Of a stretch of DNA of 42,423 bases, positions 1 through 42,423 are shown one piece after another. Every line of letters begins with the position of its first letter. Within the stretch, counting starts at the first letter, position 1. The notes under the pieces are model-generated. The model did no database searches. It was not told the origin of the DNA and saw only the letters and a program-made list of their open reading frames with translations. The stretch lies in the NCBI GenBank assembly GCA_947625045.1, contig CANQMW010000025.1, positions 1 to 42,423 on the forward strand, given 5' to 3'. Source of the DNA: an uncultured Oscillospiraceae bacterium (GTDB taxonomy: Bacteria; Bacillota; Clostridia; Oscillospirales; Oscillospiraceae). The position numbers and the translations under genes are program-made.

Positions 1-228
1 AACATCCTGCCCGCCCTGGGCAACGAGTTCGTCACCATCATCAAGGAGACCTCCCTGGCGTCCACCTTCTTCGTGGGCGACCTGATGACCTCCTACCTGA
101 TCGTCAAGGGTAACACCTACCTCACCATGGAGTGCCTGATGATCGTGGGCGCGACCTACTTCATACTGACGTTCGTGCTGAGCAAGCTGCTGGGCGTGTT
201 TGAAAGGAGGCTGAAGGCCAGTGATTAA
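1..228 (+). CDS. Polar amino-acid ABC transporter permease, C-terminal part
   Basis: The window opens inside this gene, and 75 C-terminal residues plus the stop are visible. The segment has the His/Glu/Gln-type permease pattern: a conserved cytoplasmic loop ([19 protein letters not shown], the EAA-like site that contacts the ATPase), then hydrophobic helices ending in [12 protein letters not shown]. That last stretch is typical of the last helix and basic tail of GlnP/HisM-like proteins. It acts in the membrane with the ATPase encoded next. The two genes overlap by 8 bases, so they are translationally coupled. The substrate cannot be fixed from this fragment; a polar amino acid or cystine is usual for the family. 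Confidence 0.9.
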
Positions 229-961
229 GACCGAGAACCTGCACAAGAGCTTTCAGATCAAGGGCCAGCCGCCTTTGCACGTGCTCAAGGGTGTGAGCGA
301 ACACGTGGATAAGGGCGAGGTGGTGTCCATCATCGGTCCCTCCGGCGGCGGCAAGAGCACATTTTTGCGGTGCCTCAACCTGTTGGAAAAGCCGGAGGAG
401 GGGAAGATATTCTTTGAGGGCGTGGAGATCACCAACGCCAAGGTAGACATCAACGTCCACCGGCAGAAGATGGGCATGGTGTTCCAGCACTTCAACGTGT
501 TCCCCCACCTGTCCGTGAAGGAGAACATCACCATCGCCCCTACCATGGTGAAGAAGATGGACCAAAAGCTGGCCGACGAGAAGGCCATGGAACTCTTAAA
601 TCGCGTGGGCCTGGCGGACAAGGCCAACGAGCATCCCAGCCGCCTTTCCGGCGGCCAGAAGCAGCGTCTCGCCATCGTGCGGGCCCTGGCCATGGAGCCG
701 GACGTGATGCTCTTCGACGAGCCCACCTCCGCCCTGGACCCGGAGATGGTGGGGGAGGTGCTGGAGGTCATCAAGGGCCTTGTGAAGACAGGCATGACAA
801 GCGTCATCGTCACCCATGAGATGGGCTTTGCCCGGGAGGTGTCCGACAGGGTGCTCTTCATGGACGGGGGCGTCATCGCCGAGAGCGGCAGGCCCGACGA
901 CGTGTTCCAGCATCCCCAGAATCCCCGTACCAAGGAATTTCTGAGCAAAGTACTCTATTAA
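221..961 (+). CDS. Polar amino-acid ABC transporter ATP-binding protein (GlnQ/HisP type)
   Basis: This 246-aa ATPase powers uptake through the permease that overlaps it at the 5' end. Visible motifs are Walker [10 protein letters not shown] near residues 38-46, Q-loop [10 protein letters not shown], signature LSGGQKQR near 143, Walker [13 protein letters not shown], and the His switch [10 protein letters not shown]. The length and the closing [10 protein letters not shown] match the GlnQ/HisP/ArtP group. The start is GTG at 221; AAAGGAGG lies inside the permease gene about 13 bases upstream, and the protein begins [11 protein letters not shown], standard for the family. A hairpin terminator follows directly, so this is the last gene of its operon. 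The binding protein must lie upstream of the window. Confidence 0.95.
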
Positions 962-965
962 AACA

Positions 966-991
966 AAAGGCCGCCTTTCCGGGCGGCCTTT
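966..991 (+). terminator. Intrinsic terminator after the amino-acid ABC operon
   Basis: AAAGGCCGCC (966-975) pairs perfectly with GGCGGCCTTT (982-991) around a 6-base loop, five bases after the ATPase stop. The T tract is short. It sits only 20 bases before the next start codon, so that gene either has a promoter inside the ATPase gene or depends on read-through. Confidence 0.75.
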
Positions 992-1010
992 GGGTCAAAA
1001 GGAGACAGCC

Positions 1011-2465
1011 ATGGATATGAAGGAGTTGAAAAAGGCCATCGGGGCCTATGTGGACGCCCACGCCCAGGAATACATTGACCTTGCCAACAGCATATGGGAG
1101 TACGCGGAGCTGTCCTTAAAGGAATACAAGTCCGCGGCGCTGTTCATAGAGCTTTTGAAAAAGGAGGGCTTCACCGTCCGGGAAAACCTCTGCGGCATCG
1201 CCACCGCCTTCAGCGGAAGCTACGGCGCCGGCGCGCCCCATATCGGCATCCTGGGGGAGTTCGACGCCCTGTCCGGCCTTTCCCAGAAGGCGGGAGCCCT
1301 TGAGCGGGAGGAGCTTGTGAAAAACGGCTCCGGCCACGGCTGCGGCCATAACCTCTTAGGGGCGGGCTCCTTCGCGGCGGCCTGCGCCGTGAAGGACTTT
1401 CTCAAAAAGACGGGCCTGCCCGGCACCGTGACCTTTTACGGCTGCCCCGGGGAGGAGGGCGGCGCCTCCAAGGCCTATATGGCGCGGGACTGGCTCTGGA
1501 AGGAGCTGGACTGCGCGCTGAGCTGGCACCCCGGCGACACCAACGAGCTCATGACCGGCACCAACAACTCCTGCACCCAGGTGCTCTACAAATTCAAGGG
1601 CGTGGCCGCCCACGCTGCCTCGAACCCTTATGAAGGCCGCTCCGCCCTGGACGCGGTGGAGCTGATGAACGTGGGGGTGCAGTACCTGCGGGAGCATATG
1701 CCGCCCCAGGGGCGCATCCACTACGCCATGGTGGACGGCGGGGGGCTCTCTCCCAACGTGGTCCAGCCCCACGCCTCGGTGCTGTACATGGTCCGGTCCC
1801 AGCGGGTGAAGGATACCCTGGAGCTGCAGCGGCGGGTGGACCTCATCGCCCAGGGGGCCGCCATGATGACCGAGACCACCTATGAGCGCATCTTCGTGGA
1901 CGGCACGGCGGACCTTCTGCCCAACACGGCGCTGGAGAAGGTGCTGCACGACAACATGCTCTCTACAGACCTGCCCGCCTACACCAAGGAGGAGTGGGCC
2001 TTCGCGGAGAGCCTCAAAAAGACCTTCCCACCCGCGGATGAGCTGCCCGGGGACGCGCCCAAGTGGTCGGAGGAGATCAAGGCCTTCGTGAAAAAGACGA
2101 CGGATAACGGCAAGCGGGCCATCAACGACTTCGTCATGCCCTTTTTGTCCAGCAACGAGTTCACCCCCGGCTCCACGGACGTGGGGGACGTGAGCTGGCT
2201 CACCCCCACAGCGGAGATCACCGCGGCCGCCTGGCCCTCCGGCTCGCCGGGCCACTCCTGGCAGAACGTGTCCTGCGGGGCCACGTCCCTGGCGGACAAG
2301 GGCATGCTCTACGCCGCCAAGGTCCTGGCCGGGGCGGCGGCAGACCTGTTCGCCGATACGGGCCTCATCGACAAAGCCAAGGCGGAATTCGCCAGGCGCA
2401 CTGAGGACGGGGGCTATGTGTGCCCCATCCCCGCGGACGCGGTGCCCTACGTGATAGAGGAATGA
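1011..2465 (+). CDS. M20-family amidohydrolase, AbgB-like
   Basis: Predicted 484-aa zinc metallo-amidohydrolase of the AbgB branch (p-aminobenzoyl-glutamate hydrolase subunit B). Such enzymes cleave an amide bond to release an amino acid in the cytosol. Metal-site motifs are GHGCGHNLLGAG near residue 107, CPGEEGGASKA, and LSWHPGD near 180. The dimerisation-type insert reads HAASNPYEGRSALDAVELMN, and the C-terminal SGSPGHSWQNV is typical. E. coli AbgB has about 481 residues. ATG 1011 is preferred because GGAG lies 6 bases upstream; an in-frame TTG at 990 would fall inside the preceding terminator. The true substrate is unknown: the family also contains peptidases and aminoacylases, and no AbgA partner is visible. 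It stands alone between two terminators. Confidence 0.85.
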   Translation: MDMKELKKAIGAYVDAHAQEYIDLANSIWEYAELSLKEYKSAALFIELLKKEGFTVRENLCGIATAFSGSYGAGAPHIGILGEFDALSGLSQKAGALEREELVKNGSGHGCGHNLLGAGSFAAACAVKDFLKKTGLPGTVTFYGCPGEEGGASKAYMARDWLWKELDCALSWHPGDTNELMTGTNNSCTQVLYKFKGVAAHAASNPYEGRSALDAVELMNVGVQYLREHMPPQGRIHYAMVDGGGLSPNVVQPHASVLYMVRSQRVKDTLELQRRVDLIAQGAAMMTETTYERIFVDGTADLLPNTALEKVLHDNMLSTDLPAYTKEEWAFAESLKKTFPPADELPGDAPKWSEEIKAFVKKTTDNGKRAINDFVMPFLSSNEFTPGSTDVGDVSWLTPTAEITAAAWPSGSPGHSWQNVSCGATSLADKGMLYAAKVLAGAAADLFADTGLIDKAKAEFARRTEDGGYVCPIPADAVPYVIEE

Positions 2466-2470
2466 TGATG

Positions 2471-2512
2471 AGCCGCCTGCCGGTCCCCTGGGAGACTTGA
2501 CAGGCGGCTTTT
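2471..2512 (+). terminator. Intrinsic terminator after the M20 gene
   Basis: AGCCGCCTG (2471-2479) pairs with CAGGCGGCT (2501-2509), followed by TTTT. The second arm overlaps the -35 box of the larB promoter, so one operon ends where the next begins. Confidence 0.75.
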
Positions 2513-2526
2513 CGCTATGATAAAAT
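2497..2526 (+). promoter_or_regulatory. Promoter of the larBCE operon
   Basis: TTGACA at 2497-2502 matches the sigma-A -35 consensus exactly. After 18 bases, TAAAAT at 2521-2526 is one mismatch from the -10 consensus and is preceded by TG plus one base (2518-2520), an extended -10. Transcription should start near 2533, giving a leader of about 114 bases. Confidence 0.75.
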
Positions 2527-2532
2527 TTTTTG

Positions 2533-2640
2533 GCGGGACAAATATCCGGCGTCCGGCGCGTGAGCGCCCCGCCGGCAAGACGTTGGTACCGGAAGGCGTT
2601 GGCCTCGCAGGAGCGGGGCGGCGCCTTCCTTTTTGGAGGA
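2533..2640 (+). promoter_or_regulatory. Structured larB leader with terminator (possible attenuator or riboswitch)
   Basis: The 5' half folds into a strong hairpin. CCGGCG (2546-2551) pairs with CGCCGG (2570-2575), enclosing GGCGC-GTGA-GCGCC (2555-2568), which is closed by a GNRA-type loop. The 3' half contains GGAAGGCG (2591-2598) pairing perfectly with CGCCTTCC (2622-2629), followed by five T: a classical terminator just before the GGAGGA ribosome site. CGCCCCGC (2565-2572) can instead pair with GCGGGGCG (2613-2620). That would open the 5' hairpin and interlock with the terminator, a plausible switch. I do not recognise a known riboswitch class; the conserved blocks I recall for the NiCo class are not present in order. 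Nickel or a cofactor intermediate would be a logical ligand, but that is inference. Confidence 0.55.
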
Positions 2641-2646
2641 CTACTT

Positions 2647-3402
2647 ATGACCAGCGAGACGAAAAACATACTGGAGGCGGTGCAGGCCGGGTCCATGACT
2701 GTGGACGAGGCCCTTTTGAAGCTGAAGACCGCCCCCTATGAGGACATCGGCTACGCCCGGGTGGACCTGCACCGGAAGGTGCGCCAGGGGGCGGCGGAGG
2801 TCATCTACGGCGCGGGCAAGACCCCGGAGCAGATCGCGGGCATATGCGACGCCATGGCGAAAAACGGCCAGGGGCGCATCCTCGTGACTCGCATGAGCCC
2901 GGAGGCGGCCGCCTTCGTGGGCAGAGGCCGGGACCTGGACTACCATCCCGAGGCCCGGGTGGGCATCCTGGGCGGCATCCCCGCCCCGGACGGCATCGGA
3001 ACTATTGTCGTGGCCACCGGCGGCACCAGCGACATCCCCGTGGCGGAGGAGGCGGCCCTGACGGCGGAGGTCCACGGCAACGCCGTGGCCCGGCTCTACG
3101 ACGTGGGCGTGTCCGGCCTGCATAGGCTGCTGGATAAGAAAGAGACCATCATGACCGCCAGCGTCATCATCGCCATCGCGGGCATGGAGGGGGCATTGGC
3201 CAGCGTCATCGGCGGCCTCGCCGACTGCCCAGTCATCGCCGTGCCCACCAGCGTGGGATACGGGGCGGCGTTCAACGGCCTGAGCGCCCTTTTGAGCATG
3301 CTCAACTCCTGCGCCAGCGGCGTGAGCGTGGTCAACATCGACAACGGCTTCGGCGCCGGGTACCTGGCCGGCATGATCAACCATATGGAGGCGAAAGCAT
3401 GA
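2647..3402 (+). CDS. larB: LarB, nickel-pincer cofactor biosynthesis carboxylase/hydrolase
   Basis: LarB carboxylates the pyridinium ring of nicotinic acid adenine dinucleotide and hydrolyses the anhydride, the first step to the nickel-pincer nucleotide used by LarA-type racemases. The 251-aa product has a helical N-terminal region and a PurE-like C-terminal domain. Visible features are PDGIGTIVVATGGTSDIPVAEEA, PTSVGYGAAFNGLSALLSM in the nucleotide-binding area, and LNSCASGVSVVN with Cys222, which corresponds to the catalytic cysteine known in LarB (Cys221 in Lactobacillus). ATG 2647 has TTTGGAGGA 6 bases upstream; an in-frame extension to 2530 would run through the terminator and is rejected. 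It heads larB-larC-larE, with stop and start overlapping as ATGA. Confidence 0.93.
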   Translation: MTSETKNILEAVQAGSMTVDEALLKLKTAPYEDIGYARVDLHRKVRQGAAEVIYGAGKTPEQIAGICDAMAKNGQGRILVTRMSPEAAAFVGRGRDLDYHPEARVGILGGIPAPDGIGTIVVATGGTSDIPVAEEAALTAEVHGNAVARLYDVGVSGLHRLLDKKETIMTASVIIAIAGMEGALASVIGGLADCPVIAVPTSVGYGAAFNGLSALLSMLNSCASGVSVVNIDNGFGAGYLAGMINHMEAKA

Positions 3403-4616
3403 GGACGCTGTACATAGACTGTGCCATGGGCGCGGCGGGGGATATGCTCTCCGCGGCGCTTATTGAGCTCCTGCCGGACCCGGCGGGCTTTGTGGAGAAG
3501 CTCAATACCCTCGGCATCCCCGGGGTGGAGTATAAGCTGGAAAGAGCCCAGAAGTGCGGCGTCACGGGCAGCCACATGACCGTGCTGGTCCACGGGGAAG
3601 AGGAGGAGCATGCCATGCACCACCATGACCATGAGCACGGACATGAGCACCATGATCATGACCACGAGCACCGCCACAGCGGCCTGCACGACATAGAGCA
3701 CCTGGTCCGGGACCATCTGGCCCTGTCGGAGAAGGTCCGGGAGGACGTACTGGCGGTGTATGGGCTTATCGCGGAGGCGGAGAGCCATGTCCACGGCGTG
3801 CCCGTGCCGGAGATACATTTTCATGAGGTGGGCACGCTGGACGCGGTGGCGGATGTGACGGCGGTGTGCCTGGTCATGGCGGAGCTGGCGCCGGACGCGG
3901 TGGTGTGCTCGCCGGTGCATGTGGGGGCGGGGCAGGTGAAGTGCGCCCACGGCATCCTGCTGGTGCCAGCCCCGGCCACGGCCTATATTTTGAAAGATGT
4001 GCCCATCTACGGGGGAGAGATACAGGGCGAGCTCTGCACCCCCACGGGGGCGGCGCTTTTGAAGCATTTTGCCACGTCCTTCGGTCCCATGCCAATGATG
4101 CGCCCCACGGCGGTGGGCTACGGCATGGGCGGGCGGGACTACCCCGCCGCCAACTGCGTCCGGGCCATCCTGGGGGAGAGCATGGAGGGCGGCACGGACG
4201 AGATGATAGAGCTTTCCTGCAACGTGGACGACATGACCGCGGAGGCGGTGGGCTTTGCCATGGAGCGGCTCTTTGACGCCGGGGCAAGGGAGGTCTACAC
4301 CGTGCCCATCGGCATGAAAAAATCCCGCCCCGGCACTCTCCTGCGGGTGATATGCGCCCCGGCGGACCGGGGGCGGATGGTGGAACTGCTCTTCAAGTAC
4401 ACCACAACCATCGGCGTCCGGGAGGCGGAGACGAGGCGCTATGTCCTCGCCCGGCGGGAGGAGACATTGGACACCCCTTGGGGCCCCGTGGGGCGGAAGA
4501 TCTCCGAGGGCTACGGCGTGAGCCGGGTGAAGTATGAGTACGAGGACCTGGCCCGCATCGCCCGGGAGAAGAGCGTGAGCCTCCGGGAGGCGGAGGATAT
4601 GGTGGAGGGTTGCTGA
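3399..4616 (+). CDS. larC: LarC, CTP-dependent nickel insertase (single uninterrupted ORF)
   Basis: LarC is the CTP-dependent cyclometallase that inserts nickel into the dithio-pincer nucleotide. The 405-aa protein starts LYIDCAMGAAGDM, a family hallmark, and includes EIHFHEVGTLDAVADV and the C-terminal metal/CTP region with CNVDDMTAE and IGMKKSRPGTLL. Residues 71-97 are a very His/Asp/Glu-rich stretch (AMHHHDHEHGHEHHDHDH and beyond), a likely nickel store or capture site. In Lactobacillus, larC is split into two frames joined by programmed frameshifting; here it is one continuous frame. The start overlaps the larB stop by 4 bases, and its TGA shares a base with the larE ATG, so the operon is tightly coupled. 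No larA is in the window, so the client enzyme lies elsewhere. Confidence 0.95.
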   Translation: MRTLYIDCAMGAAGDMLSAALIELLPDPAGFVEKLNTLGIPGVEYKLERAQKCGVTGSHMTVLVHGEEEEHAMHHHDHEHGHEHHDHDHEHRHSGLHDIEHLVRDHLALSEKVREDVLAVYGLIAEAESHVHGVPVPEIHFHEVGTLDAVADVTAVCLVMAELAPDAVVCSPVHVGAGQVKCAHGILLVPAPATAYILKDVPIYGGEIQGELCTPTGAALLKHFATSFGPMPMMRPTAVGYGMGGRDYPAANCVRAILGESMEGGTDEMIELSCNVDDMTAEAVGFAMERLFDAGAREVYTVPIGMKKSRPGTLLRVICAPADRGRMVELLFKYTTTIGVREAETRRYVLARREETLDTPWGPVGRKISEGYGVSRVKYEYEDLARIAREKSVSLREAEDMVEGC

Positions 4617-5416
4617 TGGACGCGCTGCACGAGAAAAAGAGAGCCCTGGAGGAATACCTCTGGGGGCTGGGGAGCTTGGCGGTGGCCTATTCCGCCGGGG
4701 TGGACTCCACCTTTTTGCTGGCCGCGGCCCATGAGACCCTGGGGGATAAGGTCCTGGCCGTGACGGCGAGGAGCGTGCTCTGCCCCGCGCGGGAGACCGA
4801 GGAGGCGGAGGCCTTCTGCCGGGTCCGGGGCATAGAGCATATCGTTCTTGACTACGACGCCCTGGCCGTGCCTGGGGTGAAGGACAATCCCCCCGACCGG
4901 TGCTACCGCTGCAAAAAGGCCCTGTTCGGCGAGATACTGGAAGCGGCCCATGCCCGGGGCATTGAGCACGTGGCGGAGGGGTCCAACGCTGACGACGAGG
5001 GGGATTACCGGCCCGGCATGAAGGCCGTGGCGGAGCTGGGGATATTGAGCCCCCTGCGCCAAGTGCGCCTCACAAAGGAGGAGATACGGGCCCTTTCCCG
5101 GGAAATGGGCCTGGATACCTGGGACAAGCCATCTATGGCCTGCCTTGCCAGCCGGTTCGTCTACGGCGAGACCCTCACCCCGGAGAAGCTCCAGATGGTG
5201 GCCCAAGCGGAGCAGAAGCTGCGGGACTGGGGCTTTTCCCAGATGCGGGTGCGGGTCCACGGGGACCTGGCAAGGGTGGAGGTGCTGCCGGAGGAGTTTG
5301 CCCGGCTCATCGTCCATGCCGGGGAGCTGGACGAATACCTGCGAGGCCTGGGCTTTGCCTATGCGGCATTGGACCTGGCGGGCTATAAGACCGGCAGCAT
5401 GAACCGGACGCTGTGA
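4616..5416 (+). CDS. larE: LarE, ATP-dependent sulfur insertase (three-cysteine type)
   Basis: LarE adenylates and thiolates the dicarboxylated precursor of the pincer cofactor. The 266-aa protein has the PP-loop YSAGVDST (residues 25-32), the NPPDRCYRCKKALF block and DKPSMACLASR. Cysteines 96, 99 and 176 are all present. In single-cysteine enzymes (Lactobacillus) Cys176 is sacrificed to supply sulfur, whereas in three-cysteine homologues the trio holds a [4Fe-4S] cluster that carries sulfur catalytically. This one therefore looks like the recyclable iron-sulfur type, which fits an anaerobe. ATG 4616 is chosen because GGAGG lies 7 bases upstream; a TTG at 4610 is less likely. It is the last lar gene; the next gene begins 11 bases later. 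Confidence 0.92.
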   Translation: MDALHEKKRALEEYLWGLGSLAVAYSAGVDSTFLLAAAHETLGDKVLAVTARSVLCPARETEEAEAFCRVRGIEHIVLDYDALAVPGVKDNPPDRCYRCKKALFGEILEAAHARGIEHVAEGSNADDEGDYRPGMKAVAELGILSPLRQVRLTKEEIRALSREMGLDTWDKPSMACLASRFVYGETLTPEKLQMVAQAEQKLRDWGFSQMRVRVHGDLARVEVLPEEFARLIVHAGELDEYLRGLGFAYAALDLAGYKTGSMNRTL

Positions 5417-5427
5417 AAAGGAGATCT

Positions 5428-6384
5428 ATGAAAAGATATCTGCTCTCCGCCGCGGCGGCGCTGTGCATGGCCGCCCTGCTGGGCGTATCGGCGTGGGCGG
5501 GGGACGGGCCCCGGCTCACGGCCGCGCGGGAATACGCGGACGGCGCGCTGGACGTGGAGTACGACTTTCTCTATGAGGATGGTCAGTCCCTGCCCTGTAA
5601 GGGCCGGAAGAATGTGTGGGGCGACCATACCATCGTGCTCTATGAGGGCAGCAGCCAGGAGAGGACCATCGACGGCATGCCCAGCCTGCAATGGACCTAT
5701 GCCTGTGACGAGGCAGGCCGCCTGACGGAGGAGACCGAGACTTGGCCCAGCGGCAATGTCTATATCGCCCGCAAGGTGTACGATGACAGCGGCCTGCTCA
5801 CCCGGGAGGAATGGGTATCGCCCGAGACCGGGACATCCGGGATGGACTATACCTATGACGGGGCCGGGCGCCTCGTCAAAAGCGCCGCGGACGATGACGG
5901 CGTCGTCGGAAATGTGTACGAATACGACTGCGACGAGGCCGGCCGGATCACGGCTGATCGATTCTACAGCGTCACGGACTGGGACGGGGAGGGGCAGCCT
6001 GCGTCCATTTGGCCGACGCCCGTCAACGAGACCCACTATGTCTACGACGACGCCGGGCGCGTGGTGAGTGAGACGTTCCTGTATGACGGCAAACTGGACA
6101 CGGAGACGGCGTATACCTACGTGGATGACCCCTGCTTCGTCATCCGGTATGCTGAAAAGCGGGACTATTTTAATGACAAAAACGAGAGCATCTGTGAGCT
6201 TTTCGTGAACGACAGCGCCGGGAAAGCGGTTTTATGTTTTTCCCTTCCTGGAGAGCCAGAGCTTACGCAGGATGACGCGGGCAGGCTGGTCAGGGCAGAG
6301 ACGGGGGGACAGGGTGTTGGAGTTTACCTATGCGGACGACTAAAGGGACTTTCAACTCCCTCAGTCGCGTCAGAAGGGCTTTGA
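5428..6384 (+). CDS. Secreted YD/RHS-repeat-like protein with a shifted 3' end
   Basis: The 318-aa product begins with a clear signal peptide (MKRYLLSAAAALCMAALLGV, predicted cleavage after SAWA). The rest is a string of YD/RHS-like units: YACDEAGRLTEE, YDDSGLLTREEW, YTYDGAGRLVKS, YDCDEAGRITAD, YVYDDAGRVVSE. These form extracellular beta-strand stacks in larger RHS proteins, but no toxin or polymorphic tip is present here. ATG 5428 follows AAGGAG. The last about 25 residues look wrong. Removing one G from the G6 tract at 6303-6308 would restore a frame reading TGDRVLEFTYADD and stopping at 6343, a natural end for this repeat. As written, translation runs into the palindromic element. It follows larE closely and may be co-transcribed; function unknown. 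Confidence 0.75.
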   Translation: MKRYLLSAAAALCMAALLGVSAWAGDGPRLTAAREYADGALDVEYDFLYEDGQSLPCKGRKNVWGDHTIVLYEGSSQERTIDGMPSLQWTYACDEAGRLTEETETWPSGNVYIARKVYDDSGLLTREEWVSPETGTSGMDYTYDGAGRLVKSAADDDGVVGNVYEYDCDEAGRITADRFYSVTDWDGEGQPASIWPTPVNETHYVYDDAGRVVSETFLYDGKLDTETAYTYVDDPCFVIRYAEKRDYFNDKNESICELFVNDSAGKAVLCFSLPGEPELTQDDAGRLVRAETGGQGVGVYLCGRLKGLSTPSVASEGL

Positions 6385-6520
6385 AGATTCGAGACCCTGG
6401 CGAGCCAGGCTCCCTCATTGGTCAAAGCCCTTCTTCCTTTTCCCCATGAAACCCACTGCGTTGGGCTTTCATGGGGGCCCCGGGAGGTCTCGACAGCTCC
6501 CTCGTCTGAGGGAGCCTTCA
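6344..6520. repeat. Palindromic intergenic repeat element
   Basis: A non-coding block built from four perfect inverted pairs: AGAAGGGCTTTGA (6372-6384) with 6422-6434; TCGAGACC (6389-6396) with GGTCTCGA (6486-6493); AGGCTCCCTC (6407-6416) with GAGGGAGCCT (6508-6517); CCCCATGAAA (6442-6451) with TTTCATGGGG (6467-6476). CTCCCTC-type blocks also occur at 6355 and 6498. It resembles the CTCCCTCAGTCGC-type dispersed repeats I associate with Ruminococcaceae genomes. It has no ORF of its own and abuts the shifted end of the YD gene. No second copy lies in this window. Confidence 0.6.
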
Positions 6521-6529
6521 ATAAAGAAA

Positions 6530-6550
6530 GGGCGCGTTTCAAACGCGCCC
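6530..6550. terminator. Bidirectional terminator between convergent genes
   Basis: GGGCGCGTTT (6530-6539) and AAACGCGCCC (6541-6550) form a near-perfect hairpin. On the minus strand it is followed by TTTCTTTATT, and on the plus strand by TTGTTTGTTG, so it can serve both the YD gene and the minus-strand transporter operon. Confidence 0.75.
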
Positions 6551-6566
6551 TTGTTTGTTGTCCATT

Positions 6567-7448
6567 TTACAGATTGCTCTCCTTTTTGTTACCGGTGCGG
6601 CGGAGGAAGTTTCCCAGCTCCGTGAGGCACAGCAGCGTCAGCACCAGGAATGCCCCGGGGATGAGGATGATCCACCAGGCCCCGGTGGTGAGGGCGCTGT
6701 TCGCCTGGGAGAGGAGACTGCCCCAGGACACGGTCTCCAAAGGCAGGCCCATGCCCATGAAACTTAAGGTGGACTCCGCCAGGATGGCGCCGCGCACGGC
6801 CATGACGGCCATGAAGAGCACCGCGGGCGTCAGGTCCGGCGCCAGGTGGCTGCGGAGGATGTGAAAAAACCCGCCGCCCATGACCCGGGAGGCCAGCACA
6901 TATTCGCTCCCGGCGAGACGCCGCACCTCCGTGCGGACCACTTTCGCCATGCTCATCCAGCCTGTGGCCCCCACGGCCAAGGCGATGGAAAGGACGCTGG
7001 CCCTTCCCATGGCGGCCTGCAGGAGCAGCACCGCCAGCAGACTGGGCACGGAGAGGAATATCTCCCCCAGGCGCATGAGCGCCCTATCCAGCCACCCGGG
7101 CCCCAGGCCCGCTATGGCCCCGTAGATCAAGGCGATGGCGGTGGAGACGGCCGCGGCCAGAAGGCCGATGGCGAGGGACGTGCGCCCGCCGGAGCAGAGC
7201 ATGGCGAACATGTCCCGGCCCAAGCCATCCGTGCCGAAGGGATAGGTCCCGCAGGGGGCGCGGGCGGCGTTCATGAGGTCCATATACCCCGGGTCCCGGG
7301 GGGTGAAGTGCCCGCCGAAGAGGCAGCCCAGGACGATGACACCCAGAACGACCGCGGCCCAGAGGGGCGGTCTCTCCCGCTTTTCCAGCGTGACCGGGGG
7401 CGGGGGCGGGGCGGGACGGAGGCCCGTAAGCTGGAAGCGCTCATCCAT
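6567..7448 (-). CDS. Opp/Dpp/Nik-type ABC permease, second subunit
   Basis: Membrane subunit (293 aa) of a peptide/nickel-type importer, OppC/DppC/NikC class. A Pro-rich cytoplasmic start (PAPPPPPVTLEKRERPP) precedes the first helix, followed by the family loop YPFGTDGLGRDMFAM. The ATPase-contact region near the C-terminus reads LAESTLSFMGMGLPLETVSWGSLL, close to the family consensus. The ATG at 7448 follows GGGAGGGG at 7 bases and lies 8 bases inside the end of the partner permease gene. It is the last gene of a three-gene minus-strand operon that ends at the terminator before 6567. No OppD/OppF-type ATPase is encoded nearby. Confidence 0.9.
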   Translation of the reverse strand: MDERFQLTGLRPAPPPPPVTLEKRERPPLWAAVVLGVIVLGCLFGGHFTPRDPGYMDLMNAARAPCGTYPFGTDGLGRDMFAMLCSGGRTSLAIGLLAAAVSTAIALIYGAIAGLGPGWLDRALMRLGEIFLSVPSLLAVLLLQAAMGRASVLSIALAVGATGWMSMAKVVRTEVRRLAGSEYVLASRVMGGGFFHILRSHLAPDLTPAVLFMAVMAVRGAILAESTLSFMGMGLPLETVSWGSLLSQANSALTTGAWWIILIPGAFLVLTLLCLTELGNFLRRTGNKKESNL

Positions 7449-8430
7449 GGTCGGACCCCTCCCTTCTGGCCAGCGTTCGGGGGTCGATGCGCCCGCCCAG
7501 GGCCTGGGCCGCGAGGCCGCAGACCATGACCACCGCCCCGGCCAGCAGGCACAGGGCCATCAAGAGGTCATAGTCCTGGTACCGGGCGCTCTCGTAGGTG
7601 AGCGAGCCCAGGCCGGGATAGGAGAACACCATCTCCACGATGTAGGTGCTGCCCAGGATGTGGGGCAGGTCCAGGGCCATGAGGCCCAGATAGGAGGGCA
7701 GGATGTTCCGCAGACAGTGGCGCAGGAGCACCCGCCGGCGGCTCAGGCCCATGGACCCGGCCAGCAGCACATAATCCGCCCGTACCTGCTCCGAGAGCAT
7801 GTTGCGCAGCATATAGGCGTAATACCAGAGATGCCCCGTCGCCACCACCGTGAGGGGCAGCACCAGGTGCCTTGCCCGGTCCGCAGCCGTGCCGCCGCCC
7901 GCCCCCAGGGACCAGGCCCCGGAGCTGGGCAGCAGGTGCAGATACACGGAGAAGATGAGGATGAGAACCAGCGCAAGCCAGAACTCCGGGATGCAGGTGG
8001 TGACGGTGCCAAGTTTACATAATACTTTATCCGGCCACCGGTCCTCGTACCATACGCACAGGGCGGCCAGGGCCGGGGCCAGCAGGAAGATGAGGGCGAA
8101 GCCCGTCCCACCCAGCAGGAGGGTGTTCCCGGCCCGGTCCTTTATGACCTGGCCCACGTCCTGGCGGTACTTATAGGACATGCCCAGGTCCCCATGGAGG
8201 GCGTTTTTGAGCCAGTGGGCGTATTGGATGGGCAGAGGCTGGTCCAGACCCAGCTGCTCCTCCGTTTGCGCCCGTTCCTCGGCCGTCAAACGCTCTGCCC
8301 GCTCCCCGTACCAGGCCGCCAGCGGGTCTCCGGGGGCCAGATGGGCCGCCCAGAACACCGCCAGGGACAGCACGAAAAGGCTCCCCAGCAGCCCGGGCAG
8401 CTTTTTCAGGATGGCGAGCACAGCGTTCAT
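7441..8430 (-). CDS. Opp/Dpp/Nik-type ABC permease, first subunit
   Basis: Membrane subunit (329 aa) of the OppB/DppB/NikB class. The N-terminal signature region reads LPGLLGSLFVLSLAVFWAAH then LAPGDPLAAWYG. QLGLDQPLPIQYAHWLKNAL and GDLGMSYKYRQDVGQVI follow in the normal family order, and the cytoplasmic loop DYVLLAGSMGLSRRRVLLRH holds the ATPase-binding alanine/glycine block. The start at 8430 has AAGGA just upstream and lies 9 bases after the binding-protein stop. With its overlapping partner it forms the channel. Substrate may be a peptide or, given the lar genes and the InrS-like regulator nearby, nickel; the sequence does not decide. Confidence 0.9.
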   Translation of the reverse strand: MNAVLAILKKLPGLLGSLFVLSLAVFWAAHLAPGDPLAAWYGERAERLTAEERAQTEEQLGLDQPLPIQYAHWLKNALHGDLGMSYKYRQDVGQVIKDRAGNTLLLGGTGFALIFLLAPALAALCVWYEDRWPDKVLCKLGTVTTCIPEFWLALVLILIFSVYLHLLPSSGAWSLGAGGGTAADRARHLVLPLTVVATGHLWYYAYMLRNMLSEQVRADYVLLAGSMGLSRRRVLLRHCLRNILPSYLGLMALDLPHILGSTYIVEMVFSYPGLGSLTYESARYQDYDLLMALCLLAGAVVMVCGLAAQALGGRIDPRTLARREGSDHG

Positions 8431-8439
8431 GCGTATTCC

Positions 8440-9978
8440 TTACTCCATGGTCCAGTCGGTCACGTTCCAGAAGATACCTGCCCCGTGGTGGCCCAGGACC
8501 GTGTCCGGGGCGATGCCATGGATGGTATCTTTGGCCACATAATCCGCGTTGATGTAGGCGATGAAGGCGTAGGCCGGGTCGGCGGCCAGGGCCTTTTGGA
8601 AGGCGGCGTAGGCCTCCGCCCGTTCGGCGGGGTCGTCGGTCTCTCTGGCCTCGGTCAGGTATTTGTCCACATCGGCGTTGGAGTAGCCGTTGTAGTTGGC
8701 GCCCTTGTCCGTGCCGAAGACCTTGTAGGTGTGGTCGTCGGCGTCAAAGGGGCTGCCCCAGCCAATGAGGTAGGCCGTCTGACTGCCCCAGTCCACCACG
8801 GGGGGTATCTCCGCCGTCACGTCCAGGCCTATTTCCCGCAGCTGCTGGGCGGCGGCCCGGGCCATGTCCAGGCGTACCTGGTCCCCGGCGGCCACGTCGA
8901 TGACGAAGCCCAGCCTCTCGCCGTTCCGGTAGTAGAAACCGTCCTCGCCCATCTCCGCCCCGGCATTCTCCAGAATGGCCCGGGCCCGGGCCGGGTCGTA
9001 GCCGTAATGGTCCACGTCCGGGCAGTTATACTCGTTGCGCTGCAGGGGGCTGTAGGCCGGCTCCCCGTGGCCAAGGAGCACCGCCTGGACGATGGCCTCT
9101 CTATCGATGGCGCAGCACACGGCGGGGATGATGTCGCGATTCTCCGTCCAGTAGGGGTTTCGGAAGTTGAAGAGGATGCCCCGGTAGTCGGAGGTGGTCA
9201 TGTCATATACCGCGTATCCCTCCCGGCCCAGAAAGCTCTCCGCGTCCCGGGGGGTGAGCTGGGCCAGGTCCAGCTCGCCGGCGCGCATCTGCATGGCCTT
9301 CACGTTGTCGTCGGGCACGATCTTGAACACGATGCGGTCGATGTTCGCGGGCTTCAGGAAATAGTTCTCGTTCTTCACCAGGGTGATGGCCTGGCCCTCG
9401 TCCCAGCGCTCCAGCTCATAGGGACCGGTGCCGATGGGATGACGGAAGAAATCGGAGGTCTGAAAGTCCTCACCCTCCAGAAGGTGCCGGGGCAGGATGG
9501 GCATGGTCATGTAGTCCAGGAACGCCGCGTTGGGCGCGGAGAGGGTGAAGCGGACGGTGAGCTCGTCCAATACGTCGATGGCCGTCACGTCCTCGTAGTT
9601 GGGGGCGTTTTCCGAGAGGTTGGCGGGGTCCATGATGGCCTCAAAGGTGAACTTCACGTCCTCCGCGGTGAAGGGCGCCCCGTCGTGCCAGGTGACCCCG
9701 GGGCGGAGGTGGAAGGTATAGGAGAAAGCGCCGGCGTCATAGTCCCAGCTCTCCGCGAGGGCGGGGATGACGCCGTTGTCCCCGTCGTGGGCGGTCAGAC
9801 CGTTGAACAGGAGGATGTTGATCTCCCCGTGCTCGTCCATGGCGGGGTTTATCCGGGTATAGTCCCCGCTTGCGTAGACGAGCGTAGTCTCCCCGTCTGC
9901 CGCCAGGGCCATGGGGCAGAGGGACAGGGCGAGGGAGAGGATGAGCAGGGTAAGGAGCGTTTTTTTCAGCATCTTCAT
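8440..9978 (-). CDS. Extracellular solute-binding protein, family 5 (peptide/nickel)
   Basis: A 512-aa SBP_bac_5 protein that captures substrate outside the cell and delivers it to the two permeases encoded downstream. The signal peptide is MKMLKKTLLTLLILSLALSL, predicted to end MALA|ADGE. There is no good lipobox, since LSLC lacks a small residue before Cys, which is unusual for a Gram-positive binding protein. Family blocks are present: LRPGVTWHDGAPFTAEDVKF, RHPIGTGPYELERWDEGQ, LFNFRNPYWTENRDI and AIDREAIVQAVLLGHGEPAY. The ORF extends upstream in frame, but the ATG at 9978 has AAAGGA upstream and starts the signal peptide. His-rich spots (DDHTYK, VLGHHGAG near the C-terminus) could bind metal, but peptide binding is equally possible. 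Confidence 0.88.
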   Translation of the reverse strand: MKMLKKTLLTLLILSLALSLCPMALAADGETTLVYASGDYTRINPAMDEHGEINILLFNGLTAHDGDNGVIPALAESWDYDAGAFSYTFHLRPGVTWHDGAPFTAEDVKFTFEAIMDPANLSENAPNYEDVTAIDVLDELTVRFTLSAPNAAFLDYMTMPILPRHLLEGEDFQTSDFFRHPIGTGPYELERWDEGQAITLVKNENYFLKPANIDRIVFKIVPDDNVKAMQMRAGELDLAQLTPRDAESFLGREGYAVYDMTTSDYRGILFNFRNPYWTENRDIIPAVCCAIDREAIVQAVLLGHGEPAYSPLQRNEYNCPDVDHYGYDPARARAILENAGAEMGEDGFYYRNGERLGFVIDVAAGDQVRLDMARAAAQQLREIGLDVTAEIPPVVDWGSQTAYLIGWGSPFDADDHTYKVFGTDKGANYNGYSNADVDKYLTEARETDDPAERAEAYAAFQKALAADPAYAFIAYINADYVAKDTIHGIAPDTVLGHHGAGIFWNVTDWTME

Positions 9979-10092
9979 GTTTTTTCTTTCCTTTTCGGCG
10001 GCCAGCCGGTATAATAGGGTCAAGAACACTTTGATTTTAACAGTCCCATTCCCGGCCCGCAAGCCGGGTGGGGGGATAGAAAAGGAGCGGCT
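9979..10092. promoter_or_regulatory. Divergent promoter region with a candidate CsoR/RcnR-type operator
   Basis: This 114-base gap separates the minus-strand transporter operon from the plus-strand regulator. TATAAT lies at 10010-10015 on the plus strand and its complement gives TATTAT for the minus strand; the -35 boxes are weak. Just before the regulator, CCCGGC (10051-10056) and GCCGGG (10063-10068) form an inverted repeat flanked by TCCCATT and TGGGGGGA. G/C-tract inverted repeats of this sort are the known operator style of the CsoR/RcnR family, so this is a plausible autoregulatory site. Confidence 0.5.
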
Positions 10093-10416
10093 ATGAGCCA
10101 GCAGCAGGACCACGAATACATGCACGCCCACGGCATCGCCCACAGCCACGGCCATGTCCACGAGAACCAGAAGGCGGTGGTGAACCGCCTGGCCCGGGCC
10201 ATCGGCCACCTGGAAAAGGTGAAGCGGATGGTAGAGGCGGGGGAGGACTGCTCCGAGGTGCTGGTGCAGCTGGCCGCCGTGCGCTCCGCTCTGGCCAGCA
10301 CCGGCAAGGTCATACTGCAGGACCACATGCGCCACTGCATGGTGGATGCCATCAACGCCGGGGACCAGACAGCCGTGGACGACCTGTGCCAGGCGGTGGA
10401 GAAGCTCATCAAATAA
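10093..10416 (+). CDS. CsoR/RcnR-family metal-sensing repressor, InrS-like ligand set
   Basis: A 107-aa all-helical DNA-binding repressor. The N-terminus is His-rich (HEYMHAHGIAHSHGHVH, residues 7-23), then NRLARAIGHLEKVKRMVEAG, the family's first long helix. The diagnostic metal fingerprint is Cys53, His78 and Cys82 with His21 at the W position. By number and spacing this is the set described for the cyanobacterial nickel sensor InrS (His21, Cys53, His78, Cys82). Copper-sensing CsoR shares the Cys-His-Cys core, and RcnR has His instead of the last Cys. I infer nickel sensing, supported by the lar genes and an Opp/Nik-type transporter transcribed divergently, but copper is not excluded. ATG 10093 has AAGGAG upstream. 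Confidence 0.88.
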   Translation: MSQQQDHEYMHAHGIAHSHGHVHENQKAVVNRLARAIGHLEKVKRMVEAGEDCSEVLVQLAAVRSALASTGKVILQDHMRHCMVDAINAGDQTAVDDLCQAVEKLIK

Positions 10417-10433
10417 GCCGGAAGAAAGATACT

Positions 10434-10462
10434 TTGCGTTTTTTGAACGCATAAGCTATAAT
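10434..10462 (+). promoter_or_regulatory. Promoter of the [FeFe] hydrogenase gene
   Basis: TTGCGT at 10434-10439 and TATAAT at 10457-10462 are 17 bases apart. The -10 is perfect and the -35 half-matches. A GCGTT/AACGC inverted repeat (10437-10451) overlaps the spacer and could be an operator or a weak hairpin after the repressor gene. Confidence 0.6.
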
Positions 10463-10493
10463 ATTGCCAGCAATAAGCGCAAGGAGAGAGACT

Positions 10494-11945
10494 ATGGTAA
10501 CCAACGACGAGGCCATTGCCCGGGTAAAACATGAGGTCATGCGGGAAGTCTGCCGCCTGGCCTGGGAGGGGAAGCTGGACGAGGAGCGGGAGCAGATACC
10601 CTACCGCATGTTCCCCGGTCCCCAGGCCACGTTCCGCTGCTGCGTATACAAGGAGCGGGAGATCGTCCGCCAGCGGGTGCGCCTGGCGGAGGGAAAGAGC
10701 CCCACGGGCGTCCACTCCACCAACATCGTCCAGGTCATCAACGCGGCCTGCGAGGAATGCCCCATCGCGTCCTATATCGTCACGGACAACTGCCGCAAGT
10801 GCATGGGCAAGGCCTGCCAGAACTCCTGTCAGTTCGGGGCCATCTCCATGGGCCCCAACCGGTCCTACATAGACCCCAACAAGTGCCGGGAGTGCGGCAA
10901 GTGCGCCGCCGCCTGCCCCTACAACGCCATCGCCCACCTGGAGCGGCCCTGCAAGCGGGTCTGCCCCGTGGACGCCATCACCTACGACGAGTACGGCATC
11001 TGCCGTATCGACGAGGAAAAGTGCATCCGCTGCGGCATATGCATCCACAACTGCCCCTTCGGGGCCATCGGCACCGTCTCCACCGTGGTCCAGGTGATCC
11101 AGGCCATCAAGGCGGGGAAGCGGGTAGTGGCCATGCTGGCTCCTGCCACGGAGGGCCAGTTTGGCCCGGATATCACCATGGCAAGCTGGCGCACGGCCCT
11201 TAAAAAGGCCGGCTTCGCCGACATGGTGGAGGTGGGCCTGGGGGGCGACCTGACCGCGGCCTCCGAGGCGGAGGAATGGGCGGAGGCCTATAAGGAGGGG
11301 AAGAAGATGACCACCTCCTGCTGCCCGGCCTTCGTGAACATGATAAAGACCCACTTCCCGGCCCTGGCCGAAAACATGTCCACCACGGTGAGCCCCATGT
11401 GCGGCGTCAGCCGCTATTTGAAGCAGCAGGACCCCGAGACCGTCACCGTGTTCGTGGGCCCCTGCATCGCCAAAAAGAGCGAGGCCGCGGACCACGCCGT
11501 GAAGGGAAACGCCGACTTTGTGCTGACCTACGGGGAGATACGCTCTCTTCTCTACGGTAAAAATATCGAGCTGGAGCCGGAGCCTGACGGCGTGCAGCAG
11601 AGCAGTGTCTACGGCAAGCGCTTCGGCGACGGCGGCGGCGTCACCGCCGCGGTGCTGCGCTGCTTCGAGGAAATGGGCGAGGACATAAAGCCGGAGGTCA
11701 TGAAGTGCTCCGGCGCGGCGGAGTGCAAAAAGGCGCTGCTCTTAATGAAGGCGGGCCGTCTCCCGGCGGACTTCATCGAGGGCATGGTCTGCGAGGGCGG
11801 CTGTGTGGGCGGCCCCAGCAAGAACATGACCGTGCTGGAATCCAAAAAGGCCCGGGACGCCCTGATCGCCAAGGCCGACAAGCGGGGCGTGCTGGAGAAT
11901 CTCCGGGCTCTCGGCGCCGACAAGGTGCCCATGCACCGGGCATAA
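10494..11945 (+). CDS. [FeFe] hydrogenase, group B-like, with ferredoxin domains
   Basis: A 483-aa cytosolic iron-sulfur protein. The N-terminal half has ferredoxin motifs (CRECGKCAAACPYNAI at 131-146 and CIRCGICIHNCPFGAI at 177-192) plus an upstream Cys cluster at 87-112. The H-cluster motifs follow: TSCCPAF (274-280, Cys276 as the proton relay and Cys277 as ligand by analogy with CpI), VGPCIAKK (Cys324) and EGMVCEGGCVGG. TSCCPAF and GPC in place of the classical TSCCPGW and MPC are features I associate with group B enzymes, common in gut Clostridia and less well characterised. Hydrogen evolution or sensing with ferredoxin as electron partner is likely. ATG 10494 has AAGGAGAG upstream; it stands alone between its own promoter and terminator. 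No maturase genes are present here. Confidence 0.88.
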   Translation: MVTNDEAIARVKHEVMREVCRLAWEGKLDEEREQIPYRMFPGPQATFRCCVYKEREIVRQRVRLAEGKSPTGVHSTNIVQVINAACEECPIASYIVTDNCRKCMGKACQNSCQFGAISMGPNRSYIDPNKCRECGKCAAACPYNAIAHLERPCKRVCPVDAITYDEYGICRIDEEKCIRCGICIHNCPFGAIGTVSTVVQVIQAIKAGKRVVAMLAPATEGQFGPDITMASWRTALKKAGFADMVEVGLGGDLTAASEAEEWAEAYKEGKKMTTSCCPAFVNMIKTHFPALAENMSTTVSPMCGVSRYLKQQDPETVTVFVGPCIAKKSEAADHAVKGNADFVLTYGEIRSLLYGKNIELEPEPDGVQQSSVYGKRFGDGGGVTAAVLRCFEEMGEDIKPEVMKCSGAAECKKALLLMKAGRLPADFIEGMVCEGGCVGGPSKNMTVLESKKARDALIAKADKRGVLENLRALGADKVPMHRA

Positions 11946-11966
11946 AAATACAAATGACAATAATAC

Positions 11967-12002
11967 AGAGCGGACCCCGTATACCGGGGCCCGCTCTTTT
12001 TG
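11967..12002 (+). terminator. Intrinsic terminator after the hydrogenase gene
   Basis: AGAGCGG-A-CCCCG (11967-11979) pairs with CGGGG-C-CCGCTCT (11985-11997), followed by a run of T. A strong rho-independent terminator about 20 bases after the stop. Confidence 0.9.
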
Positions 12003-12072
12003 TCCATGGCGGAAAAACACAGAGGAAATGAGGGAAATCTTCCCGGACGGGGCTAAAATGGAAGAAAATGTC

Positions 12073-12101
12073 TTGCATTGAATAAATGAAAGCGCTATAA
12101 T
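12073..12101 (+). promoter_or_regulatory. Promoter of the wall-binding transglutaminase-like gene
   Basis: TTGCAT (12073-12078) and a perfect TATAAT (12096-12101) are separated by 17 bases. Transcription should begin near 12108, just before the G10 tract in the leader. Confidence 0.7.
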
Positions 12102-12115
12102 CAAGTGGCTATATA

Positions 12116-12145
12116 CCGGGGGGGGGGTATCTTATCCCCCTCCGG
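12116..12145 (+). other. G10 homopolymer hairpin in the 5' leader
   Basis: CCGG followed by a run giving ten consecutive G (12118-12127), then TATCTTAT, then CCCCC-T-CCGG. The arms can pair, giving a G-C hairpin with a slippable G arm in the untranslated leader about 50 bases before the start codon. Length changes would alter the leader fold rather than the reading frame or the promoter spacing. Confidence 0.6.
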
Positions 12146-12193
12146 GCTTGTACTTTGGGATGAAATGTCCAAAGAAGGGAAGGAAACAGGAAA

Positions 12194-13867
12194 ATGAAAA
12201 AGACTGTATTTGCTGTTCTGGCAGCGGCGGCGCTGATGCTGGCGCTGGGCGCCACGGCCCTGGCCGCCGGCGAGGCCCCGGACCCCTTCGCGGCGACAGC
12301 GGCGGTGGAGGAGATCTCCGCGCCCGCGGCGCCGGAGGCGATCGCGGACGAGGCGCCCGATGACATCGCCCCCGCGCCGGAGACCACTGCTCCGGAAGAG
12401 ACCACGCCCCCGGCGGAGGACGACTCCGGCACCGATACGGACGCGCCGGCCGAGACCGCACCCCCCGAGGAGACGGAGACCCCGCTGCCAACCGAGCCCC
12501 CCGAGGACCGGCCCGACGGCTGGTACGGTAAGGACGGCTACTGGTATTACTATCTGGGCGGCTACCGGGTCAAGTCCGACTGGGTCACAGTCGCCGGCGA
12601 GCGCTATTACTTCGACACCGACGGCCGCATGGCCACGGGCATCTGTGACGTCGACGGCCAGACCTTCTGGTTCAACACCAAACACGACGGCGCCTACGGC
12701 GCCATGAAGACCGGCTGGTATGGCGTGGGCGGCAATTGGTACTGGTTCTCTGAAGAGGGCCCCATGGTGATGACCGACTGGGCTACCGACGGCAAGGACG
12801 AGTATTACTTCGACAGCGAGGGCAGGATGGTCACCGGCCTTCAGGAGATCGACAGCCGGACCTATTTCTTCAACACCAAGCACGACGGCGCCTACGGCGC
12901 TATGCGCACCGGCTGGCAGGCCATCGACGGCTATTGGTACTGGTTCGACTCTCCCTCCGGCGAGATGGTCCGCTCCGACTGGCGCTATGACGGCGGCAAC
13001 AAGTTCTTCCTGGACTGGGAAGGCCATATGGCCACCGGCCTTTATGAGGTAGAGGACGGCAAGTACTACTACTTCAACACCAGCCACGACGGCGCCTACG
13101 GCGCCATGCGCACCGGCTGGCAGACCGCGGGCGGCTATTACCACTGGTTCTCCCCGGAGGACGGGGCCATGGCGGTCTCCCAGTGGGTCACCGACGGCGG
13201 CAAGCGCTATTATGTGGACGCGGACGGCCAGATGGTCACAGGCCTGTACGAAGTCGGCGGGATTACATACTACTTCAACGAACATCATGACGGCACCTAT
13301 GGCGCCATGGCGGACCACCAGACCTATCTGAACGGCGATATGTACATGTTCGCCCCGGACGGCACCCTCATGCGGGACACCAACGTGACGCTGCTGGGCA
13401 AGAACTGGTATGTGAACAGCGACGGCGTCATCGAGGGCTATGTGACCCCGGCGGGCCGTCAGGCCGCGGCGGTCCTGGACCAGGTGGGCTGGAACCTGCG
13501 CAGCGCCTTCAACTGGGTGGTGCGCCTCCGCTACGCCAATCGCTGGCTGCGGGCCCCCGCGGGCGCGGTGCACACGGAGTGGTACGCCAACTATGGTTTT
13601 ACCAACCACTACGGCAACTGCTTCGTCATGAACTCCACCCTGTACCAGATGATCAAGATGATGGGCTACGAGGTCTACTTCGTGGAGGGCGGCGTACTGA
13701 ACTCCAACGGATATCTGGCGCCCCACGGCTGGACCGAGGTATATCACGACGGCGTGCAGTATGTGTACGACGCCAACTTCACCAACGAGACCGGCATGAA
13801 CGGCTTCCGTATCCGCTACGGCCAGTCTGGCACCTGGCGCTACGCGAGTTATAAGCGGGTCGACTGA
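12194..13867 (+). CDS. Secreted cell-wall-binding repeat protein with a transglutaminase-like domain
   Basis: A 557-aa exported protein. A signal peptide (MKKTVFAVLAAAALMLALGA, cleavage near TALA|AGE) precedes an acidic Pro/Thr/Glu-rich linker to about residue 110. Five to six choline/glucan-binding-type repeats of about 50 residues follow, each with GWY or GW, YWF/YYF and MVTG-like elements (FNTKHDGAYGAM recurs nearly identically). The C-terminal domain looks like the transglutaminase-like protease fold: Cys476 in HYGNCFVMN, His511 in APHGWTEVY and Asp526 in VYDANF give a Cys-His-Asp triad in the right order. It probably binds wall polymer through the repeats and cleaves or crosslinks a surface peptide. 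ATG 12194 follows AGGAAACAGG. The next gene encodes another secreted protein 24 bases on. Confidence 0.85.
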   Translation: MKKTVFAVLAAAALMLALGATALAAGEAPDPFAATAAVEEISAPAAPEAIADEAPDDIAPAPETTAPEETTPPAEDDSGTDTDAPAETAPPEETETPLPTEPPEDRPDGWYGKDGYWYYYLGGYRVKSDWVTVAGERYYFDTDGRMATGICDVDGQTFWFNTKHDGAYGAMKTGWYGVGGNWYWFSEEGPMVMTDWATDGKDEYYFDSEGRMVTGLQEIDSRTYFFNTKHDGAYGAMRTGWQAIDGYWYWFDSPSGEMVRSDWRYDGGNKFFLDWEGHMATGLYEVEDGKYYYFNTSHDGAYGAMRTGWQTAGGYYHWFSPEDGAMAVSQWVTDGGKRYYVDADGQMVTGLYEVGGITYYFNEHHDGTYGAMADHQTYLNGDMYMFAPDGTLMRDTNVTLLGKNWYVNSDGVIEGYVTPAGRQAAAVLDQVGWNLRSAFNWVVRLRYANRWLRAPAGAVHTEWYANYGFTNHYGNCFVMNSTLYQMIKMMGYEVYFVEGGVLNSNGYLAPHGWTEVYHDGVQYVYDANFTNETGMNGFRIRYGQSGTWRYASYKRVD

Positions 13868-13891
13868 TCAAAAAGAAAGGAAGAGCTATCC

Positions 13892-14578
13892 ATGAAGAAC
13901 ACGATGAAAAAGCTGGGGGCCCTGCTGCTGGCCCTGGCAATGGTCCTGAGTATGGGCGCTATGGCTTTTGCCGAGGCGGAGACCGAGCCCGCGGAGGAAG
14001 AGGACCTGTCCGCCCTTGCGCGCATCGGCGAGGAGACGGATACCTGCCGCATGGTCAAGATCACCAACCTCACCGGCACGGACATCATGGGCCTGAACAT
14101 CCGCAAGAGCGGCGAGTGGGAATTCTCCGGCGAGCTTCTGGCCGAGGGCGACAACTTTGAGAAGGAAGAGGTGAGCCTCTTCTGCTACGAGCCCGAGACG
14201 ACGGCTGATGAGGCCACCGCCACCGACGCGGAAGCGGAGGAAGAGGCCGAGACGGAGCCCGTGCTCTACGACATCCAGATCGTCTGGACCGACTGGACCG
14301 TGGGCGTGCTGTATAACGTGGAGCTGGACGATATGGACGAGGCGGAGCTCCAGCGGTCCTGGAACAGCCTGCCCTATATCGTCTATAAGAGTCTGGCCAG
14401 CGGCGAGGAAGTGAACACCGAGGAGGCCGAGACGGCGGCCTATCTTGCCGACCCCGCGAATTCCCAGTCCTCCGGCGGCGGCTCTTCCAGCGGCGGTTCC
14501 TCCGGCGGCGGCAGCTCTTCCGGCGGCGGGTCCTACGGCGGCGACTCCGGCTGCATCGATAACGGCCTTCTCTGGTAA
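13892..14578 (+). CDS. Secreted acidic protein with a Gly/Ser tail and terminal Cys motif
   Basis: A 228-aa exported protein I do not recognise as a named family. Signal peptide MKNTMKKLGALLLALAMVLS with cleavage near AFA|EAE. The mature part is very acidic and has a compact region (VKITNLTGTDIMGLNIRKSG to about residue 85, and VLYDIQIVWTDWTVGVLYNV near 125) that looks like a small beta domain. A flexible tail of Ser/Gly repeats (SSGGGSSSGGSSGGGSSSG) ends in GCIDNGLLW. Similar endings (Gly-Cys, acidic/Asn residues, aromatic last residue) occur, from memory, on other clostridial exported proteins and may be a sorting or modification tag; that is inference. The acyltransferase gene follows after only 9 bases, so the two are probably co-expressed with the preceding transglutaminase-like gene. 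Confidence 0.75.
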   Translation: MKNTMKKLGALLLALAMVLSMGAMAFAEAETEPAEEEDLSALARIGEETDTCRMVKITNLTGTDIMGLNIRKSGEWEFSGELLAEGDNFEKEEVSLFCYEPETTADEATATDAEAEEEAETEPVLYDIQIVWTDWTVGVLYNVELDDMDEAELQRSWNSLPYIVYKSLASGEEVNTEEAETAAYLADPANSQSSGGGSSSGGSSGGGSSSGGGSYGGDSGCIDNGLLW

Positions 14579-14587
14579 GAGGCTTCC

Positions 14588-15616
14588 GTGAACGGCAAGC
14601 GAAACGCCGGCTTTGACTGCCTGCGGGCCACGGCGTGTCTGTTCATCATCCTGCTCCATACCAGCTACTCCACCGTCCTCATGTACCCCATCCAGTTCAC
14701 CTCCCGGCGGGCGGCGATAGAGGGGATGGTGCAGCACAACCTCATGTGGGCCGTGCCCTGCTTCATCATGGTGACGGGGGCCCTGCTCCTGCCGCCGGAG
14801 AAGCACATAAGCTACCGGGACCTCTTCGGAAAGTACATCGCCCGGGTGGTGAAGGCCATCGTCCTGTTCGGCGTGCTGTTCGTGGCGCTGGAGATGATAT
14901 TTGACCTCACACGGCGGACGGGTACCTATTTTCTGAACGGCCTTTACAAGGTCTTCACGGGGGACAGCTGGTCCCACATGTGGTACCTTTACTGCCTGCT
15001 GGGCCTTTACCTGCTGATGCCGTTTTATAAAAAGGCGGCGGAGCTGGGAGAGCGGGACATGCTGTACCTGATGGGCCTGTACGCCCTGTTCATGTCCGCC
15101 ATTCCGTGTCTGGAGGCGGTGGGGGTGCGCTGCGGGTTTTATATCCACGTGTCCAGCGTCTATCCCCTGTACCTGTTCATGGGCTACTGGCTGCGGCGCT
15201 GGGGAGCAAAGCATAGCCGCGCTTTTTACGCCGGGCTCTTTCTCGCCGCCACGGCGGCCATCGCGGTGCTTTCTTACGTGCGGGTGAAAGGCAATGTCCA
15301 GACATTGGACGTGCTCTTCGAGTACAACTCTCCGCTGGTCATCGTCCAGGCCCTGGGCGTGGCCGGGTGGTTCTTCCAGATCGGAGACGAGCCCTCGCCG
15401 GTGAAGAAGGTGCTGGCCAACATCGATAGCCACTCCTTCGGCATATACCTCATCCACATGGCCTATATCCGGCTGCTCTATAAGCACCTGCACTTCGACC
15501 CCTTCCGGTATGGCGGCCTGGCGGGGATATTGCTCACGGCGCTCATCGCCTTCGCGGCGGCGTATCTGACCGACATGGTCATGAAAAAGCTGCCTGTAGT
15601 CAAGAAGATCGTATAA
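14588..15616 (+). CDS. Integral membrane acyltransferase (acyltransferase family 3)
   Basis: A 342-aa polytopic membrane protein with about ten hydrophobic helices. The N-terminus (NAGFDCLRATACLFIILLHT, His at the end of helix 1) and the pattern SWSHMWYLYCLLGLYLLMPF are those of the OafA/WecH-like acyltransferase 3 family, which transfers acetyl or other acyl groups to wall polysaccharides, peptidoglycan or exported molecules. The start is GTG at 14588 with AAGAGG 5-6 bases upstream; the N-terminal match to the family supports it. It closes a likely three-gene surface operon ending at the hairpin terminator 6 bases after its stop. Its acceptor is unknown; the exported proteins encoded upstream, or their glycans, are candidates by proximity only. 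Confidence 0.88.
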   Translation: MNGKRNAGFDCLRATACLFIILLHTSYSTVLMYPIQFTSRRAAIEGMVQHNLMWAVPCFIMVTGALLLPPEKHISYRDLFGKYIARVVKAIVLFGVLFVALEMIFDLTRRTGTYFLNGLYKVFTGDSWSHMWYLYCLLGLYLLMPFYKKAAELGERDMLYLMGLYALFMSAIPCLEAVGVRCGFYIHVSSVYPLYLFMGYWLRRWGAKHSRAFYAGLFLAATAAIAVLSYVRVKGNVQTLDVLFEYNSPLVIVQALGVAGWFFQIGDEPSPVKKVLANIDSHSFGIYLIHMAYIRLLYKHLHFDPFRYGGLAGILLTALIAFAAAYLTDMVMKKLPVVKKIV

Positions 15617-15621
15617 CGCAT

Positions 15622-15655
15622 GCGTGCGGCAGAGAAGTTCTGCCGCACGCTTTTT
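15622..15655 (+). terminator. Intrinsic terminator after the acyltransferase gene
   Basis: GCGTGCGGCAGA (15622-15633) pairs perfectly with TCTGCCGCACGC (15639-15650) and is followed by TTTTT. Confidence 0.92.
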
Positions 15656-15739
15656 ATGCCATCGGGGTTTTCTTTTCGCTCCCCAAGCAGTATAATAGCG
15701 TTGTTCCGTCCTGAACCGACATATGACAAGGAGGTCCAC

Positions 15740-17683
15740 ATGCCGATGAAGATGAAACGTACGCTCTGCCTCGTGCTGGCGCTGGTCATGGCGCTGGCCC
15801 TGGCCCAGCCCGCCCTGGCGGTGGGGGTGACCTATATGCCCGGCGTGACCGCCGAGATGTCGGACCCTGCCTATTGGTCCGCCCTGGAGGATGACCCGGA
15901 GGAAGTGATCCTGACCCCGGAGGAGATAGATGCCTTCAACGCGGACACCGCCCTGCGGGAGGGGACCATGGTCATGGACCTGCGCCAGGCCCCGGAGGGC
16001 TTCGACGGCCCGGAGCGCAACGAGATGATCGCTTCCTCCGCCGCCTCGGACGCGGAGTATTACCTGGGCTGGACCTATAAGGGAAACGGCGAGCCGGCCG
16101 ACCAGGCCTATTTCGACGCTATGATCGCCAACTGCACGGACCCCACCGCCACCGGCTGGATGCCCATCCGCTACGCCGTGGCCGTGGAGCGGACCCTTCT
16201 GCAGGTGTTCCCCAGCGACCAGCCCATACTGGACGATCCCAACGACGTGGACTTCGACTACCAGGCCCTCAGCGGCATCAGGGTCAACGAGCCCATGATC
16301 CTCTACACCACCTCCGCCGACGGGCAGTACTACCTGGCCCGCATCGCCAGCTGCTCCGGCTGGGTGAAGGCGGAGGACGTGGCCATATGCGCCGACAAGG
16401 AGGAGTGGCTCTCCGCGTGGGACCTGCCGTCGGAGAAGCTTTTGGTGGTCTACGGCAACAAGGAGTATACCGACGAGTCCATCTCCCACCCGGAGACGGC
16501 CCGGCGTATGCTCACCGCGGGAACCACATTGGAGCTGGTGACGGACCTGCAGCCCGACCAGCTCATCGGCAACCGCTCGCCCTACCATAACTACGTGGTA
16601 TACCTGCCCGTGCGGCGGGACGACGGCAGCTACGAAAAGCAGATGGCCCTCATCCCGGAGACCGCTCATGTCAGCGTGGGGTACCTGCCCCTGACGGAGG
16701 AGAACATCGCCCTGGCCGCCCTGCAGAACCTGGGCGACGCCTACGGCTGGGGCGGCATGATGGATGTGGACGACTGCTCCGGCATGATCAATACCATCTA
16801 CCGCTGCTTCGGCCTGAGCATCGGCCGCAACGGCAACTGGCAGGCCAACATGAACATCGAGAAGATCGACATGCACGGCATGTGCCTGGAGGAGAAGCGG
16901 CTCATCATGGACGAACTGCCCCTGGGCGCGTCGCTGTGCTTTGACGGCCACGAGATGATGTATCTGGGCAAGGTGGACGGTCACTATTACGTGGTCAGCA
17001 CCGTGAGCAGCATCGTCAGTCCCTATACCGGCAATATCCTCCGCACCCGGGACGTGATGATCAACACTCTGGAGGTGAAGCGGGGCAGCGGCAAGACGTG
17101 GCTGGGGGCTCTCAACATGGTGTTCATGCCCTGCTATGCAAAGCTGGAAGGCAAGAGCTACGACTTCCCCCAGACCCAGTGGTACCACGACGGGGTGTCC
17201 TGGTGCATATCCAACGGCGTCATGCCGGGCCTGGATATAGATGATATCTTCGGCATCGGCATGAACGCGGACAGGTCGGACCTGGCCTATGGGCTCTGGA
17301 TGCTGGCCGGCGCGCCGGTGCCGGAGCCCGCCCCTGAGCCGGAGGCGGCTCCGGACGCCACGCCCGCGCCCACTCCGGAACCCACGCCGGAGCCCGCATA
17401 TCCCTTCAGCGACGTGACTGCCGAGGACCCGGCCCGCATCGCCATCGCCTGGGCGGCGGAGCAGGGCCTGATGGCAGGGGAGAACGGCGCCTTTGACCCG
17501 GCCGGGACCATCAGCGGCGCTGAGGCTTACGAGGCGCTGGAAAAGCTGGCCGGGACCCAGAACATCGCCCTGGACGGCACCGTATCGGAATATCTGGACG
17601 AAGACACGGTGGTCCGGGAGGACCTGGCCATGGCCTTCTACAGCTATGGGCAGATCTTTGACCAGTCCCAGTCTGTGGGCTGA
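15740..17683 (+). CDS. Secreted NlpC/P60 endopeptidase-like protein with SLH domains
   Basis: A 647-aa exported wall protein. Signal peptide MPMKMKRTLCLVLALVMALA, cleavage near PALA|VGV. An SH3-like region (MILYTTSADGQYYLARIASC near residue 200) precedes an NlpC/P60-like core: AYGWGGMMDVDDCSG with Cys346 and GHEMMYLG with His404, the expected nucleophile and general base. SLH-type segments follow: WYHDGVSWCISNGVMPGLDI near residue 485 and, after a PEPAPEPEAAPDATPAPTPE spacer, YPFSDVTAEDPARIAIAWAA. SLH units anchor proteins to pyruvylated wall polymer. The likely role is cleaving peptidoglycan stems at the surface. ATG 15740 has AAGGAGG upstream. A TATAAT at 15691-15696 with a poor -35 marks a probable promoter. 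Confidence 0.85.
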   Translation: MPMKMKRTLCLVLALVMALALAQPALAVGVTYMPGVTAEMSDPAYWSALEDDPEEVILTPEEIDAFNADTALREGTMVMDLRQAPEGFDGPERNEMIASSAASDAEYYLGWTYKGNGEPADQAYFDAMIANCTDPTATGWMPIRYAVAVERTLLQVFPSDQPILDDPNDVDFDYQALSGIRVNEPMILYTTSADGQYYLARIASCSGWVKAEDVAICADKEEWLSAWDLPSEKLLVVYGNKEYTDESISHPETARRMLTAGTTLELVTDLQPDQLIGNRSPYHNYVVYLPVRRDDGSYEKQMALIPETAHVSVGYLPLTEENIALAALQNLGDAYGWGGMMDVDDCSGMINTIYRCFGLSIGRNGNWQANMNIEKIDMHGMCLEEKRLIMDELPLGASLCFDGHEMMYLGKVDGHYYVVSTVSSIVSPYTGNILRTRDVMINTLEVKRGSGKTWLGALNMVFMPCYAKLEGKSYDFPQTQWYHDGVSWCISNGVMPGLDIDDIFGIGMNADRSDLAYGLWMLAGAPVPEPAPEPEAAPDATPAPTPEPTPEPAYPFSDVTAEDPARIAIAWAAEQGLMAGENGAFDPAGTISGAEAYEALEKLAGTQNIALDGTVSEYLDEDTVVREDLAMAFYSYGQIFDQSQSVG

Positions 17684-17698
17684 AAAATAAAGAAATAA

Positions 17699-17730
17699 GC
17701 GGTCCCGCCGGCGACGGCGGGGCCGCTTTT
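17699..17730 (+). terminator. Intrinsic terminator after the NlpC/P60 gene
   Basis: GCGGTCCCGCC (17699-17709) pairs with GGCGGGGCCGC (with one internal G-T pair), followed by TTTT. The gap that follows holds TATAAT at 17799-17804, a probable start of the next operon, without a convincing -35. Confidence 0.85.
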
Positions 17731-17876
17731 GTGAGATGGCCCAATAATATAATGGCAAAAAAGGCGAATTTTGGGCTCGCTTTTTTGATGTAATATGTTA
17801 TAATCATAAAATGTGAAAAAGGCGGGACCGGCTGAGAGGGCGCGGCCCCTGCTTCCCGGGCGGAGGGAGATAAAGT

Positions 17877-19766
17877 ATGCAGAACAAAAAGACAAGGCTG
17901 TCGCTGCTCATCGGCTCCACGGCGGTCATCATGATCGTGCTGTTGTTTCTGTGGGTGCTGAACCTGAACGAGAGCGGTAGTATCCAGCAGATGCTCCACC
18001 TGTGCATCTTCCTTTTGGGCGGCGCCGCCATCATCACGGTGGCTGTGTTCTTCCTGAAGGGCCCGGCCCTGAACGTGGACGGAAAGGTGGAGACCGGCAA
18101 CATACTGGCCATGATGGTCTCCGTGCTGGTGGTCATCCTGCTGGCCTTCTCCTTCGCCTCCTACTCCCAGAAGGACCAGCAGATCCGCTATGAGATGTAC
18201 GGCGACATGCGCCAGATGATAAGCCGCCTGGAGACTGCCAACAGCAGCGAGTACGCCGATATCCTGAACGAGACGGTGGACACGAGCCCCAGCTGCGAGG
18301 GCGCCTATATCCTGGATTCCAACGGGCGGGTGTACGCCTCCTCCGGGGCCATGCTCCTGGCCGGCCGGGAGGGGATGGAGGAATATGAGTTCCCCTTCAT
18401 CAACGACTCTCAGGTGGTCTTCTGGGTCAACGAGAGCTACCGCACCCAACAGATATTCGCCATCTGGCTGGAGCTTTTGACCACCCTGGTCATATCCGTA
18501 TTCTTCTCCGTGGAGATGGTGTGGGGCATGATCGGGCTGGTGACGAAAAAGAGCTCCGGCTCCGACGGACGGCCCGCCGCCCTCAGCTTCGTGCGGCAGA
18601 CCGCGTTTTTGTTCTACTTCGCCTCCCGGCTGTCCGCGGCCTTCATCCCCATCATGGCCAAGGCCCTGAACACCTCCCTGTTCGGCATGGACGCCAACAT
18701 GGCCGCTGGCCTGCCCCAGTCCGCCGAGACGCTTCTTACATGCGTGGCTATCTTCGCCGCCACGGAGTTGCTGACCCGGAAGGGCTGGAAGCTGCCCTTC
18801 ATGGCGGGGCTGGGCCTGGTGGCCCTGGGCACGCTTTTGAGCGCCTTTTCGCCGAACCTTCTCATCTTCATCGCGGCCCGGGCCGTGGTGGGCCTGGGGT
18901 ACGGCTTCTGCTGGATGACCCTGCGGAACCTGGCCCTGTTCGGCCGGAACGAGAAGGAGAAGACATGGGGCTTTTCCATGCTCAACGCCGGGCTCTACGC
19001 CGGCATGAACTGCGGCTCGGCCCTGGGCTCCATCCTGGCGGAGCGGTTCGGCTACCGCAACGTGTTCCTGATGGCGACGGTGCTGACCATCCTGTGCAGC
19101 CTTTTCATCATCCGCATGGAGAACGCCGTCCTGCCCAAGAGCGAGCAGGCCAAGGAGAAGAAGGAGAGAAGCCCGCTCAAAATGCGGGACCGGCTGCAGG
19201 TCGTGTCCTTCGCCATATTCATGATCGCACCCTCCTGCATCGTGGGGTCCTATACCAGCTACTACCTGCCCCTTTACTACGACAGCATCGGCCGGGGCGT
19301 GTCCGACGTGGGCCGCGCCCAGCTCATATACGGCCTGCTCATCGTCTATGTGGGGCCGTGGCTGTCGGCCAAGATCATCGACAAGTCCGAAAATCTCGTC
19401 TGGGCGAACATCGCCTACAACGTCATCTTCTCCGTGGGCCTGCTCACTGCCGGGCTCATGGGCGGCGTCATAGCGTCGCTCGTCGCAGTGGTGCTGCTGG
19501 GCGTGGCGGACAGCTTCGGCTTCGGCGTGCAGAACAACTACTTCCTGGCCCTGCCGGCGGTGGCGAACATGAACTCCGGCAAGAGCCTGTCCTACTTAAG
19601 CTTTTTGAAGAAGATCACCGAAATGCTGGGCCCCACGGTCTACTCCATGGCCATCCTGCTGGGCTATGAGCGGGGCCTGGTGGCTATGGGCGGGCTGTTC
19701 ATAGCGGCCATCGTATTATATATCGTCACCGGGCTGCCCGGGAAGAAAAGGAGCGTGAGTGCGTGA
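17877..19766 (+). CDS. MFS transporter with an N-terminal membrane sensor-like module
   Basis: A 629-aa membrane protein with two parts. Residues 1-215 hold three helices (near 10-30, 38-60, 77-97), an about 90-residue outward loop with a Cache/PAS-like stretch (SCEGAYILDSNGRVYASSG), and a fourth helix. Residues 225-629 form a complete major-facilitator body of about 12 helices, with FASRLSAAFIPIMAKALNTS, AARAVVGLGYGFCWMTLRN and the inter-domain loop PKSEQAKEKKERSPLKMRDR. Single-chain fusion of a sensor-like unit to an MFS carrier is not a standard architecture. ATG 17877 follows GGAGGGAG. Its last bases overlap the ATP-grasp gene (GTGA), so the three genes 17877-23230 form one operon. Substrate unknown; efflux or uptake of a small peptide or amino acid is possible. 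Confidence 0.8.
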   Translation: MQNKKTRLSLLIGSTAVIMIVLLFLWVLNLNESGSIQQMLHLCIFLLGGAAIITVAVFFLKGPALNVDGKVETGNILAMMVSVLVVILLAFSFASYSQKDQQIRYEMYGDMRQMISRLETANSSEYADILNETVDTSPSCEGAYILDSNGRVYASSGAMLLAGREGMEEYEFPFINDSQVVFWVNESYRTQQIFAIWLELLTTLVISVFFSVEMVWGMIGLVTKKSSGSDGRPAALSFVRQTAFLFYFASRLSAAFIPIMAKALNTSLFGMDANMAAGLPQSAETLLTCVAIFAATELLTRKGWKLPFMAGLGLVALGTLLSAFSPNLLIFIAARAVVGLGYGFCWMTLRNLALFGRNEKEKTWGFSMLNAGLYAGMNCGSALGSILAERFGYRNVFLMATVLTILCSLFIIRMENAVLPKSEQAKEKKERSPLKMRDRLQVVSFAIFMIAPSCIVGSYTSYYLPLYYDSIGRGVSDVGRAQLIYGLLIVYVGPWLSAKIIDKSENLVWANIAYNVIFSVGLLTAGLMGGVIASLVAVVLLGVADSFGFGVQNNYFLALPAVANMNSGKSLSYLSFLKKITEMLGPTVYSMAILLGYERGLVAMGGLFIAAIVLYIVTGLPGKKRSVSA

Positions 19767-20698
19767 AAGTTGCCATCGTATACGGCGGTACCTCCAGCGA
19801 GGCTGGGGCCTCCACAAAGAACGCCAAGAGCATAGAAAGCGTCCTGCGGCAGAAGGGCTATGACGTATGCATGCTGGAATACGGCCGGGATATGGTCCAT
19901 GCCCTGCGGCAGGAGAAGGCCGACATCGTCTACCTCTGCGTGCAGGGAAAGTACCACGGCGACGGGACGCTGCAGGCCATGCTGGACCACGAGGGGATCC
20001 CCTATACCGGCAGCCGCACCCACGCGGCCATGCTCATCAACGATAAGATCCTCTGCAAGTTCCTCTTCGACCACTACGGCGTGCCCACGCCCCGGTGGAC
20101 CATCCTGTGGAAGGAGGAATACGAGCGGGGAGACTTCGATTATGCCGCGCTGGGCTATCCCTTCGTGGCGAAAGCCCCCAGCCAGGGGGGCAGCTTCGGC
20201 ATAGAGCTCATCCGCTCCCCGGAGGACCTGGGAAAGATGGCCCATGTTTTCCAGTACGACGACCCCATCCTCCTGGAGGAGTTCATCGACGGCGGCTTTT
20301 ACACCGTGGGGCTCTTTGAGAGGGAGGGGAAGCTCGTCACCCTCAAGTGCGTAGAGGGGGTGGAGACCCTGTCCGGCGCACGGGTACATAAGAAGAACGA
20401 CCTGACGCTATTCACCGGGGAGTATGGCGTGGAGCCGCCGAAGCTGGACGAGAAGCTTTTGCATGAGATGGAGCGGACGGCGGAGAAGGTATTTAAGATC
20501 ACCGGCGCGAAGGATGTGGGCCGTGTGGACTTCATGGTGAGCCATGATACCGGCGAGATATACACCTTGGAGATCAACGCGGTGCCGGGGCTCAAACGGG
20601 AGAGCCTGATGCCCCGGGAGGCGGAGTACTCCGGGATAGCCTACGAGGAAATGGTAGAGGACATTTTGCTGTCCGCGTGGAACAGCAGGGAGGGATAA
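19763..20698 (+). CDS. D-Ala-D-Ala ligase-like ATP-grasp protein
   Basis: A 311-aa cytosolic ATP-grasp enzyme. It starts KVAIVYGGTSSEAGASTKNA, like Ddl, then ATP-grasp elements YPFVAKAPSQGGSFGIELIR and ILLEEFIDGGFYTVGLFERE, and the metal/substrate motif YTLEINAVPGLKRES near residue 265. The canonical Ddl segment (HGxxGEDGxxQ) is altered here to CVQGKYHGDGTLQAML, and the family TxPGMT motif reads AVPGLK. It may therefore ligate another pair of amino acids or form a peptide-like small molecule rather than serve as the housekeeping D-Ala-D-Ala ligase. It starts at GTG 19763, overlapping the MFS stop, and lies 3 bases before the phosphatase gene. Linkage to an exporter-like protein suggests the product may be exported. 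Confidence 0.85.
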   Translation: MKVAIVYGGTSSEAGASTKNAKSIESVLRQKGYDVCMLEYGRDMVHALRQEKADIVYLCVQGKYHGDGTLQAMLDHEGIPYTGSRTHAAMLINDKILCKFLFDHYGVPTPRWTILWKEEYERGDFDYAALGYPFVAKAPSQGGSFGIELIRSPEDLGKMAHVFQYDDPILLEEFIDGGFYTVGLFEREGKLVTLKCVEGVETLSGARVHKKNDLTLFTGEYGVEPPKLDEKLLHEMERTAEKVFKITGAKDVGRVDFMVSHDTGEIYTLEINAVPGLKRESLMPREAEYSGIAYEEMVEDILLSAWNSREG

Positions 20699-20701
20699 CA
20701 G

Positions 20702-23230
20702 ATGTTTAAAAACATGAAGATCGGCATCAAAATACTGCTGGTGGTCCTGGTCATGTCCCTGGGCACCCTGCTGGTGGTGTTCATCAACTCCTATCTCTCT
20801 ATGGGGAACCTGACCGATGAGTTCCAGAAGACCAACATCACCCTGGGCCTCACCGCCTCCGACGACAGCCAGGAGGCCCTGCAGGCCCAGGCGGAGGAGT
20901 ACCTGGGGCGCATCGCCCAGAAGCAGGCCTTGTACTCCAACGCCCAGCTGGTGGAGATCAGCCGCATGGTCACCTCCCTGGCGGACTACGTGGAGTATCT
21001 CTATAATAACGCCGACCAGTACGGCGGCCGGGAGCTGCCCCTGCCCGACGAGACCGTGGACGGGGAGGCAAGCTCCAAGTACATGCTGGCCCCGGGGGTG
21101 GTGAGGACCGCCGCCCTTTCCCGGGAAATAGAGCTTTTGTCCAACTGCGAGTCCATCTTCGGGCCCCTGCTGGAGGAGAATGACCTGCTGGACAACATCT
21201 ATGCCGGCACCGTCAGCGGCATATCCTACCGGTATTCCCGGTCCAACTCCTACGACCCCACCTATGACCCCCGGGAGCGGGGCTGGTACAAGACGGCGTC
21301 GGAGCACCCCGGCAAGACCGTGTGGCTGGACACCTATCTTGACTCCTACGGCAACACCTGCATCACCGCCGCGAGGGCGTTCTGCGACGAGGACGGCATG
21401 GTGGTGGGCGTGGTGGCCTCGGACGTGAAGCTGCAGGCATTGCTGGACGAGATCACCACCGCCAAGATCGGCGAGAGCGGCTATGCCTTCGTGATCGACA
21501 ACAAGGGCACTCTCATCGCCCATCCCCAGTATTTCGACGAGGGCTTTGATTCGGACCTGACCGCCCACGTGGGCCAGGACAGCCAGAGCGGCAACCTGGA
21601 GACCCTGGTGCAGGCCAACGCCGGTCTGGTTGGCCTCACCCTGGACGGGGTGGACAGCTACGTGGCCTGGCACTATCTGGGCCAGACAGGATGGAGGCTC
21701 TGCATCAGCGTGGATAAGGCGGAGGTCATCCGTCCCGCCGTGGAGACGAAGCAGACCATCGACGCCATGACCGACGAGGCCCAGGAGACCACCCAGAGCA
21801 CCCTGTCGGGCATCATGAAGGGCTTCATCATCTTCTTCGCCGCCGTGGGCATCGTGGTCATCATCATCTCCTTCGCTGTGGCCGGCAGTATCACCCGGCC
21901 CATCCAGAAGCTGGCCCGGAACGTGGAGCGCATCGGCAAGGGCGAGCTGGACAAGAAGGTGGAGGTGGAGTCCTCCGACGAGATCGGTAACCTGGCCGCC
22001 ACTTTCAACGATATGCTGGATGACCTGAACGACCATATCCGGCAGCTGACCGACGTCACCGCCGAGAAGGAGCGCATCGGCGCGGAGCTGGACATCGCTA
22101 CCCACATCCAGAGCTCCATGCTGCCCTGCATCTTCCCGGCCTTCCCTGAGCGGCCGGAGGTGGATATCTACGCCACCATGAACCCCGCCAAGGAGGTGGG
22201 CGGCGACTTCTACGACTTCTTCATGGTTGACGATAGCCACTTGGCCATCGTCATGGCGGACGTGTCCGGCAAGGGCGTGCCCGCGGCGTTGTTCATGGTC
22301 ATCGGCAAGACCCTCATCAAGGACCACACCACCCCGGACCGGGACCTGGGCGAGGTGTTCATGGAGGTCAACAAGCTGCTGTGCGAGGGCAACGGCGAGG
22401 AGATGTTCATCACCGCCTTCGAGGGCGTGCTGGACCTGGAGACCGGCGTGCTGAACTTCGTCAACGCCGGCCACGAGACCCCCTTCATCCGCCGGGCGGG
22501 GAAGTATGTTCCCGAGAAGGTCCGGGCCGGATTCGTTCTGGCGGGCATGGAGACCACCCGCTACCGCATGGGCAGTATGCAGCTGGAGCCGGGCGACGCC
22601 CTGTTCCAGTACACCGACGGCGTCACCGAGGCCACCAGCGCCCAGAAGGAGCTTTACGGCATGGAGCGGCTGGAGGCGGTGCTCAACAGGCACGCGGACG
22701 CGACGCCCGCGGAGCTGCTGCCGGCCGTCAAGGCGGACATCGACGCCTTTGTGGGCGACGCGCCCCAGTTCGACGACATCACTATGCTGTGTCTGGAGTA
22801 TAAAAAGAAGATGAATGTATCTGAACCCAACGAGATGACCGTGGAGGCCACCCTGGAGAACATCCCCGCTGTGACGGAGTTCGTGGACCGGCACCTGGAG
22901 GCCCTGGACTGCCCCATCAAGGCCCAGACCCAGATCGACGTGGCCATCGACGAGCTGTTCAGCAACATCGCCCGGTACGCCTATGACCCCTCCGGCCCGG
23001 CCACCGTCCGGGTGGATGTGGACGAGGAGCCGCTGTCTGTGCGTGTCACCTTCATCGACCACGGCAAGCCCTATGACCCTCTGGCCAAGGCGGACCCGGA
23101 CGTGACCCTGTCCGCGGAAGACCGGCAGATCGGCGGCCTGGGCATCTTCATGGTGAAGAAGTCCATGGACGACGTGAGGTACGAGTACAAGGACGGCCAG
23201 AACATCCTCACCATCCGCAAGGACCTGTAA
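20702..23230 (+). CDS. Cache-HAMP-SpoIIE phosphatase fused to an anti-sigma-type kinase domain
   Basis: An 842-aa membrane signalling protein. Order: TM helix (about 8-30); extracellular double-Cache sensor (about 31-365; YDPTYDPRERGWYKTASEHP is the dCache hallmark); second TM (about 371-396); HAMP beginning TRPIQKLARNVERIGKGELD; coiled linker; SpoIIE/RsbU PP2C phosphatase with metal motifs VGGDFYDFF near 499, ADVSGKGVPAALF near 518 and FDDITML near 690; C-terminal HATPase of RsbW type with IDELFSNIARYAYD near 745 and GGLGIFMVKK near 810. Such proteins control an anti-sigma/anti-anti-sigma partner switch. Carrying phosphatase and kinase-like domains in one chain implies opposing activities on one STAS protein, not encoded in this window. 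It is the last gene of the operon with the MFS and ATP-grasp genes. Confidence 0.9.
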   Translation: MFKNMKIGIKILLVVLVMSLGTLLVVFINSYLSMGNLTDEFQKTNITLGLTASDDSQEALQAQAEEYLGRIAQKQALYSNAQLVEISRMVTSLADYVEYLYNNADQYGGRELPLPDETVDGEASSKYMLAPGVVRTAALSREIELLSNCESIFGPLLEENDLLDNIYAGTVSGISYRYSRSNSYDPTYDPRERGWYKTASEHPGKTVWLDTYLDSYGNTCITAARAFCDEDGMVVGVVASDVKLQALLDEITTAKIGESGYAFVIDNKGTLIAHPQYFDEGFDSDLTAHVGQDSQSGNLETLVQANAGLVGLTLDGVDSYVAWHYLGQTGWRLCISVDKAEVIRPAVETKQTIDAMTDEAQETTQSTLSGIMKGFIIFFAAVGIVVIIISFAVAGSITRPIQKLARNVERIGKGELDKKVEVESSDEIGNLAATFNDMLDDLNDHIRQLTDVTAEKERIGAELDIATHIQSSMLPCIFPAFPERPEVDIYATMNPAKEVGGDFYDFFMVDDSHLAIVMADVSGKGVPAALFMVIGKTLIKDHTTPDRDLGEVFMEVNKLLCEGNGEEMFITAFEGVLDLETGVLNFVNAGHETPFIRRAGKYVPEKVRAGFVLAGMETTRYRMGSMQLEPGDALFQYTDGVTEATSAQKELYGMERLEAVLNRHADATPAELLPAVKADIDAFVGDAPQFDDITMLCLEYKKKMNVSEPNEMTVEATLENIPAVTEFVDRHLEALDCPIKAQTQIDVAIDELFSNIARYAYDPSGPATVRVDVDEEPLSVRVTFIDHGKPYDPLAKADPDVTLSAEDRQIGGLGIFMVKKSMDDVRYEYKDGQNILTIRKDL

Positions 23231-23243
23231 GGATAAGAAAAGT

Positions 23244-23286
23244 AACAGACCTTCCTGCCTGTCATAGGCAGGAAGGTCTGTTGCTT
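23244..23286 (+). terminator. Strong terminator closing the signalling operon
   Basis: AACAGACCTTCCTGCCT (23244-23260) pairs perfectly over 17 bases with its complement at 23266-23282, loop GTCAT. It also lies just past the end of the convergent minus-strand accessory operon (ending 23302) and can stop transcription from both sides. It marks the left edge of the accessory region. Confidence 0.9.
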
Positions 23287-23301
23287 ATGCCGCGATATAA
23301 G

Positions 23302-24810
23302 CTATGCCCGCATCATTTCTATATAGTTCAAGGGGTTTGCCAGTACGGGGACGCCATCCGGGGTGTTTCCTGTGTCAAAAACTTTCTTCCAATAATCATA
23401 ATTGTTCTTCCCGGAGAAGATAGTTTCTGCAAATTCCCTGTTTTTCCACAACGGAAGGTTGATCAGGTTTCTGACAAAATTGGTTATATTGGTCCACATC
23501 GCGTCATCAAAAGGGATTTGGAATTCACATCCGTTTCCCAAAGGCCTTCCCTTGCTCAAAAGAAGGAATTGGATGAGCTGTTTCAGGTATCCTACCCAGT
23601 TTCGCAATATCTCTTCTTTCGAGATACGATAGGCAGCCAAATGATCATCCGTGATGTCCGCTGCGTTGTTCTTTATGATCCTCTGTTCTATACGATAGAC
23701 GCCGATCTCCGGTTTGAACTTGTCGATATATATTTCATTTGCGACGATATTGAGCAAATGGATTATCTGCCGCTGCTCCACCTCGCGGGGATTCTCTCCT
23801 TCGTCGATCTTATAATTGATGGGAGTCGTCATGATATTTGAATTGCTCAAGAGTGTCGATAAGAAAGCTTTGTCAAAAGCGCTGTACGAAATGGGCAGCT
23901 CTTTTGCGCGCCCCTCAAAATCTATATACGTTCTTAATTTGTTTTGAGGAGAATGCGTGATCTGGTTTTTGATGCTGTTTATGATAAGCGTTTTCAGAGA
24001 GGCCTCGCCTCTGAAATAGTCTACCAAATTCTGCTCCGAGAAGCTGTAATCATCTTCTTTCAAATCATGCTCTTTTTGATATTTTCGGATCTTGTCTTCA
24101 TAAAGCGTATCGTGAAGCTGGCGAAGGATCGATTGATCGAATGCGATCTGTCGTAAATTGCTCCCGGCGTTTGTATTGGTGATAATGAGACGGTCAAGAT
24201 CCGGCTGGATAAATAAGCGGATCAGCAGTTTTCTTTGCCCGAAAAGAAGCTGAGCGACAGCCTTATGCTGACCATCAAATATTTTGACCTTATTGTCATC
24301 CACTCTTGCGAGGGATAAATGGAGTTGCGGATTCTTCTGATAGAACTCTTTTACAAGCTTATTGATGCTGCTGTTGATGCCGCGGGGATTGATCAGCTCA
24401 TCGTGAAATATGTATTCGATCGGAAGCTCAATGAAAACTGTCTGTTCACCGGACAACGCGTCAGTATAAATAGGGACAGAAACGATGTCCTCTTTACCCA
24501 TGTCGGACAAAGCGTATTTGAATACGCCATTCTCTATCTTAAAGCGCATTTTATACTTTGATCCGCCAAAATACTCTAAAACATGGCGCAGCGAAACAGA
24601 GCCCGTCTTGCTCGTTCCCAATTCGCCGGATGTAATTTTCTGCTTGATATCATCCAATACAGCTAAGGAACGTGCGACTGTCAGATCGGCGTCTTTCTTA
24701 TTTATTGGTGAGTCGGTGCCGGTTGTTATACTTTCTGTCTGCCGATCCGTTTGTGGTTCTGCTATAGACCAGTCGGCATAGGCGCACAATGCACAGAAAG
24801 TCTTTGCCAT
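23302..24810 (-). CDS. DGQHR-motif protein (DndB-like), last gene of the restriction operon
   Basis: A 502-aa soluble protein. It carries VKIFDGQHKAVAQLLFGQRK, with DGQHK at residues 179-183, close to the DGQHR motif that defines DndB-type and related DNA-modification-associated proteins. Before it are LSLARVDDN and IELPIEYIFHDELINPRGIN; after it IITNTNAGSNLRQIAFDQSI, matching the usual order of a ParB/DndB-like core followed by an Asn/Gln-rich helix. The C-terminal half is helical with no recognised domain. An N-terminal CALC (Cys6, Cys9) is present, but the first 45 residues look unstructured. There are no DndA/C/D/E genes, so this is not a phosphorothioation cluster. It starts 5 bases after the small ORF upstream and is AT-rich relative to hsdR. 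Role unknown; regulation or targeting of the restriction system is a guess. Confidence 0.6.
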   Translation of the reverse strand: MAKTFCALCAYADWSIAEPQTDRQTESITTGTDSPINKKDADLTVARSLAVLDDIKQKITSGELGTSKTGSVSLRHVLEYFGGSKYKMRFKIENGVFKYALSDMGKEDIVSVPIYTDALSGEQTVFIELPIEYIFHDELINPRGINSSINKLVKEFYQKNPQLHLSLARVDDNKVKIFDGQHKAVAQLLFGQRKLLIRLFIQPDLDRLIITNTNAGSNLRQIAFDQSILRQLHDTLYEDKIRKYQKEHDLKEDDYSFSEQNLVDYFRGEASLKTLIINSIKNQITHSPQNKLRTYIDFEGRAKELPISYSAFDKAFLSTLLSNSNIMTTPINYKIDEGENPREVEQRQIIHLLNIVANEIYIDKFKPEIGVYRIEQRIIKNNAADITDDHLAAYRISKEEILRNWVGYLKQLIQFLLLSKGRPLGNGCEFQIPFDDAMWTNITNFVRNLINLPLWKNREFAETIFSGKNNYDYWKKVFDTGNTPDGVPVLANPLNYIEMMRA

Positions 24811-24815
24811 TTGGG

Positions 24816-25007
24816 TTATTGTTGCAGGCGCTTTTGAGCCATTAATATACCCGCGGTACAGATTTCTTCAGGGGAGCGTCCAACATCAATTATAGAAATT
24901 ACATTATGTTTGATTTCATCAGAATAATTCTGACTTCCCTTTACGATGCCTTTTAAGGTCTCCTTGTACAAATGTTCCCGCAGTTTCGCTTCTTCTATAG
25001 TACTCAT
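24816..25007 (-). CDS. Small hypothetical protein in the restriction operon
   Basis: A 63-aa protein I do not recognise. It is mostly helical and charged (MSTIEEAKLREHLYKETLKG at the start, IDVGRSPEEICTAGILMAQK near the end), with no TM or signal. GGAGGAGG precedes its ATG at 25007, a strong ribosome site, which argues it is real. It lies 17 bases after hsdR and ends 5 bases before the DGQHR gene, so it is probably translated together with that gene and may be its partner subunit or an N-terminal domain split off from it. Confidence 0.6.
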   Translation of the reverse strand: MSTIEEAKLREHLYKETLKGIVKGSQNYSDEIKHNVISIIDVGRSPEEICTAGILMAQKRLQQ

Positions 25008-25024
25008 TTGATTTCCTCCTCCTG

Positions 25025-28000
25025 CTACGCCGCGGCGGCGTTGGCGTTGATGCGGTCGATGACGCGCCGTATGCCTGCCCAGACGGTGAGGTCTGTGAAT
25101 ACCTCCACGATGCTGCCCTGGTCGGTGAAGGGCGGCTCCTGCAGCACGGACAGGTCCTTCATGAGCCCATTGTGGACGATGTATTCCACGATTTGGTTGA
25201 CGAAGTATATCTGCCGGCTGTCCAGGTTCGCGCTCTCCAGATACTCCGAGAAAGCTGCCTTGGCGGCGTTCATGTCCAGGCCCACGATCTCCCGGACGAA
25301 TTCGCCCAGGGGCTTGGCGCCGTATTCCGCCTCATAATCCTCTTTCGTGCCTACCTCGCTCCAGAGGATCCCCTCAAGTTGCTTCACATCCGCCTCCGTC
25401 AGGGGCACGTTGCTCCGCAGTTTGGCGATGGCGGCATTGTCCAGATGCTGCCGCACATAGTACTCCGCCTTGGCCCGGTAATTTTTCAGCTCGTCGCTGT
25501 CCAGCTCCGCGTCCTTCCACTCCATGGAGAGTATCTCGTCGGAAAAGTCAGTGTCGTAATGCAAATGGGGTTTGGGTATATATTTTATCAGGTCCCGCAA
25601 ACACTGGCGGATGTGCTCGAATTCGTTGATGCCCGCGGTCTCCAGATAGTCCGTGCGCAGGATGCGGTCGATGAGCTCCGCCTGCATCATAATCTCTGGG
25701 ATGTTGGCGACGCTGGCCACGGCGCTGACCTTTTTTATCAGGTCGCTCCGGGCGCGGGTATATTTCTTCCCCGCGAGGTAGGCAAGCTCTATGCCATACA
25801 TCAGCGCGTCGAAGCGCAGGGCCTTGGGGTCGTCCTGCTCCGGCTCGATCAGCGGCGCCAGCTCCTCACCCATAAGAAGCGTATCCTCATAGGTCAGCGT
25901 TTGATAATTCTTCTCCTCCGCGTATAGTTCCACATATTTCAAATGCTGCCGCACGGCGAAGTTTTCCCGGTTCAGCTGCCGCACTTTGCCTGCCATGTCC
26001 TCCACCAGCGAGGCGCGGAACGCCATAAGCTCCGGCGTCTGATAGGCCAGGTCCTGCAACTTGAAAGCGATCTGCGCTTTCAGGTGAAACAGGGCGCCGG
26101 ACAGAGCGATCATGTTGGCGGAAGGCCGGCCCTTGTTCATGCGGAAGAACGCAAAGTTGCCGCAAAAGTCGAAGATGTAAAACTTGCTCTTGTCCTCGCC
26201 GTCTATGAGCCCCGGGCACAGCCGGGTGCCCCGGCCGATCATCTGCCAGAACTTGGCCTTGCTCATGACCTTCTTGAAGAACACCAGATTCAGCACCTCC
26301 GGCACGTCGATGCCGGTGTCCAGCATGTCCACGGAGATGGCGATCTGGGGCAGCTTTTTAGGGTCGGAGAACTCGTCGATGGCGCTCTGGGCATAGTTGA
26401 TGTAGTTGTCGATGACCTTGGCATAGCCCGTAAGATGGGGATATTCCCTGCCGAATACCTCCAATATTTTTTCGGCGTGGGTGTGGTTTTTCGCGAAGAT
26501 GATGGTCTTGCCGATCCTGTTGCCGTAGTCGATCTTCAGACCATCGGTCATGAGGACATGCAGCACCTGGCGGATGGTGTCCTCATTGAATATCCACTCG
26601 TTGAGGGCGGAGGAGGCGATGCGATCGGGCAGGTCCCTGTTCTCGTCCTCGAAGGTGTCCTCGTAAGCCTGCTTGTCCTCCTCGGAGAGGTCGTCGTATA
26701 CGATGCCCTCCTGGATGAACTTCAGTGCCGTCTCCACCGACACGAAATCCACAAGATACCCGTCCTTCACCGCCTGGGCCAGCTCGTATCCGTAGGTTGG
26801 CACGCCGCTCTCCAGCTCGAATATATCATAGGTGTTCTTGTCAATGTCGTCTTTGGGCGTGGCGGTCAGGCCCACCAGCGGCGCGTCGAAGTAGGTAAAG
26901 ATGTCCTTGTACTTGTTATAGATGGAGCGATGGGCCTCGTCGCATATGACCAGGTCGAAATGGCCGCAGGTGAACAGCTTGCCCTCCTCGTCCCGGGCTG
27001 CGTCGATACAGTTCATCATAGTCTGGTAGGTAGAGAACACGCCGTGGGCGGTGTAGTTGTCCTTCTCCTCGCAGAGGTTCGTGACGGACAGATCCTTTAG
27101 TAAATTCACAAAGCTGCGCTTAGCTTGGGTGACCAGGCTGTTGCGGTCGGCCAGGAAGAGGACGTTTTTGATCCAGCCCTGCTCCAGCAGCACTTTCACC
27201 AGAGCGATGACCGTCCGGGTCTTGCCGGAGCCGGTGGCCATGACCAGCAGGGCCCTGCGGCGGTTTTTTCGCCCAAAGGCGTCGCACACCGCCTTGACGG
27301 CGCCCTCCTGGTAGTAGCGCCCGGCGATGGTCTTGTCCACCATGATGTTTTTCAGGCTGGAGCGCATGGACTGGAGGTTAAAGAGCTTCTCCAGGTCTCG
27401 CTTGGAGTAGATGGCCGCCACCTTCCGCTCGGGATACTGGTTGTCCACGATGCGTGTCTCGAAGCCGTTGGTGAGGAACACCACCGGCCGGCGGCCCTGC
27501 TTTTTTTCGATGATGTCCGCATAGAGTTTGGCCTGCTGGCGGCCCCTGGACACGTCCACGCAGGTGCGCTTGGCCTCGATGACCGCCAAGGCCCGGCCGT
27601 CGCTTCCATAGAGCACATAGTCGGCGTAGCCCATCTTGCTCTGGTTGGGCATGCCGGGCAGATCCACCTCGTTCAGCCAATCCTTCCCCTCGGTCCAGCC
27701 CGCGTCGGTGAGCATGGCGTCTATGTAGAGCTTGCGGGTCTTGTACTCGGACAGGTCCAGGGGCTTGGGCACATAGGTCTGCTGCTGCTGGGCCCGGCGG
27801 GCGGAAAGCTCCTCCTTGAGGGCCCGGTTCTCCTCCATGAGCTTTTCCAGGTCCGCCTCCATCTCCGGCGGGAGGTTGGGCACAATCTGGGGCTCCTGCT
27901 GGAGGAGCGAGCGGTCGAAGTTGCGCTCGGCGTAATCCTCCGCGTAGCAGCAAGCCACGAAGTCCAGGAACACAAACAGGTTTTCCAGGCACAGCTCCGC

Positions 28001-28318
28001 CTGCTCCCGGCTGACCTTCCGGCCACTGTGGGCGGCGTTGTTGCCCACCTTGCGGATGAAGTTCATCCGCCGCCAGATGTCCACGCCCACGATGCCTCGG
28101 AAATCCTCGGCGTTCATGAGGCTGACCAGCGTGTCCTGGTAGGGCTTGTCCAAGGCCTTGTCCACGGAGTACATCCACTTGACGGCGAACTCCATCGCCC
28201 TGCGGCAGTTGAGCACGCAGGCGTCCAGGTCCATATGCAGCAGCTTCTCCGCCGACACCGCCGCCTCCCCGAAGGGGGCAAACTCCGGCGAGGAGAGGAG
28301 GAAATCAAAATTGGTCAT
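25025..28318 (-). CDS. hsdR: Type I restriction endonuclease, subunit R
   Basis: A 1097-aa motor and nuclease subunit. The N-terminal ~110 residues look like a DUF4145 domain (LHMDLDACVLNCRRAMEFAV and GNNAAHSGRKVSREQAELCL). A short coiled coil near 155-180 follows, then the PD-(D/E)xK nuclease (YVLYGSDGRALAVIEAKRT near 235-253, with RGRQQAKLYADII). The SF2 helicase has Walker A MATGSGKTRT near residue 360, DEAH near 458, LVGLTATPKDDIDKNTYDIF, and MLDTGIDVPEVLNLVFFKKV with MIGRGTRLCPGL. The C-terminal region resembles EcoEI_R_C. With HsdM and HsdS it cleaves unmodified DNA after translocation. It is GC-rich like the core, unlike the gene upstream, which shows a mosaic operon. The start at 28318 follows AGGAGG-type bases. 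Confidence 0.95.
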   Translation of the reverse strand: MTNFDFLLSSPEFAPFGEAAVSAEKLLHMDLDACVLNCRRAMEFAVKWMYSVDKALDKPYQDTLVSLMNAEDFRGIVGVDIWRRMNFIRKVGNNAAHSGRKVSREQAELCLENLFVFLDFVACCYAEDYAERNFDRSLLQQEPQIVPNLPPEMEADLEKLMEENRALKEELSARRAQQQQTYVPKPLDLSEYKTRKLYIDAMLTDAGWTEGKDWLNEVDLPGMPNQSKMGYADYVLYGSDGRALAVIEAKRTCVDVSRGRQQAKLYADIIEKKQGRRPVVFLTNGFETRIVDNQYPERKVAAIYSKRDLEKLFNLQSMRSSLKNIMVDKTIAGRYYQEGAVKAVCDAFGRKNRRRALLVMATGSGKTRTVIALVKVLLEQGWIKNVLFLADRNSLVTQAKRSFVNLLKDLSVTNLCEEKDNYTAHGVFSTYQTMMNCIDAARDEEGKLFTCGHFDLVICDEAHRSIYNKYKDIFTYFDAPLVGLTATPKDDIDKNTYDIFELESGVPTYGYELAQAVKDGYLVDFVSVETALKFIQEGIVYDDLSEEDKQAYEDTFEDENRDLPDRIASSALNEWIFNEDTIRQVLHVLMTDGLKIDYGNRIGKTIIFAKNHTHAEKILEVFGREYPHLTGYAKVIDNYINYAQSAIDEFSDPKKLPQIAISVDMLDTGIDVPEVLNLVFFKKVMSKAKFWQMIGRGTRLCPGLIDGEDKSKFYIFDFCGNFAFFRMNKGRPSANMIALSGALFHLKAQIAFKLQDLAYQTPELMAFRASLVEDMAGKVRQLNRENFAVRQHLKYVELYAEEKNYQTLTYEDTLLMGEELAPLIEPEQDDPKALRFDALMYGIELAYLAGKKYTRARSDLIKKVSAVASVANIPEIMMQAELIDRILRTDYLETAGINEFEHIRQCLRDLIKYIPKPHLHYDTDFSDEILSMEWKDAELDSDELKNYRAKAEYYVRQHLDNAAIAKLRSNVPLTEADVKQLEGILWSEVGTKEDYEAEYGAKPLGEFVREIVGLDMNAAKAAFSEYLESANLDSRQIYFVNQIVEYIVHNGLMKDLSVLQEPPFTDQGSIVEVFTDLTVWAGIRRVIDRINANAAAA

Positions 28319-28345
28319 AGGAGGGCACCTCCGTATAGCAGGGTT

Positions 28346-29578
28346 TTAGTCAAAATCGGATATGTTTAGGAGACCAGTATGTGTAGAGAAAACTTCAATA
28401 CACATTTCTGTGGTGAGGCTACCTTTTTCAAATAGCTCAAAGATTGATAAAAGAGTCTCTGTGCATACTATTAAGCATCCATTACGCTTTGCAAAAGCAA
28501 TTTGGTCCGAGTGAATTGGATCACGTTCCATAGGCGGTTTATTCCGGAACGGATTTATAATTAGCAATTGATGAACATCTTCTACCAAATGTTCGTCGTG
28601 TAATCGGTCTAAGTAATCATAATAGTGATGATCAATTTGAGAGATATATCCATTTCTTACATTTGTTGATACTCCTTTAATCTCCCCAATAAATGTAAGG
28701 TTACCTTTTTTTATTAGGAAATCTTCATGTTTGTCGTCGATGAAGTTTGATAAATCGTAATCCAAAACTCTTTCTAATATATCAAATACTACTTCTACAA
28801 GTTCATTACCTGTTGTATAGAGGATGGATTTATAACGAGCATTTTCTGCCAATTTTGATTTAGCAGATGCAACTTTCTGACCAGCTTCTAAAATTAACTG
28901 GGTGTTTTCAGAAACAATGCTATTCTGAATTATATCATCAAAGAATATAATATTTTCCATCCATTCAGGTGCTTCCTCACCGTTTTCTACTGAAAACAAG
29001 GCATTAATATAATCGTTCAGTTTTTTTGCCGACTCAGTAATTTTTAGGGTGGTTGCATAAGCGCGTTTATCCATAACGCCAATTGTTGTAACTTTATTAC
29101 TAAGACTTGAATAGGTTAGTTTAGTACACCCAGCTTCAAAATAAAAGTCTGCATTATATGTAAAACCATTGACATCAGTTTTAGTCGGTTCAAATAAAAG
29201 CTGGAAATCGGGAAAGTTACTAGGTAAAAGCTTGGAAAAGACAAAATTACAGATATGAGGAATAACATTCTTTATCTCGGCGCATTTATTATACTTACCA
29301 TAATTATAATTATAGGAAAACTGGAGATTCTGCGGGAGTGCATATAAAACAGTTGATTTCTTCCTTTTATCCGCCATTATCTTGAGGGATTTAAAATCCT
29401 CTACACAGTTGACACTTGTACAGTCGCTTCCCTTATTATACCAAATGTCAGGTGAGGATAAATCAATAATGTTAACGTCAAATTCATCTAAGGAACACGG
29501 ACTGTTTAGCGTTGAGACAGTAATATTAGGAAAACCGGAGGAGGGAGATGCTTTGAATTGTATTAACTGTAGCTTCAT
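28346..29578 (-). CDS. Unknown 410-aa protein with a candidate PD-(D/E)xK nuclease domain, between hsdS and hsdR
   Basis: I do not recognise a named family. The C-terminal third looks like a restriction-endonuclease fold: helix GNELVEVVFDILERVL (258-272), EDFLIKKGNLTFIGEIKG with Glu285/Asp286 and Glu299-x-Lys301, then helix YISQIDHHYYDYLDRLHDEH and strand VHQLLIINPF. That order fits PD-(D/E)xK. The first ~180 residues hold DEFDVNIIDLSSPDIWYNKG, possibly Rossmann-like, and VLYALPQNLQFSYNYNYGKY. The gene is strikingly AT-rich between GC-rich neighbours, so it was probably acquired separately. It is 27 bases after hsdS and 27 before hsdR, inside the operon. It could be an extra effector nuclease that adds a second mode of attack. 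Confidence 0.55.
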   Translation of the reverse strand: MKLQLIQFKASPSSGFPNITVSTLNSPCSLDEFDVNIIDLSSPDIWYNKGSDCTSVNCVEDFKSLKIMADKRKKSTVLYALPQNLQFSYNYNYGKYNKCAEIKNVIPHICNFVFSKLLPSNFPDFQLLFEPTKTDVNGFTYNADFYFEAGCTKLTYSSLSNKVTTIGVMDKRAYATTLKITESAKKLNDYINALFSVENGEEAPEWMENIIFFDDIIQNSIVSENTQLILEAGQKVASAKSKLAENARYKSILYTTGNELVEVVFDILERVLDYDLSNFIDDKHEDFLIKKGNLTFIGEIKGVSTNVRNGYISQIDHHYYDYLDRLHDEHLVEDVHQLLIINPFRNKPPMERDPIHSDQIAFAKRNGCLIVCTETLLSIFELFEKGSLTTEMCIEVFSTHTGLLNISDFD

Positions 29579-29605
29579 ATTCTAATCTCCATAAATTATT
29601 TATAT

Positions 29606-30739
29606 TTATCCAAAGTATTTCTGCATCAGGCTGTCGAAGAGCAGCTGGGCCTTGTCCAGCGCGCTCTGCACGGCAGCTTTTGATTTATCGACTAGGGAAA
29701 CAAAGTCAGCGAATTGGTTTTGTAGCGGTAGCGGAGGAATAGAGATCACCAGCGGTGCAATGTCCTTATTATTAATTTGTGGGACGGATGATCCATTGTC
29801 TAAAGCACCGAGATCAATCAAGCAAAAATAGGCCATTAAGTATTGCGGCGTTATCTGTTCCTCGGCTGTTACACCCATTACATTGAGATCGGCACAAATT
29901 GGTATGGTCGTTAATCGCTTTTTGTTCGTCCCAATTGCGCCACCTCTTTTTGGAAAAATAACCGTTCCAATCGGGAAAACGCCAGACCCTGCCGTCTTTT
30001 CAGAGACAAAGCGCGAAGATGTGGTGATGTAATGCTCATTGCCAGGATAGCTCATATCTCCGACCTTGACATACGGTATGATTCCGCCCTCGTTCTCCTT
30101 TTCGGCAGATAAAGACGTTCCGCTCCTGATTGTACAACAGTTCCCTATGGTTGTCTGCATCCAACCATAAGGATTGCTCTCTATATCCCCAAATATCTCG
30201 ACAAATCTGACTTTTACGAGTTCATCCAGTTTGACAAGTCTCTGTTTGTCGCTTGAAATGACCTTATCTACACAATTCAGTGTAGCAACTATCTGCTTCT
30301 GCACATCTTTGTCTACCTTGGGAACCGGATACTCTGCAACGCGTTTTGGCTGGGCACGTGTCAGCGAGCCGCCTATACCGGTAACTTCGCTCACCATCAG
30401 TTTTTTGAATATCGGAGAACGAAAATACCAAGCTAAAAATTCCGGGTCGTATTCTTTGCTCCGTATAACGATCCACTCTGATGAGGCGATACTTTGATAT
30501 TCTGTTTCATCGGCCACGATCCAAACGCGGTTGATGCGCGGGTTGATTTTACACAGCAATACATCACCTTTCCGCACGATCTGTTTATTGGAGGCGATCT
30601 CGCTGCCGAGAAGATACTCTGGATGGCCGGTGTCAAAGCTTGGAACGCTGTAAACTTCAAATGTAGTATTAGGGGTGTTTGACGGGCTGACGCTTTTGCT
30701 CACATATTCATTGATTTTTCCAATGGTCGTATACTCCAT
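29606..30739 (-). CDS. hsdS: Type I restriction system specificity subunit S
   Basis: A 377-aa HsdS with the two-target-recognition-domain layout. TRD1 spans about residues 1-135, ending AEYPVPKVDKDVQKQIVATL (the PLPPL-like boundary). A conserved helical spacer LDELVKVRFVEIFGDI comes next, TRD2 spans about 190-335 (YGWMQTTIGNCCTIRSGTSL start), and the second boundary is ISIPPLPLQNQFADFVSLVD followed by a helix ending LFDSLMQKYFG. The two spacers set the distance between the half-sites of a bipartite recognition sequence. It is AT-rich, as hsdS genes often are after TRD exchange. It begins 9 bases after hsdM. Only one copy is present, and I found no inverted partial copy for shuffling. Confidence 0.92.
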   Translation of the reverse strand: MEYTTIGKINEYVSKSVSPSNTPNTTFEVYSVPSFDTGHPEYLLGSEIASNKQIVRKGDVLLCKINPRINRVWIVADETEYQSIASSEWIVIRSKEYDPEFLAWYFRSPIFKKLMVSEVTGIGGSLTRAQPKRVAEYPVPKVDKDVQKQIVATLNCVDKVISSDKQRLVKLDELVKVRFVEIFGDIESNPYGWMQTTIGNCCTIRSGTSLSAEKENEGGIIPYVKVGDMSYPGNEHYITTSSRFVSEKTAGSGVFPIGTVIFPKRGGAIGTNKKRLTTIPICADLNVMGVTAEEQITPQYLMAYFCLIDLGALDNGSSVPQINNKDIAPLVISIPPLPLQNQFADFVSLVDKSKAAVQSALDKAQLLFDSLMQKYFG

Positions 30740-30748
30740 CTCTCCCCC

Positions 30749-32257
<1,509 letters not shown>

Positions 32258-32258
32258 G

Positions 32259-33317
32259 TCAGTCTTTCTCCCTGTTCCAAGTGTACGCGGTGTAGCGCCC
32301 GCCGCCCAGCTTGATGACTTGGCCGGACTTTACCAGCTCGTTCAGCGCCCGCTGGACTGTGATCTGGGCGACATCCGGGCATTTTTCCATGATCTGCGCC
32401 TTGGTGACGGTCCCCAGCGTATCCTTGATGAGCTCCCGCACCCGATCGGGCTTGGAAAGATTCGGGTCGGTCAGCATCTGCGCCCGCTGGTCAAACTCCC
32501 GATAGGCCGCTACCACCACGCCCAGCATATACCGGGCGAAGGGGGCATAGTCGTTGTTTTCCTCGTGCCAGCCGTCGGAACTCTCCAGAAGGACCTCGTA
32601 ATAGGTCTCCTTGCTGGTCTCGATGAGCCGCTCGATGGAGATATATTTCCCCACGTCATAGCCGGCCCGGTACAGGAGCAGCAGTGTCAGAAGTCTGCTC
32701 ATGCGGCCGTTGCCGTCGTTGAAGGGATGGATGCAGAGGAAGTCCAAGATGAACATGGGCAGAAGCAGCAGCGGGTCCACGGTCGGCTCCCGGAGAGCTT
32801 CGTCGTATGCCGCACAAAGCCTGTCCATGGACTCGGGAGTTTCCCAGGCGGAGACAGGCTGGAAGCGCACCGTCTTGTTCCCGGCGGCGTCTATTTCCTC
32901 AATGATGTTATCGGAATTCTTATATTGCCCGCCAATGGCCAGACCGCTGTATTTATAGAGGTCTCGGTGGAGCTGCAGAATGACGGAAGGCCGCAGAGGG
33001 ATATAGTCATGGCTTTCGTGGATGGCAGCCAGAACGTCCCTGTATCCGGCTATCTCCTTTTCGCCGCGGGTCCTGGGCATGGTCTTTTCCTGCACGATCT
33101 TCTTTAGCCGCTCGTCCGACGTGTAGATGCCCTCGATCTTGTTGGAGGCCTCCGTGCTCTGGATCTTGGCGATCTCCACCAACTTTGTGAGCGTGTCCCT
33201 CCCGGTGACCATGAGCTTGGCTTGTTTGCCCTTGAACTCGTGGATCTGGGACAGCAGCGACACGATGTCAGGGGAGAGGAGGGTACTATACTTGTCTATA
33301 AAGCTGTAATTTCTCAT
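32259..33317 (-). CDS. Fic-domain protein with N-terminal auto-inhibitory motif and C-terminal winged helix
   Basis: A 352-aa Fic AMP-transferase-type protein and the first gene of the restriction operon. The Fic core motif HPFNDGNGRMSR is intact at 197-208. An N-terminal SNKIEG (Ser58-Glu62-Gly63) matches the (S/T)xxxE(G/N) inhibitory helix, making it class II, auto-inhibited. The last ~85 residues (KPDRVRELIKDTLGTVTKAQ and TVQRALNELVKSGQVIKLGG) form a winged helix, so it may bind DNA and regulate its own operon. Fic proteins are recurrent passengers in type I restriction loci, but what they modify there is not known. Its stop is 1 base from the hsdM start. Promoter TTGACA/TATAAT lies about 40 bases upstream. 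Confidence 0.9.
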   Translation of the reverse strand: MRNYSFIDKYSTLLSPDIVSLLSQIHEFKGKQAKLMVTGRDTLTKLVEIAKIQSTEASNKIEGIYTSDERLKKIVQEKTMPRTRGEKEIAGYRDVLAAIHESHDYIPLRPSVILQLHRDLYKYSGLAIGGQYKNSDNIIEEIDAAGNKTVRFQPVSAWETPESMDRLCAAYDEALREPTVDPLLLLPMFILDFLCIHPFNDGNGRMSRLLTLLLLYRAGYDVGKYISIERLIETSKETYYEVLLESSDGWHEENNDYAPFARYMLGVVVAAYREFDQRAQMLTDPNLSKPDRVRELIKDTLGTVTKAQIMEKCPDVAQITVQRALNELVKSGQVIKLGGGRYTAYTWNREKD

Positions 33318-33355
33318 AAGATCACCCTTAAATGGAAATGGAATATGACATGGTC

Positions 33356-33385
33356 ATTATATAGCCTGATATACATGCCTGTCAA
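33356..33385 (-). promoter_or_regulatory. Promoter of the restriction operon
   Basis: Read on the minus strand, TTGACA (complement of 33380-33385), 18 bases, then TATAAT (complement of 33356-33361): both boxes are perfect consensus. It lies 39 bases before the Fic start and should drive all seven genes down to 23302. The AT-rich surroundings and CATGT-type repeats nearby leave room for a Fic winged-helix operator. Confidence 0.8.
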
Positions 33386-33439
33386 CAATTAATTTTATCA
33401 TTTTTTAAAAAATGAGCAAATTAAACAAGGGAAGAACAA

Positions 33440-33463
33440 GAGCCGCCGGAGACCCGGCGGCTC
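33440..33463 (-). terminator. Hairpin that fits the displaced guaA terminator
   Basis: GAGCCGCCGG (33440-33449) pairs perfectly with CCGGCGGCTC (33454-33463). Read on the minus strand it is followed by TTGTTCTTCCC, and it comes 34 bases after the guaA-like stop in the left attachment repeat. It would be the natural guaA terminator if the element between 33497 and 39769 were removed. It now sits behind the FicT gene. Confidence 0.65.
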
Positions 33464-33496
33464 ATCTGGTCGTTCAGTATGTGTGGGCGATATATG

Positions 33497-33509
33497 CTTA
33501 TTCCCACTC
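33497..33509. repeat. Left attachment repeat
   Basis: CTTATTCCCACTC is identical to the sequence covering the guaA stop. On the minus strand it reads GAGTGGGAATAAG (Glu-Trp-Glu-stop). The bases on either side differ from those at guaA, which limits the crossover core to about 13 bp. Confidence 0.7.
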
Positions 33510-33627
33510 GCCAAGGAGAAGATGATTCTAAACGCTGTTGTTTAGATGATTTGACTTCTCCTTATATGATTTGATACCGATTATCCAACGATCACGGCGT
33601 TGCTGAGCGGATGTTATCAAATTTGTA
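33510..33627. other. Non-coding end of the integrative element
   Basis: With the preceding stretch from 33318 this gap has no credible ORF. It holds short repeats typical of an attachment region: ATGATTTGA-type boxes at about 33547 and 33567, TTTGATAC at 33570-33577 and GTTATCAAA at 33613-33621, the last found twice more near the other end. A CTAAACGCTGTTGTTTAG inverted repeat lies at about 33529-33546. These are candidate integrase/excisionase arm sites. Confidence 0.5.
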
Positions 33628-34227
33628 TCAGAGGCTAATCTGCTTGATCGCGCTGGCCAATAGGCTCCGTAGCAAATCAGTCACGCCCTGAGCCGACTGG
33701 ATAGTGGCGATCATCAGAAGATCGCCATCGATTTTGGCAAAGTTCAGCATGTAGCCAGCGTTTTGTGCCAGCTGGGACAGAAATACACGCTGCGTTCTGC
33801 CGTTTCCCTCGCGAAAAGGGTGGAGCATGTTCGTAGAAACATAGAAGTCTACCAGGGCGTCCACAAATGAATCCTTTGCCATCCCGCGAAGAAAGTTCTG
33901 CTCTTTGAGATACAAGAACACCCTATCTGCCTGTTCAGTGATTTTCTCTGCGGGGCAGAAGACGGTTCCCTTTTTGCTGATGTTTACATCGCGCACTTGC
34001 CCGGCCCAATCATAAAGGTCTGCGAACAGAAAACGATGGATTGCTTTGTAATGCTCAAAGTCAAATGAGTCTTTCCCCGGCGCGTTCAGCCATTGGGCGC
34101 TCCTTGCAGCGGTAAGGGTACCTTCGACTTCGCTTAGGGTCGCATCATCATGAATATCAAACTTGTTGATAAGGACCGTTGTACCCGGATAGCAGTTGGC
34201 GGAAATCGGATCGATGCTGTAAGCCAT
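33628..34227 (-). CDS. FicT toxin, class I Fic AMP-transferase
   Basis: A 199-aa single-domain Fic protein with the complete motif HPFREGNGRTQR (136-147) and the upstream flap GTVFCPAEKI; LYDWAGQVRDVNISK is also a family hallmark. It lacks an internal (S/T)xxxE(G/N) helix, as expected for class I, whose inhibitor is a separate small antitoxin, here encoded 1 base upstream. Known FicT toxins AMPylate DNA gyrase and topoisomerase IV and stop growth, so the pair may stabilise the element or act in defence. The GC content is intermediate. It is unrelated in layout to the class II Fic of the restriction operon, although both lie within 1 kb. Confidence 0.9.
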   Translation of the reverse strand: MAYSIDPISANCYPGTTVLINKFDIHDDATLSEVEGTLTAARSAQWLNAPGKDSFDFEHYKAIHRFLFADLYDWAGQVRDVNISKKGTVFCPAEKITEQADRVFLYLKEQNFLRGMAKDSFVDALVDFYVSTNMLHPFREGNGRTQRVFLSQLAQNAGYMLNFAKIDGDLLMIATIQSAQGVTDLLRSLLASAIKQISL

Positions 34228-34228
34228 G

Positions 34229-34408
34229 TTACTCAGCCTTCTTCAATTTGCGGGCGGTTATCTCACGCACCAGCTCGGAGACAGAAACTCTGCCATCCAA
34301 AAGGCGCAGACAATCCTGCCGGGTCTGTTCTGTTATCTCAAAGCCCTCCATCTTGGTAGAGGCAAGAGAAGAATCAAGCGCAAGTTCGCGGGAAAAGGTG
34401 TTATCCAT
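34229..34408 (-). CDS. FicA/VbhA-like antitoxin
   Basis: A 59-aa helical protein beginning MDNTFSRELALDSSLASTKM. It carries the inhibitory motif STKMEG (Ser17-Glu21-Gly22), the (S/T)xxxE(G/N) sequence whose Glu blocks ATP binding in the Fic toxin. The C-terminal half (DGRVSVSELVREITARKLKK) looks like an added helical segment of the VbhA antitoxin family. ATG 34408 is chosen: GGGGGG lies about 8 bases upstream, whereas a GTG at 34417 would put the ribosome site almost on the start. Its TAA and the toxin ATG are 1 base apart, the classical coupled toxin-antitoxin order. Promoter TTGTAA/TATAAT is 30 bases upstream. Confidence 0.82.
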   Translation of the reverse strand: MDNTFSRELALDSSLASTKMEGFEITEQTRQDCLRLLDGRVSVSELVREITARKLKKAE

Positions 34409-34437
34409 TGTATGCACCCCCCAAATCGACTACTGAT

Positions 34438-34466
34438 ATTATATTGCATTTTAGAAAGAATTACAA
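34438..34466 (-). promoter_or_regulatory. Promoter of the ficA-ficT pair
   Basis: On the minus strand, TTGTAA (complement of 34461-34466), 17 bases, TATAAT (complement of 34438-34443). It drives the antitoxin first, then the toxin. Confidence 0.7.
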
Positions 34467-34513
34467 GTACCGAGAAGCTCGTGAGCTTTGATTGTACATA
34501 TTTCCGGGATAGA

Positions 34514-34542
34514 TTGATGGATGGCACACTGTGTGATATAAT
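34514..34542 (+). promoter_or_regulatory. Promoter of the MBL-fold hydrolase gene
   Basis: TTGATG (34514-34519), 17 bases, TATAAT (34537-34542), 35 bases before the start codon. It is divergent from the toxin-antitoxin promoter. Confidence 0.7.
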
Positions 34543-34577
34543 GGTCACGCATTCCTGGACGACTGGAAGAACGATCT

Positions 34578-35342
34578 ATGAGTGATTGGTTTACGATAGA
34601 ACAAATCGATACGGATACTTACGCGATCAGTGAGTACAAGCATTGGGAAGAAACACATTGCTATCTTCTCTGCGGAACAGACAAAGCGATTCTGATTGAT
34701 ACAGGCTTGGGCGTCGCCAATATTCGGGAAGTGGTGGACAGCCTTACCGCGCTTCCTGTCCTGGTGGTCACCACCCATGTCCATTGGGACCACATTGGCG
34801 GACACAAGTATTTTGACAGAATTGCGGTACATGAAGCGGAGACTGATTGGCTTTCTGTCAAGTTTCCAATACCATTGCCAGTGGTCAAGAGCAACCTGAT
34901 GCGCGAACCTTGCGGTTTTCCAAGCGGTTTTTCTATTGATAGCTACGAGGTTTTTCAAGGTGCGCCACAAAGAGTTTTGCATGATGGAGATCGTCTGGAC
35001 CTAGGTAACAGGCAGTTAACAGTCATACATACGCCTGGACACTCTCCCGGTCATTGCTGCTTCTATGAGAGGGAAAGAAAGTATCTGTATTCCGGGGATT
35101 TGATTTATCGGGGCTGTCTCGATACGTTTTATCCGACAACCAACCCACGGAAATTCTGGCAGTCTGTGAAGAAGATCCAGAAACTCGATATAGCAAGAAC
35201 CATGCCTGGCCATCATCAGCTAAATATTCCTGTAGCCTTGATTGATAGAATAGAAAAAGGATTCAGCGAATTGGCGGCTTCCGGTAAACTGGAACAGGGA
35301 AATGGCATATTCGATTTTGGTGATTTCCAAATCCACACCTGA
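34578..35342 (+). CDS. MBL-fold metallo-hydrolase
   Basis: A 254-aa cytosolic metallo-beta-lactamase-fold hydrolase. Two-metal motifs are visible: THVHWDHIGGH (His67, His69, Asp71, His72), HTPGHSPGHCC near 151-161, YLYSGDLIYRG near 172 and PGHHQLN near 213. It resembles the glyoxalase II-like/quorum-quencher-like general branch and is not a clear beta-lactamase. It is cargo of the integrative element with its own promoter, AT-rich compared with the core, and not part of the toxin-antitoxin pair. A terminator follows 16 bases after the stop. Substrate unknown. Confidence 0.88.
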   Translation: MSDWFTIEQIDTDTYAISEYKHWEETHCYLLCGTDKAILIDTGLGVANIREVVDSLTALPVLVVTTHVHWDHIGGHKYFDRIAVHEAETDWLSVKFPIPLPVVKSNLMREPCGFPSGFSIDSYEVFQGAPQRVLHDGDRLDLGNRQLTVIHTPGHSPGHCCFYERERKYLYSGDLIYRGCLDTFYPTTNPRKFWQSVKKIQKLDIARTMPGHHQLNIPVALIDRIEKGFSELAASGKLEQGNGIFDFGDFQIHT

Positions 35343-35358
35343 ACCCACTATATATTGG

Positions 35359-35382
35359 ACAAGCCCGCGTCAGCGGGCTTGT
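35359..35382 (+). terminator. Terminator after the MBL gene
   Basis: ACAAGCCCGC (35359-35368) and GCGGGCTTGT (35373-35382) form a perfect 10-bp hairpin with loop GTCA. The T tract is weak (GTGTGCTGTT), so termination may be partial. Confidence 0.65.
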
Positions 35383-35661
35383 GTGCTGTTATCCACTTAA
35401 TGACCAAATTTCCGACGCGAGGCCTCGGTCAAGGACCGGCCAGCCGAAGGCTGACCGGCTCGTTCAGCGATCGCGACAGCAATCGCCAAGCCTTGACAGA
35501 GACCGCACGCCGGAATATAATTTGGACAAGGGATAACCGCTCCGCTGTCAGGGGCTTGGGGCCTGCCCCAACAAGGTCATTTGGTAGCACAAATGACATA
35601 CTTGCTAGCTAGCTAGAGATAACTCGCAATATCTACACATTCTTATATGGAGGATAGTCTG
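35383..35661 (+). other. Structured non-coding region with a perfect consensus promoter
   Basis: There is no credible ORF across about 280 bases. It holds TTGACA (35493-35498), 17 bases, TATAAT (35516-35521), both boxes perfect. Hairpins include CCGGCCAGCC-GAA-GGCTGACCGG (about 35435-35459), GGGGC/GCCCC around 35552-35569, GTCATTTG/CAAATGAC (about 35577-35598) and the palindrome CTAGCTAGCTAG at about 35604. The promoter would transcribe a ~130-base leader into the next gene, or a small RNA. The GC-rich inverted repeats followed by a nick-like AT stretch could also be an oriT remnant. I cannot decide between these. Confidence 0.45.
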
Positions 35662-36600
35662 ATGTATACACCTTCTAAAGAGTTCTGCGAGCCATTTATA
35701 CTCACGGAGGAGAACATACGCAAAATTGTAAAAATTATTGAAGATAATCGTCCTAAGTATTCTAAAGAAGTGAGTTTGCACGGTCAAGACTTGAATGAAC
35801 AATATAATCCTGTATTTACATATAGACGACTTGATAATTATGAGCAAGAGACGACTAGTATTACCGCACTTTTCAAGGAAGAAAACCATGGGATGAGCCG
35901 AATAACTAGTCTGGAGATTGCTTCTAATAATTATTCAATTGCTGATGCAAAGATTACTGATACAGAACTTAATTATGAAATTAGATTTAGAAGCTGTGAA
36001 GATGCGGATGCTTATGACGACATTAATCTTATGCTTTTTAATAGCATTACAATTGGCGTTAAGGGTATAGATCGAACAAAGAGTGAATTTCTATTCAAGG
36101 AATTGGACAATTATATTCAGAATAGTGTTATTTCGAAAAAATATAGACTATTAGTTTCTATATATAGAAGAATGTTTTCTCTTAGAATATCTATCCTCGT
36201 TTTACTATTAATAGTCACACTATACCAAACGTTCCCACTTTTAAATAAAGCTAAAGAAAGCCAAAGTATTATTACTAATGCACTTGAATCATCAGACATG
36301 ATTGAAAAGGTCGATGCACTATTATCTGTTCAGATGATTAGTGATACTTCTGTCAAAAGCTTTTTCCCTATTGTAACGATGATGGGAGTAGTCATGCTTA
36401 TCTATCTGATTTCTTTTAGTAAAAAGCTTAAGAAATTCTTTGCTTCTCGTCTTCCATTTGTATTTGAATTTGGACGATCCCCCGAGGATTATCAAACTAG
36501 AATTAGAGGCGTGAAGGCGGTACTCGGTGTTATTGGGGCATTAATTATTGGTGTATTTGGGAATTTTCTGTGGACTATTATCAGTAATTTGCTTCAATAA
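35662..36600 (+). CDS. Unknown membrane protein with a cytoplasmic N-terminal domain
   Basis: A 312-aa protein I do not recognise. Residues 1-170 are soluble and acidic (PFILTEENIRKIVKIIEDNR near the start, YRRLDNYEQETTSITALFKE near 55, IRFRSCEDADAYDDINLMLF near 115). Three hydrophobic segments follow: RISILVLLLIVTLYQTFPLL near 177, VTMMGVVMLIYLISF near 240, and VLGVIGALIIGVFGNFLWTI near the C-terminus. The gene is very AT-rich, the most foreign-looking in the element. ATG 35662 is preferred over 35647 because GGAGG at 35649-35653 sits 8 bases before it. A soluble sensor with a C-terminal membrane anchor, alone behind a consensus promoter, fits a phage-defence effector or immunity-type cargo, but this is inference. 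Confidence 0.6.
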   Translation: MYTPSKEFCEPFILTEENIRKIVKIIEDNRPKYSKEVSLHGQDLNEQYNPVFTYRRLDNYEQETTSITALFKEENHGMSRITSLEIASNNYSIADAKITDTELNYEIRFRSCEDADAYDDINLMLFNSITIGVKGIDRTKSEFLFKELDNYIQNSVISKKYRLLVSIYRRMFSLRISILVLLLIVTLYQTFPLLNKAKESQSIITNALESSDMIEKVDALLSVQMISDTSVKSFFPIVTMMGVVMLIYLISFSKKLKKFFASRLPFVFEFGRSPEDYQTRIRGVKAVLGVIGALIIGVFGNFLWTIISNLLQ

Positions 36601-36668
36601 TATAACTAGCAGAAAACAGCTTGTTCTATCGTATTTTCCCATGTGGTTCTTTCCAGGTCGTACCATCA

Positions 36669-36711
36669 AGCGCCACCAGCGCGAAGCATACTGCTTCGCG
36701 CTGGTGGCGCT
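36669..36711. terminator. Bidirectional terminator with a 20-bp perfect stem
   Basis: The 20 bases 36669-36688 are the exact reverse complement of 36692-36711, with loop TAC. Placed between the converging membrane-protein gene (plus) and the tnpV gene (minus), it can stop both transcripts. T tracts are short on both sides. Confidence 0.75.
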
Positions 36712-36722
36712 ATTGCTAGTGA

Positions 36723-37100
36723 CTAAACGTATATCATCTGCTCGTATACGATCTCCTCGGCGCGGTGGCGGATGCTGTTCATGCGCTGTACCCACTGCAT
36801 TTGGTCTGCGGCTTTTAGCGTTTCCGTTACCTGTTCCTGCTCTGCCATCTGGGTCACTAGCTGAAAGAGAAGAGAGCGGGCCTGCTCGTCCACAGCCGCC
36901 AGGTGGCCGTTCAGTTGGCAGGTGGTGAGAAGATAGAAGTAGGTGCCGCGCCGGTGCTGCTCCAGGAACTGCAGGCGGCGCCGGCCCCACGCCCCTATGG
37001 GCTTTTCTTCTTCGGCTGGTAGTGTTCTGTCCGGGACATAGTAGTCCTCCTGGAGCGTGTAGATGGTGCCGGTCTGTTCGTCAACGTAGTGCTTTTTCAT
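36723..37100 (-). CDS. tnpV: TnpV-family protein
   Basis: A 125-aa small basic/helical protein of the TnpV type found in Tn4451-like clostridial elements. It has MKKHYVDEQTGTIYTLQEDY at the start, LPAEEEKPIGAWGRRRLQFL, and HRRGTYFYLLTTCQLNGHLA. The biochemical role of TnpV is not known. The start at 37100 has AAAGGA upstream; the longer in-frame ORF would have to read through the hairpin element and is rejected. It follows the integrase and RHH genes in the same orientation and is separated from them by the 118-bp palindromic element. Confidence 0.75.
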   Translation of the reverse strand: MKKHYVDEQTGTIYTLQEDYYVPDRTLPAEEEKPIGAWGRRRLQFLEQHRRGTYFYLLTTCQLNGHLAAVDEQARSLLFQLVTQMAEQEQVTETLKAADQMQWVQRMNSIRHRAEEIVYEQMIYV

Positions 37101-37147
37101 GTTCTTATCTGTCCTTTCAAAATCGATGTAGATTTGACTGCTATATA

Positions 37148-37265
37148 CCAACAAGCATCGTGTTTTGGGGACAAAACACAGGCTTTTGGGATATCCCAAG
37201 CCCTTAGAGGTTTCAGGATGCCTCCTGAAAGGTGTTTGTGGGAGCACAAACACGATGCTTGTTGG
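37148..37265. repeat. 118-bp multi-hairpin element with 18-bp outer inverted repeat
   Basis: The outer arms CCAACAAGCATCGTGTTT (37148-37165) and 37248-37265 are perfect inverted copies. Inside are four further hairpins: GTGTTTTG-GGGA-CAAAACAC (37160-37179), GGCTT..GGGATATCCC..AAGCC (37181-37202), TTTCAGGA-TGCC-TCCTGAAA (37211-37230) and GTGTTTGTG-GGAG-CACAAACAC (37232-37253). The first and last compete with the outer stem. No ORF crosses it in a credible frame. It could be a replication or transfer origin, a MITE-like remnant or a structured RNA. Confidence 0.65.
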
Positions 37266-37279
37266 GTGTATCACATTTG

Positions 37280-37603
37280 TCATGATTCTCTCCTCATGCC
37301 GTCCATAATGGCCGTGATCATTTGTATCGTTTCCAACAGTTCACCGTCAACGTTAGCGCCGTTTTCGATGCGGCGCAGCTGGTCCAAAACGGCAGCCAGT
37401 TGATCGCGCAGGGCCTTGTAGACTTTTGGATTTCCCTGCACTACTACCGCCCGGCATAAGAGCCGGTCGGTGATGTAGTCCTGCTTTGTCAGCCCGGACA
37501 GGCGGACCGCAGTGTCGAGCAGGGCGCTTTCCTCCGGGGAAACGCGGAAGGCGACGGTCTTGCTCCGCCAGCGGTTATTTCTGTCAAGATTCTTATGGGA
37601 CAT
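37280..37603 (-). CDS. Ribbon-helix-helix / MobC-like mobilisation protein
   Basis: A 107-aa protein with a ribbon-helix-helix N-terminal part (SKTVAFRVSPEESALLDTAV then RLSGLTKQDYITDRLL) and a helical tail (YKALRDQLAAVLDQLRRIEN). This layout is common in MobC-like relaxosome accessory proteins and RHH regulators of clostridial mobile elements. No relaxase accompanies it, so it may act in trans with another element's relaxase or regulate the integrase. The start at 37603 has AAGGAG upstream and overlaps the integrase stop by 11 bases. The 118-bp multi-hairpin element begins 14 bases past its stop and could be its binding site. Confidence 0.65.
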   Translation of the reverse strand: MSHKNLDRNNRWRSKTVAFRVSPEESALLDTAVRLSGLTKQDYITDRLLCRAVVVQGNPKVYKALRDQLAAVLDQLRRIENGANVDGELLETIQMITAIMDGMRRES

Positions 37604-38690
37604 TTTCGGCTCCTTTCCCTGTGCGTTCCATGTCCAGCCGGTCGGCCATCTCTGTCTGCCGGGTGGGGAACAGATGGGCATAGCGGTAGGTGATGTCGAT
37701 GCTCTCGTGGCCCACTCGCTCGGCAATGGACAGAGCGGTGAAGCCCATATCTATGAGCAGGGAGACGTGGGAGTGGCGCAGGTCGTGTATCCTGATCCGT
37801 TTTACGCCGGTGGCCTTGCAGCCGCGTTCCATTTCATGCTTCAGGTAGTGTTTGCTGATGGGAAATATCCTGTCTGTTTCCCCGGCGCTGTAGAACATTT
37901 TGAAGTAATCCTGCATCTCGTCACAGAGAAATTTTGGCATGGATATGACCCGGTTGCTCTTTCGGGTTTTGGGGCTGGTGATCACATCCTGGCCCTTCAG
38001 CCGCTGATACGATTTGGTGATGGAGACTGTTCCGGCTTTGAAGTCAAAATCCGATGGCGTGAGCGCCAGTAGCTCGCCCTCCCGGATGCCGCACCAGTAG
38101 AGCATCTCAAAAGCGTAATAGGAAAGAGGCTTGTCCATCATGGCGTCCGCGAAACGCAGATATTCCTCCTTTGTCCAGAACTGCATCTCCTGCCGCTCCT
38201 TCTCACCCATGGCGCCGGCCTTTGCCGCGGGGTTGGCTTGCAGACCGTAGTAACGGACAGCGTGGTTGAAGATGGCGCTCAACTGATTGTGGATGGATTT
38301 CAGATAGGTGGAAGAGTAGAGCTTGCCGCTGGGGGCCGTATGGGAACGCATCTCGTTTTGCCATGCAAGCACATCTTTGGCGGTTATTTCGGACAGCCGG
38401 CGCTGTCCGAAATAGGGCAGGAGCTTCTTCTGGATGACACTCTCCTTGGACAGCCATGTGTTCAGCTTGAGCTTGGGTTTGACGTCCCGCTCATATAGCC
38501 GCACAAAGCTCGCAAAGGTCATGTTCACATCCGCCTGCTTTTGCATGAGAAACTCCCGCTCCCATGCCTGGGCATCCCGTTTGGTGCGCAGGCCACGCTT
38601 GCATTTCTGCTTGCGCTCGCCCCTCCAATCCGTGTATCGGCACATGACGTACCATGTGCCATTCTTGTCCCGATAGACCGGCATTTTCAT
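37593..38690 (-). CDS. int: Tyrosine recombinase (phage/ICE-type integrase)
   Basis: A 365-aa integrase with an N-terminal arm-binding region (MKMPVYRDKNGTWYVMCRYT), a SAM-like core-binding domain (near 55-150) and a catalytic domain. The tetrad is visible: Arg203 in WCGIREGELLAL, His302 and Arg305 in IHDLRHSHVS, His328 in RVGHESIDITYRY and Tyr337 as nucleophile. Lys near 241 completes the set. It should recombine the 13-bp repeats at guaA. It overlaps the excisionase gene by 4 bases upstream and the RHH gene downstream, one compact cassette. Confidence 0.95.
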   Translation of the reverse strand: MKMPVYRDKNGTWYVMCRYTDWRGERKQKCKRGLRTKRDAQAWEREFLMQKQADVNMTFASFVRLYERDVKPKLKLNTWLSKESVIQKKLLPYFGQRRLSEITAKDVLAWQNEMRSHTAPSGKLYSSTYLKSIHNQLSAIFNHAVRYYGLQANPAAKAGAMGEKERQEMQFWTKEEYLRFADAMMDKPLSYYAFEMLYWCGIREGELLALTPSDFDFKAGTVSITKSYQRLKGQDVITSPKTRKSNRVISMPKFLCDEMQDYFKMFYSAGETDRIFPISKHYLKHEMERGCKATGVKRIRIHDLRHSHVSLLIDMGFTALSIAERVGHESIDITYRYAHLFPTRQTEMADRLDMERTGKGAENVP

Positions 38691-38887
38691 CTGCTCCTTT
38701 CGTGGTGGTCTTTGGTGCTGTAAAACTGCTCGTGGAAAAACTTACGGTCGATCCGGCCAGCGATGGTGATACAGCCGGTCTTTTTCAACTCCTCATTCAT
38801 AGCGCGTATGAGTTTATATGCGTAGGGGATAGACACACCCAATTCCTCCGCGACTTCATTCACTCGCATGAACATCGTTCCCGCCAA
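38687..38887 (-). CDS. xis: Excisionase (Xis-like, winged-helix)
   Basis: A 66-aa basic DNA-binding protein: MRVNEVAEELGVSIPYAYKL, a MerR/Xis-type helix-turn-helix, followed by RAMNEELKKTGCITIAGRID and a basic wing, RKFFHEQFY. The size is about that of Tn916-type Xis. I choose the TTG start at 38887 because AAGGAGG lies 8 bases before it; the in-frame ATG at 38941 gives an N-terminus rich in Ile with no ribosome site and would overlap the promoter. The stop overlaps the integrase ATG. It would steer integrase toward excision. Confidence 0.8.
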   Translation of the reverse strand: MAGTMFMRVNEVAEELGVSIPYAYKLIRAMNEELKKTGCITIAGRIDRKFFHEQFYSTKDHHERSR

Positions 38888-38927
38888 ATTGTTCTCCTCC
38901 TTCGCTAAACTGTTTTGTTTAATAATT

Positions 38928-38955
38928 ATTATACTAAACATATTTGCTTTGTCAA
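38928..38955 (-). promoter_or_regulatory. Promoter of the xis-int cassette
   Basis: On the minus strand TTGACA (complement of 38950-38955), 16 bases, TATAAT (complement of 38928-38933), both perfect boxes. TAAAC/GTTTA repeats around 38905-38937 form possible operator half-sites for the divergent XRE regulator. Confidence 0.75.
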
Positions 38956-38998
38956 GCTTTGAGAGATATAAATTTTAACTTTTTTGCTTAATATTCTC

Positions 38999-39028
38999 TT
39001 GACGCGCCTTAAACGTATATGTTATACT
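38999..39028 (+). promoter_or_regulatory. Promoter of the XRE regulator gene
   Basis: TTGACG (38999-39004), 18 bases, TATACT (39023-39028). Back to back with the xis promoter 44 bases away, the arrangement of a regulatory switch. Confidence 0.65.
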
Positions 39029-39064
39029 GCGCTCAACATGATTTACGGGATAGGAGATGCTGAT

Positions 39065-39598
39065 ATGGCGATAGGGGAGCGGATACATTTTTTCCGCACG
39101 CTGCGGGGCATGACGATGAAGTATCTTGGCATGGCGGTGGGATTCCCGGAAAAAACCGCTGACGTTCGCCTGGCCCAGTATGAGTCCGGCACCAGGACGC
39201 CGAAAGCGGAACTGACCCGGACCCTGGCGTCTGCGTTGGACGTGTCGCCGCTGGCGCTGGACGTGCCTGATATAGATAGCCATCTGGGTCTTGCCCATAC
39301 GCTGTTCGCGCTGGAGGACATCTATGGCCTGGGTGTGGGCGAGCTTGACGGTGAGGTATGTCTGCGGCTGGACAAGTCCAGGGGTACAACCTATGTAGAG
39401 CTTTTTGATCTGCTCAGAGCATGGCAGAAACAGGCCGCAAAGCTGGCGGCAGGGGAGATCACAAAAGAGGACTACGATAGATGGCGTTATCGCTACCCGG
39501 AATTTGACACAGAAAACATCTGGGGCAAGATCCCGTCCAAGGAGTTCAGTGATGCGGTGCAGCGGGGCGTAAAGAAGCGCGGCCGAAAAGATAAATAA
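39065..39598 (+). CDS. XRE-family transcriptional regulator of the element
   Basis: A 177-aa protein with an N-terminal Cro/CI-type helix-turn-helix (MAIGERIHFFRTLRGMTMKY, AQYESGTRTPKAELTRTLAS to residue ~60) and an unknown C-terminal helical region with GEITKEDYDRWRYRYPEFDT, a motif often seen in integrative-element regulators of this type. ATG 39065 is set by AGGAG 8 bases upstream; an extension to 38984 would cover its own promoter. Divergent from xis-int, it probably represses excision. A 17-18-bp terminator follows directly. Confidence 0.82.
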   Translation: MAIGERIHFFRTLRGMTMKYLGMAVGFPEKTADVRLAQYESGTRTPKAELTRTLASALDVSPLALDVPDIDSHLGLAHTLFALEDIYGLGVGELDGEVCLRLDKSRGTTYVELFDLLRAWQKQAAKLAAGEITKEDYDRWRYRYPEFDTENIWGKIPSKEFSDAVQRGVKKRGRKDK

Positions 39599-39600
39599 CA

Positions 39601-39641
39601 AAAAACGGACCTGCTGATCACAAATCAGCAGGTCCGTTTTT
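39601..39641 (+). terminator. Intrinsic terminator after the XRE gene
   Basis: AAAAACGGACCTGCTGAT (39601-39618) pairs perfectly with 39624-39641, ending in TTTTT, loop CACAA. Two GTTATCAAA repeats (39682-39690, 39693-39701) follow in the short gap before the right attachment repeat. Confidence 0.9.
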
Positions 39642-39756
39642 CGCCCGGGCAGGTAGTGCAGACAGGCCCGGTCAGGTCGTTGTTATCAAATCGTTATCAA
39701 AACCGGGAGCGAGGCCAAAGAAATCCCGTGTTTTCAGGGCGCAGGGAGCTTCTTTC

Positions 39757-39769
39757 CTTATTCCCACTC
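39757..39769. repeat. Right attachment repeat inside the guaA 3' end
   Basis: CTTATTCCCACTC overlaps the last codons and stop of guaA and is identical to 33497-33509. Insertion here leaves the GuaA protein intact. Confidence 0.72.
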
Positions 39770-41299
39770 TATCGTAGAGGGTGGCTTGGAGGTGATGTCG
39801 TAGACGATGCGGTTGACGCCGGGGACGGAGTTGACGATGCGGGTGGAGACGGCGTCCAGCACCTCGTAGGGGATGCGGGTCCAGTCGGCGGTCATGAAGT
39901 CGGAGGTGGTGACGCTGCGCAGGGCCAGGGTGTAGTCATAGGTCCGGCCGTCGCCCATGACGCCCACGGAGCGCATGTTGGTCAGCACGGCGAAGTACTG
40001 GTCCATGGAGCCCTCCAGGTGCGCTTTCGCCACCTCGTCCCGGAAGATGAAGTCCGCCTCCCTGAGAGTGTCCAGCTTCGCCTTCGTCACCTCGCCGATG
40101 ACCCGGATGGCGAGGCCCGGCCCGGGGAAGGGCTGGCGGGAGACCAGATACTCCGGCAGCGCCAGTTCCCGGCCCAGCTGCCGCACCTCGTCCTTGAACA
40201 GCAGCCGCAGGGGCTCCACGATCTCCTTGAAATCCACATAGTCGGGCAGGCCGCCCACGTTGTGGTGGCTCTTGATGACGGCGGCGTCGCCGGTGCCGGA
40301 CTCCACCACGTCGGGGTAGATGGTGCCCTGGGCGAGATAATCCACCTTGCCGATCTTTTTGGCCTCGGCCTCAAAGACCCGGATGAACTCCTCGCCGATG
40401 ATCTTCCGCTTCCGCTCCGGCTCGGACACGCCGGCCAGCTTTTCCAAAAACCGGGCCTCGGCGTTTACACGGACGAAGTTGATGGGCCAGGGGGCGAAGG
40501 CCGCCTCCACCTCGTCGCCCTCATCCTTGCGCATCAGGCCGTGGTCCACGAACACGCAGGTGAGCTGGCTGCCAACGGCCTCGGCCAGCAGGGCCGCCGC
40601 CACGGAGGAGTCCACGCCGCCGGACAGGGCCAGCAGCACCTTGCCGGAGCCGATCTTCTCCCGCAGGGAGGCGACGGCGGTGTTTTTGTAGTCGCCCATG
40701 GTCCAGTCGCCCCGGGCCTTACAGACCTCGTAGAGGAAGTTGCGGAGCATGTCCCGTCCAAACTCGGTGTGGTTCACCTCGGGGTGGAACTGCACGCCAT
40801 AGAAACCCCGGGCCTCGTCGGCGATGGCCACGTTGGGGCAGCTGTCGCTATGGGCGGCCAGGGCAAAGCCCTGGGGCACCTTCGCCATATAGTCCCCATG
40901 GCTCATCCAGGTGACGCTCTCCGCGGGCAGGCCCTTGAAGAGCCGGCAGGCGGGGTCAAAGTATGTATGGGTCTTGCCGTACTCCCGGGCGGTGTCCTCC
41001 TGGGCCGGGGTCACCTGGCCACCCAGATGGTGGGCCATGAGCTGGCAGCCGTAGCATATGCCCAGAATGGGCACACCCAGCTTGAAGATGTCCGGGTCCA
41101 CCTGGGGCGCGCCGGGGGCGTAGACGCTGTTGGGCCCGCCGGTGAAGATGATGCCGATGGGGTCAAAGGCCCGTATCTCATCCAGGGTGATGGTGTAGCT
41201 CTTCAGCTCGCAGTACACATGGTGCTCCCGGACCCGTCGGGCGATGAGCTGGTTATACTGGCCGCCGAAGTCGATGATGAGGACTGCCTCGTGTTTCAT
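39758..41299 (-). CDS. guaA: GMP synthase (glutamine-hydrolysing)
   Basis: A 513-aa bifunctional enzyme converting XMP to GMP. The N-terminal class I amidotransferase has [12 protein letters not shown] with nucleophile Cys82 and [11 protein letters not shown] with the His/Glu of the triad. The ATP-pyrophosphatase PP-loop [15 protein letters not shown] lies near 225-240, and the C-terminal dimerisation domain ends in PPSTIEWE, the universal tail. The length is standard. ATG 41299 is chosen over the longer frame because the protein starts [20 protein letters not shown] at the family's normal place, with AGAGG 8 bases upstream. It follows the ANTAR gene by 11 bases, so both may be co-transcribed. 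The 3' end is the insertion point of the integrative element, so its original terminator is displaced. Confidence 0.97.
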
Positions 41300-41310
41300 G
41301 GATGCACCTC

Positions 41311-41895
41311 TCATATGTCGTATGTACGGATGATCTTTTCGGCCACGGCCCGGCGGGTGACGCACCGGTCCATGGCGTTTTTCTCAATAAAGCGGTGGGC
41401 CTGCTTCTCGGTCATCTTGAACCGCTGGATGAGGATGAGCTTGGCCCGGTCCACCAGGCGCAGTTCGTCCATCTTGGCCTGCAGGTGTTCGGCCCGGGAG
41501 GCCAGGGCGTGCATCCGCTGGCTCACGGTGGCCATCATGCCCAGGCTCTGCTTCAGAAGGGACGGGTCCACGGGGCTTTTGAGGGCCATGAAGCCGTGCT
41601 CCGCCGCCAGGGCCGACACGGCCTCGAAGTCATCCTCCTCCGCCAGCAGCAGCACCCCGGACACGCCGCTCTCCGCCGCGAAGCGGGCAAGGTCTGTCCC
41701 GGACTCTGCGGGCACAGTGCCGTCTATGACCACCACGTCGTAGGCCGTCTCGCCCAGGACATAGTTCGCCTCCAGGGGGGAGCACACGTTCAGCTCCGGG
41801 GCGAACCGGTCCTCCGGCAGGAAGGCCGCGAAATGGGCGGCGGTGCCCTGAGAGGCGGTGATCAGAAGAAGCGAAGCATAGGGGCGGGGCTGCAC
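41311..41895 (-). CDS. ANTAR-domain antitermination regulator
   Basis: A 194-aa protein with a receiver-like N-terminal domain ([37 protein letters not shown]) and a C-terminal ANTAR RNA-binding domain: [20 protein letters not shown] then [20 protein letters not shown], about residues 130-190. ANTAR proteins bind twin hexaloop hairpins and prevent terminator formation. The start is GTG 41895, with AAAGGAGG 9 bases upstream; the longer ORF to 41988 has no ribosome site. Divergent from the glutamine synthetase gene, whose leader has a terminator, it probably controls nitrogen assimilation. No sensor kinase is adjacent, and whether the domain is phosphorylated is unclear. It precedes guaA by 11 bases. 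Confidence 0.88.
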
Positions 41896-42072
41896 CGGCT
41901 GGGCCCTCCTTTCATAGGATGGATGGCGGTAAGACGGGGATATACCTTTAATTATGCTGATTTTACCCACTCCCATCCCATTTGTCAATTTCTCGGGGAA
42001 GAATGGGGCATATGCCGATATCGGGGCCCCATGAGCGGCGCTATTTTGTGGGAAACGCCAATGTGCGCGCCC

Positions 42073-42102
42073 TTGACATTGGGGGCGTGAGGAGAGTAAA
42101 AT
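42073..42102 (+). promoter_or_regulatory. Promoter of glnN
   Basis: TTGACA (42073-42078), 18 bases, TAAAAT (42097-42102). The inverted repeat CCAATG/CATTGG at 42058-42082 overlaps the -35 box and may be an operator. Confidence 0.7.
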
Positions 42103-42108
42103 CTAGGT

Positions 42109-42160
42109 GTTGAAACGGCAAAGGCGTCGCGGATATCTCCGTGTGCCCGTGCCGTTTTTT
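42109..42160 (+). promoter_or_regulatory. glnN leader: terminator overlapping a candidate ANTAR hairpin
   Basis: AACGGCA (42114-42120) pairs with TGCCGTT (42150-42156), followed by T, enclosing an imperfect GC stem (CGGA-TATC-TCCG at its tip): an intrinsic terminator about 45 bases before the start codon. CGGC-AAAGGC-GTCG (42116-42129) is a 4-bp stem with a hexaloop having A at position 1 and G at position 4, the signature of ANTAR target hairpins. It uses the 5' terminator arm, so binding would prevent termination. I see only one such hairpin clearly; the usual motif has two. Confidence 0.6.
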
Positions 42161-42205
42161 CGTTTTATCGCACAAAACCTTTTTGAGGATAAGGAGAGGA
42201 AGAAA

Positions 42206-42423
42206 ATGAGCAATACTACTGAACTGTTCGGCTCCATGGTGTTTTCCGAGGCGGTCATGCAGGCCCGCCTGCCCCACGCGACCTATAAAGAGGTCATCCG
42301 GAGCATACACCATGACAAGCGCCTGACCCCGGAGATCGCCACCGTTGTGGCCACGGCCATGAAGAACTGGGCCGTGGAGAAGGGGGCCACCCACTTCACC
42401 CACTGGTTCCAGCCCATGACCGG
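42206..42423 (+). CDS. glnN: Glutamine synthetase type III, N-terminal part
   Basis: The window ends after 72 codons. The visible N-terminus reads LFGSMVFSEAVMQARLPHAT then DKRLTPEIATVVATAMKNWA and GATHFTHWFQPMTG, the unmistakable start of GSIII (GlnN), the large hexameric glutamine synthetase of many gut anaerobes. ATG 42206 has AAGGAGAGGAAGAAA upstream. It assimilates ammonia into glutamine, the amide donor for guaA next door. Its leader terminator and the divergent ANTAR gene suggest antitermination control. Confidence 0.95.
   Translation, partial: MSNTTELFGSMVFSEAVMQARLPHATYKEVIRSIHHDKRLTPEIATVVATAMKNWAVEKGATHFTHWFQPMT

Follow-up and report, generated by a model that had tools for sequence, protein, structure and literature searches.

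A type I restriction operon that probably carries exchangeable genes in two slots of a constant Fic-hsdMSR frame

Does a type I restriction operon with extra genes encode one composite machine, or does it carry genes that are exchanged? The question is raised by a locus in the 42,423-nt stretch of Oscillospiraceae DNA analyzed here (the window). Seven co-directional ORFs, all on the minus strand, lie at 23302..33385 in the order Fic, hsdM, hsdS, a gene we call X, hsdR, a 63-aa ORF and a gene named here for its DGQHK motif, with successive gaps of 1, 9, 27, 27, 17 and 5 nt. As the first-pass annotation had it, a single consensus promoter precedes these tightly spaced genes: the sigma-70-type sequence TTGACA-N18-TATAAT (33356..33385, minus strand) matches the –35 and –10 consensus at 12 of 12 positions. 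It is the one perfect match in the 11.7-kb region, where 300 first-order Markov simulations gave 0.007 on average, and similar –35/–10 elements are found upstream of Fic in most of 15 Fic-bearing relatives. A terminator-like hairpin of 17 pairs follows the last gene (23244..23282, minus strand), and another of 10 pairs (33440..33463, minus strand) lies before the promoter, between the operon and an upstream FicB–VbhA unit. Between these two, the sole minus-strand terminator candidate is a 5-pair hairpin within the DGQHK gene; overall, the scan returned 12 terminator-like sites versus 12.2 in shuffled sequences, i.e. no excess. With a shared promoter and gaps of 1–27 nt, the seven genes are probably co-transcribed, and the extra genes are indeed positioned for expression with the restriction-modification (R-M) genes.

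Judged by its domains, the locus is a type I R-M operon. Gene hsdM (30749..32257, minus strand) encodes a predicted N6-adenine methyltransferase (N6_Mtase, 2.7e-64; HsdM_N, 3e-9; MTase_I, 1.1e-179), hsdS (29606..30739, minus strand) a specificity subunit with two Methylase_S stretches, and hsdR (25025..28318, minus strand) a restriction/translocase subunit with nuclease and SF2 translocase parts (HSDR_N, ResIII, EcoEI_R_C; REase_I, 2.3e-163). Fic, HsdM, HsdS and HsdR all exceed the Pfam cut-offs.

Related operons differ in what lies between hsdS and hsdR. We examined 28 loci: the window, L008, L090–L114 and L119. All come from 30 hsdM matches (G847, G679 and G638 were not included) except L119, which belongs to another family. 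Eight loci were dropped from the slot count for want of hsdS or hsdR: L092, L094, L106, L109, L111, L113 and L114 are cut by a contig end, and in L093, a 15.5-kb locus, hsdR was undetected. Among the 20 complete operons, which include the window and L091 (its hsdS detected by tblastn alone), 17 carry cargo in the hsdS–hsdR slot and three (L098, L103, L104) have none there, a count that describes draft genomes and one R-M family. Two of the empty-slot operons, L103 and L104, have a stop within hsdM and may be decaying. The cargo consists of non-hsd genes on the same strand, within the operon, and it differs between related operons, with 11 kinds of main cargo that include TIR, AbiH, Septu PtuAB, DUF2971 and DUF2806. 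By contrast, the Fic–hsdM junction is shorter than 12 nt in 16 of 16 cases (Fisher p 1.3e-7 versus the slot filled in 17 of 20, a value that overstates independence because the loci are kin). In a tree of 19 HsdR proteins, from which L112 is absent, five of the six terminal pairs differ in main cargo and the sixth is empty in both members. One of the five differing pairs, L099/L101, has, by eye, a second small ORF adjoining hsdR common to both.

In 7 of the 17 filled slots, the cargo matched a defence family, whether established or candidate (AbiH, TIR, PtuAB, PDC-S31 twice, PDC-S35 and PDC-S47); the other 10 gave no such match or lay outside the PADLOC scan (L096, L100, L119, X of L008 and DUF2971 of L108). 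These scans were partial, covering 30 proteins against Pfam, plus two L008 ORFs, and 20 proteins against PADLOC, and some of the proteins came from outside the slot (a 470-aa protein of L010, the GHKL ATPase of L090 and a HipA_C-like protein of L101).

The closest relative, L090, has an HsdM 95% identical to that of the window, and its DNA is 89–96% identical over the hsdR/63-aa region, the end of hsdS, hsdM–fic and the flanks. No DNA match was found over X or over the DGQHK gene; L090 has DUF2806 in place of the former and a GHKL ATPase gene in place of the latter. In the window, the hsdS–hsdR slot spans 28337..29604, has no match in L090, and is bordered by flanks that are 93% and 91% identical. 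Within hsdS itself, the last ∼100 nt are conserved and most of the remainder is divergent. The second variable slot, 3′ of hsdR, spans 23241..24844. L090 thus swaps X and the DGQHK gene yet keeps Fic, hsdM and hsdR, which argues for cargo exchange within a Fic-hsdMSR frame that stays constant.

What does each slot hold in the window? At the boundary of hsdR and the second slot is the 63-aa ORF (24816..25007, minus strand), which has a strong ribosome-binding site, aggaggaggaaatcaaa, before its start. It was found in 2 of 300 genomes, the window included, and its last codons differ in the other genome of the family. The DGQHK protein (23302..24810, minus strand; 502 aa) is predicted, from the fold of relative L014, to have ParB/sulfiredoxin (Srx)-fold and helical parts. 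Its earlier label, DGQHR-type and DndB-like, does not hold, as the DGQxR-type motif in its ParB/Srx-fold domain reads DGQHK, and Pfam and NCBIfam models for DndB/DGQHR gave no match at E 0.1; a factor with a nucleotide-binding fold at the end of the operon is supported. Relatives carry an N-terminal HNH domain (PF01844) whose residues are conserved in 35 of 36 aligned rows; the one row without them is the window. For the window protein, profile search, alignment and the start of homology all failed to reveal such a domain. Homology to L012, L013, L014 and L016 begins at about 24707, and the ∼137 nt where the HNH-coding part would stand (24708..24844), single-copy in the genome, have no detected homology to HNH–DGQHK relatives. 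By homology, the window protein is a descendant of a predicted HNH plus ParB/sulfiredoxin-fold nuclease, minus the HNH part.

Such a history raises the alternative, compatible with exchangeable cargo, that the gene is a functionless, decaying remnant of a mobile HNH–DGQHK nuclease gene that lost its 5′ end when it inserted. The missing HNH part fits a remnant, as does the absence of a clear ribosome-binding site at the DGQHK start, 5 nt after the 63-aa ORF. Nonsynonymous change with one outgroup also fits (11/76 on the window branch versus 1/40 on the L012 branch), but a second outgroup shows the two branches to be similar (6/69 versus 3/49). Moreover, all 502 codons are open, and comparison of the core with L012 gives dN 0.036 and dS about 1.0, which speaks against decay; most of the window branch may predate the HNH cut. 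We put the odds of a remnant at somewhat under even.

The wider HNH–DGQHK family, with predicted HNH and ParB/Srx folds, comprises 43 loci, is widespread and was not found described in the literature searched. Type I genes lie within 10 kb in at least 8 of the 43 loci, on the same strand in 8 of 8; the first figure is a lower bound, since several loci are short and few query proteins for type I genes were used, and L033 and L035 are near-duplicates. The 36 aligned rows represent 33 of the 43 loci, the window, L009 (which duplicates L016) and L010 (which duplicates L042); broken, partial or over-extended copies (L012, L024, L035, L037, L044, L046, L050, L054) were left out.

In the first slot, X (28346..29578, minus strand; 410 aa) has an N-terminal part of unassigned fold, a long helix and a predicted C-terminal nuclease of the FokI/BspD6I type. 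The claim that X is PD-(D/E)xK-like was confirmed: residues D286, E299, K301 and Q314 form the motif, and the fold predicted for residues 240–410 is of FokI type. X thus shares with FokI and Nt.BspD6I its nuclease-domain fold and PD-(D/E)xK residues but has another N-terminal part, and sequence search against solved structures gave no relevant match. Three operons (the window, L008 and L119) have X in the hsdS–hsdR slot, each time as the gene immediately after hsdS, and their HsdS are dissimilar (27–33% identity); as X of L008 and of L119 fall inside one small HsdR-tree clade, there may have been no more than two entries of X. None of the 43 DGQHK loci yielded X, and neither L008 nor L119 yielded the DGQHK gene; in one genome, G145, a DGQHK gene and a distant X relative lie on separate contigs.

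Might X be a PrrC-like guard, kept inactive by the R-M complex and set free once a phage blocks that complex? PrrC in EcoprrI, too, is located between hsdS and hsdR. The N-terminal half of X could be a sensor, and published loci offer precedents in DarTG2, located between hsdS and hsdR (PMC12255303), and in PrrC, embedded in the EcoprrI type IC locus (PMC12707154). However, relatives of X stand alone in Fusobacterium and on a contig that carries phage genes, and no hsd genes were seen close to them, an arrangement not expected of a strict guard; the slot cargo is also too diverse for one shared guarding contact. A guard role for X is unlikely.

At the head of the operon is Fic (32259..33317, minus strand; 352 aa; PF02661, 1.4e-15; 8uqu, 2.1e-82; 3eqx, 1.8e-8). 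Its status as a type I partner, proposed at the outset, agrees with its standing presence in close relatives and its detection in 16 of the 28 loci examined. The protein has the catalytic motif HPFNDGNGRMSR at residue 197 and the inhibitory-type motif SNKIEG at residue 58, matching HPFx(D/E)GNGRxxR and an N-terminal (S/T)xxxE(G/N), the class II (SoFic-like) patterns. Its C-terminal part appears winged-helix-like, as judged by HTH-type Pfam matches below cut-off and alignment to 8uqu. The two motifs, and apparently the winged-helix-like part, are shared with SoFic-type AMP-transferases, whereas its score is under the NCBIfam SoFic cut-off and its gene belongs to an R-M operon that has an operator-like palindrome. 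That inverted repeat, CTCATTT-N6-AAATGAT (33397..33416), is just upstream of the –35 box and is the single match of at least 13/14 across the 42-kb window. Copies of at least 12/14 are present in 13 of 16 Fic-bearing operons, in a count made on the same upstream regions in which the palindrome was first noticed (16 operons with Fic and 11 without; L112, which has no upstream sequence, was left out). The exceptions are L091, L101, which has a variant repeat, and L114; L104, in which no Fic gene was detected, has a perfect copy. The position of the palindrome by the promoter, its uniqueness in the window and its occurrence in most Fic-bearing relatives suggest that the winged-helix-like end of Fic may bind it and set operon expression.

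A more ambitious joint reading would have a self-inhibited Fic read its own palindrome, tying expression of R-M and cargo to its AMP-transfer state, with the HNH-less, nucleotide-sensing DGQHK protein and X forming a split nuclease, and HNH–DGQHK proteins making up a new class of restriction nucleases that are nucleotide-gated and span phyla; we consider it improbable. Less probable still is the fixed composite proposed in the first-pass annotation, in which Fic, X, the 63-aa product and the DGQHK protein would be parts of, or guards on, the R-M complex: the shared promoter, the tight spacing, X directly after hsdS in three of three operons and Fic in 16 of 28 loci are in its favour, but the full order Fic-M-S-X-R-small-DGQHK was seen in the window alone, the accessory genes have other partners elsewhere, the outcome that the annotation itself had named as a refutation, X and the DGQHK gene are both missing from L090, which retains M, R and Fic, and X accompanies dissimilar HsdS. 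Of that composite locus, one probable transcription unit, the X nuclease and the Fic partner stand; the seven-part machine does not.

We favour, with a probability of about 0.68, a constant frame of promoter, operator, Fic, hsdM, hsdS and hsdR that carries exchangeable, often defence, genes in two slots, one between hsdS and hsdR and one 3′ of hsdR, occupied in the window by X and the HNH-less DGQHK protein. Cargo exchange probably proceeds by recombination within the conserved stretches at the end of hsdS and the start of hsdR, and a newcomer would be transcribed at once from the R-M promoter. Fic would most likely have a dual role, with its self-inhibited AMP-transferase domain a latent effector and its winged-helix-like end on the palindrome setting expression. 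The R-M enzyme would cover unmodified foreign DNA, and the cargo, through nuclease action or abortive infection, would most likely be an independent second, anti-phage layer against phages that escape R-M.

Genes between hsdS and hsdR are already known, namely DarTG2, TgvAB and Campylobacter rlo. The RptR-RMS-DarTG2-M48 island of EPEC (PMC12255303) shares with the window embedded hsdS–hsdR cargo, a further downstream gene and palindromic sites at the promoter. There, a small upstream gene (79-aa RptR) represses the shared promoter via those sites, whereas the upstream gene in the window is Fic; the cargo is unrelated, and in the present case turnover is seen across one operon family. In Vibrio cholerae VPI-2, TgvAB is a GmrSD-like type IV restriction system inside a type I operon (PMC11411939). 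It has DUF262 and DUF1524, whereas HNH–DGQHK proteins carry a PF01844 HNH at the N terminus and a DGQHK ParB/Srx part with no Pfam match, and the window copy is without the HNH part. Campylobacter has additional ORFs in two places, rlo between hsdR and hsdS and mlo between hsdS and hsdM (PMC5183652); embedding is the same there and for PrrC, with cargo in the window family comprising TIR, AbiH, PtuAB, FokI-like X, DUF2971, DUF2806 and others. GmrSD, BrxU and SspE join a ParB/Srx-fold domain with a DGQxR-type motif to an HNH nuclease (PMC4619093). HNH–DGQHK proteins resemble them in this combination and differ in their reverse domain order, HNH family and motif. At E 0.1 the window protein matched neither DUF262 nor DUF1524, and the 14 families listed for 36 relatives include neither of the two; BrxU and SspE are not among the structural matches listed for the family.

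These data suggest that a type I R-M locus can behave as a loading dock, seen here at DNA resolution, with Fic, M and R constant and the cargo changing even between close operons. Embedding in such loci would therefore be a way to find defence genes. It nominates as candidates X, a 191/250-aa pair, a 300-aa protein, DUF2806 and the HNH–DGQHK family, and the Fic-linked palindrome is a directly testable candidate regulator of such operons.

The seven co-directional genes proposed in the first-pass annotation (Fic, hsdM, hsdS, X, hsdR, a 63-aa ORF and a DGQHK protein gene) were all found on the minus strand at 33317–23302. They are as tightly spaced as described, with intergenic gaps of 1, 9, 27, 27, 17 and 5 nt. 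Four of the proposed identities were borne out by Pfam: Fic matched PF02661, HsdM matched N6_Mtase and HsdM_N, HsdS matched Methylase_S over two stretches, and HsdR matched HSDR_N, ResIII and EcoEI_R_C. X (a 410-aa FokI-like PD-(D/E)xK protein), the 63-aa ORF and the 502-aa DGQHK protein had no hit at E 0.1 in either Pfam or NCBIfam. Among these three, only the DGQHK protein matched in PADLOC, weakly, with residues 1–39 aligned to positions 125–163 of PDC-M34A (E 0.0039). This segment is unrelated to the HNH-DGQHK family, relatives of the protein that have an N-terminal HNH domain. The single consensus promoter also stands: it matches at 12/12 positions and was found once, versus a simulation mean of 0.007. 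Terminator-like hairpins of 17 and 10 pairs lie after the last gene and ahead of the promoter, respectively, and between them the sole minus-strand terminator candidate is a 5-pair hairpin within the last gene.

For comparison, we analyzed the closest relative, locus L090, from the same genus. Protein identity is 87% for Fic, 95% for HsdM and 93% for HsdR, and DNA identity is 91% across hsdR and the 63-aa ORF, 93% for the last 100 nt of hsdS, 89% for hsdM–fic with the promoter, and 96% for the gene beyond the operon. There is no DNA match across X (28337–29604) or the DGQHK gene (23241–24844), and none in the variable hsdS part or in a block of 3.3 kb lying upstream of the operon (33455–36715, a short repeat excepted). 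The X slot is bounded by the hsdS stop on one side and the hsdR ribosome-binding site on the other. L090 carries a DUF2806 gene at the X position, and a GHKL ATPase gene after the 63-aa ORF replaces the DGQHK gene. This is the sharpest case of cargo replacement. The hsdR ribosome-binding site itself (GGAGGTGCCCTCC, 28319–28336) has self-pairing potential in the window and L090, and partially in L008 (GGAG/CTCC); translational control is possible.

Searching 300 family genomes with HsdM, we found 30 places in 28 genomes at E 1e-100 or better. We examined 28 loci, namely 27 of these 30 places plus L119, which belongs to a different family of the class. Of these, 20 yielded both hsdS and hsdR, and the space between the two genes was filled with other genes in 17 and empty in three; in two of the empty ones (L103 and L104), hsdM is interrupted by a stop. 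By contrast, the Fic–hsdM junction is <12 nt in all 16 operons where both genes were seen (Fisher p 1.3e-7, uncorrected for kinship). The main cargo of the 17 filled slots is of 11 kinds. X occurs in the window, L008 and L119; DUF2806 in L090 and, assigned by 48% identity, L100; a 191/250-aa pair in L091 and L096; and DUF2971 in L102, L107 and, assigned by 78% identity, L108. Found in one operon each were AbiH (L097), TIR, Septu PtuA+PtuB, a set with DUF4062/PDC-S35 and DUF4238, a PDC-S47 match, a 266-aa protein (L099) and a 300-aa protein. Cargo families also move between slots, the 266-aa protein being 43% identical to a protein encoded after hsdR in L107. A third, less used slot lies between hsdM and hsdS, holding a HipA_C-like 375-aa protein (L101), a 176-aa protein (L102), a nucleotidyltransferase and 112-aa pair (L105) or a 129-aa protein (L112). 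A different, HindI-like type I system (L010) has a 470-aa protein between hsdS and hsdR (2887–4299), with no Pfam or PADLOC match, and HNH-DGQHK and Fic proteins after hsdR.

In a tree built from 19 HsdR proteins, main cargo differs in five of the six terminal pairs: window (X) versus L090 (DUF2806), L008 (X) versus L097 (AbiH), L095 versus L096, L108 versus L110, and L099 versus L101, the last pair having in common, by eye, a second small ORF adjoining hsdR. In the sixth, L098 versus L104, both slots are empty. The X-bearing operons do not all group together on the tree: the window stands apart from a small clade of L008, L119 and the AbiH-bearing L097.

The catalytic motif HPFNDGNGRMSR is present in Fic, whose N-terminal SNKIEG fits (S/T)xxxE(G/N), the Fic self-inhibitory motif. 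Among solved structures, 8uqu is its best match (2.1e-82); SoFic (3eqx) carries the name Fic-domain transcriptional regulator. The regions upstream of most Fic-bearing relatives have the –35/–10 elements in common and, directly before –35, a palindrome, ATCATTT-N6/7-AAATGAT. Matches of at least 12/14 were seen in 13/16 Fic-bearing operons versus 1/11 in which no Fic gene was detected (p 3e-4, uncorrected for kinship, with the motif noticed on the same regions that were scored). At a threshold of at least 13/14, the 42-kb window has a single copy of the palindrome, at 33397. In the 385 kb covered by the 28 loci there are 16 copies, of which 15 lie upstream of the operon, versus two in 657 kb of control loci. 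We infer that Fic is the reader of the palindrome at 33397. L094–L096 have a second operator-like palindrome upstream of fic, 68 nt from the first. A separate second Fic unit lies upstream of the operon at 33628–34417, with a VbhA-type antitoxin (62 aa, STKMEG) preceding a VbhT/Fic-like protein (199 aa, HPFREGNGRTQR). After ficB is a ∼130-nt repeat (33500–33631) that includes a predicted RNA hairpin (z –2.2) and has no Rfam match; copies occur after the 63-aa ORF in L090 (96%) and, partially, elsewhere in the genome (83%).

Extra genes within type I loci have already been published, so the general idea is known. DarTG2 sits between hsdS and hsdR, where its authors suggest a recombination hotspot (PMC12255303), and TgvAB (PMC11411939), the Campylobacter rlo and mlo genes (PMC5183652) and PrrC (PMC12707154) are reported as further cases. 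Each is a single case, which the present operon family extends. Among the papers listed by literature searches, none was seen on a Fic-led frame with the palindrome, on X or on the HNH-DGQHK family. The fixed composite machine proposed earlier is not supported, since hsdS–hsdR cargo varies and L090 replaces both X and the DGQHK gene. Most likely, the operon combines a restriction–modification enzyme with fast-changing, independent second-layer genes: a single promoter would drive both the enzyme, directed against unmodified DNA, and at least one second-layer gene subject to fast turnover.
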